Part shown: piece by piece, positions 1-56,499 of the stretch
Position numbering within the stretch: position 1 is the first letter of the stretch
Layout: each line of letters begins with the position of its first letter
NCBI GenBank assembly: GCA_947499635.1
Contig: CANMPD010000019.1
Location: forward strand, 1 to 56,499
Direction: 5' to 3'
Length of the DNA: 56,499 nucleotides
From: an uncultured Paracoccaceae bacterium
GTDB taxonomy: Bacteria > Pseudomonadota > Alphaproteobacteria > Rhodobacterales > Rhodobacteraceae
Position numbers and translations under genes: made by a program
The notes under the pieces: generated by a model
Database searches by the model: none
Seen by the model: the letters and a program-made list of their open reading frames with translations, nothing else
What the model was told of the DNA's origin: nothing

Positions 1-751
1 GGGGCTGGATGTTCCCGTTTCGGATTTCTCGACCCTCTCGCGGAGAGGTGCGGGGCTCAGCATGCCAGGAAAATCTAAAGCCCAAAGGGCCGGCCCAATC
101 GAATTAGTTGTGGATAGTACGGGTCTGAAGACATTTGGTGAAGGCGAATGGTTGCAGAACAAGCATAAAACAAAGGCCAAATGTAAGTCGTGGCACAAGC
201 TGCACCTTGGACTGGATATCACAACTGGAGATATCGTTTGCTCCGATTTGACAAAAGACGACGTGAGCGACCCAACTGCTTTGTCCGAACTTCTCGATCA
301 AATTGACGCTCCTGTTAGCCGCTTTTTGGCGAATGGTGCCTATGATGGCGATCCTACCAGCGATCTGCTTGTGGACCGTTTTGGTGTAGCGATAGAGATT
401 GTAATCCCGCCTCCGATCACGACCGTTCTCAGCCTCGATTTTGCCCGTGATCCAACGCCCCGAGATAAACACATTGCGGAGATTCGAGACAAGGGGCGGC
501 TAGCATGGTAAGTTAGCAGCGGCTACAATCACCGGAGCCGAGGCGAAGTACAAATGAGCCGCTGGAAGATGGTCATCGGCCCCAAACTGGAAGCTCGGAA
601 CTTTCCGAACCAAAAAACTGAAGCCCGGATTGGGACAAACATTCTCAACAAAATAAACGGGCTTGGCCGTGCCAAATACGAGGCTGTAGCATGACCTAAA
701 TCAAGGGAAAGGGCACTTGCGACTACAGATGCCTCCCTGCAACAAGGCCTC
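1..751 (+). mobile_element. IS5-family insertion sequence, 5' end outside the window
   Basis: This is the right-hand part of an IS5-family element of the IS903-like type. The transposase frame is already open at base 2, so the left inverted repeat and the N-terminal coding part lie outside the window. The right boundary is inferred: ctgcaacaaggcct near 738-751 reads on the other strand as a GGCCTTGTTGCAG-type end resembling terminal repeats of this group, and vapC-related sequence resumes just beyond. A second, damaged and inverted copy closes the window at 56283-56499. Confidence 0.75.
2..694 (+). pseudogene. IS5-family DDE transposase, 5'-partial, ochre stop
   Basis: The frame runs from base 2 to TGA at 692-694 but is broken by TAA at 509-511. 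The second IS copy has CAA (Gln) at this codon, so the stop is a C-to-T change. Before the stop come the VSDFSTLSRR segment of the N-terminal region, the first catalytic Asp (VVDSTGLK) and the second (GAYDG). After it comes the IS5 signature Y-(2)-R-(3)-E-(6)-K, starting at YNHRSRGE, with the catalytic Glu. The nonsense codon therefore separates Glu from the two Asp residues, and the product should be inactive unless the stop is read through. Confidence 0.9.
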
Positions 752-763
752 GACCAAGGCTCA

Positions 764-1194
764 TCAATCTAACCCTGTGTCGCTCTGAAATTGCTCTGAC
801 CATGGGTCAATCACTTCGACACCCATCAATTCAAACGGGCGACGATCCCGAGTCGCAACATGGCTGCGATCAGCCCATCCATATCTTTGACTGTATCTTT
901 GCCATTCTTCTGCTGGACAGGGGCAATGTTCGTGCCGAACATAAGCGCTGCTTTGGAATCGAACGGAAGAATACGCCCAGAAAAATCCACCTCAAAAAGC
1001 TCGGTGATACCGCGATGTAACTGTACTCGGCGTTTCCCGTCCGGCATGGCCCAAAGCCCATACTCCATTTCCGCTTGATTAATCGTCGTCACAAACAAAT
1101 CAGCAGGGATTTGTTGGTTAAGCCACTCGATCACCAAAGGACCGGGCTTGGGCTTGAAAGGTTCAGAGAGAACCATTGTATCAACAATAATCAT
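764..1194 (-). pseudogene. vapC: VapC/FitB-type PIN-domain toxin, frameshifted at the C-terminus
   Basis: The first ~118 residues form a PIN-domain ribonuclease of the VapC/FitB family: start MIIVDTMVLSE with the first acidic residue, AEMEYGL with the conserved Glu, and KDMDGLIAAM with the third acid. Translation ends early at LGIVARLN (stop 826-828). In the next frame the expected family ending continues as FELMGVEVIDPWS to a stop at 764-766. The join lacks the usual TRN-x2-D segment that carries the fourth acidic residue, so a short out-of-frame deletion has removed it. The gene overlaps vapB by ATGA. The product is probably inactive. Confidence 0.82.
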
Positions 1195-1430
1195 TCGAAG
1201 CTCACCGGATCGCTGGCGGTCTCGTTGCGTTCAAACTGGAAATCCTGTTTGACAATACCGCTGTATTTTCTAACCAGCTTTGATCCAAAGCCGTCGCCGC
1301 CCTGAGTCTTGATATGCTGAGCGATCAAATGCCGAACCTCTGCCTCCGCGCTCCTGTCGTTGGACGCGGCTACACGTGTCAGAGCGGCATACTCTGGATC
1401 GGGGATATTGCGAACGGTCATTTGGCCCAT
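1191..1430 (-). CDS. vapB: VapB/FitA-type antitoxin
   Basis: This 79-residue protein starts MGQMTVRNIPD, a ribbon-helix-helix N-terminus typical of FitA/VapB antitoxins that bind their own promoter as dimers. The RHH part covers about residues 1-45 and the tail should wrap the toxin. AAAGGAGC lies 7 bases before the ATG. The stop overlaps the vapC start (ATGA), the usual translational coupling of type II toxin-antitoxin pairs. The antitoxin looks intact while its toxin is broken. Confidence 0.85.
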   Translation of the reverse strand: MGQMTVRNIPDPEYAALTRVAASNDRSAEAEVRHLIAQHIKTQGGDGFGSKLVRKYSGIVKQDFQFERNETASDPVSFE

Positions 1431-1462
1431 AGTTCAAGCTCCTTTGCAACATTAATGATAGC

Positions 1463-1488
1463 AAAAAATAGCCCCGCCGAAGCGGGGC
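1463..1488 (-). terminator. Rho-independent terminator upstream of vapB
   Basis: On the - strand a perfect 7-bp GC stem (GCCCCGC / GCGGGGC) with a 4-base loop is followed by TATTTTTT. It would stop transcription coming from 1489-1816 just before the vapB ribosome-binding site and so isolate the toxin-antitoxin operon. Confidence 0.8.
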
Positions 1489-1816
1489 CAGTTGATTCCG
1501 TCACCACAAAGGAAAACACGTTGTCCAGGAGCGCAAACCGTGTACCTGGGAAAATCTCGGTCAAATCAGCGCAGATCGCTCCGGCTTTGGCCGGATGCCG
1601 GCGCGCCCACGCGGATTGACAGCCCAGCCGTCTCCAACGCGCTCTATACTTGCGTCTGGGCCGTGCTGGTCAATGAACGTCACATCAGTTTGCGCTTTGC
1701 GGCAGAGGTGAAAATCATTTGCTAATCCGCCATTTGGCTGACGGCACCAAAGACGGGGCGCGCGCCCGTATTCTGGGCAGCGCACTGCGAGATAAGGGTG
1801 TAGGTGGACTGTGAAA
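1489..1816. other. Unassigned stretch between terminator and Tn3 remnant
   Basis: No gene is convincing here. A + strand segment near 1740-1812 reads DGTKDGARARILGSALRDKG before a stop, which looks protein-like but has no recognisable start or family. The position beside a Tn3 transposase remnant suggests transposon debris. Confidence 0.3.
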
Positions 1817-2383
1817 TCAGGTATTGAATTCCTCCAGTTCTCCAAGGCGCAGGAACAATTCGTACGCCCGCACACGGTCCCGCATGGCTTCCGTGCGGCC
1901 TTTGTTCGATGACGCCGCAGCTTGCAGGTGATGGTAGGCGGTATGGCGTTCGGCCAGCGGATGATCGCAGATCAGGTTCTGACGTATTTTGTCGCCGATC
2001 ATGCCACGTAGGTTCTTGGGCGCGGCGGCAGGGTCGAAGAGGAAGAGTCGTCTTGATGGCAAGTCGCGGATGCGCGGCACAAACTGGTAGCCGAGCAAGG
2101 AGGTCAGGGCAAATGTGTGATCGGTGAAGTCGCCAGTGTCCGCATATTGCTCTTTGATTTTCCTGCCTGCATCTGTGGTGAGCAGGCCATCTAGAATGAA
2201 TGGCACTTCGTTCACGGTGGCAGGGATTTTCTGGGAGGCGAACGGCCCGAACTGATCGGACACATGCGTATAGGCTGTGATGTCCGGATCATTGCCGTAT
2301 TTTGCATTGATCAGGTTCATGGCTTCGCCCTGCCGCGTGGTCGGAAAGAATTGCCCGTCACTGGAAGCAGTTTCGCCAAGACC
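1817..2383 (-). pseudogene. tnpA: Tn3-family TnpA transposase fragment
   Basis: The open frame upstream of the internal ATG at 2320 reads TASSDGQFFPTTRQGEA and continues NLINAKYGNDPDITAYTHVS, DQFGPF, IPATVNEVPFILDGLL, GDFTDHTFALTSLLGYQF, PRIRDLPSRRLFLF and KNLRGMIGDKIRQNL, the catalytic core of Tn3-family TnpA. TnpA is normally close to 1000 residues; only about 140 homologous residues remain. After GDKIRQNL the similarity stops and an unrelated ~50-residue tail with HPLAERHTAYHHLQ follows to the stop at 1817, which marks a deletion or recombination joint. A stop at 2384-2386 closes the frame upstream. No Tn3 inverted repeats or resolvase were seen. Confidence 0.8.
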
Positions 2384-2391
2384 TCAGAGAC

Positions 2392-2601
2392 GTGCCATCG
2401 GCAAATCACATTGGTTACCCAGGTGAAGGCGGAGACCGCGGGGCCGCTGGCCGTCGTGGACAGCCTGGCATGAAAGGTGCTTCTGGTTCGCAAGGCATGG
2501 CACCCTCAGACACAAGTTCTGAAGATTTTGCTCAGGTTCTCCTGATGGACCGGGCGCCCTTTGCGCAATTCGCGCTCGCGAACCAAGTATTGAGCAACTA
2601 A
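2392..2601 (+). CDS. Collagen-like Gly-X-Y protein, probably the truncated 3' end
   Basis: From a GTG at 2392 the frame encodes 69 residues. Starting at GYP, nine consecutive Gly-X-Y triplets follow (GYP GEG GDR GAA GRR, then GQP GMK GAS GSQ), the repeat that defines collagen-like proteins, then a 35-residue non-repetitive tail ending ALANQVLSN. Glycine at every third position over this length is very unlikely by chance. A strong hairpin lies 7 bases after the stop, as expected at a true 3' end. No convincing start or ribosome-binding site is visible and the Tn3 remnant abuts upstream, so the gene was probably cut by transposition. Function is unknown. Confidence 0.5.
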   Translation: MPSANHIGYPGEGGDRGAAGRRGQPGMKGASGSQGMAPSDTSSEDFAQVLLMDRAPFAQFALANQVLSN

Positions 2602-2608
2602 GCATAAG

Positions 2609-2632
2609 AAGCGGCCCCGATTGGGGCCGCTT
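2609..2632 (+). terminator. Hairpin after the collagen-like frame
   Basis: AAGCGGCCCC-gatt-GGGGCCGCTT is a perfect 10-bp inverted repeat with a 4-base loop. No T-run follows on the + strand, so it may be a weak or Rho-assisted terminator. It sits 7 bases after the stop at 2601. Confidence 0.55.
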
Positions 2633-2707
2633 CAGACTGCTGACAAAGCTATGGCCGTTATGGCTGGCTAAAAACACCTGACGGATTTTTTCGGATGACC
2701 GCTAAGA

Positions 2708-4249
2708 GCCTATTCTGTTGAAAAACTCCTGTTGATTTGGAGCCACCTGCCTGATTCAATTTCCTCATTGTGATGGGGGATTGTTGAGATGTTGGGACCA
2801 AGGCAAGAAGCACAACAAGCTCTGTTTTATGACTTCTCTATCGAGGATCATGTTCCTGCGGATCATATCTTGCGGACAACCGACGGTATCATTGATCTAT
2901 CAGGGGTGCGTGCGCACTTGGCTTAGTTCTATAGCCCAACTGATCGTCCTTCGATTGATCCTGAGCTCATGATGCGCATGTTGTTGGTTGGCTACATCAT
3001 GGGCATTCGTTCTGAACGGCGGCTTTGCGAAGAGGTGCATCTCAACCTAGCCTATCGCTGGTTTTGCAAGTTGGATTTGAACGACAACATTCCAGATCAC
3101 TCAACTTTTTCCAAGAACCGCCACGGTCGGTTCCGCGACAGTGATTTGCTGCGGCACGTGTTTGAAAGTGTTGTGGCGCAGTGCATTGAAGCTGGCCTTG
3201 CAAGTGGTCAGAGATACGCGGCGGATGCGAGTATCATAGCAGCGGATTCCAACCGACAGCAATCAACGCCAAAGGCAGATTGGAACCCCGAAGCGATTAA
3301 CCCGGAAGAAGCCCCACGAGCAGTTCGGGAATATTTGGAAACACTGGATGACGCCGCTTTTGGCGCAGCAAGCCCTGTAATCCCCAAGTTCATCTCGCAC
3401 TCAGATCCAGCTTCGCAATGGAACGGCGCACGCGGTGGCCCTGCGTATTTTGCCTATTCCACGAACTATTTAATCGACACGGATAACGCAGTTATTCTGG
3501 ATGTCGAGCCAACGAGATCCATCCGCCAAGCGGAGGTGGACGCTGTCAAAACCATGATTGATCGCGTTCAAAGGGTGCATGATTTAAAGCCTGAACGTTT
3601 GATAGCTGACACGGCTTACGGCTCTGGTCCGATGCTGGATTGATTGGTTCAAAAACGCGGAATCGCGCCGCATATCCCTGTCATTGACAAATCTGGCCGC
3701 AAGGATGGTACGTTTGAACGGGTCGATTTCACATTTGATGCTGAGAATGATCTCTATATCTGCCCGGGCGGCAAAGAGCTGAAGCAATATAGACGCGCAT
3801 TCACGAAGCCAAGACCGGGCCCCAATAAAGATGCAACCATCCGCTACCGTGCCCGGAAACCTGATTGTGAGGCCTGCTCGCTAAAACAACGCTGCACACC
3901 CAAAGAGCCACAACGAAAAGTTACGCGTTCAATCTATGAACCCTCCCGCGATATCGCCCGAGCCTTATCGCAAACAGAGCAATATTCCATCTACCGAAAG
4001 CTACGCAAAAAGGTCGAAATGTCGTTTGCCCACCTAAAACGCATTCACGGATTAGGTCGGCTTCGATTGCGTGGGCCAAGTGGTGCTCATGATGAATTTA
4101 TACTCGCCGCCACCGCCCAGAACCTCAAAAAATTAGCTAAACTAGCTCCAAACCCAGTTCCGGCCAGCACCGCTCAGTAAAATCATGGCGGAAACCATTC
4201 CTCATGTGATATAGGCCTAGAAAACCATGAGTTTTTCAACAGAATAAGC
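2708..4249 (+). mobile_element. IS1182-family insertion sequence, both ends present
   Basis: The terminal repeats match in 20 of 21 positions: the left end at 2708-2728 (core TATTCTGTTGAAAAACTC) and its inverted copy at 4229-4249. They enclose one transposase frame of 464 codons. The exact outer ends and target duplication cannot be fixed from sequence alone. The element is whole in length but its transposase carries two nonsense codons. Confidence 0.88.
2789..4180 (+). pseudogene. IS1182-family transposase with two in-frame stops
   Basis: One frame from ATG 2789 to TAA 4180 would encode 463 residues, the normal length of IS1182-family transposases. It shows the N-terminal YDFSIEDHVPADHILR segment, IPDHSTFSKNRHGRF, YAADASIIAADS with a catalytic Asp, RLIADTAYGSGPMLD, the cysteine-bearing CEACSLKQRCTP and the C-terminal KKVEMSFAHLKRIHGLGRLR. 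TAG at 2924-2926 and TGA at 3641-3643 (probably Trp originally) interrupt it. No frameshift is seen, so decay is recent. It is unlikely to act without a trans-acting relative. Confidence 0.9.
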
Positions 4250-4645
4250 CCATCCCGGTCATTGCGGTCTCACGCTGCGCACGCACTGCACGAAAGTTTC
4301 CGCAAGCGCATAAGGTCCGACGCTGCCCGGCGGCGGAGAAACCGGTCATTGAAGCACTGCACAGCGAGGTGACGATCGTTACAGGCGGCGCAACCTAGCC
4401 GACATTCAGATTTCTGCCTTTGCTGACTGAGCATTATTTCATCTGAACAGTAAGGACATTTCTGGGGCATAGCGATGTTCGCTACAATGTCTCATCAACT
4501 GCCGGACTGTCTGTCCCGTGCTGAAATGATTCTGAGCGTAAACTCGCGTAACATGGGAAAAAACTATTCACTCTGAAAGTAGCTTGATACATAGATCTCC
4601 CACATTTTGAATGTTGATCATAATTGTTTGAGAATTGATATATTG
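4250..4645. other. Intergenic region between IS1182 and the LysR gene
   Basis: No supported gene. A 66-codon reverse frame at 4270-4470 begins MPQKCPYCSDEI and has five cysteines, but there is no family match, ribosome-binding site or coding trend. The AT-rich part at 4540-4645 probably carries the promoter of the LysR gene. Confidence 0.4.
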
Positions 4646-5572
4646 ATGTCGATAGAAAAGATTCCACCTTTGAATGCATTGCGTGCATTCGATACTGTAT
4701 CTCGTTTGGGCAGTATATCGCAGGCATCAACAGCACTGAATGTCTCTGCTTCCTCTATCAGCCAGCATATCACGAGCCTTGAAACCTACCTCAATGCTCC
4801 GTTGTTCGAGCGTAAATCCAACAGGCTTGTACTCACTCAGGAAGGCGAGAAGTACTCCAACAGCATTCGACCGGCTTTTGACCTGATCAGCCAGGCCACC
4901 TACGATCTGACCAATACCGCAGAAGAAGGGCCGTTGCGCGTGAGTGTAATTCCGTCTTTGGCCCATGGTTGGTTGCTCGGCCAGCTTGAAGCGTTTGAGG
5001 CGCAGTCACCTACAGTCCAGCTAAGCATTGTCTCGTCATCAGGGCTGGTGAACTTTGACAAAGAGGACGTGGATGTTGCTATCAGATACGGTGCCGGGAG
5101 CTACGATGACGCAGACAGTCAGCTTATTTTGAAGGATTTTGTCGCGCCGGTTTGTACACCTGATTTCGCGCGCTCGATTCAAATACCGGCGGATATTGTC
5201 AACTTGCGGCGTGCGCACGCATCAGGAACAAATCCTCTAGTTGTCACAAAGTGGGTCGATTGGGCGGCCCATTTTTTACAAGCCAAAGATTCTCAGATAC
5301 TTGACGATGGCAAGGGTCCAATTTTTGACGACGCAATGGCGCTTCTCAGCTCTGTCCTGCAAGGAAGGTGCGTTGGGTTGGCGAGATACTCTCTTGCAAA
5401 GAAATATCTGGATGAAGGTGTGCTTGTTGCACCAGTTGGTTCCTGGGTGCCAGCAAAGGGAGGATACTATGTGCTGACGCCCAAACGGCGCACTCCAAAG
5501 TTGGCGGCCAAGAAGTTTCGTAGGTGGATCAAAAAGCACATAGTTGACGATATCGGTATACCGTTTAAGTGA
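4646..5572 (+). CDS. LysR-family transcriptional regulator, GcvA-like
   Basis: This 308-residue LysR regulator has an N-terminal winged helix-turn-helix (LNALRAFDTVSRLGS, ASSISQHITSLE) and a periplasmic-binding-like effector domain from about residue 90. PPLNALRAFD and the spacing are typical of the GcvA branch. The ATG at 4646 is preferred because the frame from the earlier ATG at 4607 adds 13 residues that do not belong to the family fold. It runs toward the 9747-5618 operon and ends 45 bases from it, so it is convergent with its likely target rather than divergent. The effector is unknown; a small amino acid or oxo acid from that operon is a guess. Confidence 0.85.
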   Translation: MSIEKIPPLNALRAFDTVSRLGSISQASTALNVSASSISQHITSLETYLNAPLFERKSNRLVLTQEGEKYSNSIRPAFDLISQATYDLTNTAEEGPLRVSVIPSLAHGWLLGQLEAFEAQSPTVQLSIVSSSGLVNFDKEDVDVAIRYGAGSYDDADSQLILKDFVAPVCTPDFARSIQIPADIVNLRRAHASGTNPLVVTKWVDWAAHFLQAKDSQILDDGKGPIFDDAMALLSSVLQGRCVGLARYSLAKKYLDEGVLVAPVGSWVPAKGGYYVLTPKRRTPKLAAKKFRRWIKKHIVDDIGIPFK

Positions 5573-5617
5573 GGCCCGGCGAACTTTCAGGAAGAGGATT
5601 GTCGCGGGGCCCGCTCG

Positions 5618-6637
5618 TCAGGCGCTCTTCTTGCCTAACGTGTCGAAATCAAATTCGGCTTCAATGCCAGCGCGCCAACTGACGACGCGGTTAATCCCAT
5701 CTTCAAAACTCATTTCGGGTTCCCAGCCCAGCATCGCCTTGGCTTTGTCGCAGCAGTAGATGAAGGGGTCAGGCGACACCAATCTCACGATGTTCGCGCT
5801 GCTAATATTTTTCGGCTCCTGTTGCGATCCCATTTCTTTCTGAATAATGTCGACGATCTCCTTTACAGGGATCATTCTGCAACCAGAAATATTGAAGGAT
5901 TCCTGGTCTAGATCAGATTCAACAGCCATTACGTTGGCGCGGGCGACATCGCCACCATAGACGAAATCCTTGGTCTCAAAGCCGCCATCGAAATATGATG
6001 GAGCTTCACCGCGATTGATCTGGTCAATCACCCCAAGAATGTAGCGAGCGTTGGCGGCACGGCTATGCATATGCTCGCCATAAACAGTTGAGTAACGCAG
6101 TGCCACGACCTTCAAGTCTGAGATTGAGGAATAGTGTTCACAGAGTTTTTCGCCGATCAGCTTTGATGCGCCGTAGATAACTGCTGCGCTGTTCACGCCT
6201 TTCGATCCGAGTGGCATACCTTCTGTCACCGACCCCGAAACGGCATAGCCATACACTCCTGTTGAGGATGAAAACACCGCATTCGAAACCCCAGCTTCAA
6301 CCGCAGCCGAGAGCAGATTGTCCATTCCAATGAGGTTTATGTCCAGTGTGCGGCGAGGATCTTCTTTAGTAAACCGGCTCATGCAGGCAGCCAAGACAAA
6401 CAGCCCATCGACACCACGCATAGCTTCTGCGCAATCATCGCGGCTTAGAATACTACCGTTGTGGATCTTGACCTCAGGAATTGCTCCCAATGCATTGACC
6501 GTATGAGGCTCGGAAAATGCGCTGTTGTCCAAAATGCGAATTTCGCGAGCGCCTTTTCTCAACAGTTCTTGGACGATATGCCATCCGACAAGCCCAAGAC
6601 CGCCGCCGAGAAGAAAAGTTCTGTCTTTAATGACCAT
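5618..6637 (-). CDS. NAD-dependent epimerase/dehydratase (extended SDR)
   Basis: The 339-residue protein is an extended short-chain dehydrogenase/reductase. The Rossmann glycine motif is at the N-terminus (LLGGGLGLVGWHIVQEL), an acidic residue follows in IRILDNS, and the catalytic Tyr-X3-Lys is in IYGASKLIGEKL with a Ser-rich strand (VFSSSTGVYG) before it. This is the UDP-glucose 4-epimerase-like family, but the substrate cannot be read from sequence: a nucleotide sugar or a hydroxy/oxo acid derivative are both possible. It is the last gene of the four-gene operon and its ATG overlaps the stop of the transporter by one base (TAATG). Confidence 0.85.
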   Translation of the reverse strand: MVIKDRTFLLGGGLGLVGWHIVQELLRKGAREIRILDNSAFSEPHTVNALGAIPEVKIHNGSILSRDDCAEAMRGVDGLFVLAACMSRFTKEDPRRTLDINLIGMDNLLSAAVEAGVSNAVFSSSTGVYGYAVSGSVTEGMPLGSKGVNSAAVIYGASKLIGEKLCEHYSSISDLKVVALRYSTVYGEHMHSRAANARYILGVIDQINRGEAPSYFDGGFETKDFVYGGDVARANVMAVESDLDQESFNISGCRMIPVKEIVDIIQKEMGSQQEPKNISSANIVRLVSPDPFIYCCDKAKAMLGWEPEMSFEDGINRVVSWRAGIEAEFDFDTLGKKSA

Positions 6638-7560
6638 TATGTGCTCCGATCATTGATTGTTTTCCGAAAGCTCAACTTAGGAAGAATGCGCCAACCAAGG
6701 TTGACGCCGAGGGTGGCAGCAAAGATCAGCACCACTCCGATCAGCTGCACCCAATTGAACAAAAAACCATAGAAGATGTAGTCCGTGACGATGGTGACGA
6801 TGGGGTAGATGAACGACAGCACTGCGATTGAATAGGAAGGAAGTCGTTGATAGGCAGAATAGTTCAAGCTGTACATGACGCCTGTGTTCACCACGCCGAG
6901 GGTCAGTAGGAAGATCCACGCACCCTCGCCAAGGGTCAGCTCTGAGAGCTGGGTAAATGGCAACAACAGAACGACGCCAAGCGACGTTTGCAAAAGCGCA
7001 ATTTTGATGCCCGAAGCGCTGCGCACATATTTCACGATGAGCGTGGAAGCTGAGTACATCAGGGCCGCGATAAGAGCATACAGGATGCCCAAGGCTTTGC
7101 TCGCTTCCATATGCAGCGAGTCAAAGCTGATTTCGACGACCAAGAGCATACCGATGAAGGCCAGAACAGTCCACGCGATGGAATGGCCCGTAAGCCGCTC
7201 TGAAAAGAGAAATGCCCCGACAAGGATGATGACGAAAGGCTTGATGTGGTAGACTACTGTGCCCAACGATAGGGAAATCGTCTGGTAGGACATGAACAGG
7301 AGGAGCCAGTTATAGACCAGACAAGCGCCACCGATACCTATCAGTATCCAATCTTTGCGCGTGATGCCGCGCAAAGAGAGATCGCCTGTCACCAGTGAGA
7401 TCAGAATCAGGCTAAGGGCTCCGATTAGGCACCGAAAGAAGACGATGTTCGTCGGCAATTGTCCGGATTCTACCACGAGTACGCCGATTGTCCCGGCGAT
7501 GCACATGGCGGAAATGAGTTGGACAACGCCAATTCGAAAACTGTGCTTATCAGGCGACAC
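6637..7560 (-). CDS. EamA/DMT-family transporter, probable exporter
   Basis: The 307-residue protein has ten predicted membrane helices in two EamA halves, as in RhtA/YdcZ-type drug/metabolite transporters. Motifs typical of the family include VYHIKPFVIILVGAFLFSER in the first half and SFIYPIVTIVTDYIFYGF in the second. Such proteins often export amino acids or related metabolites. Translation starts at GTG 7558-7560, inside the end of the preceding gene (11-base overlap), so the two are probably coupled. In this operon it most likely exports the product of the PanB-like and aminotransferase steps. Confidence 0.85.
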   Translation of the reverse strand: MSPDKHSFRIGVVQLISAMCIAGTIGVLVVESGQLPTNIVFFRCLIGALSLILISLVTGDLSLRGITRKDWILIGIGGACLVYNWLLLFMSYQTISLSLGTVVYHIKPFVIILVGAFLFSERLTGHSIAWTVLAFIGMLLVVEISFDSLHMEASKALGILYALIAALMYSASTLIVKYVRSASGIKIALLQTSLGVVLLLPFTQLSELTLGEGAWIFLLTLGVVNTGVMYSLNYSAYQRLPSYSIAVLSFIYPIVTIVTDYIFYGFLFNWVQLIGVVLIFAATLGVNLGWRILPKLSFRKTINDRST

Positions 7561-8536
7561 GGAGGCGTCTCCCCGACGAATACGCTGTCTCGCGCCATGG
7601 GTCAGTGCAGATCACTTGCCGCAAGTCTGTCTGGGTGAGCTTTGATACCGGCGAACGCGGGTAAGCCAGAGTAATGGCCTGCCGCATCAGCTCATACATC
7701 GAGGCGGTTAACGTCTCCTTGGTGTAGCATTCAGGGAAATCGGCTCTGGTCTTTGTTGCGGTATCCGGGAAGAAGCTGTTTTTGAAATCAGGCTTTATGA
7801 TCGAGTCCCAGACATTTAGAGACTGCCCGCCCCAATCCGACTGACCACTGAAGATGCTGTAAGACGGAATGCCGTGTAGAGATGGCCGACACAGGCATTG
7901 GTTCACAAATTCATTGACCCGTTCCAACACCAGACCGATGCTGCCAGCATCCCGGGCCATCCGTGCTTTGGCAAACAGATCCAAAGCCTCCTCGATGCTG
8001 TTGCCGACTGGACGGTTCTCGCCGTTTTGCGGGGTGTATCCGAGATGGCTAATGACCGGTATACCCGCGTTTGTAAGCGCGTTTACAATTTCAAAACGGT
8101 CGGGAGAGAATATCTCCAGCTTCACTGCATCCGCGCCAACGGCGACCATCTGGGAGGCGTTTTTAATCGCGTTTTCGGCATCTGCTGTCGATCCGTCGGG
8201 CATATCAGCCAGCACAAATGGGCGGATGTTTGCGGGGAAGCTCCGTGAGACCTCTTCTGCTACCTCTTTGGTGAGATCTTTCATTGTGTTGAAGAACTCA
8301 GCCTGAGCCGCCGGAGTTTCCAACGCAGTGGCGTTCTGTCCCATATGCGTCATCAGGTACGAATCCGAAATCATGATGCATTCCACCCGACAAGGCAGAC
8401 CTTCCTTGCGCAACTGCATCGCCGAGCTTGCGACGGCCGCGACTTCATAGTCGCGATACAGGTTGATTTTCAGGCGAGGGATCTCTCGGCCCTCCTTTGA
8501 CTGTTCAGCCAGAAATCCAAACAAGTTCTGAGACAT
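7550..8536 (-). CDS. PanB-like ketopantoate hydroxymethyltransferase family protein
   Basis: The 328-residue protein aligns with PanB, which adds a hydroxymethyl group from methylene-tetrahydrofolate to a 2-oxo acid. All residues known to bind metal or act in PanB can be placed: Asp58 (ISDSYLM, replacing VGDSLGM), Asp111 (LADMPDGS), Lys139 and Glu141 (VKLEI), His164 (VISHLGYTPQ) and Glu205 (LVLERV). It is longer than PanB (about 264) by some 80 C-terminal residues, and the signature around Asp58 is altered, so a different 2-oxo acid is likely. GGAGC precedes the ATG. Pantothenate synthesis is unlikely because no panC or panE lies nearby. Confidence 0.8.
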   Translation of the reverse strand: MSQNLFGFLAEQSKEGREIPRLKINLYRDYEVAAVASSAMQLRKEGLPCRVECIMISDSYLMTHMGQNATALETPAAQAEFFNTMKDLTKEVAEEVSRSFPANIRPFVLADMPDGSTADAENAIKNASQMVAVGADAVKLEIFSPDRFEIVNALTNAGIPVISHLGYTPQNGENRPVGNSIEEALDLFAKARMARDAGSIGLVLERVNEFVNQCLCRPSLHGIPSYSIFSGQSDWGGQSLNVWDSIIKPDFKNSFFPDTATKTRADFPECYTKETLTASMYELMRQAITLAYPRSPVSKLTQTDLRQVICTDPWRETAYSSGRRLRVA

Positions 8537-8550
8537 TTTCGTGCTCCAAA

Positions 8551-9747
8551 TTATGCCGCGATAGCCACGCGGGTTGAAAAAGCTTCGTTGATGATCTGAA
8601 TACTCTTCCTCAACAACTCACGTTCGACAGCCGTGAAGCAAAGTCGGGCATAGCTTTCCATGCCGGTTCCGAACGCCTGCCCAGGTGCGAGAGAAATGCC
8701 GTTTTCCAACAGTTCCTCGTAGAATGGCCTAAGGCCTGCCGGTCCAAGCGTCGAGAGATCGAGGAACAAATAAAACCCGCCCGAAAAACCCAGATGGGGA
8801 ACGATCAAGCACTCTTGAGCAATTTTTGCGCGTGCCAGCGTTTCGTCACGCTGTAACTGTAACTGCTCTGTCGGGGTCTTAAGCGCTTGCCACGCGCCGT
8901 ATTGTGATGGCGTTGCCACAGAATAAATGGTATGCAATCCGCGCTTCTGCGTATCCAATGCGCGCGAATTAGGGCTAATCAGGTAGCCAACCCGATACCC
9001 CGGCATGATGTAGCTTTTGGAGAAGCTGTAGATCGAGAAGATAATCTCATCGCCGCCGTCCAGATCTCGCGCGTCTATGAAACCGTGCTCAGAGTAGTCG
9101 TAGAACTCGTACGCGTTGTCTGCGACAAGCCAGATCCCTTTTTCATGGCAAAAGTTGACTAGTTCTTGCAGCTGCGCTCGGCTCATCGAATATCCGGTCG
9201 GGTTGTTCGGAGTGTTGAAATAAATGAGCCGCGTCTTGGCCGTTACGACGTTTTCAAGGTAGGCGCGCAAATCAAGGTTGGGATCTTCGCATAGGGCGAG
9301 AAACAAAGGGGCCTCACGAACCACAGCATTACAGGACTTCAATACGCCGCGCGCAAAAAGCCACTGAGGAGATAAGATCAACGCCTCATCACCTGGATTT
9401 AGGACAGAGTCTGCGGCGATCTTTAGGCCATGGGTTGCGCCAGAACAGATCATAAGTTGATCCATCAAAAAATTGCCGTAACCGCGCTTCAAGTGGGCGG
9501 ATTGGATGGCCTCTTTGAGCAACCCGATACCTTGCGGCGGGGCATGGACGTTGTGTTCGAGTTCGAATGCGCCCGCAGGCCACGATTTTACATCCGGGCA
9601 AGGTTGATAGGTGGTTTTTCCCTGATGTAGGCCCGCGATCTCGCTTGCATTAGCGCTTTTCAAGGCGGTTACGATGCTCTCAAAAACCGAGAACGGTACG
9701 TCATCAAGAGTCGTGGAAAATTTGCTGATGGCACTGAAATCCGTCAT
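8551..9747 (-). CDS. PLP-dependent class I/II aminotransferase
   Basis: This 398-residue fold-type I aminotransferase shows the Asn-Pro motif NTPNNPTGYS, the cofactor Asp in VADNAYEFYDY and the PLP lysine in SFSKSYIMPGYRVGY, with a C-terminal arginine region (YARLCFTA) for the substrate carboxylate. It opens the operon, with AAGG before the ATG and the hydroxymethyltransferase gene 14 bases downstream. The likely job is to interconvert an amino acid and the 2-oxo acid that the PanB-like enzyme uses or makes. Amino-acid specificity cannot be told. Confidence 0.88.
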   Translation of the reverse strand: MTDFSAISKFSTTLDDVPFSVFESIVTALKSANASEIAGLHQGKTTYQPCPDVKSWPAGAFELEHNVHAPPQGIGLLKEAIQSAHLKRGYGNFLMDQLMICSGATHGLKIAADSVLNPGDEALILSPQWLFARGVLKSCNAVVREAPLFLALCEDPNLDLRAYLENVVTAKTRLIYFNTPNNPTGYSMSRAQLQELVNFCHEKGIWLVADNAYEFYDYSEHGFIDARDLDGGDEIIFSIYSFSKSYIMPGYRVGYLISPNSRALDTQKRGLHTIYSVATPSQYGAWQALKTPTEQLQLQRDETLARAKIAQECLIVPHLGFSGGFYLFLDLSTLGPAGLRPFYEELLENGISLAPGQAFGTGMESYARLCFTAVERELLRKSIQIINEAFSTRVAIAA

Positions 9748-9937
9748 GGCAATACCTTGTAAATTATTCTGTTCCTGTCGAAGCTGTTCTAAGTCGTTCA
9801 GGCTTTTCAGAAAATTTGGGATATCTTAGCCAGCATTAGAAAAAGCGAGGCTGACATGCGATCATTGCCACGTCATATACAGCTTCATGATTTGTTCTTT
9901 GCCCAGCACATCAAGAGCTTAAAATACTGGATAGTTT
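9748..9937. promoter_or_regulatory. Divergent intergenic region upstream of the aminotransferase operon
   Basis: This 190-base AT-rich region should contain the promoter for the - strand operon starting at 9747 and formerly for the decayed oxidase gene at 9938. No clear -35/-10 pair or palindrome stood out. Confidence 0.35.
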
Positions 9938-10370
9938 ATGGATCTCGGAACTTACGATTACGTTGTGGTAGGAGCCGGAATCGTTGGTGCAGCTTCTGCG
10001 CTGGAGCTTAGCAAGCAAGCGACCAAGGCGCGATCGACAAAGAAGATGCACCTGCTCGTCATCAAACTGGACGCAACAGCGGCGTTGTTCATACTGGCGA
10101 TTATTACACACCAGGCAGTAAAAAGGCCGAGCTTTGTCGTGAAGGTCTGCTTAGAACAAAGCACTTTTGCGAGATGAAAGGTCTGAAGTACGAGACTCGT
10201 GGAAAGCTATTAGTCGCGACAAATGACTAAGAGAAAGGACGACTTAGTACTCTGGCGGATCGCGCGTGTCAGAACGGTGTAACAGTTCAAGACCTGTCAT
10301 TGGTTGATCTCACGGCCCTAGAACCCAATATTTCCGGATGCGCCGCCATTAAGGGGGTTCAGAATATCGT
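9938..10370 (+). pseudogene. L-2-hydroxyglutarate oxidase-like FAD enzyme, decayed
   Basis: The first frame begins MDLGTYDYVVVGAGIVGAAS, a GxGxxG FAD-binding start. Homology then changes frame: ARHQTGRNSGVVHTGDYYTP, KAELCREGLLRTKHFCEMKG, KYETRGKLLVATND, a TAA stop, and in the same register RLSTLADRACQNGVTVQDLS, DLTALEPNISGCAAIKG. This order matches the N-terminal third of LhgO-type L-2-hydroxyglutarate oxidases (about 400 residues). A frameshift lies near 10020, a stop near 10228, and the rest of the gene is missing where a membrane-protein tail begins. Confidence 0.85.
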
Positions 10371-10378
10371 TTCTCTCA

Positions 10379-10534
10379 ACCGGTATCTACTTAGCTTGTG
10401 TCACAAAGCTATTCCCCGGCCTAGGCGTGCTCTACGCAACCTTAATGGGCTTCCTTTTCGCCGGTACCTATCTCGGCGGGTTGAAAGGCGTCAGGATTTT
10501 GACTGAATACATTAAAGTTAGAAAACGAACGTAA
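10379..10534 (+). pseudogene. C-terminal fragment of an integral membrane protein
   Basis: The frame reads TGIYLACVTKLFPGLGVLYA, then TLMGFLFAGTYLGGLKGVRI and a basic tail LTEYIKVRKRT before TAA at 10532-10534. Two hydrophobic helices followed by a positive tail look like the end of a transporter-like protein. It is joined directly to the LhgO-like fragment, so a deletion probably removed the middle of two neighbouring genes. The family is not recognised. Confidence 0.5.
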
Positions 10535-11041
10535 TTGGTGCGCCACCCCCGCACTTTTGCGCCGAACTGGCCCAGTTTGAGGCATTGTTCGCGGGTTTGT
10601 ATTGATAACGTGTGCAGCCTCTGGAGATGACGGCTCCGGCTGCGGCGGAGTGACACATAGGGGCGTTTACACGGGCCATTTTGTCCTTGTTTTGCTATGG
10701 AAACGGGTATGAGTACCCCTGATGATTTGCCTAATGATGTCGCTGAATTGAAGGCGATCACCCGTGCGTAGCAGGATCATAATGCGCGTCTTGAGGCCTT
10801 GGTCACCTCTTTCAAGAAAGCCCTCTTCGGGTCCAAGTCCGAAAAGCTGGACCCAGCCCAATATGAGCTGGAGCTCGAAGATATCGAGACGACCATCGCG
10901 CAGGTGGAAGCCGAGATTGAGGCAGACGAACGTACTGCGCCGGTGCGACCGCCAAAGCCGCGTCAGACCAATCGTGGCTCACTACTCAAGCATCTGGAAC
11001 GGGTGGAGGTGGTCATTGAACCCGAGCGCTCTTGCGCCTGG
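10535..11041 (+). mobile_element. IS66-family element, left part only
   Basis: The stretch from about 10535 (ccacccccgcacttttgcgc) to the transposase fragment resembles the non-coding part of IS66 elements. Of the usual tnpA, tnpB and tnpC only the start of tnpC survives, and similarity ends near 11041. The stretch 11042-11215 holds no recognisable gene. Confidence 0.55.
10709..11041 (+). pseudogene. tnpC: IS66-family TnpC transposase, N-terminal fragment
   Basis: From ATG 10709 the frame reads DLPNDVAELKAITRA, an amber stop (10769-10771), then QDHNARLEALVTSFKKALFG, SKSEKLDPAQYELELEDIE and RGSLLKHLERVEVVIEPE. This is the coiled-coil N-terminal region of IS66 TnpC (about 500 residues in full). 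After IEPERSCA the expected zinc-binding and catalytic parts are absent. Confidence 0.85.
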
Positions 11042-11215
11042 CCACCTGCACAACCAATCCGAAGGGGCAAAAGACCCTCAGTCGTCATGTCTGAGCTGAT
11101 GCACGGGAAACCGTTGTTTTTTCGACGAAGCTGTCAAGCTTTTAGGCATGCTCATCACCGCGTGAGTGGAAATCCCAGTGCATTGAAGTGCGGCACCCTT
11201 CTAAATATCAGGCCT

Positions 11216-11989
11216 TCAAATGGATTGAACCACCGTCAAAGTGCATGCTGCGGCTATAAGCGCGACACCTACCTCTTGACGTCGCGCGGGCAAACCAAAC
11301 ATCCCACGGTCGAGAATTATCAAGACTGTAATGATAGCCATCCAAAATAAGTTTCCTGGGAAAAACACAAACATTAGGCACATCAACAGACCGCAACACC
11401 GAACACAATCAACACCATGTCGCAATCCCAATGTGAATTGGCTTTGCGACACTCCTGAACTGCAAAGTGAGCAGATTGGAGTTGGGGCAGATTTGAGCCG
11501 TGAAAACTGGAAAAAACCGATTATCAATAGTGTGCTCGCGCCAATAGACCAGCCGTTGAAATACAACCAATCACTATTCTTAGCTGCCAACTGCAACACA
11601 TAACCAAAGCCGTGTAATGCAATTCCGACAACACTCCATATGGTCGCGTATCCAAGCACAGCCATATAAGAAATTTTTTGATTGTGTTTAAGGCTAGAGA
11701 AAGCCACTGGTCCCATCATAGCGGCAAGCATCAACAACCAGCTTGTAAGTAAAGCTAGGGCTCCAATGATGCCCTCTTCAGCTAGGTTAATGCCACAAAT
11801 ATTTACGAGCACACCGGCCAAAGTCCAATCACCATGGTCCAGATATGGCGCATATCCCGAAAAAGTTATGGCCACGAGCATCAGCCAAGCACCTGCTGTA
11901 ATGCGCCAGCTGACATCTAACTTATGATCTAAAATAGCTGTAATCATGAACTGTTCCATCTTGTGGGCAGCGTTTAAAACGCCGACCAC
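11216..11989 (-). CDS. DUF2182-family membrane protein
   Basis: This is a membrane protein of up to 257 residues with about six helices. It fits the DUF2182 family, described as predicted metal-binding membrane proteins: SWLLMLAAMMGPVAFSS matches the WxxMxxAMMxP segment and LRHGVDCVRCCGLLMCLMF matches the G-x-x-x-C-x-G-C-C-W-x-LM segment. The conserved first cysteine of the second motif and the CC pair remain, while W is changed. The longest frame starts at GTG 11989; ATG at 11959 or 11947 is equally possible because none has a strong ribosome-binding site. It lies 15 bases after the TPR gene and is probably the last gene of the nitrile operon. A role in metal supply to nitrile hydratase is a guess from position. 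Confidence 0.7.
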   Translation of the reverse strand: MVGVLNAAHKMEQFMITAILDHKLDVSWRITAGAWLMLVAITFSGYAPYLDHGDWTLAGVLVNICGINLAEEGIIGALALLTSWLLMLAAMMGPVAFSSLKHNQKISYMAVLGYATIWSVVGIALHGFGYVLQLAAKNSDWLYFNGWSIGASTLLIIGFFQFSRLKSAPTPICSLCSSGVSQSQFTLGLRHGVDCVRCCGLLMCLMFVFFPGNLFWMAIITVLIILDRGMFGLPARRQEVGVALIAAACTLTVVQSI

Positions 11990-12004
11990 AAAAAAGGCGT
12001 AAGT

Positions 12005-13669
12005 TTAAGCAGCGCTTTTCGTACTGCAGAAGCACGAAGAGTAAACTTCCCGATCTGCTCGACTTAGGGCGAAGTCGAGCTGAGGTTTAATCATTGCCGC
12101 GCTCTTTGAATTGCCCATCGCGATATAACAATCGTAAAGTCCCTTTAGTGCCCAGACATTGTTCGGGTGGCGATTGGAGCGGATGCAGGTTTCGTCCATA
12201 CCAAGATCGGCTTCATAAGCTGCAGCAGCTTCTTCGAAGTGCCCTTGTTCTAACAATAGCGCACCAAGCGGGTGTCGGCTTGGCATCATCCAAGGCCAGG
12301 GTTCATCATAGGGCAGGGCGTCTTCCAGCGCGACGGCTTTGCGCAGGTGATCAAAGGCGACATCGTAATTACCTCGGTGGTACTCTACTTCCCCGTTTAG
12401 CATTTCGCGTGCAACTTTGAGAATTTGAATGCAGGCAACAACATGAATGTGCCGTGTTTCTGGAACCTTTGCCGCTGCGGTTTCAAATTTCTGGCGCGCT
12501 TGGTCTGCCTTATCGTGCTGTTTTAGAGCAGCATGTGCAATACCTTTGCCGTACCAGTTGAGCGCGGTTGTCATGGAATAATCATCGGCATGTTCTGGCA
12601 GAGGATCATCAATCAGATCCTGCCAACGACCAAAGCGGATCAACGCATGGGTTTTGATTGACATGTACCCTTCTAGCCAATCGGCCATGGGAGGATCTTC
12701 ACAACGGATCAACTCATCAGGGATTGTTTTCATCATACCTTCAACGGCTTCCATCGCTGGGCGGAATTGACCAAGGAACATCGCGCCGTAGAGTTTGAAG
12801 TGATAGTTGTGTACGCGATACATAGAATAGAAATTCATCGCACCGGATTTTTCCCAATAGATCTCGTCGGCAACGATCCCTTTTTGGTTCCAGGTAACGA
12901 CGTCTTGATAATTGCCGCAAAGGACGTCGATATGCGTTGCCATATGGGCCAAGTGGCCAGCAGAAGGTACCATCTCACGTAGCTCATCCGCATAACGCAA
13001 GGCCACTTCAGGGACCGCTGACATCTCCATAAGGTGGATGTAGAGGTGCAAAAGTCCGGGGTGGCGGGCAGGGCCAGCAGCCTCAACTTTGGCGATACCC
13101 TCTTCCAAAACACGGCGACATTCTAGGGTGTCGCCTGCTGGGTTTGGCTCACCTGTATGTGGATCCCACATTTGCCATGGTGTTCTGTTCATCATCGCTT
13201 CGGCGAATAATGTCGCCACATCAGAATCGTCAGGAAATGTAGTGTAAACGTTCCGCATTTCATTCGCATATGCGGCGGACCAAGTGTAAAGATCGGGAGC
13301 CGGTTCATTCGACTGGTAGCGACTTTCCAACGCTATGATCAGCGCTTTCTCAATATCTGTCGCGTCATCCATTGCCGCCTTGGCCTTTTCGATAGCCTCT
13401 CGAGATTTTACAAGCGTCTCTTGCACTTGTTCGGGGGTGAATAGCTCCCATGGTTTATTGTAGTTCGGTCCGATGATGTAGGCCAATCCCCAATGGGCCA
13501 TCGCACAGTTCGGATCAGCCTTCAGCGCGTGTTCAAAGCAAACGGCTGCCTCTTCATGATGATACCCAAAAATCCAATTCAAACCACGGTCAAACCATTT
13601 TTGTGCCTCGGCTGAAGATGTTGTGATTGGGCGGCTATAGGCCCCTAGGTCGTATGGATAATCGAGCAT
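12005..13669 (-). CDS. Tetratricopeptide-repeat protein
   Basis: This 554-residue protein is built largely of TPR-like helix pairs (QKWFDRGLNWIFGYHHEEAA, CFEHALKADPNCAMAHWGLA, LEQGHFEEAAAAYEADL). It has no signal peptide or membrane helix. A histidine-rich element (HLYIHLMEM, GHLAHMATHIDVL) is notable and could bind metal. The ATG at 13669 is chosen because GGAGGGG lies 7 bases upstream; the frame remains open for 31 more codons with no such site. It follows the amidase gene after 135 bases that contain two IclR-type palindromes, so it may have its own promoter. It may be a scaffold or metallochaperone for the nitrile hydratase; the sequence does not prove this. Confidence 0.75.
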   Translation of the reverse strand: MLDYPYDLGAYSRPITTSSAEAQKWFDRGLNWIFGYHHEEAAVCFEHALKADPNCAMAHWGLAYIIGPNYNKPWELFTPEQVQETLVKSREAIEKAKAAMDDATDIEKALIIALESRYQSNEPAPDLYTWSAAYANEMRNVYTTFPDDSDVATLFAEAMMNRTPWQMWDPHTGEPNPAGDTLECRRVLEEGIAKVEAAGPARHPGLLHLYIHLMEMSAVPEVALRYADELREMVPSAGHLAHMATHIDVLCGNYQDVVTWNQKGIVADEIYWEKSGAMNFYSMYRVHNYHFKLYGAMFLGQFRPAMEAVEGMMKTIPDELIRCEDPPMADWLEGYMSIKTHALIRFGRWQDLIDDPLPEHADDYSMTTALNWYGKGIAHAALKQHDKADQARQKFETAAAKVPETRHIHVVACIQILKVAREMLNGEVEYHRGNYDVAFDHLRKAVALEDALPYDEPWPWMMPSRHPLGALLLEQGHFEEAAAAYEADLGMDETCIRSNRHPNNVWALKGLYDCYIAMGNSKSAAMIKPQLDFALSRADREVYSSCFCSTKSAA

Positions 13670-13688
13670 GACAAGCCCCTCCAATTTG

Positions 13689-13791
13689 TTCTGTATTGTG
13701 GAATTAATTTCCATTTTTTTGATATTGGTGCGCAAAGCAAGAATTTTCTTTAGGATTTGCAAAAAATAAAATTACTTTCCGCATTGTGGAA
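13689..13791. promoter_or_regulatory. Two palindromic operator-like sites upstream of the TPR gene
   Basis: TTCCGCATTGTGGAA at 13777-13791 is a near-perfect palindrome (arms TTCCrCA/TGyGGAA). A related copy, TTCTGTATTGTGGAA, lies at 13689-13703. TTCC-N7-GGAA resembles sites bound by IclR-family regulators, and an IclR gene sits in the same cluster. Confidence 0.5.
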
Positions 13792-13804
13792 CATAAAGGT
13801 CAAG

Positions 13805-15250
13805 TTATGCGCTGACTGTGTCCGATGCACTAAATTTGGGCAGCGTTCGCCCCAACCCATCTTGGATCAAAGCAGACTCCAAACTACGCGCGAATCTCAA
13901 AAGCTTGGCGTCTGAATGGCGTGGGCCAACGATTTGGATGCCGAACGGCATAGCTTGATTGTCCAAACCGCACGGAAGCGTCACAACCGGACTTCCCGTC
14001 AAAGACAATGCCCAGGTAATCGCATACCAAGCATAATATTCCTTCAATGGCTTATCATTGATCGCCTCGGGATGATTGTCCCCCAATGGAAAAGGTGAAA
14101 CCGAAGTAGCGGGACAAATGAGGTAATCCACCTCATCGAAAATCACCTGAAACCGGCGATAGATTTGAGTATGTGCCGCGTCAGCACGCGCTGTATCCGC
14201 TAGGCTCAGCGATTTAGCCTCTAGGATATTGTTTCGCACATTTTGTCCAATCATATCGGGTTGGCTTTCCGCCAGCTCCCCGTAAGCAGCATAGAGGCTT
14301 TCCGCCCTTAGCACACGAAAGACCTCGGCGGCGTCTGATAAATCAACATCCAGAGCAACCGCTGTTTTGAAGTGTTTACTGATTACCGGTTGGCGGGCCT
14401 TAAAAAGCGCGGCAATCTCGCTATCGACTTCCGCGACATTCAAATCAGTTGAAAACCCGATACGTGAATGTGCCAAATCTTCAATTGAATGGAAGTCAGC
14501 GTACTCAATATCCAAATTGGGAGAGCAAAGCGGGTCACGGGTATCAAAGCCAGAAATCGCGGACAACATAAGCGTGAGATCTTCTACGCTGCGTGCCATC
14601 GGCCCATCCGTCCAAAGGTGCGAAAACCCCGAGACATGGCTGCGCGATGGAACAATCCCGGGTGAGGGGCGCATGCCCACAATACCACAAAATGAGGCGG
14701 GAATTCGCAAGCTTCCACCAAGATCGGATCCTGATGCCAGCGGGGCCATATTGCTGGCTAAACCAGCAGCTGACCCTCCAGAGGAGCCGCCGGAAGTGAG
14801 GGTTGGTTTGTACGGATTACCCGTTGCGCCGAACACGAGATTGGAGGTGTTGGCGCCTGCACCGAACTCTGGTGTGTTGGTTTTACCCAAAACAATTGCA
14901 CCAGCGGCGCGTAAGCGTTCGACGATAATGTCGTCATGATTCGGCACATGGGCCTCAAAGCATCGACTGCCAAAGGTTGTACGCAACCCTTTGGTCCGGC
15001 TTAGGTCTTTGACCAGAACTGGCAGGCCGTGCAACGGCGGTAAGGCATTGCCTGCCTGCACCGCGTGATCCGCTATTTTCGCTTTACTGCGGGCATCCTC
15101 AAAGTTGGTGGTAATCACCGCATTTACGAGGTAGTTCCGCTCTTCAATGCGAGCGATGCAGGCTTCGAGCAATGCGCTTGGCATCAATTCACGAGCCCCA
15201 ATTTGACGGCGTGCTTCGATAGCACTTAATTCTGCAGGTGTATCTATCAT
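13805..15250 (-). CDS. Amidase (amidase signature family)
   Basis: The 481-residue enzyme hydrolyses an amide to acid and ammonia. The Ser-Ser-Lys triad is visible: Lys81 in LPVLVKDLSRTKG, the cis-Ser at about 157 in SGGSSGGSAAG and nucleophile Ser180 in SGSDLGGSLRIPA. It has no signal peptide and should be cytoplasmic. The ATG overlaps the stop of the nitrile hydratase alpha gene (ATGA), so the two are translationally coupled. Nitrile hydratase and amidase form the standard two-step nitrile pathway, which makes the amide product of the upstream genes its likely substrate. Confidence 0.93.
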   Translation of the reverse strand: MIDTPAELSAIEARRQIGARELMPSALLEACIARIEERNYLVNAVITTNFEDARSKAKIADHAVQAGNALPPLHGLPVLVKDLSRTKGLRTTFGSRCFEAHVPNHDDIIVERLRAAGAIVLGKTNTPEFGAGANTSNLVFGATGNPYKPTLTSGGSSGGSAAGLASNMAPLASGSDLGGSLRIPASFCGIVGMRPSPGIVPSRSHVSGFSHLWTDGPMARSVEDLTLMLSAISGFDTRDPLCSPNLDIEYADFHSIEDLAHSRIGFSTDLNVAEVDSEIAALFKARQPVISKHFKTAVALDVDLSDAAEVFRVLRAESLYAAYGELAESQPDMIGQNVRNNILEAKSLSLADTARADAAHTQIYRRFQVIFDEVDYLICPATSVSPFPLGDNHPEAINDKPLKEYYAWYAITWALSLTGSPVVTLPCGLDNQAMPFGIQIVGPRHSDAKLLRFARSLESALIQDGLGRTLPKFSASDTVSA

Positions 15251-15870
15251 AGGTCTTCTTTGGCCAAAGCAGGGACCACTCCAATCATGCTGTCACGAGT
15301 CACAAGTTCTGCAAGTTGCTCTTCAGACCAGCCTTCTGTTCTCTCTGGGCGTTTAGGCACAACAAGATAGCGCATATCGGCGCTACTGTCATGCACGCGC
15401 ACTTCGACTGTTTCGGGCAGGGTGGTGCCAAATTCAGCAAGAACCTTTCGCGGGTTTTGAACCACATCTGATCTGTAGGCGCGGCTTTTGTACCAATCGG
15501 GAGGCAACCCAAGAAGTGGCCACGGATAGCACGAGCATAGGGTGCAAACGACAACGTTGTGCACTGCGTCCGTGTTCTCCAAGGCGATCAGATTAAGCCA
15601 AGTAGGCTCTAACCCGATGGATTTCGCCGCAGCTGTCGCATCGCGCCGCATGAGGTCCAGATAGGCCGGATCAGACCAGGCTTTTGCCACCATGCGCGCG
15701 CCATTATGCGGCCCGCGATCATCCATCATCCGGTAGGTTTTATGCAATTCTGCCTGCGTGATTACGTCCTTCTCGATCAGAAGCTCACGCAAGGCCACCT
15801 CTAATAAACGGTATTCGGTAAAGGGACCGTCTTCTTCATCTGGCTGGTTGGGATGTGTGTGATCATGCAT
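15247..15870 (-). CDS. Nitrile hydratase alpha subunit, cobalt type (or thiocyanate hydrolase gamma)
   Basis: This 207-residue subunit carries the metal-binding claw VVCTLCSC at residues 108-114 (Cys109, Cys112, Cys114), where two cysteines are normally oxidised. Threonine after the first cysteine is the hallmark of cobalt enzymes (iron enzymes have Ser). YPWPLLGLPPDWYKS and YRSDVVQNPRKVLAEFG follow as in the family. ATG 15870 is chosen over the upstream TTG because it overlaps the stop of the preceding gene as TAATG and removes seven atypical residues. With the beta subunit split in two, the set matches thiocyanate hydrolase and toyocamycin-type nitrile hydratase; the aldoxime dehydratase nearby favours a nitrile. 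Confidence 0.92.
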   Translation of the reverse strand: MHDHTHPNQPDEEDGPFTEYRLLEVALRELLIEKDVITQAELHKTYRMMDDRGPHNGARMVAKAWSDPAYLDLMRRDATAAAKSIGLEPTWLNLIALENTDAVHNVVVCTLCSCYPWPLLGLPPDWYKSRAYRSDVVQNPRKVLAEFGTTLPETVEVRVHDSSADMRYLVVPKRPERTEGWSEEQLAELVTRDSMIGVVPALAKEDL

Positions 15871-16160
15871 TAGTCTTCGGGCTCCAGCCAATGTTCAAAA
15901 ATCTCTACCTCGAGCGTATCAAGAGGGGCTCCCGTATAATCGGGCCAAATCTTTTGCATGGGCAGCCGGACCCGATAAAGCGGCACGGCCGGTTGGCCAT
16001 CCCGGCGGTAAGCCAGCTCTTCAGGGTTCGCAAAACGGCCGCAATAGCGTTCAATTTCCCCAGTTAGGCCACGGGTATAAAATGGCGTGCGACAATGCCC
16101 GATTGGGTAGGCATCACGAATACGCACTTTATCGCCAACACTTAACATAGGATCAGTCAT
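15870..16160 (-). CDS. Nitrile hydratase beta subunit, C-terminal half as a separate protein
   Basis: This 96-residue protein equals the C-terminal SH3-like domain of nitrile hydratase beta: GDKVRIRDAYPIGHCRTPFY, TRGLTGEIERYCGRFANPEE, PLYRVRLPMQKIW and a C-terminal FEHWLEPED. In two-subunit enzymes this domain is fused to the N-terminal helical part; here it is its own gene, as in thiocyanate hydrolase ScnA. It overlaps the preceding gene by eight bases and ends in a TAATG junction with the alpha gene, so the three subunits are probably made in balanced amounts. Confidence 0.88.
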   Translation of the reverse strand: MTDPMLSVGDKVRIRDAYPIGHCRTPFYTRGLTGEIERYCGRFANPEELAYRRDGQPAVPLYRVRLPMQKIWPDYTGAPLDTLEVEIFEHWLEPED

Positions 16161-16485
16161 GAGAAGCGAGCTTTACCCGTACCGTTTCGACACGTGCACC
16201 AATTTCGGCGTCTGTCACGATGCCGCGTTCCAACATGATCTGAAGCATGGCCCAGATCCATTGTTCATAGTATGATAGACGCTGGTATTTTTCTTCGCCC
16301 AGCCCTTCGACCGCGCGACGTAGCTCATCAACTCGCAACAGCCCTTTTGTTGCTAATAATTCGCGCACCGCATGCACGCGTTTTTCCCAAGGTTCATAGT
16401 CATATTCATCAGGGGCGAAGGGTTCGCACAACACACCACCCACGTCATGAACGCCGCGGAAATCTAAAAGAGATTTACTGACCAC
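16153..16485 (-). CDS. Nitrile hydratase beta subunit, N-terminal half (or accessory protein)
   Basis: The 110-residue protein matches the helical N-terminal domain of nitrile hydratase beta: LLDFRGVHDVGGVLCEPFAP near the start (the GxxDxGG region), FEPWEKRV-like YEPWEKRVHAVRELL and YYEQWIWAMLQIMLERGI. It also resembles the small activator proteins of cobalt nitrile hydratases, which share this fold. Because the matching C-terminal half is the next gene, a true structural subunit (as ScnB) is the simplest reading; it could also assist metal loading. Translation starts at GTG 16483-16485, overlapping the stop of the enoyl-CoA hydratase gene by one base. Confidence 0.85.
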   Translation of the reverse strand: MVSKSLLDFRGVHDVGGVLCEPFAPDEYDYEPWEKRVHAVRELLATKGLLRVDELRRAVEGLGEEKYQRLSYYEQWIWAMLQIMLERGIVTDAEIGARVETVRVKLASHD

Positions 16486-17234
16486 TAGGACCGCCTCCGT
16501 TTTTCGCGCGCCTCTTTAACTGCGCGTTGATAGTCTAAAATTCGCCCCTTAAGGCCCGGGCGTCCTGCCGTTGCCACTACAGAGGCGATGTCTTGGGCGC
16601 GTGTGTCAACCGTCGTCAGGTTCCGCATTTGCTGTGTACTGAACGCCGACATCTGGACCGTGCGCGCGGCAAGAGCATCAAGCTTATCAGGCCACTCCGT
16701 TTGATCTGCGATTTGTGTCGCCAAGCCGACTGTTTTAGCCTCCTGCGCGAGTACGGTACGCCCGTCTAATAGAATATCTAATGCGGCATCTTTACCAATC
16801 AGACGCTCAAGGCGTCGTGTTCCCAGAGCGAGCTCAAAATTCCACCCTGGAAACCGCAGCTTGGCCTCAGGTGCAGCAAGGCGGTAGGTGCAGGCCGCAA
16901 ATAAATCAGCACCTGCGCCGATGATATGCCCCTGTGCCAAAGCAACTGTGGGAAAGGGCGCGTGATGGACGGCCTGCAACATGGTCTCAATACGTAAGAA
17001 CTGCCAAAGCAGGTCTGCATCCGACAGCGCGCCCACGTCCGACAGGTCAAAACCCGCGCAGAAGTTTTTACCCTCCCCTTTGATCACAGCCAAACGCACG
17101 GAACTCGCGGAGGTAATCGTCGAATAGATCGTCTCGGCTATGTTCAAAGACAAAGCGTTTGAGGCCTTGGGGCGATTAAGCGTTAGGGTTAGAACACCGT
17201 CATCAAGCGTAGTGGTGACAACGGGCGCAGTCAT
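16485..17234 (-). CDS. Enoyl-CoA hydratase/isomerase family protein
   Basis: This 249-residue crotonase-fold protein shows the CoA-binding and oxyanion-hole segments KGEGKNFCAGFDLSDVG and GHIIGAGADLFAACTYRLA. In hydratases the second segment normally reads GGGCEL, with a catalytic Glu; here it is Asp. The second catalytic Glu (in FGQPE) is also not conserved (LRFPGWNFEL). A standard hydration is therefore doubtful, and another crotonase reaction on an acyl-CoA is possible. It sits between the CoA-transferase gene (ATGA overlap) and the nitrile hydratase genes, so it should act on the acyl-CoA made from the nitrile-derived acid. Confidence 0.83.
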   Translation of the reverse strand: MTAPVVTTTLDDGVLTLTLNRPKASNALSLNIAETIYSTITSASSVRLAVIKGEGKNFCAGFDLSDVGALSDADLLWQFLRIETMLQAVHHAPFPTVALAQGHIIGAGADLFAACTYRLAAPEAKLRFPGWNFELALGTRRLERLIGKDAALDILLDGRTVLAQEAKTVGLATQIADQTEWPDKLDALAARTVQMSAFSTQQMRNLTTVDTRAQDIASVVATAGRPGLKGRILDYQRAVKEAREKRRRS

Positions 17235-18391
17235 ACGGCGGCTTTCGCTGTCGATGCGGTGTGCAATGCACCCAAGACCGCTTCAGTGTCGCTCCCCAAG
17301 CTCGGCGAGGTCTTGCCAATTGGATTGGGTTTCCCGTCAAAGATGAGCGGTGATCCGAAGGTTTTGGTTTCCACGCCATTAGGCAAAGTCAGATCTTGAA
17401 CATAGCCCATATGTGCCACTTGAGGGTCTGCCAATGCTTGGGAATATGTATTGATCGGACTTGATGGAACGCCAGCTGCCGCAAAAGCATCCAGCCAATA
17501 TTGATACGGTTGAAGTGCAAAGATTTCCTCTAGAATTTTCATCAATTCTTGCTGATTGGCGGCCCTTTGGCTCGGGTTTGCAAAGCGGTCTTCAGTGACA
17601 AGATCCTGCCGCCCGACAACCTCACAGACCGAGGCCCATAGCTTGTTGTTGCCCGCTGCCATTCCAAAATACCCATCCTGCGCCTTGAAGGCCTGATAGG
17701 GGGCGTTGCGTGGATGGGCGGACCCCAATTTTCGCGGATCTTTTCCCGTGCCAAAGTATTCGCTGGTTTGTAACGCGCCAATCGCAAGGGTCGCGCCTAG
17801 CATTGCAACATCAAGATGTGTGCCCTGGCCTGTTTCCTTTGCGCTGTGAAGCGCGGACACAAGGCCATATGCGCCGTATAATCCGGATACGAAATCACAC
17901 AAGGGAACGCCGCATTTTACAGGTGCCCCACCGGGTTCGCCTGTAACGCTCATGACGCCAGCCATTGCCTGCATCGTTAAGTCAAATCCTCCTTCACGCG
18001 AACGTGGGCCGGATTGGCCAAATGCTGAGATAGAGCAGTAAATCAGCTGTGGCTTCAATTTGGACATCTCGTTGTATCCGATCCCGTTGCGATCCATCAC
18101 GCCGGGGCGAAAGTTCTCGATCACGGCATCCGCAGACAGAATTATATCGCGCGCGGCTTGCACGCCTTCATCAGATTTCAGATCAAGCACAACAGATTTC
18201 TTCCCGCGGTTGATCGACGCAAAGTTCTGTGAATACCCGTCCGAAATCGGGGGCCAAGACCGCATCGCGTCACCTTGCGCACGCTCTACTTTAATCAGAT
18301 CGGCCCCCATGTCTGCCAACAACATCCCACAAAACGGCCCAGCGGCCACCTCACAAAATTCAATTATTTTAATATCTTGAAGAGGTCGCAT
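17231..18391 (-). CDS. CaiB/BaiF-type (family III) CoA-transferase
   Basis: This 386-residue enzyme of the formyl-CoA transferase/CaiB family moves CoA between carboxylic acids. The start MRPLQDIKIIEFCEVAAGPF, the NRGKKSVVLDLK segment, the catalytic Asp at about 166 (GVPLCDFVSGLYGAYG) and the GTHLDVAMLG segment match the family. ATG 18391 is chosen because AGGGA lies just upstream; a TTG six codons earlier is less likely. It is the first gene of the overlapping nitrile operon and lies 75 bases after the IclR gene. It probably activates the acid released by the amidase. Confidence 0.9.
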   Translation of the reverse strand: MRPLQDIKIIEFCEVAAGPFCGMLLADMGADLIKVERAQGDAMRSWPPISDGYSQNFASINRGKKSVVLDLKSDEGVQAARDIILSADAVIENFRPGVMDRNGIGYNEMSKLKPQLIYCSISAFGQSGPRSREGGFDLTMQAMAGVMSVTGEPGGAPVKCGVPLCDFVSGLYGAYGLVSALHSAKETGQGTHLDVAMLGATLAIGALQTSEYFGTGKDPRKLGSAHPRNAPYQAFKAQDGYFGMAAGNNKLWASVCEVVGRQDLVTEDRFANPSQRAANQQELMKILEEIFALQPYQYWLDAFAAAGVPSSPINTYSQALADPQVAHMGYVQDLTLPNGVETKTFGSPLIFDGKPNPIGKTSPSLGSDTEAVLGALHTASTAKAAV

Positions 18392-18466
18392 ATTTTTTCC
18401 CTTTAGCAATACGTAACCAATCGCAGAACAAATTTGCTCTACGTCGACGCCGTCGGTGTTGTTTTT

Positions 18467-19309
18467 TTAGGCGGCTGAGTGTGCCCTGGAAGATATTGTT
18501 TCAGAACGCAATGCACTGGCTCCTAGCATCTCCCACGCCTGCTCTGAAGAACCCAAGGCGAGCGACAATTGCATTGCCTGGGACACCACATTCGGGGCGA
18601 TGGTTTCTAATTCTTGGGCATCAAGGCGACTGGCTGGGCCGGAAATTCCGATTGCGGCAACCACCTTGCCATTCCCGTCAATAATCGGTGCGGCCAATCC
18701 CAGAACATCGGTTCGCCATTCACCGCGGTTGATAGCATATTTTTGGGTTCGTATGCGCCACGCTTCGGTCTCAAATCTCTCAAACGTACTGATCGTCTTT
18801 TGGGTAAACACTTCGGCACCCTCCAGGGAGCTCCGCCATACCCCAGGATCTTCGAACGCCAACATTGCCTTGCCTGTTGCCGTGCAATAGGCGGGCGCAC
18901 GGCCACCCAATTGTGTGTATGCTCTGATCGGCTCTGAGCTCTCGATTTTATCGAGGTAAAGAACTTCTCCGCGTTGGAGTTCTGAAAGGTGGACTGTTTC
19001 GCGCGTTATGAGTGCCAAATTCTCCATCATTGGTCGCGCCAGTTGGCGGACGTTAAGTCGAGAAACGACTAAGCTACCATATTCCCACAAGCGGAGACTT
19101 GCTCGATAGTTGCCCGACCCGCTTGTTTCAACGTAACCCAGCTCGATAAAAGTTTGCAGCAACCGATGAACATTACTTTTCCCTAGGCCAGTGCCCTCAG
19201 ACAGAGCCGTCACCCCCATTGGGCGTTCGCTGCGAGCCAATACCTCGAGGAGGTTGAACGCTTTTACTACCGATTTATCCAAAACTTCCTCCAATAGGGC
19301 GCGGATCAC
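18467..19309 (-). CDS. IclR-family transcriptional regulator
   Basis: The regulator of about 271-280 residues has an N-terminal winged helix (SVVKAFNLLEVLARSERPMG, GLGKSNVHRLLQTFIELGYV) and a C-terminal IclR effector domain (YCTATGKAMLAFEDP, NRGEWRTDVLGLAAPIID, AAIGISGPASRLD). The longest frame starts at GTG 19309, but a TTG at 19280-19282 preceded by GGAGGA gives the family-typical start DKSVVKAF and is also plausible. It lies upstream of and parallel to the CoA-transferase/nitrile hydratase operon and divergent from the aldoxime dehydratase gene, so it probably controls both. Confidence 0.9.
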   Translation of the reverse strand: MIRALLEEVLDKSVVKAFNLLEVLARSERPMGVTALSEGTGLGKSNVHRLLQTFIELGYVETSGSGNYRASLRLWEYGSLVVSRLNVRQLARPMMENLALITRETVHLSELQRGEVLYLDKIESSEPIRAYTQLGGRAPAYCTATGKAMLAFEDPGVWRSSLEGAEVFTQKTISTFERFETEAWRIRTQKYAINRGEWRTDVLGLAAPIIDGNGKVVAAIGISGPASRLDAQELETIAPNVVSQAMQLSLALGSSEQAWEMLGASALRSETISSRAHSAA

Positions 19310-19538
19310 AACTCAATACTATACTCGAAGTGCATCGTGTCAATATGTTTCCATTATTTGATGTAGTGTTCTAAAATTAAGAAACCCCAGCCCCTGGCAA
19401 TGATACGTACGCTTAAGTTACTCTATTATTGGTAACGAATGCATATTGGAATTTCATATTATGAATTGTTATTGACATTTTTTGGAAAACGATTCTAAAT
19501 AATGGAAATTCAAACACGCTACACTCAGAGGAAATAAT
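19310..19538. promoter_or_regulatory. Divergent control region with paired inverted 12-mers
   Basis: TTTCCATTATTT at 19348-19359 recurs as its exact reverse complement at 19497-19508, and partial similarity continues beyond (GT-x-TTC-x-AAAA). The repeats flank a TTGACA at 19472-19477 with an AT-rich -10-like stretch at 19495-19502. This layout suits an IclR-type regulator acting on both the regulator gene and the dehydratase transcript. Confidence 0.55.
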
Positions 19539-19628
19539 ATGACCCTTTTAGGATTCTTGTCCGCTTTTGCGATCATAGTGGCCGCGGCATGTCTTACCAT
19601 TTCCATCGGAACCTTGGTGTTGTTGTGA
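19539..19628 (+). CDS. 29-residue hydrophobic micro-ORF in the aldoxime dehydratase leader
   Basis: ATG 19539 follows AGAGGAAATAAT, a good ribosome-binding site, and opens a 30-codon frame: MTLLGFLSAFAIIVAAACL then TISIGTLVLL and TGA. The peptide is one continuous hydrophobic helix with no charge. It lies after the inverted repeats and before a terminator-like hairpin and the dehydratase gene. It may be a membrane micropeptide or a leader peptide whose translation affects the hairpin. No homologue is recognised. Confidence 0.5.
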   Translation: MTLLGFLSAFAIIVAAACLTISIGTLVLL

Positions 19629-19646
19629 GGGTGCGGCCTCTACCTT

Positions 19647-19690
19647 GGGTGGCTCTTGGACGCACTATTGTGCTGGCCACCCTAATTTTT
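19647..19690 (+). terminator. Terminator-like hairpin 16 bases before the aldoxime dehydratase gene
   Basis: GGGTGGC (19647-19653) pairs with GCCACCC (19676-19682), enclosing a second stem GCAC-tatt-GTGC (19662-19673), and TAATTTTT follows at 19683-19690. This has the form of an intrinsic terminator, but it lies between the micro-ORF and the dehydratase start, so it may attenuate dehydratase expression. Confidence 0.55.
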
Positions 19691-19706
19691 CGGGTGATAC
19701 TTTAGC

Positions 19707-20735
19707 ATGAATAACGCGAAACCCGCCCGTATTTACCCTATGCATAAGCCTGACGGCCATTGTCCTGTGGTGCAAAGATACTCTTCATCGCTGGATTCTT
19801 GGGTTAGCAATGTTCGGGTCGTCGTGTTTGGCCAACAGGGCCAAGTAGACGGTTTCCAAAGCCTTGTGCGCCACCTCTTTGCGAGCCAAAATGCCCCGGA
19901 TCATCGCGATGCTGCACAGTATACCGACCCCCAAAGCGTAAAAAATATTTTCACGGTTGCCTATTGGCTTGACCCCATCAGTTATAACGCATGGCGCGAC
20001 AGTTTCGATGCGTGGCTTGCAACACAAAACCCGAAAGAGGCAGGTAACGGCTATTGGTTTGAGACCTTTTCAGTGCCTACACCTTACCGCGAGACGATCG
20101 CATTCAAAGAGTACCTTCGTGGTCTGTCGGCCTGTCCTTATTCCACAATCCAACCGATTGAAGAAAGCGCGTATTGGGGTGCAGCACGAGATCGCTTTGC
20201 GGCCTCGGCATATGACAGTCTTGGGCCTGCTGATGATCAATGCCTGAACGCCGACACGGATCGCGACACACGTGGCAAGGTATTACGCGTCGAAGGCTTT
20301 CCAAACAATCTTTGTGTCATTCGATCTGGTGTCTCATGGGCGTCATGCGGCGAAGAGCAACTGGACAGCTATCAAAGGAACTTAGCCCCTAAACTTGACG
20401 CAGGCATGCAGTACTTGCGCGACAACCCTGCGGAAACTGGCTGTGCATCGCTTCGGCAAGTCAGCTATTTGAACACCGACGGGACCGAAGCTCCGGAAGC
20501 TTTCTCATTAGGTTTTTTCCTGAGCTTTAGTCATCTTGAACAATGGGCCGAACACCATCCGTCCCACTTGGCGATTTATACCAAAGCACTCGCCGAGCGA
20601 AAAAAATATCAGGAAAATCTGGAGCTCAGAACATATCATGAAATTTATGTTTTGAGTGACGACGCTGAATTTCTATATTTCAACTGCCACCCAAGTACCG
20701 GGCTACTCCCTTACTTTGAAAACAGTCAGGTTTAA
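19707..20735 (+). CDS. oxd: Aldoxime dehydratase (heme enzyme)
   Basis: The 342-residue protein matches heme aldoxime dehydratases such as OxdA and OxdRE, which turn an aldoxime into a nitrile and water. Visible landmarks are Arg161/163 in SAYWGAARDRF, Ser207 in VIRSGVSW, the probable heme-ligand His287 in HPSHLAIYTKAL and the distal His311 in LRTYHEIYVL, followed by DAEFLYFNCHPSTGLLPYFE. The N-terminus PARIYPMHKPDGHCP is also family-typical. The start is the ATG at 19707; the ribosome-binding site is poor, consistent with control by the upstream hairpin. It stands divergent from the nitrile hydratase/amidase operon, so the cluster holds the complete aldoxime-nitrile pathway. Aliphatic or aromatic preference cannot be told. 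Confidence 0.92.
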   Translation: MNNAKPARIYPMHKPDGHCPVVQRYSSSLDSWVSNVRVVVFGQQGQVDGFQSLVRHLFASQNAPDHRDAAQYTDPQSVKNIFTVAYWLDPISYNAWRDSFDAWLATQNPKEAGNGYWFETFSVPTPYRETIAFKEYLRGLSACPYSTIQPIEESAYWGAARDRFAASAYDSLGPADDQCLNADTDRDTRGKVLRVEGFPNNLCVIRSGVSWASCGEEQLDSYQRNLAPKLDAGMQYLRDNPAETGCASLRQVSYLNTDGTEAPEAFSLGFFLSFSHLEQWAEHHPSHLAIYTKALAERKKYQENLELRTYHEIYVLSDDAEFLYFNCHPSTGLLPYFENSQV

Positions 20736-20738
20736 TCA

Positions 20739-21716
20739 ATGAAATACTGGCAAGCTGCGCACCTCATGCCAGGTGTGTTTATCTGTTTGATCGTTGCAAC
20801 AGCAGCCCGGTTTCTTTCAGATCACTACGCTGCACCAACGATGCTATTTGCTCTTCTTCTTGGGTTGAGTCTGCATTTCTTGGTGGAAGATGAGAAAGCC
20901 GCAGCGGGAATAAAGTTCGCGGCGGCGGATCTGTTAAAATTGGGCGTTGCATTGCTGGGCCTGCGGATAACGCTAACCGACATTGGCGATTTAGGGGCAG
21001 AAACAATTGGCCTCGTTATTGGGGGCGTGATCTTCACCATATCGATTGGGATTGCCGTCTCGTTGCTATTTGGAAAAAATATCAAGTTTGGCGTTTTATC
21101 CGGCGGGGCCGTCGGTATCTGCGGGGCTTCAGCGGCCTTGGCTATCTCAGCGGTGTTGCCCGCGTCTGAAACGCGTGAACGCGATACCGCCTTTATTGTT
21201 GTCGCCGTCACAACGCTCTCTACAGTTGCAATGATTCTTTATCCAATTTTGGGACAGGGCTTGGGATTGGACGACCAGCACATTGGTATCCTTTTGGGGT
21301 TAACAATCCATGATGTTGCGCAAGTTGTCGGGGCAGGGTTTTCTGTTTCAGAAGAGGCGGGCAACACTGCTACCCTTATTAAATTGTTTCGCGTGTCACT
21401 TCTTGTGCCTGTTATCATACTGATTTCTTTTGGATTTCGGAACCAAACGACACAAAATAACCGCAGCGGCGTTCCTTGGTTCGTTTATGGGTTCGCATTC
21501 GCGATCGTGATCAACAGCCTGGGATTTCTGCCTGAACCGATCAGGGCGTTGCTGGCGACAATATCAACATGGCTGTTGGTGATCGGCATTGTCGGGATCG
21601 GCATGAAAACCTCACTGAAAAGCTTAGGCAAAGTCGGGGGGGCGGCGCTCGGTATCGTTTGCTTAGAGACGGTGCTGCTTTTTGCAGTAGTGGCAATCAT
21701 CCTCGCACTTTCGTAA
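20739..21716 (+). CDS. YeiH/UPF0324-family membrane transporter
   Basis: The 325-residue protein has about ten helices and the conserved blocks of the YeiH family (putative sulfate exporters): LLKLGVALLGLRITL, LSGGAVGICGASAALAIS, TIHDVAQVVGAGFSVS and a C-terminal GIVGIGMKTSLKSLG. It begins three bases after the dehydratase stop, so both are on one transcript. The family substrate is not established beyond sulfur-related guesses. In this setting it could move an aldoxime-pathway metabolite or relieve a toxic by-product. Confidence 0.85.
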   Translation: MKYWQAAHLMPGVFICLIVATAARFLSDHYAAPTMLFALLLGLSLHFLVEDEKAAAGIKFAAADLLKLGVALLGLRITLTDIGDLGAETIGLVIGGVIFTISIGIAVSLLFGKNIKFGVLSGGAVGICGASAALAISAVLPASETRERDTAFIVVAVTTLSTVAMILYPILGQGLGLDDQHIGILLGLTIHDVAQVVGAGFSVSEEAGNTATLIKLFRVSLLVPVIILISFGFRNQTTQNNRSGVPWFVYGFAFAIVINSLGFLPEPIRALLATISTWLLVIGIVGIGMKTSLKSLGKVGGAALGIVCLETVLLFAVVAIILALS

Positions 21717-21905
21717 CCAAATACGCCGGACATCCTATCGAACGGAAATTTATACGCCGAAACAAGGGCCTGCGGAATGACGATCAGTGGTGCGACTCAT
21801 GCGAGCCCCAGACTGAGTGACCGAAGTGTTCGAGAAAATTTCACCCGCAACCACAGCAAACCATTTGGGCGCGAATTGCGACCTAAAATATACTAGGAGA
21901 GAAAC

Positions 21906-23366
21906 GTGACTAAACAGCCAAGACTAACGACATCTTTCGGGGCACCTGTGCCAGACAATCAAAACATTATGACGGCAGGACCACGTGGCCCTGCGCTTCT
22001 TCAGGATGTTTGGTTTCTTGAAAAAATGGCGCATTTCGACCGCGAAGTGATCCCTGAACGCCGCATGCATGCAAAAGGCTCGGCGGCCTATGGGACTTTT
22101 ACGGTTACCAATGACATCACCAAATACACACGCGCTAAGATTTTTTCTGCGGTTGGTAAGAAGACCGATATGTTCCTAAGATTTTCAACTGTGGCTGGCG
22201 AGCGTGGCGCTGCGGATGCAGAGCGCGATATTCGTGGTTTTGCAATGAAGTTCTACACAGAAGAAGGCAACTGGGATCTGGTTGGCAATAACACACCGGT
22301 GTTCTTCTTGCGTGACCCGATGAAATTCCCCGACCTGAACCACGCGGTAAAACGCGACCCGCGCACGAACATGCGCAGCGCCGACAACAACTGGGATTTC
22401 TGGACCAATTTGCCTGAAGCCTTACACCAAGTCACAATCGTGATGTCAGATCGTGGGCTCCCTGCAACCTACCGCCACATGGACGGTTTCGGCAGCCATA
22501 CCTTTAGCTTCATCAATGCTGACAACGAACGGTATTGGGTCAAGTTCCACTTTAAAACGCAGCAAGGCATCAAAAACCTGACCGATGAAGAAGCAGCACA
22601 AGTGGTTGCTGCGGATCGTGAAAGCCATCAGCGTGATCTATACGAAAGCATCGAAAACGGTGACTTTCCAAAGTGGACACTCTCCGTTCAAATCATGCCC
22701 GAAAAGGACGCAGGCAGCTATCACGTGAATCCATTTGATCTGACCAAAGTCTGGCCACACGCAGATTATCCACTAATCGAAGTGGGCGAGATGGAATTGA
22801 ACTGTAATCCTGAAAACTACCATGCTGAGGTTGAGCAATCCGCATTCGCACCTTCCAACGTGGTGCCTGGGATCAGCTTCTCACCGGATAAAATGCTTCA
22901 AGGGCGTCTCTTTTCCTATGGTGATACGCAACGCCACCGTCTGGGTGTCAACCATGCTCAAATTCCAGTGAATGCACCACGTTGCCCTGTCCATTCATAC
23001 CACCGTGATGGCGGAATGCGCATCGACGGTAATTTCGGATCCCGTATTGGGTACGAGCCAAACATGCACGGCGAATGGCAAGAGCAACCAGATTTCTCCG
23101 AACCACCTTTGACGATTGAGGGCGCGGCAGATCATTGGAACCACCGTGAAGATGAAGACTATTACTCTCAACCGGGCAACCTGTTCCGGTTGATGTCTCC
23201 AGAGCAGCAGCAAGTTCTGTTCGAAAACACGGGCCGCAGCCTTGGCGGTGCACGGATTGAAATCCAACACCGGCACCTCCGCAACTGCCACCGTGCTGAT
23301 CCCGCCTACGCTCTCGGCGTTGCAAAAGCACTCGGCGTGGACCTCGCGGATGTAAGCGACCTCTAA
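21906..23366 (+). CDS. kat: Monofunctional heme catalase, small-subunit type
   Basis: This 486-residue catalase has the active-site His region ([20 protein letters not shown]), the distal Asn in [14 protein letters not shown], and the proximal heme Tyr in [17 protein letters not shown]. Length fits clade 3 small-subunit catalases without a C-terminal flavodoxin domain. Translation starts at GTG 21906, preceded by AGGAGAG. It lies 189 bases after the yeiH-like gene and may have its own promoter. Two heme enzymes side by side suggest that heme or peroxide protection matters to the aldoxime dehydratase, but that is inference. Confidence 0.95.
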
Positions 23367-23499
23367 GGTAAGCTTTCTAAAACAATTCGCTTGCGTTGAC
23401 ATCTGTTGGCGTGGGCGGAACCTGATTACGGAAAATAACTTATTTCTAGACACGTTCTACCTTGCAGCACATGTCTGCTATTCGCTACGACCTGTTATT

Positions 23500-23990
23500 A
23501 TGGAAAACACTGACGTAATACTATCTCTCCTCCCAACCAGACTGAAAGACGCCCGTCGCGCCAAAAGCTTGTCTCTTGATGCTGTGGCCAAACTGTCTGA
23601 TGTATCGCACAGTATGGTTAGTCAGATCGAACGCGGAGATTCTTCGCCAATAATTTCGACACTATGGAATTTGACCAAAGCCCTTCAGGTGGATTTCGCG
23701 GGGCCCTTGAAAACGATCAAGACAGCCGTGTAGAAATCTTACGAAGCGATGATGTCCCCATAATCGATGACCACTGAACAGGCTGTTCGATCCGTATTCT
23801 TTCCCCTCCGGAAGAAACCGGACGGCACGAGGTTTACGATCTTCAATTCCGTAGGGACGGAGTCTTGGATAGTCTGCCCCATGCGTAAGGCGCGCGTGAG
23901 CACTTGACAGTCATTGAGGGTCAGCTAACCATTTCCAATGGGGACGCGGTTGAGCAATTATCCACGGGCGATATTCAGGCGCAACTAAAG
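23500..23990 (+). pseudogene. XRE-family regulator with cupin domain, decayed
   Basis: The start is clear: LKDARRAKSLSLDAVAKLSD, VSHSMVSQIERGDSSPI, a Cro/CI-type HTH. An extra base in the GGGGCCC run near 23700 shifts the frame. Homology continues in the next frame as NDQDSRVEILRSDDVPIIDD, a TGA, TGCSIRILSPPEETGRHEVY, DLQFRRDGVLDSLPHA, a TAA, then EHLTVIEGQLTISNGDAVEQ before it fades near 23990. This order (HTH then cupin) is typical of small XRE-cupin regulators of about 190 residues. One frameshift and two stops make it non-functional. The rest to 24142 has no recognised gene. Confidence 0.85.
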
Positions 23991-24142
23991 ATCACGCAAG
24001 GGTTTGATGCTGGGTTGGAAATGTCAGGCAATCAGGGAAGGTCGTATTGGATTGGGCGGCCCCCTAAAATTGAGTGGGTTCAGGGGGTTGTTAAAAACCA
24101 CGCATCTCCCCCATTTTGCACGGGTCACGTCCTAAAATGAAC

Positions 24143-24574
24143 CTAGCGAACGACATAGACCGAGCAATTGGAATGTCTCACAACACGCGCAGCATTGGGT
24201 CCCAAGAGGTAGTCTTTAAAACCGGGTTTATGCGCCCCAATAACAATGAGGCTAGACTTAGCGGTCTCAGCCAACTTGAGAACCTCTTCGTAGGCTGTGC
24301 CGGTTGCCACAATATGCCGAACCTTCTTGTTTGCCGCCGCACCGATCTCATCAACGACCGCTGTTTCAAGCGCGATCTTGGTTGCCTCTACCAATTTTGA
24401 ATGGTGATCACTTTTGAAAAATCCGCCGACCATGCTCTTGCCATAATCAGGCACGACCGTAATGACATCAAGGGAAACACCGGCCAAATCGGCCATCTTT
24501 TGGGCTGCTATAAGAACATCTCCATCACCATTGGTATCCGATATATCAATGGCGCACAGGACGGGACCGATCAT
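24143..24574 (-). CDS. UspA-type universal stress protein
   Basis: This 143-residue single-domain Usp protein starts IGPVLCAIDISDTNGDGD and ends with the nucleotide-binding signature G-x2-G-x9-G-(S/T)-like stretch in IGAHKPGFKDYLLGPNAARV, then CSVYVVR. The ATG overlaps the stop of the TRAP permease gene (ATGA). A UspA gene at the end of a TRAP operon is common (as TeaD in the ectoine TRAP system), where it modulates transport by binding ATP. Confidence 0.9.
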   Translation of the reverse strand: MIGPVLCAIDISDTNGDGDVLIAAQKMADLAGVSLDVITVVPDYGKSMVGGFFKSDHHSKLVEATKIALETAVVDEIGAAANKKVRHIVATGTAYEEVLKLAETAKSSLIVIGAHKPGFKDYLLGPNAARVVRHSNCSVYVVR

Positions 24575-27183
24575 GCAATTTCTCCTGTTGGTGTTTCACG
24601 TTGGGCTCTGTTCCGTTGTAACATAAAAATGAAAGCTAAGAAGATGAGGGCCGGAATAAACACCAGCTCCTTTGGGGATTGGGGTTGCGGCGCCAGGACC
24701 TCTTTGACGGTAACAAATGCATCACCGTAGAAATCATAATCCGCTAACGCGCTGGAATGTGGCGAACCGAACATAGGTTCTTCCACGGTCAAAGCGCCGT
24801 CGTTGTTTAGCAGGGAAAGGCCCATGGCCGAGAAACGATCTGCTGGCGCTTCGTCGCCAATGGCAAGAAGGATCGTGGTGTCACGCAATTCGCTTGTGTC
24901 AAAGTCGGGGCCATTGACGACTACCCGGATTTCGCTGCCCGGTTCTGCCGCTTCAACCGCCTGAACAAGCGCTGATGGTTCAACATCCGTAAACGGCGGT
25001 TGGAAGCGATTCATGAAGAAGTCAGGTCGGAACAGCAAGAAAGCGATTAAGATCAGTGCGATACTTTCATAGATACGGCTTTTGGTAACAAACCATCCCA
25101 TGGAGCCTGCGGTAAACGCAAGGATCGCGATACTGGCCGATGTAAAGACTAGTATGCCTTGCGCCCACCCGACATCGATCAACAATAGATCAGTGTTGAA
25201 GATGAATACGAAGGGTAGGGCCACCGTGCGCAAACTGTAGAAGAACGCCACAAAGCCCGTTTTGATCGCATCGCCCCCCGAAACAGCGGCAGCGGCGAAA
25301 CTGGCCAAGCCAACCGGTGGCGTCACATCCGCCATAATACCGAAATAGAACACGAACAGATGCACTGCGATCAGCGGCACGATCAAGCCCGATTGGGCGC
25401 CAAGCTCGACAACCACGCCTGCCATCAAAGACGACACAACAATATAGTTCGCCGTGGTGGGCAGCCCCATCCCAAGGATCAGGGACAGCAGGCCAACCAT
25501 GACCAACATCAAGATCAGGTTTCCACCGGACAAGAATTCAACCAGATCAGCCATGACTTGACCAACACCCGTCAGTGTAACGGTGCCGACGATCACACCA
25601 GCCGTTGCTGTCGCAAGACCGATACCAATCATGTTGCGCGCGCCGTCAATCAGGCCTTGCAGTAGGTCCGCAACACCGTCTTTAAACCGTTCAACCATGG
25701 CGCTTTCGCCCCGGAAAATAGCCTTCATGGGTTTTTGTGTTAGCAAAATTACGAATAATAACATCGTAGCCCAGAAAGCGGACAGACCCGGTGATTTCTG
25801 TTCGATCATCAAAAAGTAAACCAACACGATGATCGGTAGCAGGAAGTATAGACCGGCCTTGTAGATTTCACCAACCACCGGCAACTCAACGTCCTTGGCG
25901 TTGGGATCATCTGCCTCAAGATCGGGCACACCGGATGCAACATACAACAGCACAGCGTAGGCTAAAAACACGAGTGCGGATAAGATTAAGCCCGAGTTTG
26001 GAAGAACGCTTGTGATTACCTTCACAGGGAATTGCACACTGTAACAAAGGGCTGCGAAACCGATGAAAAATCCGGCCATTCCCCCGACCGTGCGCCCCAT
26101 ATGCACGACGCGGTCACCCAGCGTCGGCATGTTGTTTTTCACAGCCTCAAGGTGAACGATATAGACCAGCGCAATATAAGAAATTGTTGCAGGCAGGAAG
26201 GCCGTCTTGATCACGTCAACATACGAAATGCCGACGTATTCAACCATTAAGAAAGCCGCAGCGCCCATAACAGGGGGCATGATTTGCCCGTTTACAGATG
26301 ACGCCACTTCGACAGCGCCAGCTTTTTCCGATGAAAAACCGACACGTTTCATGAGGGGAATGGTGAACGTACCCGTGGTCACAACATTGGCGATAGAAGA
26401 CCCCGAGATCAGACCTGTCGCGGCAGATCCGACAACAGCAGCCTTCGCGGGGCCGCCCTTAAGGTGCCCAAGCGCGCCAAACGCCATTTTGATAAAATAA
26501 TTGCCCGCGCCTGCCTTATCCAGCAAGGCCCCGAACAACACGAATAGAAATACGAATTTCGTCGAAACCCCCAACGCAATCCCGAACACCCCCTCGGAAG
26601 TGATCCACATATGGCTCATGGCTTTCTTCAGAGAAGCACCGCTCCAGCGGATGACATCGGGGAAGATATTGGAGGAACCAAAAAACACATAGAGCAGAAA
26701 TACAATGGCGATGATGGCCATCGCAGGTCCAAGGGCGCGACGCGCGCCTTCGAACAACAAGATCAAGCCTGCAAGGGCAAACCATTTGTCTAAATCATCG
26801 GCAAGCCCGCCCGACTGGACGATCTTTTCGTAAAAGAAATAGCCGTAAAGGGCGATAAATACGCCGGCAAATCCCATGATCCAATCATGGATCGGGATGT
26901 AATGACGGGGGCTGGATTTCAAGGCAGGGTAGGCCATGAAAGCAAGGAAAATAGCAAAGGCGAGGTGAATTTGACGTGAGTTGTTCACGACCGACCCGGG
27001 CAGAAGTTGGTTTGAAAGAGGTGAGGCAAGGATGACCTGAAATACGGACCAACCAATCGCGATGATGGACAAAAGTAGCCCGAAAGTGCCGATTGGATTG
27101 CGTGCACCGGCGTCGGATGAAAAAACGAGATCCTGAAGCTCTGCTTCGCTAAGACCCGTGCTTTGATCTTGTTTGGTCACCAT
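24571..27183 (-). CDS. TRAP transporter fused permease (DctQM type, TAXI family)
   Basis: The 870-residue protein fuses the small and large TRAP permease subunits into about 18 helices. DctM-type motifs include GLISGSSIANVVTTGTFTIP, KAGAVEVASSVNGQIMPPVM and LGMGLPTTANYIVVSSLMAG. A C-terminal DUF3394-type soluble domain (about residues 730-850, ALVQAVEAAEPGSEIRVVV) precedes a last helix, as in many TAXI permeases. AGGATC precedes the ATG. It is energised by an ion gradient and works with the binding protein encoded just upstream. TAXI systems take up carboxylates such as glutamate or 2-oxo acids; the substrate here is not known. Confidence 0.94.
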   Translation of the reverse strand: MVTKQDQSTGLSEAELQDLVFSSDAGARNPIGTFGLLLSIIAIGWSVFQVILASPLSNQLLPGSVVNNSRQIHLAFAIFLAFMAYPALKSSPRHYIPIHDWIMGFAGVFIALYGYFFYEKIVQSGGLADDLDKWFALAGLILLFEGARRALGPAMAIIAIVFLLYVFFGSSNIFPDVIRWSGASLKKAMSHMWITSEGVFGIALGVSTKFVFLFVLFGALLDKAGAGNYFIKMAFGALGHLKGGPAKAAVVGSAATGLISGSSIANVVTTGTFTIPLMKRVGFSSEKAGAVEVASSVNGQIMPPVMGAAAFLMVEYVGISYVDVIKTAFLPATISYIALVYIVHLEAVKNNMPTLGDRVVHMGRTVGGMAGFFIGFAALCYSVQFPVKVITSVLPNSGLILSALVFLAYAVLLYVASGVPDLEADDPNAKDVELPVVGEIYKAGLYFLLPIIVLVYFLMIEQKSPGLSAFWATMLLFVILLTQKPMKAIFRGESAMVERFKDGVADLLQGLIDGARNMIGIGLATATAGVIVGTVTLTGVGQVMADLVEFLSGGNLILMLVMVGLLSLILGMGLPTTANYIVVSSLMAGVVVELGAQSGLIVPLIAVHLFVFYFGIMADVTPPVGLASFAAAAVSGGDAIKTGFVAFFYSLRTVALPFVFIFNTDLLLIDVGWAQGILVFTSASIAILAFTAGSMGWFVTKSRIYESIALILIAFLLFRPDFFMNRFQPPFTDVEPSALVQAVEAAEPGSEIRVVVNGPDFDTSELRDTTILLAIGDEAPADRFSAMGLSLLNNDGALTVEEPMFGSPHSSALADYDFYGDAFVTVKEVLAPQPQSPKELVFIPALIFLAFIFMLQRNRAQRETPTGEIA

Positions 27184-27238
27184 GTGATCCTATTCCTCTT
27201 GGGTGTTTCCCTTCGCCTGTGGCGAGCAGGTTCGTAAA

Positions 27239-27268
27239 AGCGAGAGGGTATACGTCGACCCCCTCGCT
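27239..27268 (-). other. RNA hairpin between TRAP binding-protein and permease genes
   Basis: On the - strand AGCGAG-GGGG pairs with CCC-CTCGCT around an 11-base loop, followed by TTTT at 27239-27236. It follows the binding-protein stop within 54 bases. Such stem-loops often protect or partly terminate the transcript so that binding protein exceeds permease. Confidence 0.6.
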
Positions 27269-27292
27269 GTCTCGTGTGCGAGATAGGTTGGA

Positions 27293-28261
27293 TTACTCGA
27301 CCAGGCCGGCTTCGCGGTAATATCTCTCAGCACCCGCGTGCAGTGGAGCCGACAAGCCAGCAGATGCCATTTCCGCAGGGTCAAGGTTTGCGAAAGCGGG
27401 ATGCAAACCACGGAATGCATCTATATTTTCGAAGACACCTGAAACGACAGCATAAACCGCGTCTTCAGACACGTCAGTCGAACTTACGAACGTGGCGCCA
27501 ACGCCGAATGTTGTCACATCTTCATCCGTGCCACGGTACATGCCACCCGGAATCGTTGCAGTCCGGTAAAAGCTATTTTCTGCAATCAAGGTATCAATTT
27601 CTGGGCCGGTCACGCTGACGATAACTGAGTCACAGGCTGTTGTTGCTTCTTGAATAGTACCGGACGGGTGGCCCACAGTCACAACCATCGCGTCGATCTG
27701 GTTGTCGCAAAGAGCTGATGATTGCTCAGCGACTTTCATTTCTGAAGCCAAAGCAAAGTCGTTCGTTGTCCAGCCTTTTGCTTCCATCAACGCTTCCATT
27801 GTTCCGCGCTGACCAGAACCCGGGTTGCCGATGTTGACCCGTTTGCCGATTAGATCATCAAATGTTATGATGCCTGAATCCGCACGTGCCACAACCGTAA
27901 AAGGTTCGGCATGAACCGAGAATACAGCGCGCAGGTCTTTAAATGCACCAGCCTCTTCAAAACGGGACGTCCCATTAAACGCATGGTACTGCCAATCGGA
28001 CTGAGCGACACCAAACTGAAGTTCCCCTTCGCGAATTGTGTTGATGTTGTACACGGAACCGCCCGTGGATTCGACCGAACACCGAATGCCGTGTTCTCTG
28101 CGTCCTTGATTAACGAGGCGACAAATCGCGCCACCCGTCGGATAATAAACACCCGTAACGCCGCCTGTGCCAATTGTGATGAATTCTTCTGCAAACGTAG
28201 CAGACGCAAACAACGTTGCAAGCGTAGTCGCCGCCAAAGAATATTTGAATTTCGAATACAT
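27293..28261 (-). CDS. TAXI-family TRAP substrate-binding protein
   Basis: The 322-residue periplasmic protein has a cleavable signal peptide (KYSLAATTLATLFASATFAE) and then FITIGTGGVTGVYYPTGGAI, the hallmark N-terminal lobe of TAXI binding proteins. GSGQRGTMEALM and VTVGHPSGTIQEATTACDS are also typical. It would bind a carboxylate and deliver it to the fused permease downstream. The pair lies on the same strand as the class V PLP enzyme gene but 307 bases after it. Confidence 0.93.
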   Translation of the reverse strand: MYSKFKYSLAATTLATLFASATFAEEFITIGTGGVTGVYYPTGGAICRLVNQGRREHGIRCSVESTGGSVYNINTIREGELQFGVAQSDWQYHAFNGTSRFEEAGAFKDLRAVFSVHAEPFTVVARADSGIITFDDLIGKRVNIGNPGSGQRGTMEALMEAKGWTTNDFALASEMKVAEQSSALCDNQIDAMVVTVGHPSGTIQEATTACDSVIVSVTGPEIDTLIAENSFYRTATIPGGMYRGTDEDVTTFGVGATFVSSTDVSEDAVYAVVSGVFENIDAFRGLHPAFANLDPAEMASAGLSAPLHAGAERYYREAGLVE

Positions 28262-28568
28262 TTCTTAACTCCCAGTTTGTGTATCACGCGGCTTTTTGTG
28301 TAAGCTTCGTTGTCAGAGCCGCCTTCATACCACCTGCTGTTTAGTGAAACGCAGGCGTTAACATCTTGTAGTTAATCGTATCTTTGTGGACCTTATTAGC
28401 GAGTTTTTGGACTTTCGATTCATTCCGTTTCAGACTGTTTGGGGACAGAAACACATGCACCGTGGCTCAAAACGGGTTAATGGCCAAGATTTAGCAAACA
28501 CACATCCGTCGCCAGACAGAGTTCACACAACCCTGCCTCGCCTACGCAATTTCTATTTTGAATTTTGT
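28262..28568. other. Intergenic region upstream of the TAXI-TRAP operon
   Basis: This 307-base gap holds no gene I can support. It should contain the promoter for the TRAP genes. No clear terminator was found after the class V PLP gene, so read-through is possible. Confidence 0.4.
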
Positions 28569-29822
28569 CTACAGACCGATATCACGCAAAACTGCAAGAA
28601 CCTGAGACACTTCCTCTATGGTGTTATAATGGCACATAGAAACACGAACACAGTCTGGCAATTCTAACGGTTGAAGAATGTTGCCGCTGTAATGATCTGC
28701 TTTGCGCATGTGGGTGCGAATGCCTTCTTTGTTTAGACGACCAACAACATCAGACGACGCGAATCCTTGCACTACGAATGACACTGTACCTTCACGTTTC
28801 TGATTGTCTGGACCCGCCAAAATTGTGACCTTCTTCATCTCACGGAGTCCAAGAAGATTTCCAGTTCCGTTGATCAACGCATCGGTTAAGATCATTTCGT
28901 AACGGTTGATTGCCTTTCCTGCGGCCTCGATCCGTCTGCGCGGGTCTGTTTCCCTAGAAACTTCACCGCCAAGCCAATCGAAGTAGGCAACAACATCCGA
29001 AATTGCGGCATAGGCGCCTGTATCACGCGTCCCCAATTCCCAGTTATCTTTAGGTCCACCAACAAGAGCTTCATGCGGCAATGCAGTTAACTTGTCTGAA
29101 ATCCATGCAATACCGTATCCGTGGCGCGAAAAAACCTTATAAGGTGAAATCGCATAGCCATCGATGTCATAAGCGGCTAGATTCATCTGCCCATGTGCCG
29201 CATGCTGAATTCCATCGACTATGATCATGCAATCTGGAGCCACAGCGCGAATTGTTTTGGAAATCGCGGCTACATCAATTCCAATCCCCGTCACAGGCGA
29301 AGCATGCAGAATGGTCGCGACGGCCACATCAGGGGTCATGATTGCGGCATAATCGTCTGCAGTGACTGTTCCGTCGGTATCGTTATGTGGCACGTTCAGA
29401 TAGTCCATCCCAACGATATCGGCCCAATGGCGAGCGGCACTTCTACTGGAAGGGTGTTCAATCGAACTACCGATGATTTTTGAACCTTTCGGAGCATTGA
29501 GGCAAGCTGTACGAATCATACGATACAAAAGTTCGGTCCCGGTTTCGCCAACGATAAACTGACCGGATGTCGCGTTCATGAACACGGTCAAGTCCGACTT
29601 GGCCTTTTGAATTGTCTCAACCAATGCTTTGGCTGCAGGATTATCCCGTCCTTGATTGTCTGGAATGCCAGCATATTTCGCTGATGTTTCAATCACTGAT
29701 TTCAAAGTAAGGGCACCACCCCCATTCTCAAAATAGACGCGCGGCCCGCCGATAGGGCAACTATCGATATTGGAAAATTGGTCGCGAATGGCGTTGATAA
29801 GCGGTGTGTTGTCTTGAATCAT
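28569..29822 (-). CDS. Class V PLP enzyme, cysteine desulfurase-like without catalytic Cys
   Basis: This 417-residue fold-type I enzyme of the NifS/SufS/isopenicillin-epimerase group has the PLP lysine in AISPYKVFSRHGYG, the ring-stacking His in IIGSSIEHPSSR and the cofactor Asp in MIIVDGIQHAAHGQ. In SufS-type desulfurases an RxGxHCA loop supplies the active Cys; the matching stretch here is HMRKADHYSGNILQP with no Cys. It is therefore probably not a desulfurase but a lyase or racemase/epimerase on a small amino acid. ATG 29822 is used because the 25 residues before it are not family-like. A LysR regulator lies upstream. Confidence 0.8.
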   Translation of the reverse strand: MIQDNTPLINAIRDQFSNIDSCPIGGPRVYFENGGGALTLKSVIETSAKYAGIPDNQGRDNPAAKALVETIQKAKSDLTVFMNATSGQFIVGETGTELLYRMIRTACLNAPKGSKIIGSSIEHPSSRSAARHWADIVGMDYLNVPHNDTDGTVTADDYAAIMTPDVAVATILHASPVTGIGIDVAAISKTIRAVAPDCMIIVDGIQHAAHGQMNLAAYDIDGYAISPYKVFSRHGYGIAWISDKLTALPHEALVGGPKDNWELGTRDTGAYAAISDVVAYFDWLGGEVSRETDPRRRIEAAGKAINRYEMILTDALINGTGNLLGLREMKKVTILAGPDNQKREGTVSFVVQGFASSDVVGRLNKEGIRTHMRKADHYSGNILQPLELPDCVRVSMCHYNTIEEVSQVLAVLRDIGL

Positions 29823-30038
29823 TGGTCTATTCCGTTCGATTGATACGTCGCTGAAGATTGGGTAACCGCGACCAACGCAATGCGTTGGTCGCCCCATAGA
29901 TGGTGCGCATCTTTGTTATTGCTTGGAGAAAGCCTGACCTATTTAGGCGAACGCATAAAACGACTATTTTTCATAAGGACATATCGAAAAAGCGCATGAA
30001 TGGATACAAAGGCATCGGTGCTCCTTTATATACGCTCA

Positions 30039-30947
30039 CTAGTCTTGATAGCTACTTGCGAAATCACAATATATTTGCGCGAGCTCTATAATCTCCTGAA
30101 TGAACGCATTTGGCCTGTCGTCTCGATACATTGCGACATACGGAATCGAGGGCAGGGGCGTCTCAGTTTCGATGACTTCAAGCTTTCCGGATTCTTCAAA
30201 TTTCCTACAAAACTCATAAGGAAGATATGCAACTCCAAGTCCAGCAACTGCCAAACCAAGCAAGGCTGTCATGGAATCGCAGACCAAGCTTTCTTGGAAC
30301 ACAACTCCACGATCCTTTAGCCATTTATTGAGATACAATCCGGAACCGGATATGTGGCCTTGTGCCAGAACTGGAAACGCTGCCAAGTCCCTGTGCTTGA
30401 TTGGTTTTGCTACATCCACGATACCTTTTTTTGCCATCCAACAATTTCTCACTGTTGCCAATGGGACGGACGAGAATTCGGGTAATGTAAAGGTCTCGGG
30501 AATGATGATCAGGTCCAATTGGCACTGTTCCAGATCCGTAAAGAGCGCGCGCGACATATCGACTTTTGGCAATATTTGTACATTCTTAAACTTGCTTTTT
30601 ATTGCCGAAATCAGTTGTGGCAACCACGTAATTGTCGTCAGTTCTGTCACCCCAATTCGTAGAGATTTTGGTTGATTTGCCACACCTTGTTGGATGTCGT
30701 TGATCTGATCGTGAAGGAGAAGAATTTGTTTAGCCACTTCGAAAAGTTCTTCACCATGGGTTGTCAACTTGGCCCCACGCATGCTGCGATCAAAAACCTC
30801 AATTCTGGATCCGCGCTCGAGTTCTTGCACGCGTTTTGAGATCGCCGACTGGGTCGTGTAAAGCCGCGCTGCCGCACGCTCAAACGTCCCTAGCTCAGCG
30901 ATCCAATACAAAGCTTCAAGTTGCTTGAGAGTGATGTTTGCGTTCAT
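30039..30947 (-). CDS. LysR-family transcriptional regulator
   Basis: The 302-residue LysR regulator has an N-terminal HTH (ITLKQLEALYWIAELGTFER, YTTQSAISKRVQELE) and an effector domain starting near SLRIGVTELTTITWLPQLI. AAGGAAA precedes the ATG. It is transcribed in the same direction as, and 216 bases before, the class V PLP gene, so it may regulate that gene and the TRAP genes beyond. The effector is not known. Confidence 0.9.
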   Translation of the reverse strand: MNANITLKQLEALYWIAELGTFERAAARLYTTQSAISKRVQELERGSRIEVFDRSMRGAKLTTHGEELFEVAKQILLLHDQINDIQQGVANQPKSLRIGVTELTTITWLPQLISAIKSKFKNVQILPKVDMSRALFTDLEQCQLDLIIIPETFTLPEFSSVPLATVRNCWMAKKGIVDVAKPIKHRDLAAFPVLAQGHISGSGLYLNKWLKDRGVVFQESLVCDSMTALLGLAVAGLGVAYLPYEFCRKFEESGKLEVIETETPLPSIPYVAMYRDDRPNAFIQEIIELAQIYCDFASSYQD

Positions 30948-31419
30948 GTTTTCCTTCAGAAGTTTGGACTTTAATTCATTCTAACATATCATGTTTTAGG
31001 ATACATAACACTCCCATTTGGAATGTAAGAATTTCTGCTTAGCTGCTAAACATGAAATCAAAATTACATATTCGGAACACTATTGATCTGCTGCAATTAG
31101 AGTTAGGACCCATTGATTTCCATATGGCGACGTGATCCACGGTTTGAAAACTAGGCGGTGAATGTGTCTAATCTTTTCTAGCTTACGGCTGTATAGATGG
31201 CGCGTCTGGCCACTTTCTTCCCCAAGTCCCACGGCAAACCACGTATCGATAACCCGTGCCCCAAGATCTTCCTCTCTACCATCCCCTTGCAGCTTTCATC
31301 ATCTACTGTTTATGAGGCGTACTCAGGAACTGCGGTGATTCAATTTTATAATAATTTAACATAATACTTATTATTTACCTCTCATTTCCGTAGCTGCGTA
31401 CGCTATCTTCAAATGAGAA
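30948..31419. other. AT-rich gap with no supported gene
   Basis: Short frames near 31140-31290 look partly protein-like on the - strand (VIDTWFAVGLGEESGQTRHL) but have no start, family or ribosome-binding site. The part next to 30947 should hold the LysR promoter; the part toward 31419 is AT-rich and adjoins transposase debris. Confidence 0.35.
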
Positions 31420-31535
31420 CTTTTATAAAATAGTAGCTTAGAACACTTATACTTCAGCGACCGCCACAGCCGTTCGACAAAGGTGTTATCGAGGAAACGG
31501 CCTTTGCCATCTATCAAGATGCGCACGTTCGAGCG
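31420..31535 (-). pseudogene. IS3-family OrfB fragment
   Basis: About 38 residues, RSNVRILIDGKGRFLDNTFV and ERLWRSLKYKCSKLLFY, match the region before the catalytic Glu of IS3-family OrfB transposases (MDGKGRxxDNxFxERLWRSLKYE). Nothing else of the element is recognisable nearby. The remainder to 31917 has no gene. Confidence 0.75.
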
Positions 31536-31861
31536 TCGCAATCTATCTATCCAAACGCAGAAACCTGGGGGGTTATTGTCGTTTTTACCAAGAATGTACC
31601 AGCTAAGCGGAAAGGCGCGATCATATGTATAATCCACTTCATTGGTATGGGTTCGCACACGCATTCGACGCCCGGCCAAAAGCCAAACCTATTGGATGCC
31701 CATCCCTTGGAAATTCGTCGGGATGACAGGTGTCTAACAGCTGATAAGCCCGAGATTGACCGGTTTATTCGGTCACAGGCCGCTCGTCACCCCAACCGGG
31801 GAAAACGAGAAAAATTCAGGAAAAAAATGCCTCGATAGCGCGACGAAACTATATAAATAGC

Positions 31862-31886
31862 ATTCTGATCTTTTCCAGATCAGAAT
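31862..31886. repeat. Perfect 10-bp inverted repeat
   Basis: ATTCTGATCT (31862-31871) and AGATCAGAAT (31877-31886) form a perfect stem with a 5-base loop, 32 bases outside the IS3 element. No T-run follows on either strand, so it may be a target site, a protein-binding site or a weak terminator. Confidence 0.6.
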
Positions 31887-31952
31887 AACGATCCTTAAAG
31901 CGCTCGATCAATCCTAGTCTTGTCCTGTTTGCGTTCCGGTCTCTCAACTCAT

Positions 31953-32810
31953 TTAGGCAGCCTTTCTTTCGAATGCCAAGGGGCTTTTGCCGCCCAATGC
32001 TGAATGCCGTCGGCGTGGATTATAGAAACCATTGATGTATTGGAATATTGCGCCTTCCGCCTGTCGCCTTGTTTCCCAACTGTTGCGCCAGATCAGCTCT
32101 GCCTTGAGAGATTTGAAGAACGTCTCAACCATCGAATTGTCGTAACAATTGCCCTTGCCGCTCATTGAGACCTGGAAGCCATGCTTTGACAGACGTCGCT
32201 GATACTCGTTGGAGCAATATTGGGAGCCGCGGTCCGTATGGTAAATGCAGCCCTTGGGTGGGTTGCGCAATGCCACTGCCATATCCAGTGCCCGGATCGC
32301 CAGGTCGCGTTTCATCCGGTTGCTTGTGGCCCAGCCAACGGCCCCGCGGGAATACAGATCAATGATCACCGCCAGATATAGCCACCCCTCGCCGGTCCAG
32401 ATGTAGGAGATGTCTCCAGCCCATTTCGGGTTGGGCCCGTTGGTCGAGAAGTCCTGATGAAGCAAGTTGGGCGCAATATTGAAAGCATGGTTGCTATCGG
32501 TTGTGGCTTTATATTTGCGGGTTCTGACAATCTTGATCCCGTTCGCTTGCATCAAACGACCAACCCGACGATGCCCGACATTCAGTCCCAGTTCCTGCAA
32601 CTCTTCGGTCATGCGTGGGCGGCCATAACTTTGCAAGCTAAGACGATGCTGTGCCCGGATATGAGCCAGGATCACCATGTCAACGCGTTGTCGCTGGCTC
32701 ATTGGAAGAACCTTCCACGCACAAAAACCACGGGATGTGACCTGCATAACGCGGCACAGAAACTCGACGGGCCAGACTTCTTTCCAGGCATCAATGAAAG
32801 CGAACCTCAC
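31953..32810 (-). CDS. IS3-family transposase OrfB
   Basis: The 285-residue OrfB looks complete. It has the N-terminal MRFAFIDAWKEVWPVEFLCR, the HTH_21 region (HRLSLQSYGRPRMTEELQEL), the first catalytic Asp in WAGDISYIWTGEGWLYLAVI, the second in YHTDRGSQYCS and Glu in CYDNSMVETFFKSLKAEL, then the C-terminal NPRRRHSALGGKSPL. Translation starts at GTG 32808-32810. It is in the same frame as orfA, separated by an amber stop at 32832-32834, so it is read as a separate protein here. Confidence 0.92.
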   Translation of the reverse strand: MRFAFIDAWKEVWPVEFLCRVMQVTSRGFCAWKVLPMSQRQRVDMVILAHIRAQHRLSLQSYGRPRMTEELQELGLNVGHRRVGRLMQANGIKIVRTRKYKATTDSNHAFNIAPNLLHQDFSTNGPNPKWAGDISYIWTGEGWLYLAVIIDLYSRGAVGWATSNRMKRDLAIRALDMAVALRNPPKGCIYHTDRGSQYCSNEYQRRLSKHGFQVSMSGKGNCYDNSMVETFFKSLKAELIWRNSWETRRQAEGAIFQYINGFYNPRRRHSALGGKSPLAFERKAA

Positions 32811-32831
32811 CCACTGCCCGGCAGTGCATGT

Positions 32832-33023
32832 CTACATGCACGAGAGGGGGTTTTGGCCTGCAAAGAAGATGGTGGCCTTTTTTAACACTTCCCTCTCCTC
32901 GCGCAGCAAACGGACTTCTTTGCGAAGACGTTCATTCTCTTTCTCGACGTCTTCGTGCGGACCAGACATCAGATCATCACCTCGAAACTCGTCTGTGTAT
33001 CTCATCTCCTTCATAGCAAACAT
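32832..33023 (-). pseudogene. IS3-family OrfA remnant, HTH missing
   Basis: The frame keeps the leucine-zipper end of OrfA (VEKENERLRKEVRLLREERE, VLKKATIFFAGQ) but goes straight from MRYTDEFRGDD to it. The helix-turn-helix (about 30-40 residues) that should bind the IS ends is absent. The element is therefore probably immobile although orfB looks intact. Confidence 0.75.
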
Positions 33024-33257
33024 TGCTCGAAAGAGACCGGAACTGAACCGCGACAAGTCCAGCCGGTAAAGACCCTCAGTTTTGGTTTGGTTCTCGCGCC
33101 TTGGCGGAACTGCGCTGATTACAATGGGGATCACGACTGCTGGATACAAGAGGGCTCAATGAGGCCGGCAGATCCTTGTACTCTGCTACGCCTGTAGGCC
33201 GCGCTCACACGGTCGCATGTATTGTGCATACTCCCCTCTGCCTTTGCCGGTAGCAGG

Positions 33258-34181
33258 CTACTTGAGACCATTCACGTTCAGATAAACAGAATAGAGGGAG
33301 CTCGTGCCCGCAATAAAGAGCCGGTTGAGCTTTGGCCCTCCAAAGCACAGGTTACCGACCATTTCAGGGATATGGATTTTGCCGATCAGCTCACCGTTAT
33401 GGTCTAAGCAATGCACACCATCCGCCGCAGAACTCCAAATGCGTCCTGCGCGGTCTAGGCGAAAGCCGTCGAATAAACCGTTGGTACATTCAGCAAAGAT
33501 ACGTGATGTGTCCAGAGATTTACCATCCGAATTCACGTCCAATGCGCGGATATGTTTCGGCCCGTTTGGCGTATGGGTTGCGCCGGTGTCAGAGACAAAT
33601 AGCGTCTTTTCATCCGCAGAGAACGCCAAGCCGTTGGGCTTGTCGAAGTCACTCGCAACGGCGCTCACTTCGGCTGTATCAGGATCAACACGGTATAAAT
33701 GGCAGCCAGATTGCTCGACTTCTGCTCGCTCCCCCTCGTAATCCATCATGATGCCGTAAGAGGGATCCGTGAACCAGATTGAACCATCCGATTTGACCAC
33801 AACGTCATTAGGGGAGTTAAGTGGTTTGCCTTGATAGCAATCCGCGACAACGGTGATTGAGCCATCATGTTCCGTGCGCGTCACGCGCCGCGTCAGGTGC
33901 TCACATGAAATCAAACGCCCCTGCCCGTCAACCGTGTTACCGTTGGAATTGTTGCTGCCCTGACGGAAGACAGAGACGGAGCCATCGGTCTCATCCCAGC
34001 GCATCATGCGGTTGTTAGGAATATCAGACCAAACAAGGTAGCGCCCTGCGGGAAACCAAGCCGTACCTTCGGACCAACGCGCGCCTGTCCATAGGCGCTC
34101 CACACGCGCATGCCCAATAAAACAGTCATCAAATGCAGGGCTTAAACTCTCAAAGCCTGTTCCGTCCAATTCGCCAAACAT
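33258..34181 (-). CDS. SMP-30/gluconolactonase-type sugar lactonase
   Basis: The 307-residue six-bladed propeller belongs to the SMP-30/gluconolactonase family, which opens sugar lactones to acids. Metal-binding positions are visible: Glu in WSEGTAWF, Asn in KPLNSPNDVVVKSDGSIWFT, and Asn/Asp in DKPNGLAFSADEKTLFVSDT. ATG 34181 is preferred because AAGGAGA lies five bases upstream; the ATG five codons earlier has no such site. It has no signal peptide. It is the last gene of the CUT1 transporter operon and would supply the aldonic acid for the dehydratase pathway at 40.5-44.1 kb. Confidence 0.92.
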   Translation of the reverse strand: MFGELDGTGFESLSPAFDDCFIGHARVERLWTGARWSEGTAWFPAGRYLVWSDIPNNRMMRWDETDGSVSVFRQGSNNSNGNTVDGQGRLISCEHLTRRVTRTEHDGSITVVADCYQGKPLNSPNDVVVKSDGSIWFTDPSYGIMMDYEGERAEVEQSGCHLYRVDPDTAEVSAVASDFDKPNGLAFSADEKTLFVSDTGATHTPNGPKHIRALDVNSDGKSLDTSRIFAECTNGLFDGFRLDRAGRIWSSAADGVHCLDHNGELIGKIHIPEMVGNLCFGGPKLNRLFIAGTSSLYSVYLNVNGLK

Positions 34182-34214
34182 GCACGTCTCCTTCATCGCG
34201 CCAATGCGCAGTCT

Positions 34215-34943
34215 CTATCTGTCGTTAAATTTAGTAAGTTCAGATGGACGGGTCACGCCCCGCCCTTGCTTGGGTATTTGATTTCCTGGCAGCTCGGGGT
34301 CAGCGCCCCAAATCGCTTGATATGTGTCATAGGCACGTCCTTGGCGTTGTAAATAGACTGCAAACGCAATCAAAACACTCCACCAAGCTGCAATGACAAT
34401 CCACATCCAATTGGGAGCATTGGCAGCCCAAAGCCCCGAGAAAATTGTAGCAACAATCAAGCCGAGCGCCGTATAGCCACACAACTTATGGATAAACTCA
34501 AACGCCAGCCGGCGCGGCGTCATATCAAAATGATCTCCGCGCAAGCCCCCCTCCGTTTGGCGCGCTGTTGGCCCACCTTTGGAGCCGCGTAAAAATCCAG
34601 ACAAGAGCTGTATTCCCCCCAAGCCCATTACCGTATAGCCTAAGAATTGGTGGCGCATTGCCTCGCCCATATTCTGGGCGGAAATCAATATTAGGATTAA
34701 CGCCACACAGGCCATACTGAAGGAGGCCACTTGCCCCCAAAAGTGCACTAGCCACCAGAAGCGATTGTCCAATTCGCGCGGCCAATCCTGAGCAGGCGTA
34801 ATTTTGTAAAACCGTGCAACCAAGATTGCTACTGGCGTCATCACGCCCCAAGAAAGAACCATCAAGCGCGCATGCCAAGATAAGGTGACGCCGATGTCAT
34901 GGACACGTTCGGCGTCGATGGGAGAGAGAAGCCAATCTAACAT
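34215..34943 (-). CDS. Cytochrome b561-domain membrane protein
   Basis: The 242-residue protein has about five to six helices with histidines spaced for heme b (HARLMVLSWGVMTPVAILVA, LVHFWGQVASFS, MRHQFLGYTVMGL, FIHKLCGYTALGL). This is the b561/ferric-reductase-like transmembrane domain, usually seen in eukaryotic ascorbate-dependent b561 and bacterial relatives. The ATG overlaps the permease stop (TAATG), so it is translated with the CUT1 transporter, which is unusual. It could accept electrons from a membrane sugar dehydrogenase; that is a guess. Confidence 0.8.
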   Translation of the reverse strand: MLDWLLSPIDAERVHDIGVTLSWHARLMVLSWGVMTPVAILVARFYKITPAQDWPRELDNRFWWLVHFWGQVASFSMACVALILILISAQNMGEAMRHQFLGYTVMGLGGIQLLSGFLRGSKGGPTARQTEGGLRGDHFDMTPRRLAFEFIHKLCGYTALGLIVATIFSGLWAANAPNWMWIVIAAWWSVLIAFAVYLQRQGRAYDTYQAIWGADPELPGNQIPKQGRGVTRPSELTKFNDR

Positions 34944-35815
34944 TAGCCTTTTACCGCACCTGCGGTCATCCCTGTAATGATCTGTTTGGATGCTACAAAA
35001 GTAAAGAGAATTGGTGGAATAGCGAGCAACATGCCTGTCGCCATGATGACTCCCCAGTTGATGTCATATTCCGTGATGGAGTTCACAATCGTCACCGGCA
35101 CGGTGCGCGTGTTACGGTCTAGGAGCGCATTGCCCAGCAAGAATTCATTCCACGCAATTCGGAAGGTGAAAATCGCCGCCGCTGCAAGACCTGGCTTGAT
35201 AATAGGCAACACCACGAGAAAGAAGATTTGGATTGGATTGGCGCCATCCATACGTGCGGCTTCTTCAAGCTGCATGGGCACTTGGACGATAAAGGACTGC
35301 AATATCCAAATCACGAAGGGCAGATTCATGGCTGTATAGACTAAGATGATCCCTGTGAATGTACCGTCCAGCCCGTACTGAAAAGTCCAGATACCAAAGA
35401 CAGGTACGAGCAACACAGCTGGCGGCACCATACGCATCATAAGCGTGGTCATAGACACCGTGCCGCGCCCCATAAAACGGAAACGCACCAAGGCATAGGC
35501 AGCCATGCAACCCATCAAAAGAGTAAGGCCTGTTGACACCAGCGCAACATAGATTGAGTTGCCAAGTGCTCGCCCAAAGGTTGGGTCACAATATTCAACA
35601 TGGGACGGCTCATACCACAGCACATCACACAGAACCGTCTCATAATTGGCCATGGTCGGGGCGAAGAAGAATGCAGAAACAGAGCTGTCGTAGACGTCCA
35701 CATTGGTCTTGAACGAGGTCGCAAGCATGAGGACAATCGGGCCAAGCGACATCACCACCAGTACAACCATCAACATATAGAACATGGGATTCTGGGTTTC
35801 TTTTTGAACGGACAT
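34943..35815 (-). CDS. ABC sugar transporter permease, CUT1 (MalG/UgpE type)
   Basis: The 290-residue inner-membrane protein has six helices and the cytoplasmic EAA loop that docks the ATPase (QLEEAARMDGANPIQIFFLV, VLPIIKPGLAAA). The N-terminus LVVMSLGPIVLMLATSFKTN is typical of MalG-like permeases. It overlaps the first permease gene (TAATG), and the two form the transport channel. Confidence 0.94.
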   Translation of the reverse strand: MSVQKETQNPMFYMLMVVLVVMSLGPIVLMLATSFKTNVDVYDSSVSAFFFAPTMANYETVLCDVLWYEPSHVEYCDPTFGRALGNSIYVALVSTGLTLLMGCMAAYALVRFRFMGRGTVSMTTLMMRMVPPAVLLVPVFGIWTFQYGLDGTFTGIILVYTAMNLPFVIWILQSFIVQVPMQLEEAARMDGANPIQIFFLVVLPIIKPGLAAAAIFTFRIAWNEFLLGNALLDRNTRTVPVTIVNSITEYDINWGVIMATGMLLAIPPILFTFVASKQIITGMTAGAVKG

Positions 35816-36738
35816 TATACAGCTCCCTTAGAGGCGGCAGCTTTCATACGAACCGCACGATTTTCTTGCATTTTATTGTACATAAACATGCCAATTGTCA
35901 GAGCCATCAGCACCATAAGGAGCGTGTTCGACATCGCAGCGGCCTCGCCGAGTTCCTGGAATTCTTGAGCAGTGCGAAAGATACGAAGTGCAACGATTTC
36001 AGTGGACAGCCCTGGGCCGCCATTGGTCAAAACCATGATCACTTCGAGCACTTTAAAGGCATCGATCAGGCGTAGCATAAGCGTCACAATCAACACCGGC
36101 AGCATCAGTGGCAATTTGATAAAAAAGATCTTTTGCATCTCAGTAGCGCCATCGATTTCAGCGGCTTCCAGCGCAGAGCGCGGCAAGGATTGCATCGCAG
36201 CAAGTGACAAAATGAAAATGAACGGTGTCCATTGCCACACATCGGCCATAACGACAGCCACAAAGGACCAGTTGCTGTCTGAGAGCCACGGGATCCCTTC
36301 AAAGCCCCAGCTTTTCAAAGTCCGGTTAAAGATACCCACTGTGGGGTGGTACATGTAGCGCCACATCAAACCCACCACGATCGGTGCAATCATCATTGGC
36401 AATATGAAAATAGTGCGCAATGTCGACATGCCCTTGATGTTTCGGTCGAGCAGCAACGCGAGGCCGACACCGATAATCATCTCGAGCGTCACAACAACAG
36501 CCGCAAATTTGATCGTCACCCAAAAACTCTCGCGAAACGCTGCATCTTGCAACAGGTTCGCATAGTTGCGCAGGCCAACAAAATCGGCTTCGCCAATACG
36601 TTGGCTCGGGCTCCAATCCAGAAAACTGGCGTAGATCATGTAGCAAATTGGATAGAGCAGCGCCACAGTCAGAATGATTGCAGCAGGCGCCATGAAAACA
36701 TAGGGGGTGAGCCGGTTTGCTTTGTTCGCGATACTCAT
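35815..36738 (-). CDS. ABC sugar transporter permease, CUT1 (MalF/UgpA type)
   Basis: The 307-residue MalF-like permease has six helices, TPYVFMAPAAIILTVALLYP at the start and the EAA loop SALEAAEIDGATEMQKIFFI KLP. It pairs with the next permease and the ATPase encoded at 38190-39278. A strong hairpin separates it from the upstream binding-protein gene, which probably lowers its expression relative to that gene. Confidence 0.94.
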   Translation of the reverse strand: MSIANKANRLTPYVFMAPAAIILTVALLYPICYMIYASFLDWSPSQRIGEADFVGLRNYANLLQDAAFRESFWVTIKFAAVVVTLEMIIGVGLALLLDRNIKGMSTLRTIFILPMMIAPIVVGLMWRYMYHPTVGIFNRTLKSWGFEGIPWLSDSNWSFVAVVMADVWQWTPFIFILSLAAMQSLPRSALEAAEIDGATEMQKIFFIKLPLMLPVLIVTLMLRLIDAFKVLEVIMVLTNGGPGLSTEIVALRIFRTAQEFQELGEAAAMSNTLLMVLMALTIGMFMYNKMQENRAVRMKAAASKGAV

Positions 36739-36780
36739 CAGCTTGGCCTTACCTTAAACGGATTTGGGGAATTTTAAAAT

Positions 36781-36805
36781 GCGCTCTGCCGGAACTGCAG
36801 AGCGC
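36781..36805 (-). other. RNA hairpin between CUT1 binding-protein and permease genes
   Basis: GCGCTCTGC (36781-36789) and GCAGAGCGC (36797-36805) form a perfect 9-bp stem with a 7-base loop; on the - strand ATTTTAAAATT follows. It lies 11 bases after the binding-protein stop and has the form of a partial terminator or mRNA-stabilising stem-loop. Confidence 0.75.
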
Positions 36806-36815
36806 GGGGGACATC

Positions 36816-38144
36816 TTACTGCCAAGTGTAGTATCCAGCGTCTTCCATGATGGATTTCGTACGTTCAGCAACGCCGTCAAGCGAAGATTGAATATCCGCA
36901 CCTTCGGTGAGAACTTTCGACAGTGTTGTTCCTAGATCCGCGTTAATCTTACCCCAAACTGGGATGATTGGACGCCAGTCAGGGTCGGCATTTTTCAGGG
37001 CTTCACCAAAGGTTTCCATGTGTGGGAATTTCGCGTTCACCTCTACATCAGCATGGGTGGAGTAACGGGATGGATTTCCTCCTGCCAAAGCGATCATCTT
37101 GTCCGCTTTCTTGGACGTGAGCCATTGCATAAGCAAAAAGGCTGCTTCTTTGTTTTCGGCGTTCTTTGGAATTCCGATGCCAAAGCCGCCTGTTTGCGAG
37201 CTGGCACGCTTGCCAAAGGGGTGTGGAGCCCACGCCACTTTACCAACCACTTTTGACTTTTCAGGATCGTTCACTTGACCCGCAAAAACAGTGGAATCTA
37301 GGAACATCGCAGAGGTGCCCTGCAAGAAGGAGGCGCCCGCCTCGGCAAACCCGAATGTCGCCGCGCCTTCTGTACCGCAATCAACGATCGTTTTCAGAGC
37401 TTCAGCTGCAGCAACACCTTCTGCGCTGTTAACGATTGGATTCCAGTTGCCATCAAAGATGCGTCCACCAAGCGGCGCGAGGTGTAAAAGGAACGCATGG
37501 CTGGCGTGGTGACCAGAGGCTGCACGCGACGCAAGGCCGCCCATGCCCGGTTCCAGTTCTGGGATTTTACAGGCAACATCGAGCAGTTCTTCGTAGTTTG
37601 TCGGCACGTCGAGGCCATGCTTGTCGAAGATATCTTGACGGTACCCAAGGATCGATGTTTCGGATCCAAATGGCAAACCGTAAAGCGATCCTGTCACGCC
37701 CGGAAGGTAGCCTTTGTCACCACCTGCAACGCCAATATTCCCAACATAACCTTCAACCAGATCCGCAGCGTCATAGTTTGGATCAGAAAGTTTTGGGTTC
37801 ATGAAATATCGCGCGAGGTTCTCAAGTTGATCTGCGTAAACATAGTCAGCCTTTGAGAACACAACATAGGCGAGAAGATCGTAGTCACCTTTGTTTTTGG
37901 TCAACTCAAGCGTCTGCTTTTCACGCATCTTGAGGTACTGAAGCTGATCCACCTCGACACGGATGCCCGTCTCTTTTGTAAATTCAGGCAAGACCTTCAT
38001 CACAGCATTATAGTGGGGGTGAGATGGAAAGTTCACAACCAGAGTTGTGCCCTCATACTCCTCATATGGCCCTGCGACAGCGGCGAGCGCCGACATGAAA
38101 AGTGCTGCAAAAGCACTCGCAAAATTGGTCTTGATATTCATCAT
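36816..38144 (-). CDS. ABC sugar transporter substrate-binding protein, CUT1
   Basis: The 442-residue protein has a signal peptide (NFASAFAALFMSALAAVAGP) and a MalE-like type 1 fold (EGTTLVVNFPSHPHYNAVMK, VTGSLYGLPFGSETSILGYR, QTGGFGIGIPKNAENKEAAF). It should bind a sugar, oligosaccharide or sugar acid in the periplasm and deliver it to the two permeases. Two ATG codons follow GGGAGGAAAAAA; the first is used. The order ATPase, binding protein, permease, permease is one transcriptional unit. Confidence 0.94.
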   Translation of the reverse strand: MMNIKTNFASAFAALFMSALAAVAGPYEEYEGTTLVVNFPSHPHYNAVMKVLPEFTKETGIRVEVDQLQYLKMREKQTLELTKNKGDYDLLAYVVFSKADYVYADQLENLARYFMNPKLSDPNYDAADLVEGYVGNIGVAGGDKGYLPGVTGSLYGLPFGSETSILGYRQDIFDKHGLDVPTNYEELLDVACKIPELEPGMGGLASRAASGHHASHAFLLHLAPLGGRIFDGNWNPIVNSAEGVAAAEALKTIVDCGTEGAATFGFAEAGASFLQGTSAMFLDSTVFAGQVNDPEKSKVVGKVAWAPHPFGKRASSQTGGFGIGIPKNAENKEAAFLLMQWLTSKKADKMIALAGGNPSRYSTHADVEVNAKFPHMETFGEALKNADPDWRPIIPVWGKINADLGTTLSKVLTEGADIQSSLDGVAERTKSIMEDAGYYTWQ

Positions 38145-38189
38145 TTTTTTCCTCCCAGAAAATGAAAAAATGTCAGAGTGGTATTGGTG

Positions 38190-39278
38190 TTAAAGTGCGG
38201 CTTCTGTATCTTGGTCAAACAGGTGGACGCCTTCAGGATTGATGGCAAAACGCAGTTGACGATTGCGATCGATTGGGATGTCAGATTTGAGCTCTACATC
38301 GATCTTTTGCCCCCCGCATTCACATAGCAAAACGGTCTGCGCGCCCACGTATTCAGAAACAACGATGTTCAAAAGCAGAGACTGCTCATCTGCGGCGTCG
38401 GGGCTGTACACCAGATCTGATGGCCGAATGCCGAGTGTTACTTTGCGCCCAGAGTGCGCCCGTATTGCATCCGCTTTTTCACGTGACAGCTTCACGCTGA
38501 AGTCTTGCCCTTCGACATAGATTTCACCCGCCTTTTCAGCAACCTCCCCGTCGAGGAAGTTCATCGGCGGCATCCCCAGAAAGCCTGCCACAAATTTGTT
38601 GACCGGCTTCTTGAACAATTCCTCCGGCGACCCTTGCTGCTGAATATAGCCGCCGTTCATGACCACAATACGATCTGCCAAGGTCATCGCCTCGATCTGA
38701 TCATGCGTTACATAAATCATATTTTTCTTCACGCGCTGGCTCATCAGCGCCAACTCTGCGCGCATTTGTCCACGCAGTTTTGCATCCAAATTCGACAGCG
38801 GCTCATCAAACAAAAACGTTCCGCTATCACGTGTGAGAGCACGCCCCATCGCAACCCTTTGGCGTTGGCCACCAGACAGCTCACCTGGCTTACGGTGCAA
38901 AAATTGTGTTAAGCCAAGGGTCTCGGCGACATCTGCAATCTTAGCGTCAATTTCAGCTTTTGGTCTGCGCTGCAAACGCAATGCAAAGGACATGTTCTTT
39001 GCAACATTCATATGCGGATATAGCGCATAATCTTGGAACACCATGGCAAGATCGCGTGCCTTTGGTTCGAGATGACTGACAGGCTTTCCGTCGATGTAAA
39101 TCTCACCTTCGGTAACGCTTTCAAGCCCTGCAATCATGCGCAGAGTTGTTGATTTTCCGCACCCTGATGGACCTACGAAAACGGTAAATTCATCCGCTTC
39201 CATTTCAAGGTCGATACCGTGAAGCACCTCAAAGGCACCGTACCGCTTCACAAGACCTTCTAAGACTATCTTTGGCAT
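38190..39278 (-). CDS. ABC sugar transporter ATPase, CUT1 (UgpC/MalK type)
   Basis: The 362-residue ATPase has Walker A GPSGCGKST, the Q-loop in FQDYALYPHMNV, the signature LSGGQRQRVAMGRAL, Walker B TFLFDEPLSNLDAKLR and the switch His in VTHDQIEAMTL. A C-terminal TOBE domain (about residues 240-350) is present. GGGGAGAG precedes the ATG. It is the first gene of the operon and lies just downstream of two operator-like repeats at 39322-39359. Confidence 0.96.
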   Translation of the reverse strand: MPKIVLEGLVKRYGAFEVLHGIDLEMEADEFTVFVGPSGCGKSTTLRMIAGLESVTEGEIYIDGKPVSHLEPKARDLAMVFQDYALYPHMNVAKNMSFALRLQRRPKAEIDAKIADVAETLGLTQFLHRKPGELSGGQRQRVAMGRALTRDSGTFLFDEPLSNLDAKLRGQMRAELALMSQRVKKNMIYVTHDQIEAMTLADRIVVMNGGYIQQQGSPEELFKKPVNKFVAGFLGMPPMNFLDGEVAEKAGEIYVEGQDFSVKLSREKADAIRAHSGRKVTLGIRPSDLVYSPDAADEQSLLLNIVVSEYVGAQTVLLCECGGQKIDVELKSDIPIDRNRQLRFAINPEGVHLFDQDTEAAL

Positions 39279-39321
39279 AGCTCTCCCCTAACCAACCCCA
39301 ATCGCTCATCTGAGCCAGTAT

Positions 39322-39359
39322 TGTTACCGGTCACATTAACATATGTGTTATAGGTCACA
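39322..39359. promoter_or_regulatory. Tandem LacI-type operators upstream of the CUT1 operon
   Basis: TGTTACCGGTCACA (39322-39335) and TGTTATAGGTCACA (39346-39359) are two copies of a 14-base near-palindrome 24 bases apart. The first is identical to the site at 46158-46171 on the opposite strand. The LacI gene at 39405-40448 is next to them, so it is the likely ligand-controlled repressor. Confidence 0.78.
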
Positions 39360-39404
39360 AATGAAATTTTGAAATTCTATTTCATTGAAAGCAATAGGTT
39401 ATGC

Positions 39405-40448
39405 TTAAGCGCAGCTTTGGCGGAAAATTGGGTCGGCTGGGACCTCGATATGATTCGTGATTTTGTCTGCATCGCCTTCTTGCAGAAGTCGCGTGATCAA
39501 GCGTCCGGTCTCTCTCCCGATGATGAGCGGCTCCACCATCACGGTTGAAATAGAGGGCGACGCAAAGCGGGACACCTCAAAATTGCCAAACCCTGCAATT
39601 GCAACATCATTCGGCACTTTTATATCGTTTGAAATTAAAAAACTCTGCACACCGAAAGCGGCAAGATCGGACACGCAAAAGATGCAATCTGTATCTGGCC
39701 AATCTTGCATCACACGCGCGCCAGCCTGGGCACCCAGTTCGATTGAAAGCGGCGGCGCACCAAATTGCATTACGCGTTTTTCATCAAGGCCCGCAGCTTT
39801 CATCGCATCCACAAACCCTTTACGCCGCGCGGCGCCACGCGTCCAAGCTTCATCTTCCTCGCCCAAAAACGCGATATTTCTGTACCCTTTTGCTATGAGT
39901 GCTTGGGTCATCCGGAACGCGGCGTGCTCATTCGAAAACCCTACTGTGTGACCAATGGCACGTGTCGGTCGCTCCCAAATTTCAATGATGGGAATGTTTA
40001 CACTGCTGAGCAACTCATAGGTACGTTCAGTATGCCCGTCGTATGACAAGACCATCGCTTCAGGCCGACGGCGCAACAATGCTTCCACCAAGACTTCCTC
40101 GCGCTCAGAGGAATACCCAGTATGACCCAGCAAAATTTGCAGGTCGATTTTCTCAAGCTCTTCGGTGAGCCCTTGCACTGTTTGTGCAAAGTGAAGGTTG
40201 TTTAAAGAAGGAAGCAGTGTCGCTACAAAACCTGACTTCTTTGTGGTCAAGCTGCCTGCCATTTGATCTGGCACGTAGTTCAAATCACGTACAATGCGCA
40301 GAATATGTTCGCGAGTTTCTCTGGAAATCGGGCTGTCTTTTTTCAAGGCCCGAGAAACTGTCATCCGCGACACCCCTGCTGCTTTTGCAACATCGCGCAT
40401 GGTGACTTGTGATTTCGGTTTGTCAGAAGAGCTGGAGCGATCAGGCAC
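39405..40448 (-). CDS. LacI-family transcriptional regulator
   Basis: The 347-residue LacI-family protein has an HTH at about residues 16-40 (VTMRDVAKAAGVSRMTVSRA), a hinge region and a periplasmic-binding-like effector domain (VATLLPSLNNLHFAQTVQGL). The frame begins at GTG 40446-40448; an ATG at the HTH (MRDVAKAAG) would be too short. It follows the dehydrogenase gene by about 60 bases and probably belongs to the catabolic operon. The shared 14-mers suggest it controls both the catabolic and CUT1 operons, with a sugar-acid intermediate as inducer. Confidence 0.92.
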   Translation of the reverse strand: MPDRSSSSDKPKSQVTMRDVAKAAGVSRMTVSRALKKDSPISRETREHILRIVRDLNYVPDQMAGSLTTKKSGFVATLLPSLNNLHFAQTVQGLTEELEKIDLQILLGHTGYSSEREEVLVEALLRRRPEAMVLSYDGHTERTYELLSSVNIPIIEIWERPTRAIGHTVGFSNEHAAFRMTQALIAKGYRNIAFLGEEDEAWTRGAARRKGFVDAMKAAGLDEKRVMQFGAPPLSIELGAQAGARVMQDWPDTDCIFCVSDLAAFGVQSFLISNDIKVPNDVAIAGFGNFEVSRFASPSISTVMVEPLIIGRETGRLITRLLQEGDADKITNHIEVPADPIFRQSCA

Positions 40449-40509
40449 AAAGTATCTTTCACATAAAAGCGGTTGAAAGATATTAACCCCGATGCTCCAG
40501 CAAATCTAG

Positions 40510-42015
40510 TTACCCTTTTTTGAGCTCAGCATGCAAAAGCGCAGACGGGAAATCTTGATAAGAGACAGGACGCAGCCAACGTACGATCGCCAAAGTGCCA
40601 ACAGATGTTGCGCGTACATCCGTGCTTGATGGGTAAGGCCCACCGTGCATCATAGCCGAACAAACCTCCACGCCAGTTGGGAAGCCGTTGCACAAAATCC
40701 GGCCCGCTTTTTCTTCTAAGATCGGCAGGAAGTCTTGCGCCACAGCGAGATCAGCATCATCCAAATGCAAGGTTGCCGTGAGCTGGCCTTCCAAATCTTC
40801 AGCCAAAGCTTGCATTTGCGCGACGTCATCACATTCAATCAAGATTCCAGCGGCACCAAAAACTTCATGCTGAAGCTCTGGTGTGCGCATCCACGTCTCA
40901 GCGTCGATCTTAAACACAGCCGGCAATGCATGGCGCGCGATTTGGGAACGTGCACATGTCCCCAATTCTTGCATCAATTCCGCAAACCCACGGATCCCAT
41001 CCTGATAGCTTGCATGAATGCTATCTGTAAGCATCTTTTGCTCGGGGGCATCTGCCAATGCTGCTTGAGCAGCCGAGATGAAGGTATCAAAATCTGCACC
41101 TTTGATTGCGGCGATAACGCCTGGGTTGGTGCAGAACTGCCCTGCCCCCATAGTCAACGAGCCAATCCAAGCGGCCCCAAGAGCCTCAGCCCGATTGGAC
41201 AGAGCGCCCGGTAGCATGAACACAGGGTTCACCGAACCAAGCTCTCCGAAAAACGGAATAGGGTGCGGACGAGCGTGGCACAAATCATACAGCGCGCGCC
41301 CACCGCCAAGGGAACCGGTAAAGCCAACAGCACGCACATCTGGGTGCTGTACCAACGCCCTGCCAATCACACGCCCTGGTCCTTGCAACATCTGAAATGT
41401 CGCGGTCGGCATTTTGCAAACATCCATCGCGTTCGCCACGGCTTGCCCAACCAGCTCAGCTGTCCCTGCATGAGCTTCATGCCCTTTCACAATCACCGGG
41501 CACCCCGCAGCCAATGCGCTCGCTGTATCACCGCCTGCTGTTGAGAAGGCCAACGGGAAGTTCGATGCACCAAAGACCACAACGGGGCCAACAGGGCGAT
41601 GCGTGAGACGGATATCAGACCGCGGTAAGGGAGCACGATTTGGTAAAGCTTCATCGATGCGAATATCGAGATAATCATCTTTTTCGATAACATCGGCGAA
41701 AAGACGCAGTTGGCCTGTCGTACGGCCGCGCTCCCCATTCAGGCGCATTTCAGGCAGACCTGTTTCTGCGCAACCCGTTTTGGTGATTTCGTCCCCTAAG
41801 ACGTCCATCTGTTCAGCAATACAACGCAAAAATACGGCGCGGTCTTTTCGTGAGATCGCCGCAACCGCGCGAAAGTCACGACGCGCAGCGCGGCAAGCTA
41901 TATCAACCTGTTCCGCTGACGCTTGAGCAAATTCCAGACCGTCCAGATCCACACTTGCGCGCAACAGATCTGACCCTTGCCATGTTCCATCGATGAGATT
42001 TTTCCCAGTCAGCAT
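40510..42015 (-). CDS. Alpha-ketoglutarate semialdehyde dehydrogenase (2,5-dioxovalerate dehydrogenase) type
   Basis: The 501-residue enzyme belongs to the aldehyde dehydrogenase branch that oxidises 2,5-dioxopentanoate to 2-oxoglutarate with NADP. The general-base Glu is in PFFGELGSVNPVFMLPGAL and the nucleophile Cys in GAGQFCTNPGVI; GPVVVFGASNFPLAFSTAGG binds the cofactor. DHDPS-family and enolase-family dehydratases are encoded upstream, so it catalyses the last step of a non-phosphorylative pentonate pathway. It starts at ATG 42015, almost touching the stop of the previous gene. Confidence 0.92.
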   Translation of the reverse strand: MLTGKNLIDGTWQGSDLLRASVDLDGLEFAQASAEQVDIACRAARRDFRAVAAISRKDRAVFLRCIAEQMDVLGDEITKTGCAETGLPEMRLNGERGRTTGQLRLFADVIEKDDYLDIRIDEALPNRAPLPRSDIRLTHRPVGPVVVFGASNFPLAFSTAGGDTASALAAGCPVIVKGHEAHAGTAELVGQAVANAMDVCKMPTATFQMLQGPGRVIGRALVQHPDVRAVGFTGSLGGGRALYDLCHARPHPIPFFGELGSVNPVFMLPGALSNRAEALGAAWIGSLTMGAGQFCTNPGVIAAIKGADFDTFISAAQAALADAPEQKMLTDSIHASYQDGIRGFAELMQELGTCARSQIARHALPAVFKIDAETWMRTPELQHEVFGAAGILIECDDVAQMQALAEDLEGQLTATLHLDDADLAVAQDFLPILEEKAGRILCNGFPTGVEVCSAMMHGGPYPSSTDVRATSVGTLAIVRWLRPVSYQDFPSALLHAELKKG

Positions 42016-42016
42016 G

Positions 42017-42931
42017 TTATTTACCCCAGTTCAAAACGAGTGGATCAAGTGGTTTAAGGAGGCTGATCAAACGCGTGCGAATGTCAGCATGCAGTGACGC
42101 AATCGGATGGCGGCAGAAATCAGATTTGATGACACCGCCCTCAACCATAGCCGCCTTACAAGACTGCCAGCTACATTGACGGTTCTCATGATTGATCGCC
42201 ATTGCAACGCGCCCATAAGCGGCTGTCGCTTCGTCAATACGGCCCGCATGAAAATGCGTAAGGACCGGCTTGATTTGGTCGACGATCATCCCTGATGTCA
42301 TCGTCCCAGTTGCACCTGCATCCAAATCCGCAAGCAACGTGATCGCCTCTTCACCGTCAAAGGGTGCCTCAATCGCATCACCGCCCAACGCAATGAGATC
42401 GCGCAACTTATTAGCCGCGCGCGGGCATTCGATTTTAAACAGTTTCACCATCTCCAGCTCAGTGGCCATTTTGACCAAGAGCGGCACTGGCAGATCAACA
42501 CCGGAAAGCGGTGCATCTTGCACCATAATCGGAATGCCCACTTCGCTTACAGCAGCAAACTGTTCATAGGTCTGCTGCGCATTCCCCTTGAGTAACGCTC
42601 CGTGATAGGGCGGCATCATCATGACGATGTCCGCGCCGAGGCTCTTCGCAAAACAGGCGCGCTCAAACACGATTTGAGTTGCAAAGTGACTGATCGTGAC
42701 AATCACCGGCACACGGCCTGCAATGTGGTCAATGGAGAGCTTAGTCAGCACCTCGCGCTCTGCATCAGAGATCAAGAATTGCTCAGAAAAGTTCGCCAAA
42801 ATACAGATGCCATCAGCGCCTTGATCGATCAGGCAATCAAGCACACGTTTCATGCCTTCTAGATCAAGCGTGCCATTAGGATTGAATGGTGTCGGAGCAA
42901 CGGGCCAAATGCCGTTATATGCAGGGTTCAT
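42017..42931 (-). CDS. DHDPS/NAL-family dehydratase or aldolase, probably 2-keto-3-deoxypentonate dehydratase
   Basis: The 304-residue TIM-barrel protein has the Schiff-base Lys in MVKLFKIECPRAANKLRDLI and the Tyr in VMMMPPYHGALLK; the N-terminus GIWPVAPTPFNPNGTLDLEG is typical. In L-arabinonate and L-lyxonate pathways a DHDPS-family enzyme removes water from 2-keto-3-deoxypentonate to give ketoglutarate semialdehyde, the substrate of the next gene product. An aldolase role cannot be excluded by sequence. Confidence 0.85.
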   Translation of the reverse strand: MNPAYNGIWPVAPTPFNPNGTLDLEGMKRVLDCLIDQGADGICILANFSEQFLISDAEREVLTKLSIDHIAGRVPVIVTISHFATQIVFERACFAKSLGADIVMMMPPYHGALLKGNAQQTYEQFAAVSEVGIPIMVQDAPLSGVDLPVPLLVKMATELEMVKLFKIECPRAANKLRDLIALGGDAIEAPFDGEEAITLLADLDAGATGTMTSGMIVDQIKPVLTHFHAGRIDEATAAYGRVAMAINHENRQCSWQSCKAAMVEGGVIKSDFCRHPIASLHADIRTRLISLLKPLDPLVLNWGK

Positions 42932-42937
42932 GCTGAT

Positions 42938-44113
42938 TTACTCCACGATATCAAAGTTGTGCAGATGCTTATCGGAGATCGTAATGCCAAGACCAGGCGT
43001 GTTGTCATCAAGATCGATGTAGCCGTCCACCGCATCAGGGTCGCCTTCAAAGATGTAATAGAACAACTCATTGCCCACTTCGATATCATGCACAGGGAAG
43101 TACTCTGCAATCGGGCAATTCACGTTCGCCATGGTCAGGTGATAATTATGCATCTGGCCGGCATGGGGGATAACTGGGATCTGATAAGCTTCGGCGATTG
43201 CGTTGATTTTCTGCGCAGCCGTGATGCCGCCAACACGGTTTGTATCGTACTGCAAAACGCTGACAGCCTTTTTCTCCAAAAGCTGCTGACATCCCATGAT
43301 CGAGAACTCATGCTCACCGCCAGAGATCGGGATAATCCCCATCGCATTCAGCTCTGCATAGCCATTGACGTCATCTGCAATTACCGGCTCCTCAAGCCAA
43401 CGCGGCTCATACTTTGCCAGCTTCGGCAACATGCGCTTGGCGTAATCAAGGTTCCACCCCATGTAGCATTCGAGCATCAAGTCCACATCGTAGCCCAAGA
43501 CTTCGCGCAGCGCCTCAACGCGTTTGAGGTTCTCGCGCATACCTTTCATGCCGTCTTTAGGGCCAAAACCAAAACGGGTCTTAAAACCTTGATAGCCGTG
43601 CTTCATAGCTTCTTCGGCTTCAGCTTGCATGCTTTCAACAGAACCCGCGTAAAGCTTAGAATAATACGTGGGGATCTTTTCTTTGGTGCGCCCACCAAGC
43701 AACTTAAACACGGGCTTGTTGGTCAGCTTGCCCATCAAGTCCCAGATCGCCAAATCAATCGCTGAGATCGCGGTCATACCGATACCTTTGCGGCCCCAAG
43801 CGTGTGAGCGGCGGTACATTTTGTCCCAAATATACGCGTAGTCAAACGGATCTTCGCCAATCACCATCGGCGCATACCAATCATCGATCGCCTTCTTCAC
43901 AACCGTCGGCGCAAGGGCTGCATTGCCGATGCCAATTGTGCCGTCATCGGTCTCGACTTCTACAGTCAACCATTGATGGAAGCGGAAGGATGCCATCGCA
44001 TCGCCTTTGTCCCAGAGTGCGTCTGACGCATTGGTACAGAAATTGCCTTCTGGAGGCACAGTCGGCCCTTTCCAATTCCAAACACGGGTGCGGATTGATT
44101 TAATTTTAGTCAT
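42938..44113 (-). CDS. Enolase-superfamily sugar acid dehydratase (rhamnonate/lyxonate dehydratase-like)
   Basis: The 391-residue protein belongs to the mandelate-racemase/rhamnonate-dehydratase branch. Metal ligands are in [10 protein letters not shown] (Glu; Asp often), WLEEPV and SGGEHEF, and the catalytic His is in [14 protein letters not shown]. Such enzymes convert an aldonate to 2-keto-3-deoxyaldonate. ATG 44113 is chosen for AAGGAT six bases upstream rather than the TTG five codons earlier. With a DHDPS-type and a KGSA dehydrogenase encoded downstream, a pentonate such as L-lyxonate is the favoured substrate; L-rhamnonate is the alternative. Confidence 0.88.
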
Positions 44114-44155
44114 AAGTAAATCCTTCAATGCCGACGCAAAGCGTGGCGTTATTTT

Positions 44156-45163
44156 CTATGCGTCGCGGGATGCGCGATGTGTGCGGGCCATGCGTACAAG
44201 CAATGCAAACGCTTGCTGCGTTGCGCCAACATTGGCTTTTTTCTGGCCAGCGATATCGAAAGCCGTTCCATGTGCAGGGGTGGCAACGGGGATGGGCAAG
44301 CCGCCTGCCACAGTGACACCACGCTCAAAACCCATCAACTTAATCGCAATTTGACCTTGATCGTGATACATGGTCACAACCGCATCCACTTCACCGCGTT
44401 TGGCTTTGAGAAACACTGTGTCAGAAGGCCATGGACCCGTGACATTTATTTGTTTTTCTTGGATTTTTTTGATCGCAGGCTCTAAGATATCGATCTCTTC
44501 ACGGCCAAATTTTCCGTTGTCACCCGCATGTGGATTGAGAGCCGCAACCGCGATAGACGGGCGTTCATTACCCGCACGGCGCAGGGTATCATTGGCAAGA
44601 TTAACAGCGCGCGTTACGCCTTCTTGGCTGATGTTTTCAGCCACGTCTTTAATGCCGATGTGGCTGGTCACGCGGGTTGTCATCAACTCATCAAGCACAT
44701 TGATCTCTGAGTGATACCCGTCAAACCCCAAGTAGCGAGCCATGTACTTATGTTCATCTTCCGCGTTCAGTCCGGCAGATGTCATGGCAGCTTTGTTGAA
44801 AGGCGCGAAGAGCACCCCATCCACGAAACCAGCTTGCGCCAAATCCAAAGCCTTATCCAGACAGCGCAATGAGGTGGTGCCGCCTGCGACGGTCACTTCG
44901 GATATCTTCACGTCGTCTCGCTTGATGGTCTCCATCTCAAGGTGAGACACGCCAGATTGATCTGCGATGTCCGCTTCCTCAACTGCATTCAATACGACGG
45001 GTAAATCCGCTTGCTCAGCGCCCTGCTGCCATAGGTGGCTGTCTCCAACCAAAACGATGTCAGCCGCTTCAATCGTACCTTCTTCGTTGAGCAGCCTCGC
45101 GATCAACTCTGGGCCAATCCCTGATGGATCTCCTGGCACAATTGCAATACGTGGCTTGCTCAT
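44156..45163 (-). CDS. PdxA-like dehydrogenase (PdxA2 group)
   Basis: The 335-residue protein belongs to the 4-hydroxythreonine-4-phosphate dehydrogenase family. It starts SKPRIAIVPGDPSGIGPELI, and the metal-binding His positions are in NAEDEHKYMARYL, VTSHIGIKDVA and VVTMYHDQGQIAIKLMGFER. ATG 45163 has GGAAGGGG just upstream. PdxA2 paralogues work on tetronate 4-phosphates with a DUF1537 kinase; no such kinase is here, so a related hydroxy acid of the pentonate pathway is likely. A true vitamin B6 role is improbable in this operon. Confidence 0.87.
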   Translation of the reverse strand: MSKPRIAIVPGDPSGIGPELIARLLNEEGTIEAADIVLVGDSHLWQQGAEQADLPVVLNAVEEADIADQSGVSHLEMETIKRDDVKISEVTVAGGTTSLRCLDKALDLAQAGFVDGVLFAPFNKAAMTSAGLNAEDEHKYMARYLGFDGYHSEINVLDELMTTRVTSHIGIKDVAENISQEGVTRAVNLANDTLRRAGNERPSIAVAALNPHAGDNGKFGREEIDILEPAIKKIQEKQINVTGPWPSDTVFLKAKRGEVDAVVTMYHDQGQIAIKLMGFERGVTVAGGLPIPVATPAHGTAFDIAGQKKANVGATQQAFALLVRMARTHRASRDA

Positions 45164-46134
45164 GACAACCCCTTCCAATGTTTTGAATAGCCGTCTGGTA
45201 GGATCACCATGACGTCTGGCTCGATGCCTGTTTCGAAAGTCTGAACGACTTCAAATGTGTCTAAGTTGAATCGCTGCACCTGTTGGCAATCGATAGCGAT
45301 ATAGGCAAAGTCGGCCTCATCATCGATGCACAGAGCCAGCGGGTTCGCTGGCGTTTTTTGCTCATGGAGCATCTCACCCGTGGCCTCATCAAACACCGCG
45401 AATGAACCGCCAAAATGGTTCATCGTGAGCAAGCGATTACGCTTCTCATCATAATAAATGCGGCACGGATCGTCAGGCGTTGGGAAACTTCGTTTGACCT
45501 CAAGAGTGTTCGTATCAATCACGGCTGCCGTATTGGAAATACGTTGCGACGTGTACAAAAGCCCTGCATTTTCTCGCAGGCAACGCCCCTCTGGCTTTTC
45601 TCCAGTTTTAATGGAAACAGGTGCAAAAGACGCATCACGCGGCTTGAACATCGTCACGTCGCCTGAGGTTAAATTCATCGAGTAAGCTGTATCGCCGTCC
45701 CCACTGAGCGCAAACAAATGGGACTTGACCCCACCCGTAGGCGTAATGTGGTCCCATCCCAGATCGGCCCCAGTTTCAAAGGCCCGCGGGCTGTCTTTTA
45801 CGAGCAAATGCGCTGTCCATTCTGAAAGAACGTAAAGACGGCCCAGATCGTCGAGCTCAATCCCATGCGGGCGGGCATGCTTGCCCAAATCATAGGTGTG
45901 CGCGATCGCTTGCTTTTCAATATCTACAACGATGACGGAACGCCCATCAGTGCCATCAATACCAGAGTTCTGCACGCCGTAATGGCCGACGTAGGCGTAT
46001 TTAAAATCGTCATCTACGACAAACTCATGTGGATAATCGGGTAAAGAAAGCCGTCCCTGCAGAGCACCCGTCTCAATATCATACCAGCTCACACAGTGGC
46101 TGCATTTCTCAATTAGCATCATAGACTGCGTCAT
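45160..46134 (-). CDS. Cytoplasmic YncE/lactonase-like beta-propeller protein
   Basis: The 324-residue protein consists of repeated propeller blades (VSWYDIETGALQGRLSLPDY, SVIVVDIEKQAIAHTYDLGK, TAAVIDTNTLEVKRSFPTPD). It has no signal peptide, so it should be cytoplasmic. ATG 46134 is preferred for AAGGAGA upstream; the longer frame to 46200 is unlikely because it crosses the operator. It is the first gene of the catabolic operon. It may be a second lactonase (Lactonase_7 fold) or a sensor of the sugar acid; no catalytic residues can be assigned. Confidence 0.75.
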   Translation of the reverse strand: MTQSMMLIEKCSHCVSWYDIETGALQGRLSLPDYPHEFVVDDDFKYAYVGHYGVQNSGIDGTDGRSVIVVDIEKQAIAHTYDLGKHARPHGIELDDLGRLYVLSEWTAHLLVKDSPRAFETGADLGWDHITPTGGVKSHLFALSGDGDTAYSMNLTSGDVTMFKPRDASFAPVSIKTGEKPEGRCLRENAGLLYTSQRISNTAAVIDTNTLEVKRSFPTPDDPCRIYYDEKRNRLLTMNHFGGSFAVFDEATGEMLHEQKTPANPLALCIDDEADFAYIAIDCQQVQRFNLDTFEVVQTFETGIEPDVMVILPDGYSKHWKGLS

Positions 46135-46157
46135 GCGAATCTCCTTCAAGCACAAAT

Positions 46158-46171
46158 TGTGACCGGTAACA
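46158..46171. promoter_or_regulatory. LacI-type operator upstream of the catabolic operon
   Basis: TGTGACCGGTAACA is the exact reverse complement of the operator at 39322-39335. It lies 24 bases before the propeller gene start, where a repressor could block transcription. Confidence 0.78.
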
Positions 46172-46230
46172 TATCTACCGAGCAACTTCGAATTGATCAA
46201 TGAAAACCAACCCTAGGGGGGTGTAAAACT

Positions 46231-46250
46231 GGGCGGTGCAAACACCGCCC
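46231..46250 (-). terminator. Hairpin terminator after the second CUT2 binding-protein gene
   Basis: GGGCGGTG-caaa-CACCGCCC is a perfect 8-bp stem, followed on the - strand by AGTTTTAC. It lies 8 bases after the stop at 46258 and would separate the CUT2 operon from the catabolic operon. Confidence 0.72.
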
Positions 46251-46257
46251 AATATCG

Positions 46258-47409
46258 TCACCGTTCCAAAGCGCCCACACCAGAGAAGCGGAAGGCTTCT
46301 GTTTCAAGGGCATTCAACTCATCCGCGCTCATTTGGTCATGCGCGACAGTGATACGGCCTAAGAAGACAAACGGCACCTCATCTGAGCGTCCTTCCAGAT
46401 CAGCCTTGATAGCTTCAGCGGTTGCAGCGCCAACGTCATCACCCATGCGCATTGGCGTTGCATCGAGCTCACCGCGGCGGATCGCGTCAAGTTCGAGACC
46501 TGTGCCACCCCAACCGGTTGAGAATACCTCTTGCGCCTTATCCACCGAAACTTGCGCTTCTACGCTACCCATCGCCATGGCCGTATTGGCATTGTGGATG
46601 ACAGTTGCTTCTGAGTAGGCTTGCAAAATCAAAGACGTGCCTTCGAAACCGCCTTCACGTTGATACTCACCATAATGCTCATACACCGTGTTCCAGTTGC
46701 CCTTTTCCTCCACGCACGCTTTGAAATCACCAGAACGCTGATCGTCAGTGATCCCCGGAATACCGCGGTTCATCGCCATGGTGACGTCATTGCCCAAACG
46801 GTCGAGCATATAGTCACACATGGTCAGCGCACCTGCAGCCGACGAGAAATCGAACCATGCCGCGGGTTGACTGTCCAAGTCTTTGAGAGGTGTGTGGAAC
46901 GCCCAAACATAAGTTGAAAAACCATCCGTGGCAGCCATCTTATCAATGTTGTCAGCTTGAATTTGGAGCTCAGACGGGCCGAAAATGACGTAGTCATAGA
47001 GATCTGCATCTTGCACAACTTGATTGGCATAGGTCGACTGAAGGGAGTGCTCTACTTGGCGGCTTGCAAACTCGGTGGTTTCATATTTGATGCCAAGCTG
47101 ATCTAGACGTTTGGTCATCGCGAGGTAATTGCGGGCCCAAAAGTCAGATGTGTCAGCCGATGGGTAAACCATGGCGATTTGGATTGGATCATCAAGCGTG
47201 CCTGCGTAAGGCACGGCCTCTGCGCCAACAACAGCTTGCATTGCTTCGAGTTTGCCTTCCACGTTTACTTCACCCGGAACCCAATACTCGCGGTCCTCGA
47301 TGCCTGGTAGCTCAACCAATGGCAGTGCTTCATGCCCATCGGCATGTGCCATAGCAGCCAAGCCACAGATTGCACTTGTTGTCAGTAGATGTTTGCAGAA
47401 ATGTTTCAC
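46258..47409 (-). CDS. CUT2 ABC sugar-binding protein
   Basis: The 383-residue periplasmic-binding protein type 1 has a signal peptide (KHFCKHLLTTSAICGLAAMA) and, after an ~45-residue linker, PIQIAMVYPSADTSDFWARN and later TGWGGTGLELDAIRRGELDA. GTG 47409 is chosen because GGAGG lies nine bases before it; the 24 residues upstream are not signal-like. The linker (ELPGIEDREYWVPGEVNVEG) is longer than in RbsB. It would serve the permease and single-domain ATPase encoded just upstream. Confidence 0.88.
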   Translation of the reverse strand: MKHFCKHLLTTSAICGLAAMAHADGHEALPLVELPGIEDREYWVPGEVNVEGKLEAMQAVVGAEAVPYAGTLDDPIQIAMVYPSADTSDFWARNYLAMTKRLDQLGIKYETTEFASRQVEHSLQSTYANQVVQDADLYDYVIFGPSELQIQADNIDKMAATDGFSTYVWAFHTPLKDLDSQPAAWFDFSSAAGALTMCDYMLDRLGNDVTMAMNRGIPGITDDQRSGDFKACVEEKGNWNTVYEHYGEYQREGGFEGTSLILQAYSEATVIHNANTAMAMGSVEAQVSVDKAQEVFSTGWGGTGLELDAIRRGELDATPMRMGDDVGAATAEAIKADLEGRSDEVPFVFLGRITVAHDQMSADELNALETEAFRFSGVGALER

Positions 47410-47493
47410 GGTAAGTCCTCCCTTTCGTGAAATGTGGGGCCTTGCGGGTGCGTGAGGCCTCCTACCTCCCTGCGCACCCATTTTTGTGGCGGC

Positions 47494-48606
47494 CTAAGCC
47501 GCTTCGGTTGCCAGCCCAGCCCCAAGAACAAGCAACAGAATGAGTGCCCCGATAATGAATGCAGAAAGTCGGATCAGTTTTTGCGCCTCTTTGCTACGCA
47601 GTTTGACCATAAGCCCCTGCGTTCCATCGCGATCTTTACGTTGCATCCAAGCGTAAAGTGCAACCGAGCTGACGATGACGACACCAGAGGCAACGGATTG
47701 CCAGAAGAACTCGATGCGCAAAGTCACCAGCGCGTTGATCATCATCGACAAGAGCAGCACGCCAGACAGTGAGCCAACGATGGATGCACGGCCGCCAAAC
47801 AAGGACGTTCCGCCGACCACAACTGCCGCTATGACATGCAAGTTGAAGTATGGCGCTGATGTCGCTTGGATCGCATTGAGCTTACCAGTGAGCATCACGC
47901 CAGCCAAAGCAGCACAAGCTCCCATCAGAACATAAGCGTAGATCTTGTGGCGATCGACGGCGACTCCCGTCATCTCAGACGCCTCTGGACTTGACCCAAT
48001 CGAAATCGTGTAACGGCCAAAATGCGTTTGCGTCAAAGCCCAATATCCAAGCCCCATGGTAAAAAGACCAATGACCACTGGAATGGGAATAAATCCGGGA
48101 ATTGTGCCACGCCCAATGTCAGTCACCAAGTCAGGGAAACGCGCGAGGACAAGGCCCTTAGCAATCACCAACGCAAGTCCACGATACACGAGATCCATCG
48201 CCAGTGTCCCAATCAGATCTGGCACTTTGAGACGGGTGATGACCAAGCCGTTTATCAGCCCCATGAGTGCCCCAAGGGTAATTGCAATAGGCACAGCAAT
48301 CCAAGCAGGGAAATCATATTGCTTAATCAAAAACGCCATCAAAATACCTGAGAGTGCTGCAATCGAGCCAATGGATAGGTCGATGCCTCGCTGAGTGATG
48401 ACAAATGTCATCGCCATCGCCATTGGCATGTAGAGTGCCGCATCGAGCAAGATTAGCGTTAAATTGGACGTACGGAAATAACGTGTAGGTTCCGTAACTC
48501 CCATGAACAACAAGATGGCCAAGATCATCACCATCGGTCCAATGATGGAAATATACGGCTCAATACGGGCCATGATCGTTTTGTCATTTGCAGTCATATC
48601 AGACAT
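47494..48606 (-). CDS. CUT2 ABC sugar permease (RbsC-like)
   Basis: The 370-residue protein has nine to ten helices and the family motifs MAMTFVITQRGIDLSIGSIA, MGLINGLVITRLKVPDLIGT and VVGGTSLFGGRASIVGSLSG. An extra C-terminal helix and basic linker (RKDRDGTQGLMVKLRSKEAQ) follow. GAGGAGC precedes the ATG. It lies 12 bases after the ATPase gene and pairs with the binding protein encoded downstream. Confidence 0.93.
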   Translation of the reverse strand: MSDMTANDKTIMARIEPYISIIGPMVMILAILLFMGVTEPTRYFRTSNLTLILLDAALYMPMAMAMTFVITQRGIDLSIGSIAALSGILMAFLIKQYDFPAWIAVPIAITLGALMGLINGLVITRLKVPDLIGTLAMDLVYRGLALVIAKGLVLARFPDLVTDIGRGTIPGFIPIPVVIGLFTMGLGYWALTQTHFGRYTISIGSSPEASEMTGVAVDRHKIYAYVLMGACAALAGVMLTGKLNAIQATSAPYFNLHVIAAVVVGGTSLFGGRASIVGSLSGVLLLSMMINALVTLRIEFFWQSVASGVVIVSSVALYAWMQRKDRDGTQGLMVKLRSKEAQKLIRLSAFIIGALILLLVLGAGLATEAA

Positions 48607-48618
48607 ATTTTTGCTCCT

Positions 48619-49380
48619 CTATGCTGCTGCATCTTGGGCGCCAACAATCATGCCGAGCACCTCTTGCACTGAACTCTCAGCCGTTTTCACAACGCCGACA
48701 CCACGCCCTCGACGCTGCACATGAACACGGTCCGCAACTTCGAACACATCGTCGAGCGAGTGGCTGATTAAGATCACGGCGAGCCCTTGTGTGCGCAGTG
48801 TCTTGATCAATTTCAATGTGCGAGCGGTTTCCTGGGGTCCCAATGCAGCCGTTGGCTCATCCATCACCAACACCCGAAGGTCCGCATGATAGACGGCGCG
48901 CGCGATAGCGATCGCTTGGCGTTGGCCTCCAGACAAGCTGTCCGTCGGTACATCCATCGAACGCAAGCGCACACCAAGACGCTCATCCAATACGCGTGTC
49001 GCTTCCGATTTCATCAGCTTGTTGTCCAGAACGCGAATACCCAACATGTTCCGTGTGAGTTCGCTCCCCAGAAACATATTCGCCGCCGGTGTCAGGTGAT
49101 CGGCCAAAGCCAAGGTTTGGTAAACCGCATCAATGCCCTCAGCGATCGCATCCGAGTGGCTGCCCATTTCTAGGCGTGCGCCATTCAGCAGGATTTCGCC
49201 CTCAGTGGATTGATACACCCCCGTAAGAACTTTGATCAGTGTCGATTTCCCCGCACCGTTGTCACCAACAATTGCAAGTACTTCACCGGCATAGGCCGTT
49301 AAATCCACGCCTCCAAGCGCTGTCACACCGCCAAATTTCTTCACGATACCGCGCATCTGTACGAGTGGTTGGTCCGTCAT
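48619..49380 (-). CDS. CUT2 ABC sugar ATPase, single domain
   Basis: The 253-residue ATPase has Walker A VGDNGAGKSTLIKVL, signature SLSGGQRQAIAIARAV and Walker B VLVMDEPTAALG. CUT2 ATPases of the RbsA type usually have two such domains (about 500 residues); this one has a single domain and so should act as a homodimer, like FrcA-type proteins. It is followed by its permease and binding-protein genes. Confidence 0.93.
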   Translation of the reverse strand: MTDQPLVQMRGIVKKFGGVTALGGVDLTAYAGEVLAIVGDNGAGKSTLIKVLTGVYQSTEGEILLNGARLEMGSHSDAIAEGIDAVYQTLALADHLTPAANMFLGSELTRNMLGIRVLDNKLMKSEATRVLDERLGVRLRSMDVPTDSLSGGQRQAIAIARAVYHADLRVLVMDEPTAALGPQETARTLKLIKTLRTQGLAVILISHSLDDVFEVADRVHVQRRGRGVGVVKTAESSVQEVLGMIVGAQDAAA

Positions 49381-49515
49381 ATTCTCTCCCCTGTTTTGGA
49401 CAAAGCTCCGCCATGCGTGCGAAAACGCCCGACCAAAACTGTGTCTTAAAACTTATTTTATCTGTGCGAATTATTGATACCGACCAGCCATTTGAGACAG
49501 GCCGGTTCGTGGACC

Positions 49516-50565
49516 TTACTTGTCCCAGATGCTCGCGTAGGTTTCACGGTAAGGTGAGTCCGGATCGAATTGATTGCTCTCGCCCAATTTCTCCAAACCT
49601 TCCTGTGTCACCAAAGCGGGTGTCGTGACGTATCCAGAACAAGCCTCACCTTGAATCGCGCGGTTCAATTCATCGATCAATTGCCACCCTTGAAGGTTCA
49701 ACGGTTCAGCCACGGTCACAGCTTGATAACTATCGCTGCGAATACGTTGGAAAGCTGCCTCAGATCCGTCACCGGCAGAACCCGCTTGTGGTCCCTTGTC
49801 GCTTTTGATGCCAACAGAGGCCAATGCCGGTCCCATGAAGTCAAAGTACAAGTCGTTGATCGCCAAGGCGTGTGTCCATTCACTGCCGTATTTTTGCAAC
49901 AAGCTCGTTGTAAGTGGACCCATGCGTGCAGAGGTGTCTGCAATCGGGGTATCCACATATTCGAGTACGGTACCGCCCATGGCCTCAATGGTTTCTTTGA
50001 TACGGTCAGCTTTATCAATCGCGATCTGATACGTTGAGTCGGTGAAAATGACAGCTCCTACCTTGTCGGCTCCATCTTCTATCGCCCATTTCGCCGCCAC
50101 TTCCGATACAGCCATTGCATCTGTGGAAACGTTCACAAAAATACCGCCCGGTGCATCACAACCGATATGTGGACCGGAGTGCCAAGACACCATTGGGATG
50201 TTCGCATTTACGACACCTTCAAGGGCTGCCTGTTGCTCGACTGCATCAAATCCATTGATGATGACACCATCAGCTTTCAAAGCGACAGCTTGGCCAATGG
50301 CGGCAGTACGACCTTGGATCGAACCGGCCCCATCGAGCACCCGGATCTCCCAACCGATTGCAGCAGCCGCTTCCTCAATGCCTTTCGTTACCCCAAGGAT
50401 ACCGCCGTTTTTCAGATCGCCAGCTACGACCACAACAGACTTGCTATCGGCCCCAGCTGGCCCAGTGGACGGGCCATCAAAAGCGACCTCAGCCGAACTT
50501 GGCTGCGCAAGTCCTATCGTCAAGGCGGCGGTTGAAACCGCCATCACATTCCTCTTAAACATCAT
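49516..50565 (-). CDS. CUT2 ABC sugar-binding protein (RbsB-like)
   Basis: The 349-residue protein has a signal peptide (VMAVSTAALTIGLAQPSSAE) and a ribose-binding-like fold (GGILGVTKGIEEAAAAIGWE, VALKADGVIINGFDAVEQQA, YGSEWTHALAINDLYFDFMG). It binds a pentose-like sugar or sugar alcohol. It is preceded by its permease and double-domain ATPase genes, and a second CUT2 set follows, so the two sets are in tandem. Confidence 0.92.
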   Translation of the reverse strand: MMFKRNVMAVSTAALTIGLAQPSSAEVAFDGPSTGPAGADSKSVVVVAGDLKNGGILGVTKGIEEAAAAIGWEIRVLDGAGSIQGRTAAIGQAVALKADGVIINGFDAVEQQAALEGVVNANIPMVSWHSGPHIGCDAPGGIFVNVSTDAMAVSEVAAKWAIEDGADKVGAVIFTDSTYQIAIDKADRIKETIEAMGGTVLEYVDTPIADTSARMGPLTTSLLQKYGSEWTHALAINDLYFDFMGPALASVGIKSDKGPQAGSAGDGSEAAFQRIRSDSYQAVTVAEPLNLQGWQLIDELNRAIQGEACSGYVTTPALVTQEGLEKLGESNQFDPDSPYRETYASIWDK

Positions 50566-50586
50566 ATTCTCCTCCCATATGATCAG

Positions 50587-51606
50587 TTACTTTTTCGCGC
50601 CTTTACGGCGCTGAGCGTACCCTGCAATGCCGATCGCGATCAGCAAGGTTACGCCGTTGAACATCGGTTCAACCCAAAAGGATCCTCCGAATTGCTGAAT
50701 GCCTGAGATGCCCACCGCAAGGATCGCGACCCCTACAATTGTGCCCCAAACATTTACCCGGCCAGGCTTGATCGTGGTGGACCCCAAGAAAGCTCCCACA
50801 AGCGCAGGCAATAGAAACTCAAGTCCCACAGACGCCTGACCAATGCGCAGTTTTGATGCGAGTAAAACGCCAGCAAATGCTGTTAAAAAACCGGATGTCA
50901 TGAACGCGCCTACGACAAATTTATGCGTTGGAATGCCGTTCAATTGCGCGGCGCGCTGATTGGCACCGATCGCGTATAAGTATCGGCCGATTGGCGTGTA
51001 TTCGAAGACAATCCACATCGTCAGCGTAATCGCGAGCACATAGAACCCGGTGATCGGCAAGCCCAAAACGAATGTCCCGTTCAAGGACAAGAAATTGTCC
51101 GGCAGTGTGCCCACCATCTGGCGTCCACCCGTGTGCCACAACGCCAACGCGTAGAGGACAGTGCCCGTGCCAAGTGTCGCGATGAAGGAGTCAATGCGTG
51201 CGACTTCAACCAACCAGCCGTTTAAGAACCCCGAAAGCAAGCCAAGGAGCAAAACAATAACAACGGCAACAGGCCACGGCAGATCGTAAATTGTCTGCAG
51301 TGAAATTGCGAGAATATGCCAGAGCACAATCCCATATCCTACGGTCAAATCGATCCGTCCCGCAGCCATTGGGATCATCGCACCGAGAGAAAGAAGCGCA
51401 ATGATAGCCTTATCCGAAATAAGTGCGCGCAGGTTGAGCATCGTAGGGAAGGTATTAGGCAACAAGATCGAAAACAGGACAATCAAGAGCGCCGTGAGTA
51501 TGACCAAACCATACACAGGCAAGTACCTGAGCATGCGCGTCTTGAAAGATGCGTTTTTCAATTCGGCTTTGGTTGGTTCAAGTGCGTTAGATTCTAAAGA
51601 TTGCAT
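50587..51606 (-). CDS. CUT2 ABC sugar permease (RbsC-like)
   Basis: The 339-residue RbsC-like permease contains LGAMIPMAAGRIDLTVGYGI, LNGWLVEVARIDSFIATLGT and GAFLGSTTIKPGRVNVWGTI, with nine to ten helices. It starts two bases after the ATPase stop and lies 21 bases before the binding-protein gene. It is clearly divergent from the second CUT2 permease (47494-48606), so the tandem sets are not a recent duplication. Confidence 0.93.
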   Translation of the reverse strand: MQSLESNALEPTKAELKNASFKTRMLRYLPVYGLVILTALLIVLFSILLPNTFPTMLNLRALISDKAIIALLSLGAMIPMAAGRIDLTVGYGIVLWHILAISLQTIYDLPWPVAVVIVLLLGLLSGFLNGWLVEVARIDSFIATLGTGTVLYALALWHTGGRQMVGTLPDNFLSLNGTFVLGLPITGFYVLAITLTMWIVFEYTPIGRYLYAIGANQRAAQLNGIPTHKFVVGAFMTSGFLTAFAGVLLASKLRIGQASVGLEFLLPALVGAFLGSTTIKPGRVNVWGTIVGVAILAVGISGIQQFGGSFWVEPMFNGVTLLIAIGIAGYAQRRKGAKK

Positions 51607-51608
51607 AT

Positions 51609-53123
51609 TTATTGTCCTTGCTGCGCGACTGCATTGCCGGCCGACGCTGCCTGAATTAGATTTTCTGTGGTGAGCTCTGCACCGGTGAGTTGCCCTGCGA
51701 TTTCACCCTGACTGAAAACGATGGCACGGTGACAAATCGCGGCCACCTCTTCAAAGTCTGTCGACACAATGATAATGCCAACGCCCTCTTCCATCGCACG
51801 ATTGAGCAACGCATAGATTTCAGCCTTTGCGCCCACATCGACACCCGCAGTTGGATCTTCACAAATCAACAATTTGCGTTTGGTCTCAAGCCAGCGCCCC
51901 ATCACTACTTTTTGCTGGTTTCCCCCAGATAAGGACTCGATGGCCATGCTCTGATCATTAGGAGAGAGAGCCACATCTTCTCCAATTTTCTCCGCCAAGG
52001 CTATTTCAGCGCGAGGGCTGAGAAACGAGAACAACGAGCGTCCCACAGCGTCTGGGTTCAAGAACGTGTTCTCGCGCAATGTTAAAGGCATCGCCACGGA
52101 TTCTTCTGTGCGATCACGAGCCACAAGACCAACTCCAGATTGGAGCGCCGTGATTGTGGACGTCAGATCCGGCTGCTTATCGAGCAGTGTCACTTCACCC
52201 TTGAAGGGCTCCGCGCCAAACAGAGCGCGCGATACACTTTCGTGCCCTGCGCCGCGCAGGCCAACAAGGCCCAAAATTTCGTTGCCATGCAATTCAAAGT
52301 CAACCGGCCCCGCTGTCTCAACATGCATGCCCTCGACCTTCAAAATCGGTTCACCAAGCTCGCGGTTCACTTTCATGATTTGCCGCGTTTTACGCCCAAC
52401 GATCATGTACACCAACTCTTCAGGTGTTGTGTGTTCGATGCTGCGCAATCCAACCATTTCACCATCACGCAAAACAGCAACGCGATCCGCAATTTGAAAA
52501 ATTTCATCCAAACGGTGCGACACATAGATCATGCCAACACCCTGCTCTTTCAAAGGCCGCAGCGCCTTAAACAAGCTCTCAACCTCATCGGCCGGTAAAG
52601 AAGCAGTCGGCTCATCAAGCACCAAAAAGTCGCAATCCACAGCCAGAGCGCGCGCAATCGCCACAAGAGATTTCTCCGTCCGCGACAGATCTTGCACACG
52701 CGTTGTAGGATCAAAATCACAACCAACCTTTGCAAGAGCCTTGGCCGCAAAATCATTCACCTCACGCCAGTTGATCAAGCCGGACTGGCGAGAATACCCT
52801 AAGGCAAGCGCTATGTTCTCAGCGACAGTCATCCATTCTATCATGCCCAAATCTTGGTGAATGAAAGCAACGGATTGACGCTCACCAAAGTCTCCGGGTC
52901 GATGTTCATATGGAGTTCCGGCGATCATCACACGCCCCTCATCAGCCTTGTGAATACCGCCTAGAATTTTGATCAGCGTTGATTTCCCGGCCCCATTTTC
53001 CCCCAACAGAGCAACGATTTCGCCACGCTCAATATTGAGTGAAACATCTCGAAGCGCATAGGTGCCCCCGAAATGCTTTTTGATGCCATCAAAAAACAAA
53101 TTATTATTGGTTGCGCCAGGCAC
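51609..53123 (-). CDS. CUT2 ABC sugar ATPase, two domains (RbsA/MglA-like)
   Basis: The 504-residue protein has two ATPase domains. The first has Walker A LLGENGAGKSTLIKIL and a non-canonical signature (QDLSRTEKSLVAIARA). The second has a degenerate P-loop (GLRGAGHESVSRALFG) but a good signature (LSGGNQQKVVMGRWL). This mix is usual in CUT2 ATPases. Translation starts at GTG 53121-53123 with GGGAGGAT upstream. It is the first gene of a six-gene transport operon and lies opposite the second LacI gene. Confidence 0.94.
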   Translation of the reverse strand: MPGATNNNLFFDGIKKHFGGTYALRDVSLNIERGEIVALLGENGAGKSTLIKILGGIHKADEGRVMIAGTPYEHRPGDFGERQSVAFIHQDLGMIEWMTVAENIALALGYSRQSGLINWREVNDFAAKALAKVGCDFDPTTRVQDLSRTEKSLVAIARALAVDCDFLVLDEPTASLPADEVESLFKALRPLKEQGVGMIYVSHRLDEIFQIADRVAVLRDGEMVGLRSIEHTTPEELVYMIVGRKTRQIMKVNRELGEPILKVEGMHVETAGPVDFELHGNEILGLVGLRGAGHESVSRALFGAEPFKGEVTLLDKQPDLTSTITALQSGVGLVARDRTEESVAMPLTLRENTFLNPDAVGRSLFSFLSPRAEIALAEKIGEDVALSPNDQSMAIESLSGGNQQKVVMGRWLETKRKLLICEDPTAGVDVGAKAEIYALLNRAMEEGVGIIIVSTDFEEVAAICHRAIVFSQGEIAGQLTGAELTTENLIQAASAGNAVAQQGQ

Positions 53124-53204
53124 ACCATCCTCCCTCAGTTTTGCCCCTTAAAAGCAGGGACCACTACGCCAAAGGAAACTCGATGCTCCTCAACATACTA
53201 TTGA

Positions 53205-53275
53205 GTTACCCGTAACGTTACGCTAGCATTTGCTCAGAATAGAAATAAGTCAATAAAAAATGTTACCCGTAACAT
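53205..53275. promoter_or_regulatory. Two LacI-type operators between CUT2 operon and second lacI
   Basis: GTTACCCGTAAC at 53205-53216 and ATGTTACCCGTAACAT at 53260-53275 are palindromic (arms ATGTTAC/GTAACAT around CC). The centre differs from the 39.3/46.2 kb sites (CCGG in TGTTACCGGTCACA), so a separate regulator is expected. They sit between divergent starts at 53123 and 53301. Confidence 0.8.
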
Positions 53276-53300
53276 AAATCCACAAAACACAACTAACACT

Positions 53301-54326
53301 ATGAAAAAAAACAAAATTAGCCTCGCTGAGGTAGCCCGGGCTGCTGGTGTGTCCAAGATGACAGCCAGCCGCGTTCTGCGCGATGAAGGTGGGTTTTCCG
53401 AAAAAACGCGTAACAAAGTGATGGCTGAAGTAGACCGCCTTGGCTATCTACCGAATCGTTTGGCCACCGTTTTCGCCGGAGACAAGAAATCTACTTTTGT
53501 TGGTGTGAGCATTCCTGAGCTGGGCAATGAAATCTTCGCTCAGCTCCTTGATGGCATAGATCGCAAACTTGGTGCATTTGGTCACCAAACTGTACTTGGA
53601 ATGAGTGAACACGCCTTGGACAAAGAAGAAGCGTGGATTGAAACAGTGCTGTCCTGGCAACCTGCCGGCCTCATCATCACCGGACGTTCCCATAGCCCTC
53701 GCGCCATTCAACTTCTCAAAGCAGGTGGCGTGCCGGTTGTGGAGATCTGGGACTTCAATTCTAGCCCTCTCGACATGTGTGTAGGGCTCAACCACTTCGA
53801 CAGTGGATACAGTATGGGGCGGTATTTAGGTGGACTTGGATATCGAAAATTTGGCTATGTTGGGACAGCACACGATATAGCGAATGCCGCCAGCTCTCGA
53901 TTGGCAGGATATATCAAGGCTGCACAAGATGCAGGAGCGACGGTCGAAAAGCAATTGCTCTTGAAAGATGTACCAGGCTTCTACACTGGTTTTTATGGCA
54001 CCGAACAGCTCCTTGCAGCCCATAGAGATTTAGAAGTCGTTTTCTATCAGAATGACAACATGGCCATTGGTGGATACGAATATTGCCGACGCAAAGGACT
54101 AGAAATTCCACGTGACATCGGCATTGCGGGCTGGGGCGATTTACCCATCGCTTCAATCCAACCTTACCGCCTAACATCTATTGCCGTTCCACATCTGCGC
54201 ATCGGGCAATACGCCGCGGAAATGCTTCTGGCTCAGGTCAATCAACAGCCTGCAAAACGAACACGAGATGTCGGCTTCAAACTTATACCCGGTGCGACCG
54301 TACGCCTCTATGGAGATAATGTTTGA
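53301..54326 (+). CDS. LacI-family transcriptional regulator
   Basis: The 341-residue LacI protein begins KKNKISLAEVARAAGVSKMT, followed by ASRVLRDEGGFSEKTRNKVM, the DNA-binding and hinge regions, then a sugar-binding-type effector domain (FVGVSIPELGNEIFAQLLDG, IGIAGWGDLPIASIQPYRLT). It is divergent from the six-gene CUT2 operon, with two palindromes between them, so it probably represses that operon and itself. A pentose or sugar acid is the likely inducer. Confidence 0.93.
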   Translation: MKKNKISLAEVARAAGVSKMTASRVLRDEGGFSEKTRNKVMAEVDRLGYLPNRLATVFAGDKKSTFVGVSIPELGNEIFAQLLDGIDRKLGAFGHQTVLGMSEHALDKEEAWIETVLSWQPAGLIITGRSHSPRAIQLLKAGGVPVVEIWDFNSSPLDMCVGLNHFDSGYSMGRYLGGLGYRKFGYVGTAHDIANAASSRLAGYIKAAQDAGATVEKQLLLKDVPGFYTGFYGTEQLLAAHRDLEVVFYQNDNMAIGGYEYCRRKGLEIPRDIGIAGWGDLPIASIQPYRLTSIAVPHLRIGQYAAEMLLAQVNQQPAKRTRDVGFKLIPGATVRLYGDNV

Positions 54327-54405
54327 CGCCAAATGCGATGGAAACGTACAATCTGCCGAACGGGTGTTATGAAAAACAACTTTTGATTGAATTTCGACAA
54401 ACCAC
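54327..54405. other. Short gap after the second lacI gene
   Basis: No gene and no clear terminator are seen. IS-derived sequence starts just beyond, so the native downstream region of lacI may have been lost. Confidence 0.4.
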
Positions 54406-54600
54406 TCAAAGTTCATGAATGCCTAGCTTTTTCAACCTTCTAGCCAATCCCCACCTATCAAAATACCAACTAACGCCTCGAGGAATTTCAATCGGACAAA
54501 CACCCTTTGCTTCCAATTGGCTGCTCAATGGCCCAGGAACTCGGCGGTAGCGATTTGCCAATTCCCCGAGCGTGACAAACTGCTTGCGAAAATTTTTAAG
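54406..54600 (-). pseudogene. C-terminal fragment of an unrecognised HTH-like protein
   Basis: The - strand frame reads SLKNFRKQFVTLGELANRYR, RVPGPLSSQLEAKGVCPIEI and PRGVSWYFDRWGLARRLKKL before a stop at 54406. This resembles a small DNA-binding tail such as those of TniQ-like or excisionase-type proteins, but I cannot name the family. Upstream it runs into IS6-derived sequence, so the gene has lost its front part. Confidence 0.4.
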
Positions 54601-54631
54601 GCTCTCGACGCAAACCGCATTCAAGAACTGT

Positions 54632-54795
54632 CCCGATTTTGGGTTAACCGCTCGGCGGAACGCAAAGGCAGCAAAGGCTTTTCTCAACAAGGCGATCGAG
54701 CGGGTCAGGCTCCATTGTCCAGTGACAATCGTCACGAACAAAGCTCCAACCTATCGCCGTGTCATCCGCGGCATGAACCATCGATACGATCCGCA
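54632..54795 (+). pseudogene. IS6-family transposase fragment
   Basis: The frame [54 protein letters not shown] matches the catalytic-core part of IS6-family (IS26/IS6100-like) transposases. The second catalytic Asp (normally TDKAPTY) is Asn here. Both ends are cut, the right one by an IS3 fragment at about 54797. Confidence 0.85.
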
Positions 54796-54796
54796 T

Positions 54797-54966
54797 GACA
54801 CAGAGACGGGAACAGGTGTTCGTTGAGGCATTCCTCGCGTATCCTTCCATTGAATCTTTCAACCAGACCGTTCTGCATTGGTTTGCCCGGCGCAATGTAA
54901 TGCCAGCCGACCTTGCGATCTTCTTGCCATTTGAGGATCGCGTTACTGGTCAGTTCGGTACCGTTG
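54797..54966 (-). pseudogene. IS3-family OrfB fragment at the photolyase breakpoint
   Basis: The - strand reads [55 protein letters not shown], the catalytic Glu region of IS3-family OrfB (distinct from the element at 31918-33057). It ends exactly where photolyase homology begins, so its insertion or a later deletion removed the photolyase N-terminus. Confidence 0.88.
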
Positions 54967-56052
54967 GAGTACTTTTACCGCGAGATGCGGCGTAAATACT
55001 CGATTTTGGTGGACGCTAACGGTCCGATTGGCGGTCAATGGAACTATGATGCCGAGAACAGGAAATCGCCAGCGCATGGTTTGAATGTCCCAGAGACATA
55101 CCGGACTGGCCCAGGTGAGATCACACAAGATGTCATGGCGCTTGTCGAAACGCACTTTCCCGACCATTTCGGTGATCTGTCCCCCTTTCATTTTGCGGTA
55201 ACCCGCGATCAAGCACTAGCTGCGTTTGATGAGTTTATCTCCCGACGTTTGCGCATGTTCGGTGACTACCAAGACGCAATGATCCAAGGCGAACCTTGGA
55301 TGTTTCACAGCCATATCGCGCTTTACCTGAACTGCGGTCTGATAAACCCGCTGGAGTGCATTGAACGTGCTGAAGTTGCCTATCACCGTGGGGCAGCCCC
55401 GCTGAATGCGGTCGAAGGTTTTATTCGTCAGATCCTTGGTTGGCGTGAATACGTTCGCGGGATCTATTGGCTGAAAATGCCGGACTACAAGGCCACGAAT
55501 TTCCTTGGCGCAGACCCCGCGCTTCCAGAGTTCTATTGGACCGGCGACACGCAAATGAACTGCATGCGCCAGTGCATCACGGAGACAAAACAGAATGCGT
55601 ATGCACATCATATTCAACGGCTCATGGTGCTGGGGAATTTCGCGCTCTTGGCGGGTTTAGACCCCGATGAAGTCAACGAGTGGTATCTGTTGGTATATGC
55701 GGACGCAAATGAGTGGGTTGAATTGCCAAATGTCTCGGGAATGATCCTGTTTGCCGATGGTGGGCTGCTTGCCTCGAAACCGTATGCAGCCAGCGGCAGC
55801 TACATCAACAAAATGTCCAATTATTGCGGATCGTGCAAATACAAGCCATCGGTCAAAAATGGGCCCACGGCTTGCCCTTTCAATTATCTTTATTGGGATT
55901 TCTTGGCGCGCAATAACGGCAAGCTGCGGGGCAATCCGCGCATAGGTTTCATATATAAAACCCTAGACAAAATGAACGATGCAAAACGCCAAGCGATACA
56001 AGATGACACGCGGCAGTTCTTTAATGCGATGCTAGCAAATGAAAAAGTCTGA
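54965..56052 (+). pseudogene. FeS-type bacterial photolyase (PhrB/CryB class), 5'-truncated
   Basis: Homology to the iron-sulfur bacterial cryptochrome/photolyase family starts at [20 protein letters not shown] and runs to the natural C-terminus. The [4Fe-4S] cysteines are kept (NCMRQC; NYCGSCKYKPSVKNGPTACP), as is the FAD region (LNAVEGFIRQILGWREYVRG, WVELPNVSGMILFADGG). The family is about 510 residues; the ~150-residue N-terminal alpha/beta domain is missing. An in-frame ATG at 54913 would add IS-derived residues. The protein could fold in part but should not repair DNA. Confidence 0.88.
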
Positions 56053-56206
56053 TCTCCCGCAGAAAACTTGCATGACCTGCGGGAGACCCTTCGTATGGCG
56101 TAAAAAGTGGGCCAAGGTTTGGGACGAAGTCAAGTATTGCTCTGAGCGATGCCGCCGCGCACGGGGTTCAACCCATGCTCAAACCATCAAGGATGGATCG
56201 ATATGA
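56039..56206 (+). CDS. DUF2256 small cysteine-rich protein
   Basis: The 55-residue protein [18 protein letters not shown], with [20 protein letters not shown] after it, fits DUF2256 with a CxxC...CxxxC zinc-ribbon-like arrangement (C-x2-C, C-x3-C). Such genes are regularly found next to FeS photolyase genes. The ATG lies inside the end of the photolyase frame (14-base overlap), indicating translational coupling, and the stop overlaps the next ATG (ATATGA). It appears intact although the photolyase is broken. Confidence 0.88.
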
Positions 56207-56282
56207 CTATCAGTAAAGATCTGTTTGCCGATCCCTCTAACCATACAGAGACCATTGCGTTTGAATCAACCAGACGAGCCGG
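56203..56282 (+). pseudogene. Start of a downstream gene, truncated by IS5
   Basis: An ATG at 56203 overlaps the DUF2256 stop and reads [20 protein letters not shown], then ESTRRAG, before IS sequence begins at 56283. The tight overlap suggests a real third gene of the photolyase operon, cut by IS5. The family cannot be named from 27 residues. Confidence 0.5.
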
Positions 56283-56499
56283 TCGGCTCCGGTGATTGTA
56301 GCCGCTGCTAACTTGCCATGCTAGCCGCCCCTTATGCTTGTTCTGCAACCATTCGCCTTCATCAAATGTCTTCAGACCCGTACTATCCACAACTAATTCG
56401 ATTGGGCCGGCCCTTTGGGCTTTAAATTTTTCTGGCATGCTGAGCCCCGCACCTCTCCGCGAGAGGGTCGAGAAATCCGGAACGGGAACATCCAGCCCT
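56283..56499 (-). mobile_element. Second IS5-family copy, inverted, internally deleted
   Basis: The - strand repeats the first IS copy from the window edge: GLDVPV-type start, MPEKFKAQRAGPIELVVDST, then EWLQNKHKGRLAWQVSSGYN. Compared with copy 1 (169-492), 324 bases (108 codons) are missing in frame, which removes the second catalytic Asp region. Similarity stops at 56283, just before the catalytic Glu. It keeps CAA where copy 1 has TAA. Both copies meet the window edge at the same internal base. Confidence 0.88.

Follow-up and report, generated by a model that had tools for sequence, protein, structure and literature searches.

The window, a stretch of 56,499 nucleotides from an uncultured Paracoccaceae bacterium, carries between positions 11216 and 20735 every gene that the original prediction had assigned to an aldoxime-to-acyl-CoA pathway, as intact, overlapping or tightly packed open reading frames whose Pfam scores far exceed the curated cut-offs. 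The gene for a heme aldoxime dehydratase (oxd1, 19707..20735, + strand; PF13816, Dehydratase_hem) diverges from a run of − strand genes (19309-13805) that encode, in order, an IclR-type regulator (18467..19309; PF01614, IclR_C, 140.5 bits, and PF09339, 64.6 bits), a class III (CaiB-type) CoA-transferase (17231..18409; PF02515, CoA_transf_3, 402 bits), a crotonase-fold protein (16485..17234; PF00378, ECH_1, 93 bits), the nitrile hydratase (NHase) subunits betaN (16153..16485, 110 aa; PF21006, NHase_beta_N, 70.3 bits), betaC (15870..16160, 96 aa; PF02211, NHase_beta_C, 71.4 bits) and alpha (15247..15891; PF02979, 263 bits), and an amidase of the amidase-signature family (13805..15250; PF01425, 334 bits). 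While oxd1 is indeed divergent, the iclR gene, which had been described as divergent along with it, shares the strand of the NHase operon and precedes the CaiB gene. Next on the − strand are genes for a TPR-repeat protein (12005..13762; TPR families; probable true start at the ATG at 13669) and a PpoB2/DUF2182 membrane protein (11216..11989; PF09948, 98.6 bits), both part of a conserved unit with palindromes upstream, and a YeiH-type membrane protein gene (20739..21716, +; PF03601, 220.8 bits) adjoins oxd1.

The beta chain of this NHase is encoded as separate N- and C-terminal halves, in the order betaN-betaC-alpha. A frameshift or assembly error was ruled out as the source of the split by the finding that betaN and betaC are separate frames in 78 of the 80 relatives fetched; the remaining two (L047 and L075) have part of beta beyond the contig end. 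In an alpha-subunit tree of 123 rows, of the kind proposed in the original prediction, the split-beta alphas, that of the window among them, are separated from 38 two-subunit rows by a 100/98 branch; on these sequences, the alphas that go with a split beta form a clade of their own. Split-beta NHases are a minority beside two-subunit NHases in the host's family, and a first impression that the split form was the usual one there did not hold. Against TIGR01323 the window alpha scored 246.7 bits, missing the cut-off of 249.85 by 3 bits.

Thiocyanate hydrolase (ScnABC) also has a split beta, seen as separate chains in the solved enzyme (2dd4_A, 2dd4_B), and the split and the betaN-betaC-alpha order of the window are those of scnBAC. 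In the alpha tree, two rows with an scnC annotation are placed on the split-beta side as well, although grouping the 26 split rows without them was not rejected (26 versus 13 rows, 39 of the 123; p-AU 0.33), so that their nested position is not firm. It is nevertheless very improbable that the three subunits make up a thiocyanate hydrolase, or a related enzyme for small nitriles, to which oxd1 would be an unrelated neighbor. The enzyme scores 212.2 bits against TIGR03887, below the cut-off of 291.45; its pocket motifs, GHCRTP (in betaC), SYYEQW and YPWPLLGLPPDWYKS, are NHase-like and differ from PYNARW, FYTRTQ and LGHSPYWYRA of the two plasmid loci annotated scnC, which have a fused beta and are the only two reference loci in this comparison; and the linkage to oxd, amidase and CaiB genes recurs in two lineages. 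On HMM score and motifs we rejected thiocyanate hydrolase as the identity of the enzyme. TIGR03887 gave no match at E ≤ 1e-80 in 398 genomes of the phylum, a result that does not show absence.

The locus has neither the single beta chain nor the dedicated activator of a canonical two-subunit Co-type NHase. While no activator gene adjoins the split-beta enzyme, the same genome has one beside a second NHase, on contig C9 (L003). This second NHase shares with the three-subunit enzyme the Co-type alpha motif, a nearby amidase gene and a palindrome-like site upstream, but it is a two-subunit enzyme with fused beta and a dedicated activator, and its alpha lies on the other branch of the tree. The activator beside it could act in trans on the three-subunit enzyme. 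Among split-beta genomes, 30 of 37 yielded no activator match, including G398 (L008), which has the conserved block and no second alpha. The betaN subunit matches the activator model TIGR03889 weakly (19.7 bits, E 6e-4, below the cut-off of 46). We consider that the NHase can probably mature with no activator of its own, betaN acting in addition as a chaperone for cobalt and subunit swapping; the metal itself is predicted to be cobalt from the VCTLCSC motif of alpha.

The block CaiB-ECH-betaN-betaC-alpha-amidase-TPR-PpoB2 is kept in six fetched genomes (L004-L009), one of which is a Gammaproteobacteria MAG. Alpha identity to the window is 90-95% in five of them and 73% in the MAG. PpoB2, which follows the TPR gene in all six loci, scores only 54 bits in L009; Pfam labels it a copper chaperone, and it is possibly involved in metal supply. 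The TPR protein is likewise conserved in the six loci, and the one neighborhood examined among its plasmid relatives gave no clear role for it. The YeiH-type gene lies beside oxd1 in L004, L005, L007 and L008.

Oxd1 itself, at 250.7 bits against the curated PF13816 cut-off of 25, matches the solved enzymes 7f2y, 3w08 and 3a15, and motifs around its presumed heme and catalytic residues align with 7f2y and 3w08. Its 199 bits against NF050090, the aliphatic Oxd model, are far below the cut-off of 600. An Oxd match of any kind occurs in only 4 of 394 genomes of the host's family, and the host has two copies, the second beside a nitrilase (CN_hydrolase) gene. The co-occurrence of oxd with the NHase genes, which had been put forward as a check on the pathway, was borne out: Oxd is present in 7/7 block-bearing genomes, the host included, versus 0/30 other split-beta genomes (selected from the other 74 loci), and similar palindromes are found at the oxd and TPR promoters. 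Five of the six fetched block genomes are close relatives, so that about two independent lineages underlie this co-occurrence. The oxd1 gene lies ~14.7 kb from the CaiB gene in L004 and L005. Among the plasmid relatives of Oxd, the one in the Bradyrhizobium stretch examined has different neighbors.

The block could alternatively be a general operon for scavenging nitriles and amides as nitrogen sources, with oxd an optional addition and the CaiB-crotonase pair serving another acid. L006 retains the whole NHase operon without oxd1, which has been lost so that only oxd2 remains on the contig; upstream, L004 and L006 carry genes for a TRAP transporter and a further amidase; and the examined stretches from Bradyrhizobium and Paraburkholderia include a related CaiB-crotonase pair but no NHase. 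Each of these observations is consistent with scavenging, but the presence of Oxd in every block genome and in none of the other split-beta genomes makes it unlikely. We favor, with fair assurance, a catabolic unit for aldoximes that is shared between lineages.

The CaiB-type protein is closest to 4ed9 (276 bits), followed by the succinate-hydroxymethylglutarate CoA-transferase 9br6 (268.5 bits); it has the class III family domain, and the Asp of its GVPLCDF motif, which we assume to be the catalytic residue (compare Asp169 of formyl-CoA transferase), aligns with 4ed9. The closest chain to the crotonase is 3isa (162.8 bits). Aligned with 5zai, the crotonase has Asp in place of the first catalytic Glu and no Glu in place of the second, where its chain is three residues shorter; these two positions we take to be those of the enoyl-CoA hydratase glutamates, Glu144 and Glu164 in rat numbering. 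A normal enoyl-CoA hydratase was thus rejected on its residues, and a protein lacking both glutamates is probably not an enoyl-CoA hydratase. A related CaiB-crotonase pair also lies with ring-hydroxylating dioxygenase genes elsewhere, and since the pair is conserved in the block and recurs in this other catabolic setting, it is plausible that a class III CoA-transferase activates the acid. The supply of acids to central metabolism that the original prediction drew from this route is conjectural. The amidase has the motifs VKD, GGSSGG and GSDLGGSLR, presumably catalytic in the amidase signature.

The neighborhood of oxd1 also lends itself to a reading as an island for aldoxime and nitrile detoxification, in which the CoA part would be incidental: YeiH and then a catalase gene follow oxd1 in the window and in L004, and the L004 island includes a GST gene. 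By detoxification alone it is hard to explain why the reading frames of the CoA-transferase and crotonase overlap each other and the NHase genes, and we regard this reading as quite improbable.

A 15-bp palindrome occurs once at the oxd promoter and twice upstream of the TPR gene. The putative oxd promoter (19472..19507, +), read by eye, has TTGACA at 19472 and TAAATA at 19496, overlapped by the palindrome at 19493-19507; promoter and palindrome are conserved in L007 and L008. The pattern TTCYAN5TRGAA, taken from oxd promoters, has one match in the window, at the oxd promoter (0.24 expected), and it then matched pre-TPR sites in relatives left out of its construction; in the host genome it is not rare (7 sites versus 16 for the control). 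A second pattern, TTCYRNWWWNYRGAA, widened to admit the pre-TPR sites and thus fitted in part to them, has six genome-wide matches, three of them in this cluster, a proportion that is partly circular, as is the binomial figure, because of that widening. Two of the six are the TPR-proximal site (13689..13703) and, 88 bp from it, the distal site (13777..13791), both with equivalents in relatives. Another match, at C9:8476, lies upstream of the second NHase operon and may instead be a LysR box, given the start of a LysR gene 16 bases beyond it. Upstream of iclR, an imperfect site (19369..19383) with one mismatch to TTCYAN5TRGAA is weak, since the window as a whole has 11 sites that depart from the pattern at one position. 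IclR, linked to these sites solely by neighborhood, is the probable regulator of oxd and of TPR-PpoB2, and possibly of its own operon, through such palindromes of the TTC-N9-GAA type. Between the promoter and oxd1 lies an unannotated 29-aa hydrophobic ORF (19539..19628, +) with a ribosome-binding-like site; a similar ORF is present in six of the seven block genomes, the window included, and none was seen in L009.

These observations suggest a linked pathway, for which the activities, substrates, metal, chaperone role and regulator-site match are predicted from the genes observed, their conservation and co-occurrence, and the motifs and palindromes. Oxd would dehydrate R-CH=NOH to R-CN, the Co-type betaN-betaC-alpha NHase would hydrate this to R-CONH2, and the amidase would release ammonia and R-COOH, onto which the CaiB-type transferase would place CoA; the divergent crotonase may then act on R-CO-SCoA in a reaction other than classical hydration. 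Through the 15-bp TTC-N9-GAA-type palindromes, IclR would govern oxd, TPR-PpoB2 and possibly its own operon, and the NHase would be self-maturing, with betaN as its cobalt and subunit-swapping chaperone, as for Streptomyces canus. As a whole, we judge this explanation likely. More tentatively, and with rather less than even confidence, we propose that three-subunit NHases constitute an activator-free branch of their own that is common among Alphaproteobacteria and in which betaN is both structural subunit and own cobalt chaperone, and that in this marine lineage such an enzyme was captured, alongside a CoA-transferase and a crotonase that is no hydratase, into an IclR-controlled island for natural aldoximes with two parallel outlets, one through NHase and amidase, the other through nitrilase. 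With this locus, Oxd-based aldoxime catabolism in marine Rhodobacteraceae acquires a defined set of genes and a predicted operator, and the step of the crotonase hints at acyl-CoA chemistry still to be explored. The split-beta NHase has been described as exceptional but has numerous relatives, for most of which no activator match was obtained anywhere in the genome, so that cobalt insertion by a structural subunit can be tested on many natural enzymes. If activator-free, such Co-type NHases would be useful biocatalysts.

The closest described enzyme, likened by description and gene order, is the three-subunit NHase AnhD-AnhE-AnhA of Streptomyces canus CGMCC 13662, which hydrates nitriles without an activator and whose betaN homologue serves as a cobalt and subunit-swapping chaperone (PMC7329996). 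It shares with the window enzyme the order betaN-betaC-alpha, the lack of an adjoining activator gene, the Co-type motif and homologous beta halves, but the accessible part of that report describes no Oxd or CaiB module and does not mention "aldoxime". Split beta chains had been attributed to thiocyanate hydrolase and toyocamycin NHase, which was incomplete: they extend to S. canus (PMC7329996) and to similar enzymes in many marine Alphaproteobacteria. One of these, the NHase of Roseobacter sp. CCS2 (L035), whose beta "appeared truncated" in a 2012 paper as far as its accessible text goes (PMC3323583), has a split beta, which offers a reading of that observation, and shares the window's side of the alpha tree; its fetched stretch differs in that nothing there matches the amidase, Oxd or CaiB of the window. 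The host genome has the genes of an aldoxime-nitrile pathway, one Oxd being encoded with NHase and amidase, the other near a nitrilase gene. Oxd, NHase and amidase are encoded together in Rhodococcus and Pseudomonas clusters too, but these, as described in the accessible part of the source, have two-subunit Fe-type NHases with an activator and no CoA-transferase-crotonase pair (PMC8955678). The same three genes are found together on the Pantoea sp. At-9b plasmid, which differs in its two-subunit NHase, its accessory protein and CbtAB genes, and the lack of a CoA-transferase-crotonase pair in the stretch. Searches of the open-access literature found no paper joining nitrile hydratase, aldoxime dehydratase and three subunits, none on split-beta NHase in a five-term combination, and none joining NHase, CoA transferase, enoyl-CoA hydratase and amidase. 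Pathways of this kind are known, and the present assembly seems to be new.

The window comes from a 3.6-Mb genome (50 contigs, 98% complete), and gene calls with Pfam matches show a minus-strand series, starting at 19309 and ending at 11216, of genes for IclR, a CaiB-type CoA-transferase, a crotonase, nitrile hydratase (NHase) betaN, betaC and alpha, an amidase, a TPR protein and PpoB2, in this order. The aldoxime dehydratase gene oxd1 and then a YeiH gene lie on the plus strand from 19707. The original prediction of a divergent heme aldoxime dehydratase and IclR gene thus holds for oxd1, but iclR shares the minus strand with the NHase run. Because neighboring frames from CaiB to the amidase overlap by 1–22 bases as listed (the 22 becomes smaller if alpha begins at an inner ATG), their layout suggests a single transcript; the amidase-TPR spacing is ~135 bases if the TPR start is 13669. 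GC content is 0.509 in the cluster and 0.512 in the rest of the window, so composition gives no sign of recent import. A minus-strand run nearby (5618–9747) carries epimerase, EamA transporter, ketopantoate hydroxymethyltransferase-like and aminotransferase genes.

Oxd1 aligns over almost its full length with the solved phenylacetaldoxime dehydratase 7f2y (170.7 bits) and contains the RDR, RSG, HPxH and YHE motifs, which we take to hold Arg178, Ser219, His299 and His320 of OxdA. The curated aliphatic Oxd model NF050090 scores it at 199 bits, far below the cut-off of 600. Oxd1 shares 54% identity with Oxd2, the second such enzyme of its own genome; the values against the Oxd of the relative's locus L009 and the Pantoea Oxd are 48% and 33%. 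The metal motif of alpha is VCTLCSC, presumably the Co-type form, and since CTLCSC occurs in all 123 compared alpha rows, the motif does not distinguish the window alpha from the others. TIGR01323 (nitrile hydratase alpha) gives this subunit 246.7 bits, 3 below the cut-off, and TIGR03887 (thiocyanate hydrolase) 212.2 bits, 79 short of its own. The VKD, GGSSGG and GSDLGGSLR motifs of the amidase are intact, and the CoA-transferase, whose nearest solved chains are 4ed9 and a succinate-hydroxymethylglutarate CoA-transferase, retains the Asp. Aligned to 5zai, the crotonase lacks both hydratase glutamates, the first being Asp and the second falling within a stretch 3 residues shorter; its best solved relative, 3isa, is itself named only as putative.

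A similar crotonase turned up in 14 plasmid records, and in the stretches read from two of them, Bradyrhizobium sp. Ash2021 (crotonase 45% and CoA-transferase 49% identical) and Paraburkholderia graminis (38% and 59%), it lies with a CoA-transferase and ring-hydroxylating dioxygenase genes; in the latter the two frames overlap. We read the CaiB-crotonase pair as a probable portable acyl-CoA module with its own chemistry.

Scanning genomes with alpha as the query yielded 480 encoding stretches, of which the best 80 were kept; six of these (L004–L009) have the full block from CaiB to PpoB2. For the other 74, some of them short stretches, the matches listed at E <= 1e-5 include none to the amidase, Oxd, CaiB, IclR, TPR or PpoB2 of the window, and one has a weak crotonase match. 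Five of the six block loci, named Rhodobacteraceae or Pelagimonas, have an alpha 90–95% identical to that of the window; the sixth, L009, is binned as Gammaproteobacteria (73%). The divergent oxd-iclR arrangement is found in the window, L007, L008 and L009. The genomes behind 36 of these loci were searched for Oxd: those of the six block loci and of 30 others chosen for spread. The co-occurrence of oxd with split-beta NHases that the original prediction raised goes with the block in this sample: Oxd is present in 6/6 block-locus genomes versus 0/30 of the others, with two copies in the window's own genome. The plain hypergeometric figure for 7/7 versus 0/30 is 1e-7, but because close relatives are not independent, the co-occurrence counts as about two lineages. 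In a 394-genome draw of the family, NHase alpha was found in 202 and an Oxd match in only four, three of them above cut-off; full-length, unbroken Oxd occurs in the own genome and G127 (by coordinates the L006 genome), whereas the matches in G370 (in pieces, one of which contains a stop) and G188 (covering 59 positions) are partial. G293, the one further genome of the same genus in this draw, matched neither Oxd nor NHase alpha.

Oxd-NHase-amidase clusters are known with two-subunit NHases, as passages of PMC8955678 describe, and an annotated Pantoea plasmid carries one. We found no open-access paper joining Oxd with three NHase subunits, or NHase with CoA transferase, enoyl-CoA hydratase and amidase.

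Some relatives carry a wider, putative aldoxime island. One contig of L004 contains catalase, YeiH and oxd1, followed by oxd2, GST and LysR genes, two sorts of TRAP genes (with NMT1-type or DctP-type binding proteins), nitrilase, TauE, amidase, another IclR gene and finally the NHase block, with 14.7 kb between oxd1 and CaiB. The ORF order of L005 is the same within the stretch read, and L006 has kept oxd2 and lost oxd1. In the own genome, oxd2, DctPQM-type TRAP genes, LysR, nitrilase and TauE lie apart from the window on contig C7 (L120, 6547–13940). This nitrilase has the Glu, Lys and Cys motifs, and its presence with oxd2 besides the NHase block would provide two outlets for nitriles, NHase plus amidase and nitrilase. 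Contig C9 of the own genome (L003, 5134–9432) encodes another NHase, of the two-subunit form and with its activator, together with an amidase and a HIUase/transthyretin-like protein; a palindrome-like site lies upstream, beside a LysR gene. The L004 genome has three NHase alpha matches and no activator match.

The 397-base iclR-oxd gap contains a putative promoter, recognized by eye, TTGACA-N18-TAAATA (N17 in L007 and L008), which TTCTAAATAATGGAA overlaps. Between this promoter and oxd, a hydrophobic 29-residue ORF with a ribosome-binding-like site (19539–19628, plus strand) has a similar form in 6/7 block genomes, and in L006 is still upstream of YeiH. A first palindrome pattern derived from oxd promoters, TTCYAN5TRGAA, has one match in the window (0.24 expected) and 7 in the own genome versus 16 for a reversed control, so taken alone it does not stand out. 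However, it matches twice in the amidase-TPR gaps of L006, L007 and L008 each and once in that of L004, compared with two matches across the 1.18 Mb covered by the other 74 loci. Its post hoc refinement, TTCYRNWWWNYRGAA, has six sites in the own genome versus four for the control. Three of the six are in the cluster (13689, 13777 and 19493), another precedes the second NHase operon and the remaining two are at other places; the 1.18 Mb of other loci has no match. All seven block genomes have it both ahead of oxd1 (or, in L006, ahead of the remaining small ORF) and within or close to the amidase-TPR gap, the second TPR site of L009 possibly lying within the TPR frame as called; in L004–L006 it is also upstream of the TRAP genes and CaiB. 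As the adjacent regulator, IclR is the natural candidate for these predicted sites.

Of the 80 loci, 78 encode betaN and betaC as separate proteins, and in the remaining two part of beta lies beyond the contig end. Two plasmid loci (L138, L141) are also split, in the order betaC-alpha-betaN; here betaN occupies the position where the activator gene often sits. The original prediction called for a tree of split-beta NHases; the alpha tree places the 81 split rows (78 loci, the window and the two plasmid loci), 2 unclassed rows and 2 fused-beta, scnC-annotated rows on one side of a 100/98 branch and 38 fused-beta rows opposite, with bootstrap not settled (0.975) and several long branches. We are unsure of the placement of the scnC-annotated rows inside the split clade; their pocket motifs differ from those of the window and the two-subunit NHases, which agree at several places (GHxRxP, YY-x-x-W, YPW, LPPxWYKS). 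Most other split rows have YPR instead of YPW. Being the window's closest relatives, the 80 loci are no measure of how common the split form is. In the family draw, the 30 best-scoring NHase loci are all two-subunit with activator. A hand-picked set of 20 more, taken down the listed rows, comprises 16 two-subunit and 4 split loci, and all 4 split ones fall within the five picks of lowest score; among the listed rows, the split form is thus the less common one in the family. Many of L012–L083 have the split-beta NHase at a common chromosomal place in Loktanella/Yoonia-type genomes, apparently with the same gene families on both sides, and no window-type amidase listed nearby. Plasmid loci L135 and L136 carry thiocyanate hydrolase gamma-annotated genes and the beta halves as one fused SH3-like protein; a further betaN-like ORF scoring 28 and 31 bits follows, with CbtAB or HupE genes adjoining. 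At the NHase locus of Roseobacter sp. CCS2 (L035), beta is split. A 2012 study, in the portion consulted, states that the CCS2 beta subunit "appeared truncated" and that another strain's beta was used instead (PMC3323583); because of the split at L035, we infer that this was a split beta.

A search with one query at a 40-bit threshold, a setting that misses some distant activators, detected a linked activator at 0/81 split versus 33/40 fused loci; for the 20 extra family loci, the figures are 0/4 split versus 12/16 fused. Whole-genome searches of 37 split-beta genomes with TIGR03889 gave a match at E <= 0.001 in seven, six above cut-off; in six of the seven, the activator shares its contig with an additional alpha, and in G428 it is near the start of another contig. 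The other 30 had no activator match, among them the L008 genome (G398), which has the whole block and one alpha; some of the genomes are incomplete MAGs. Activators are described for other Co-type NHases (PMC3511329, in part), although the Discussion of PMC7329996 cites two NHases active without theirs. The same source, in the sections seen, refers to reported activity of the isolated alpha subunit of the toyocamycin enzyme, and describes a three-subunit NHase of Streptomyces canus with the gene order anhD-anhE-anhA and no activator gene, in which AnhD, a homologue of the beta N-terminus, is reported as a metal chaperone and swapping chaperone; acetamiprid, thiacloprid and BN were hydrated, and indole-3-acetonitrile was not. 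The activator model weakly recognizes the window betaN, and the split-beta genomes are, like the S. canus system as described there, mostly without an activator match; both features fit the S. canus three-subunit NHase.
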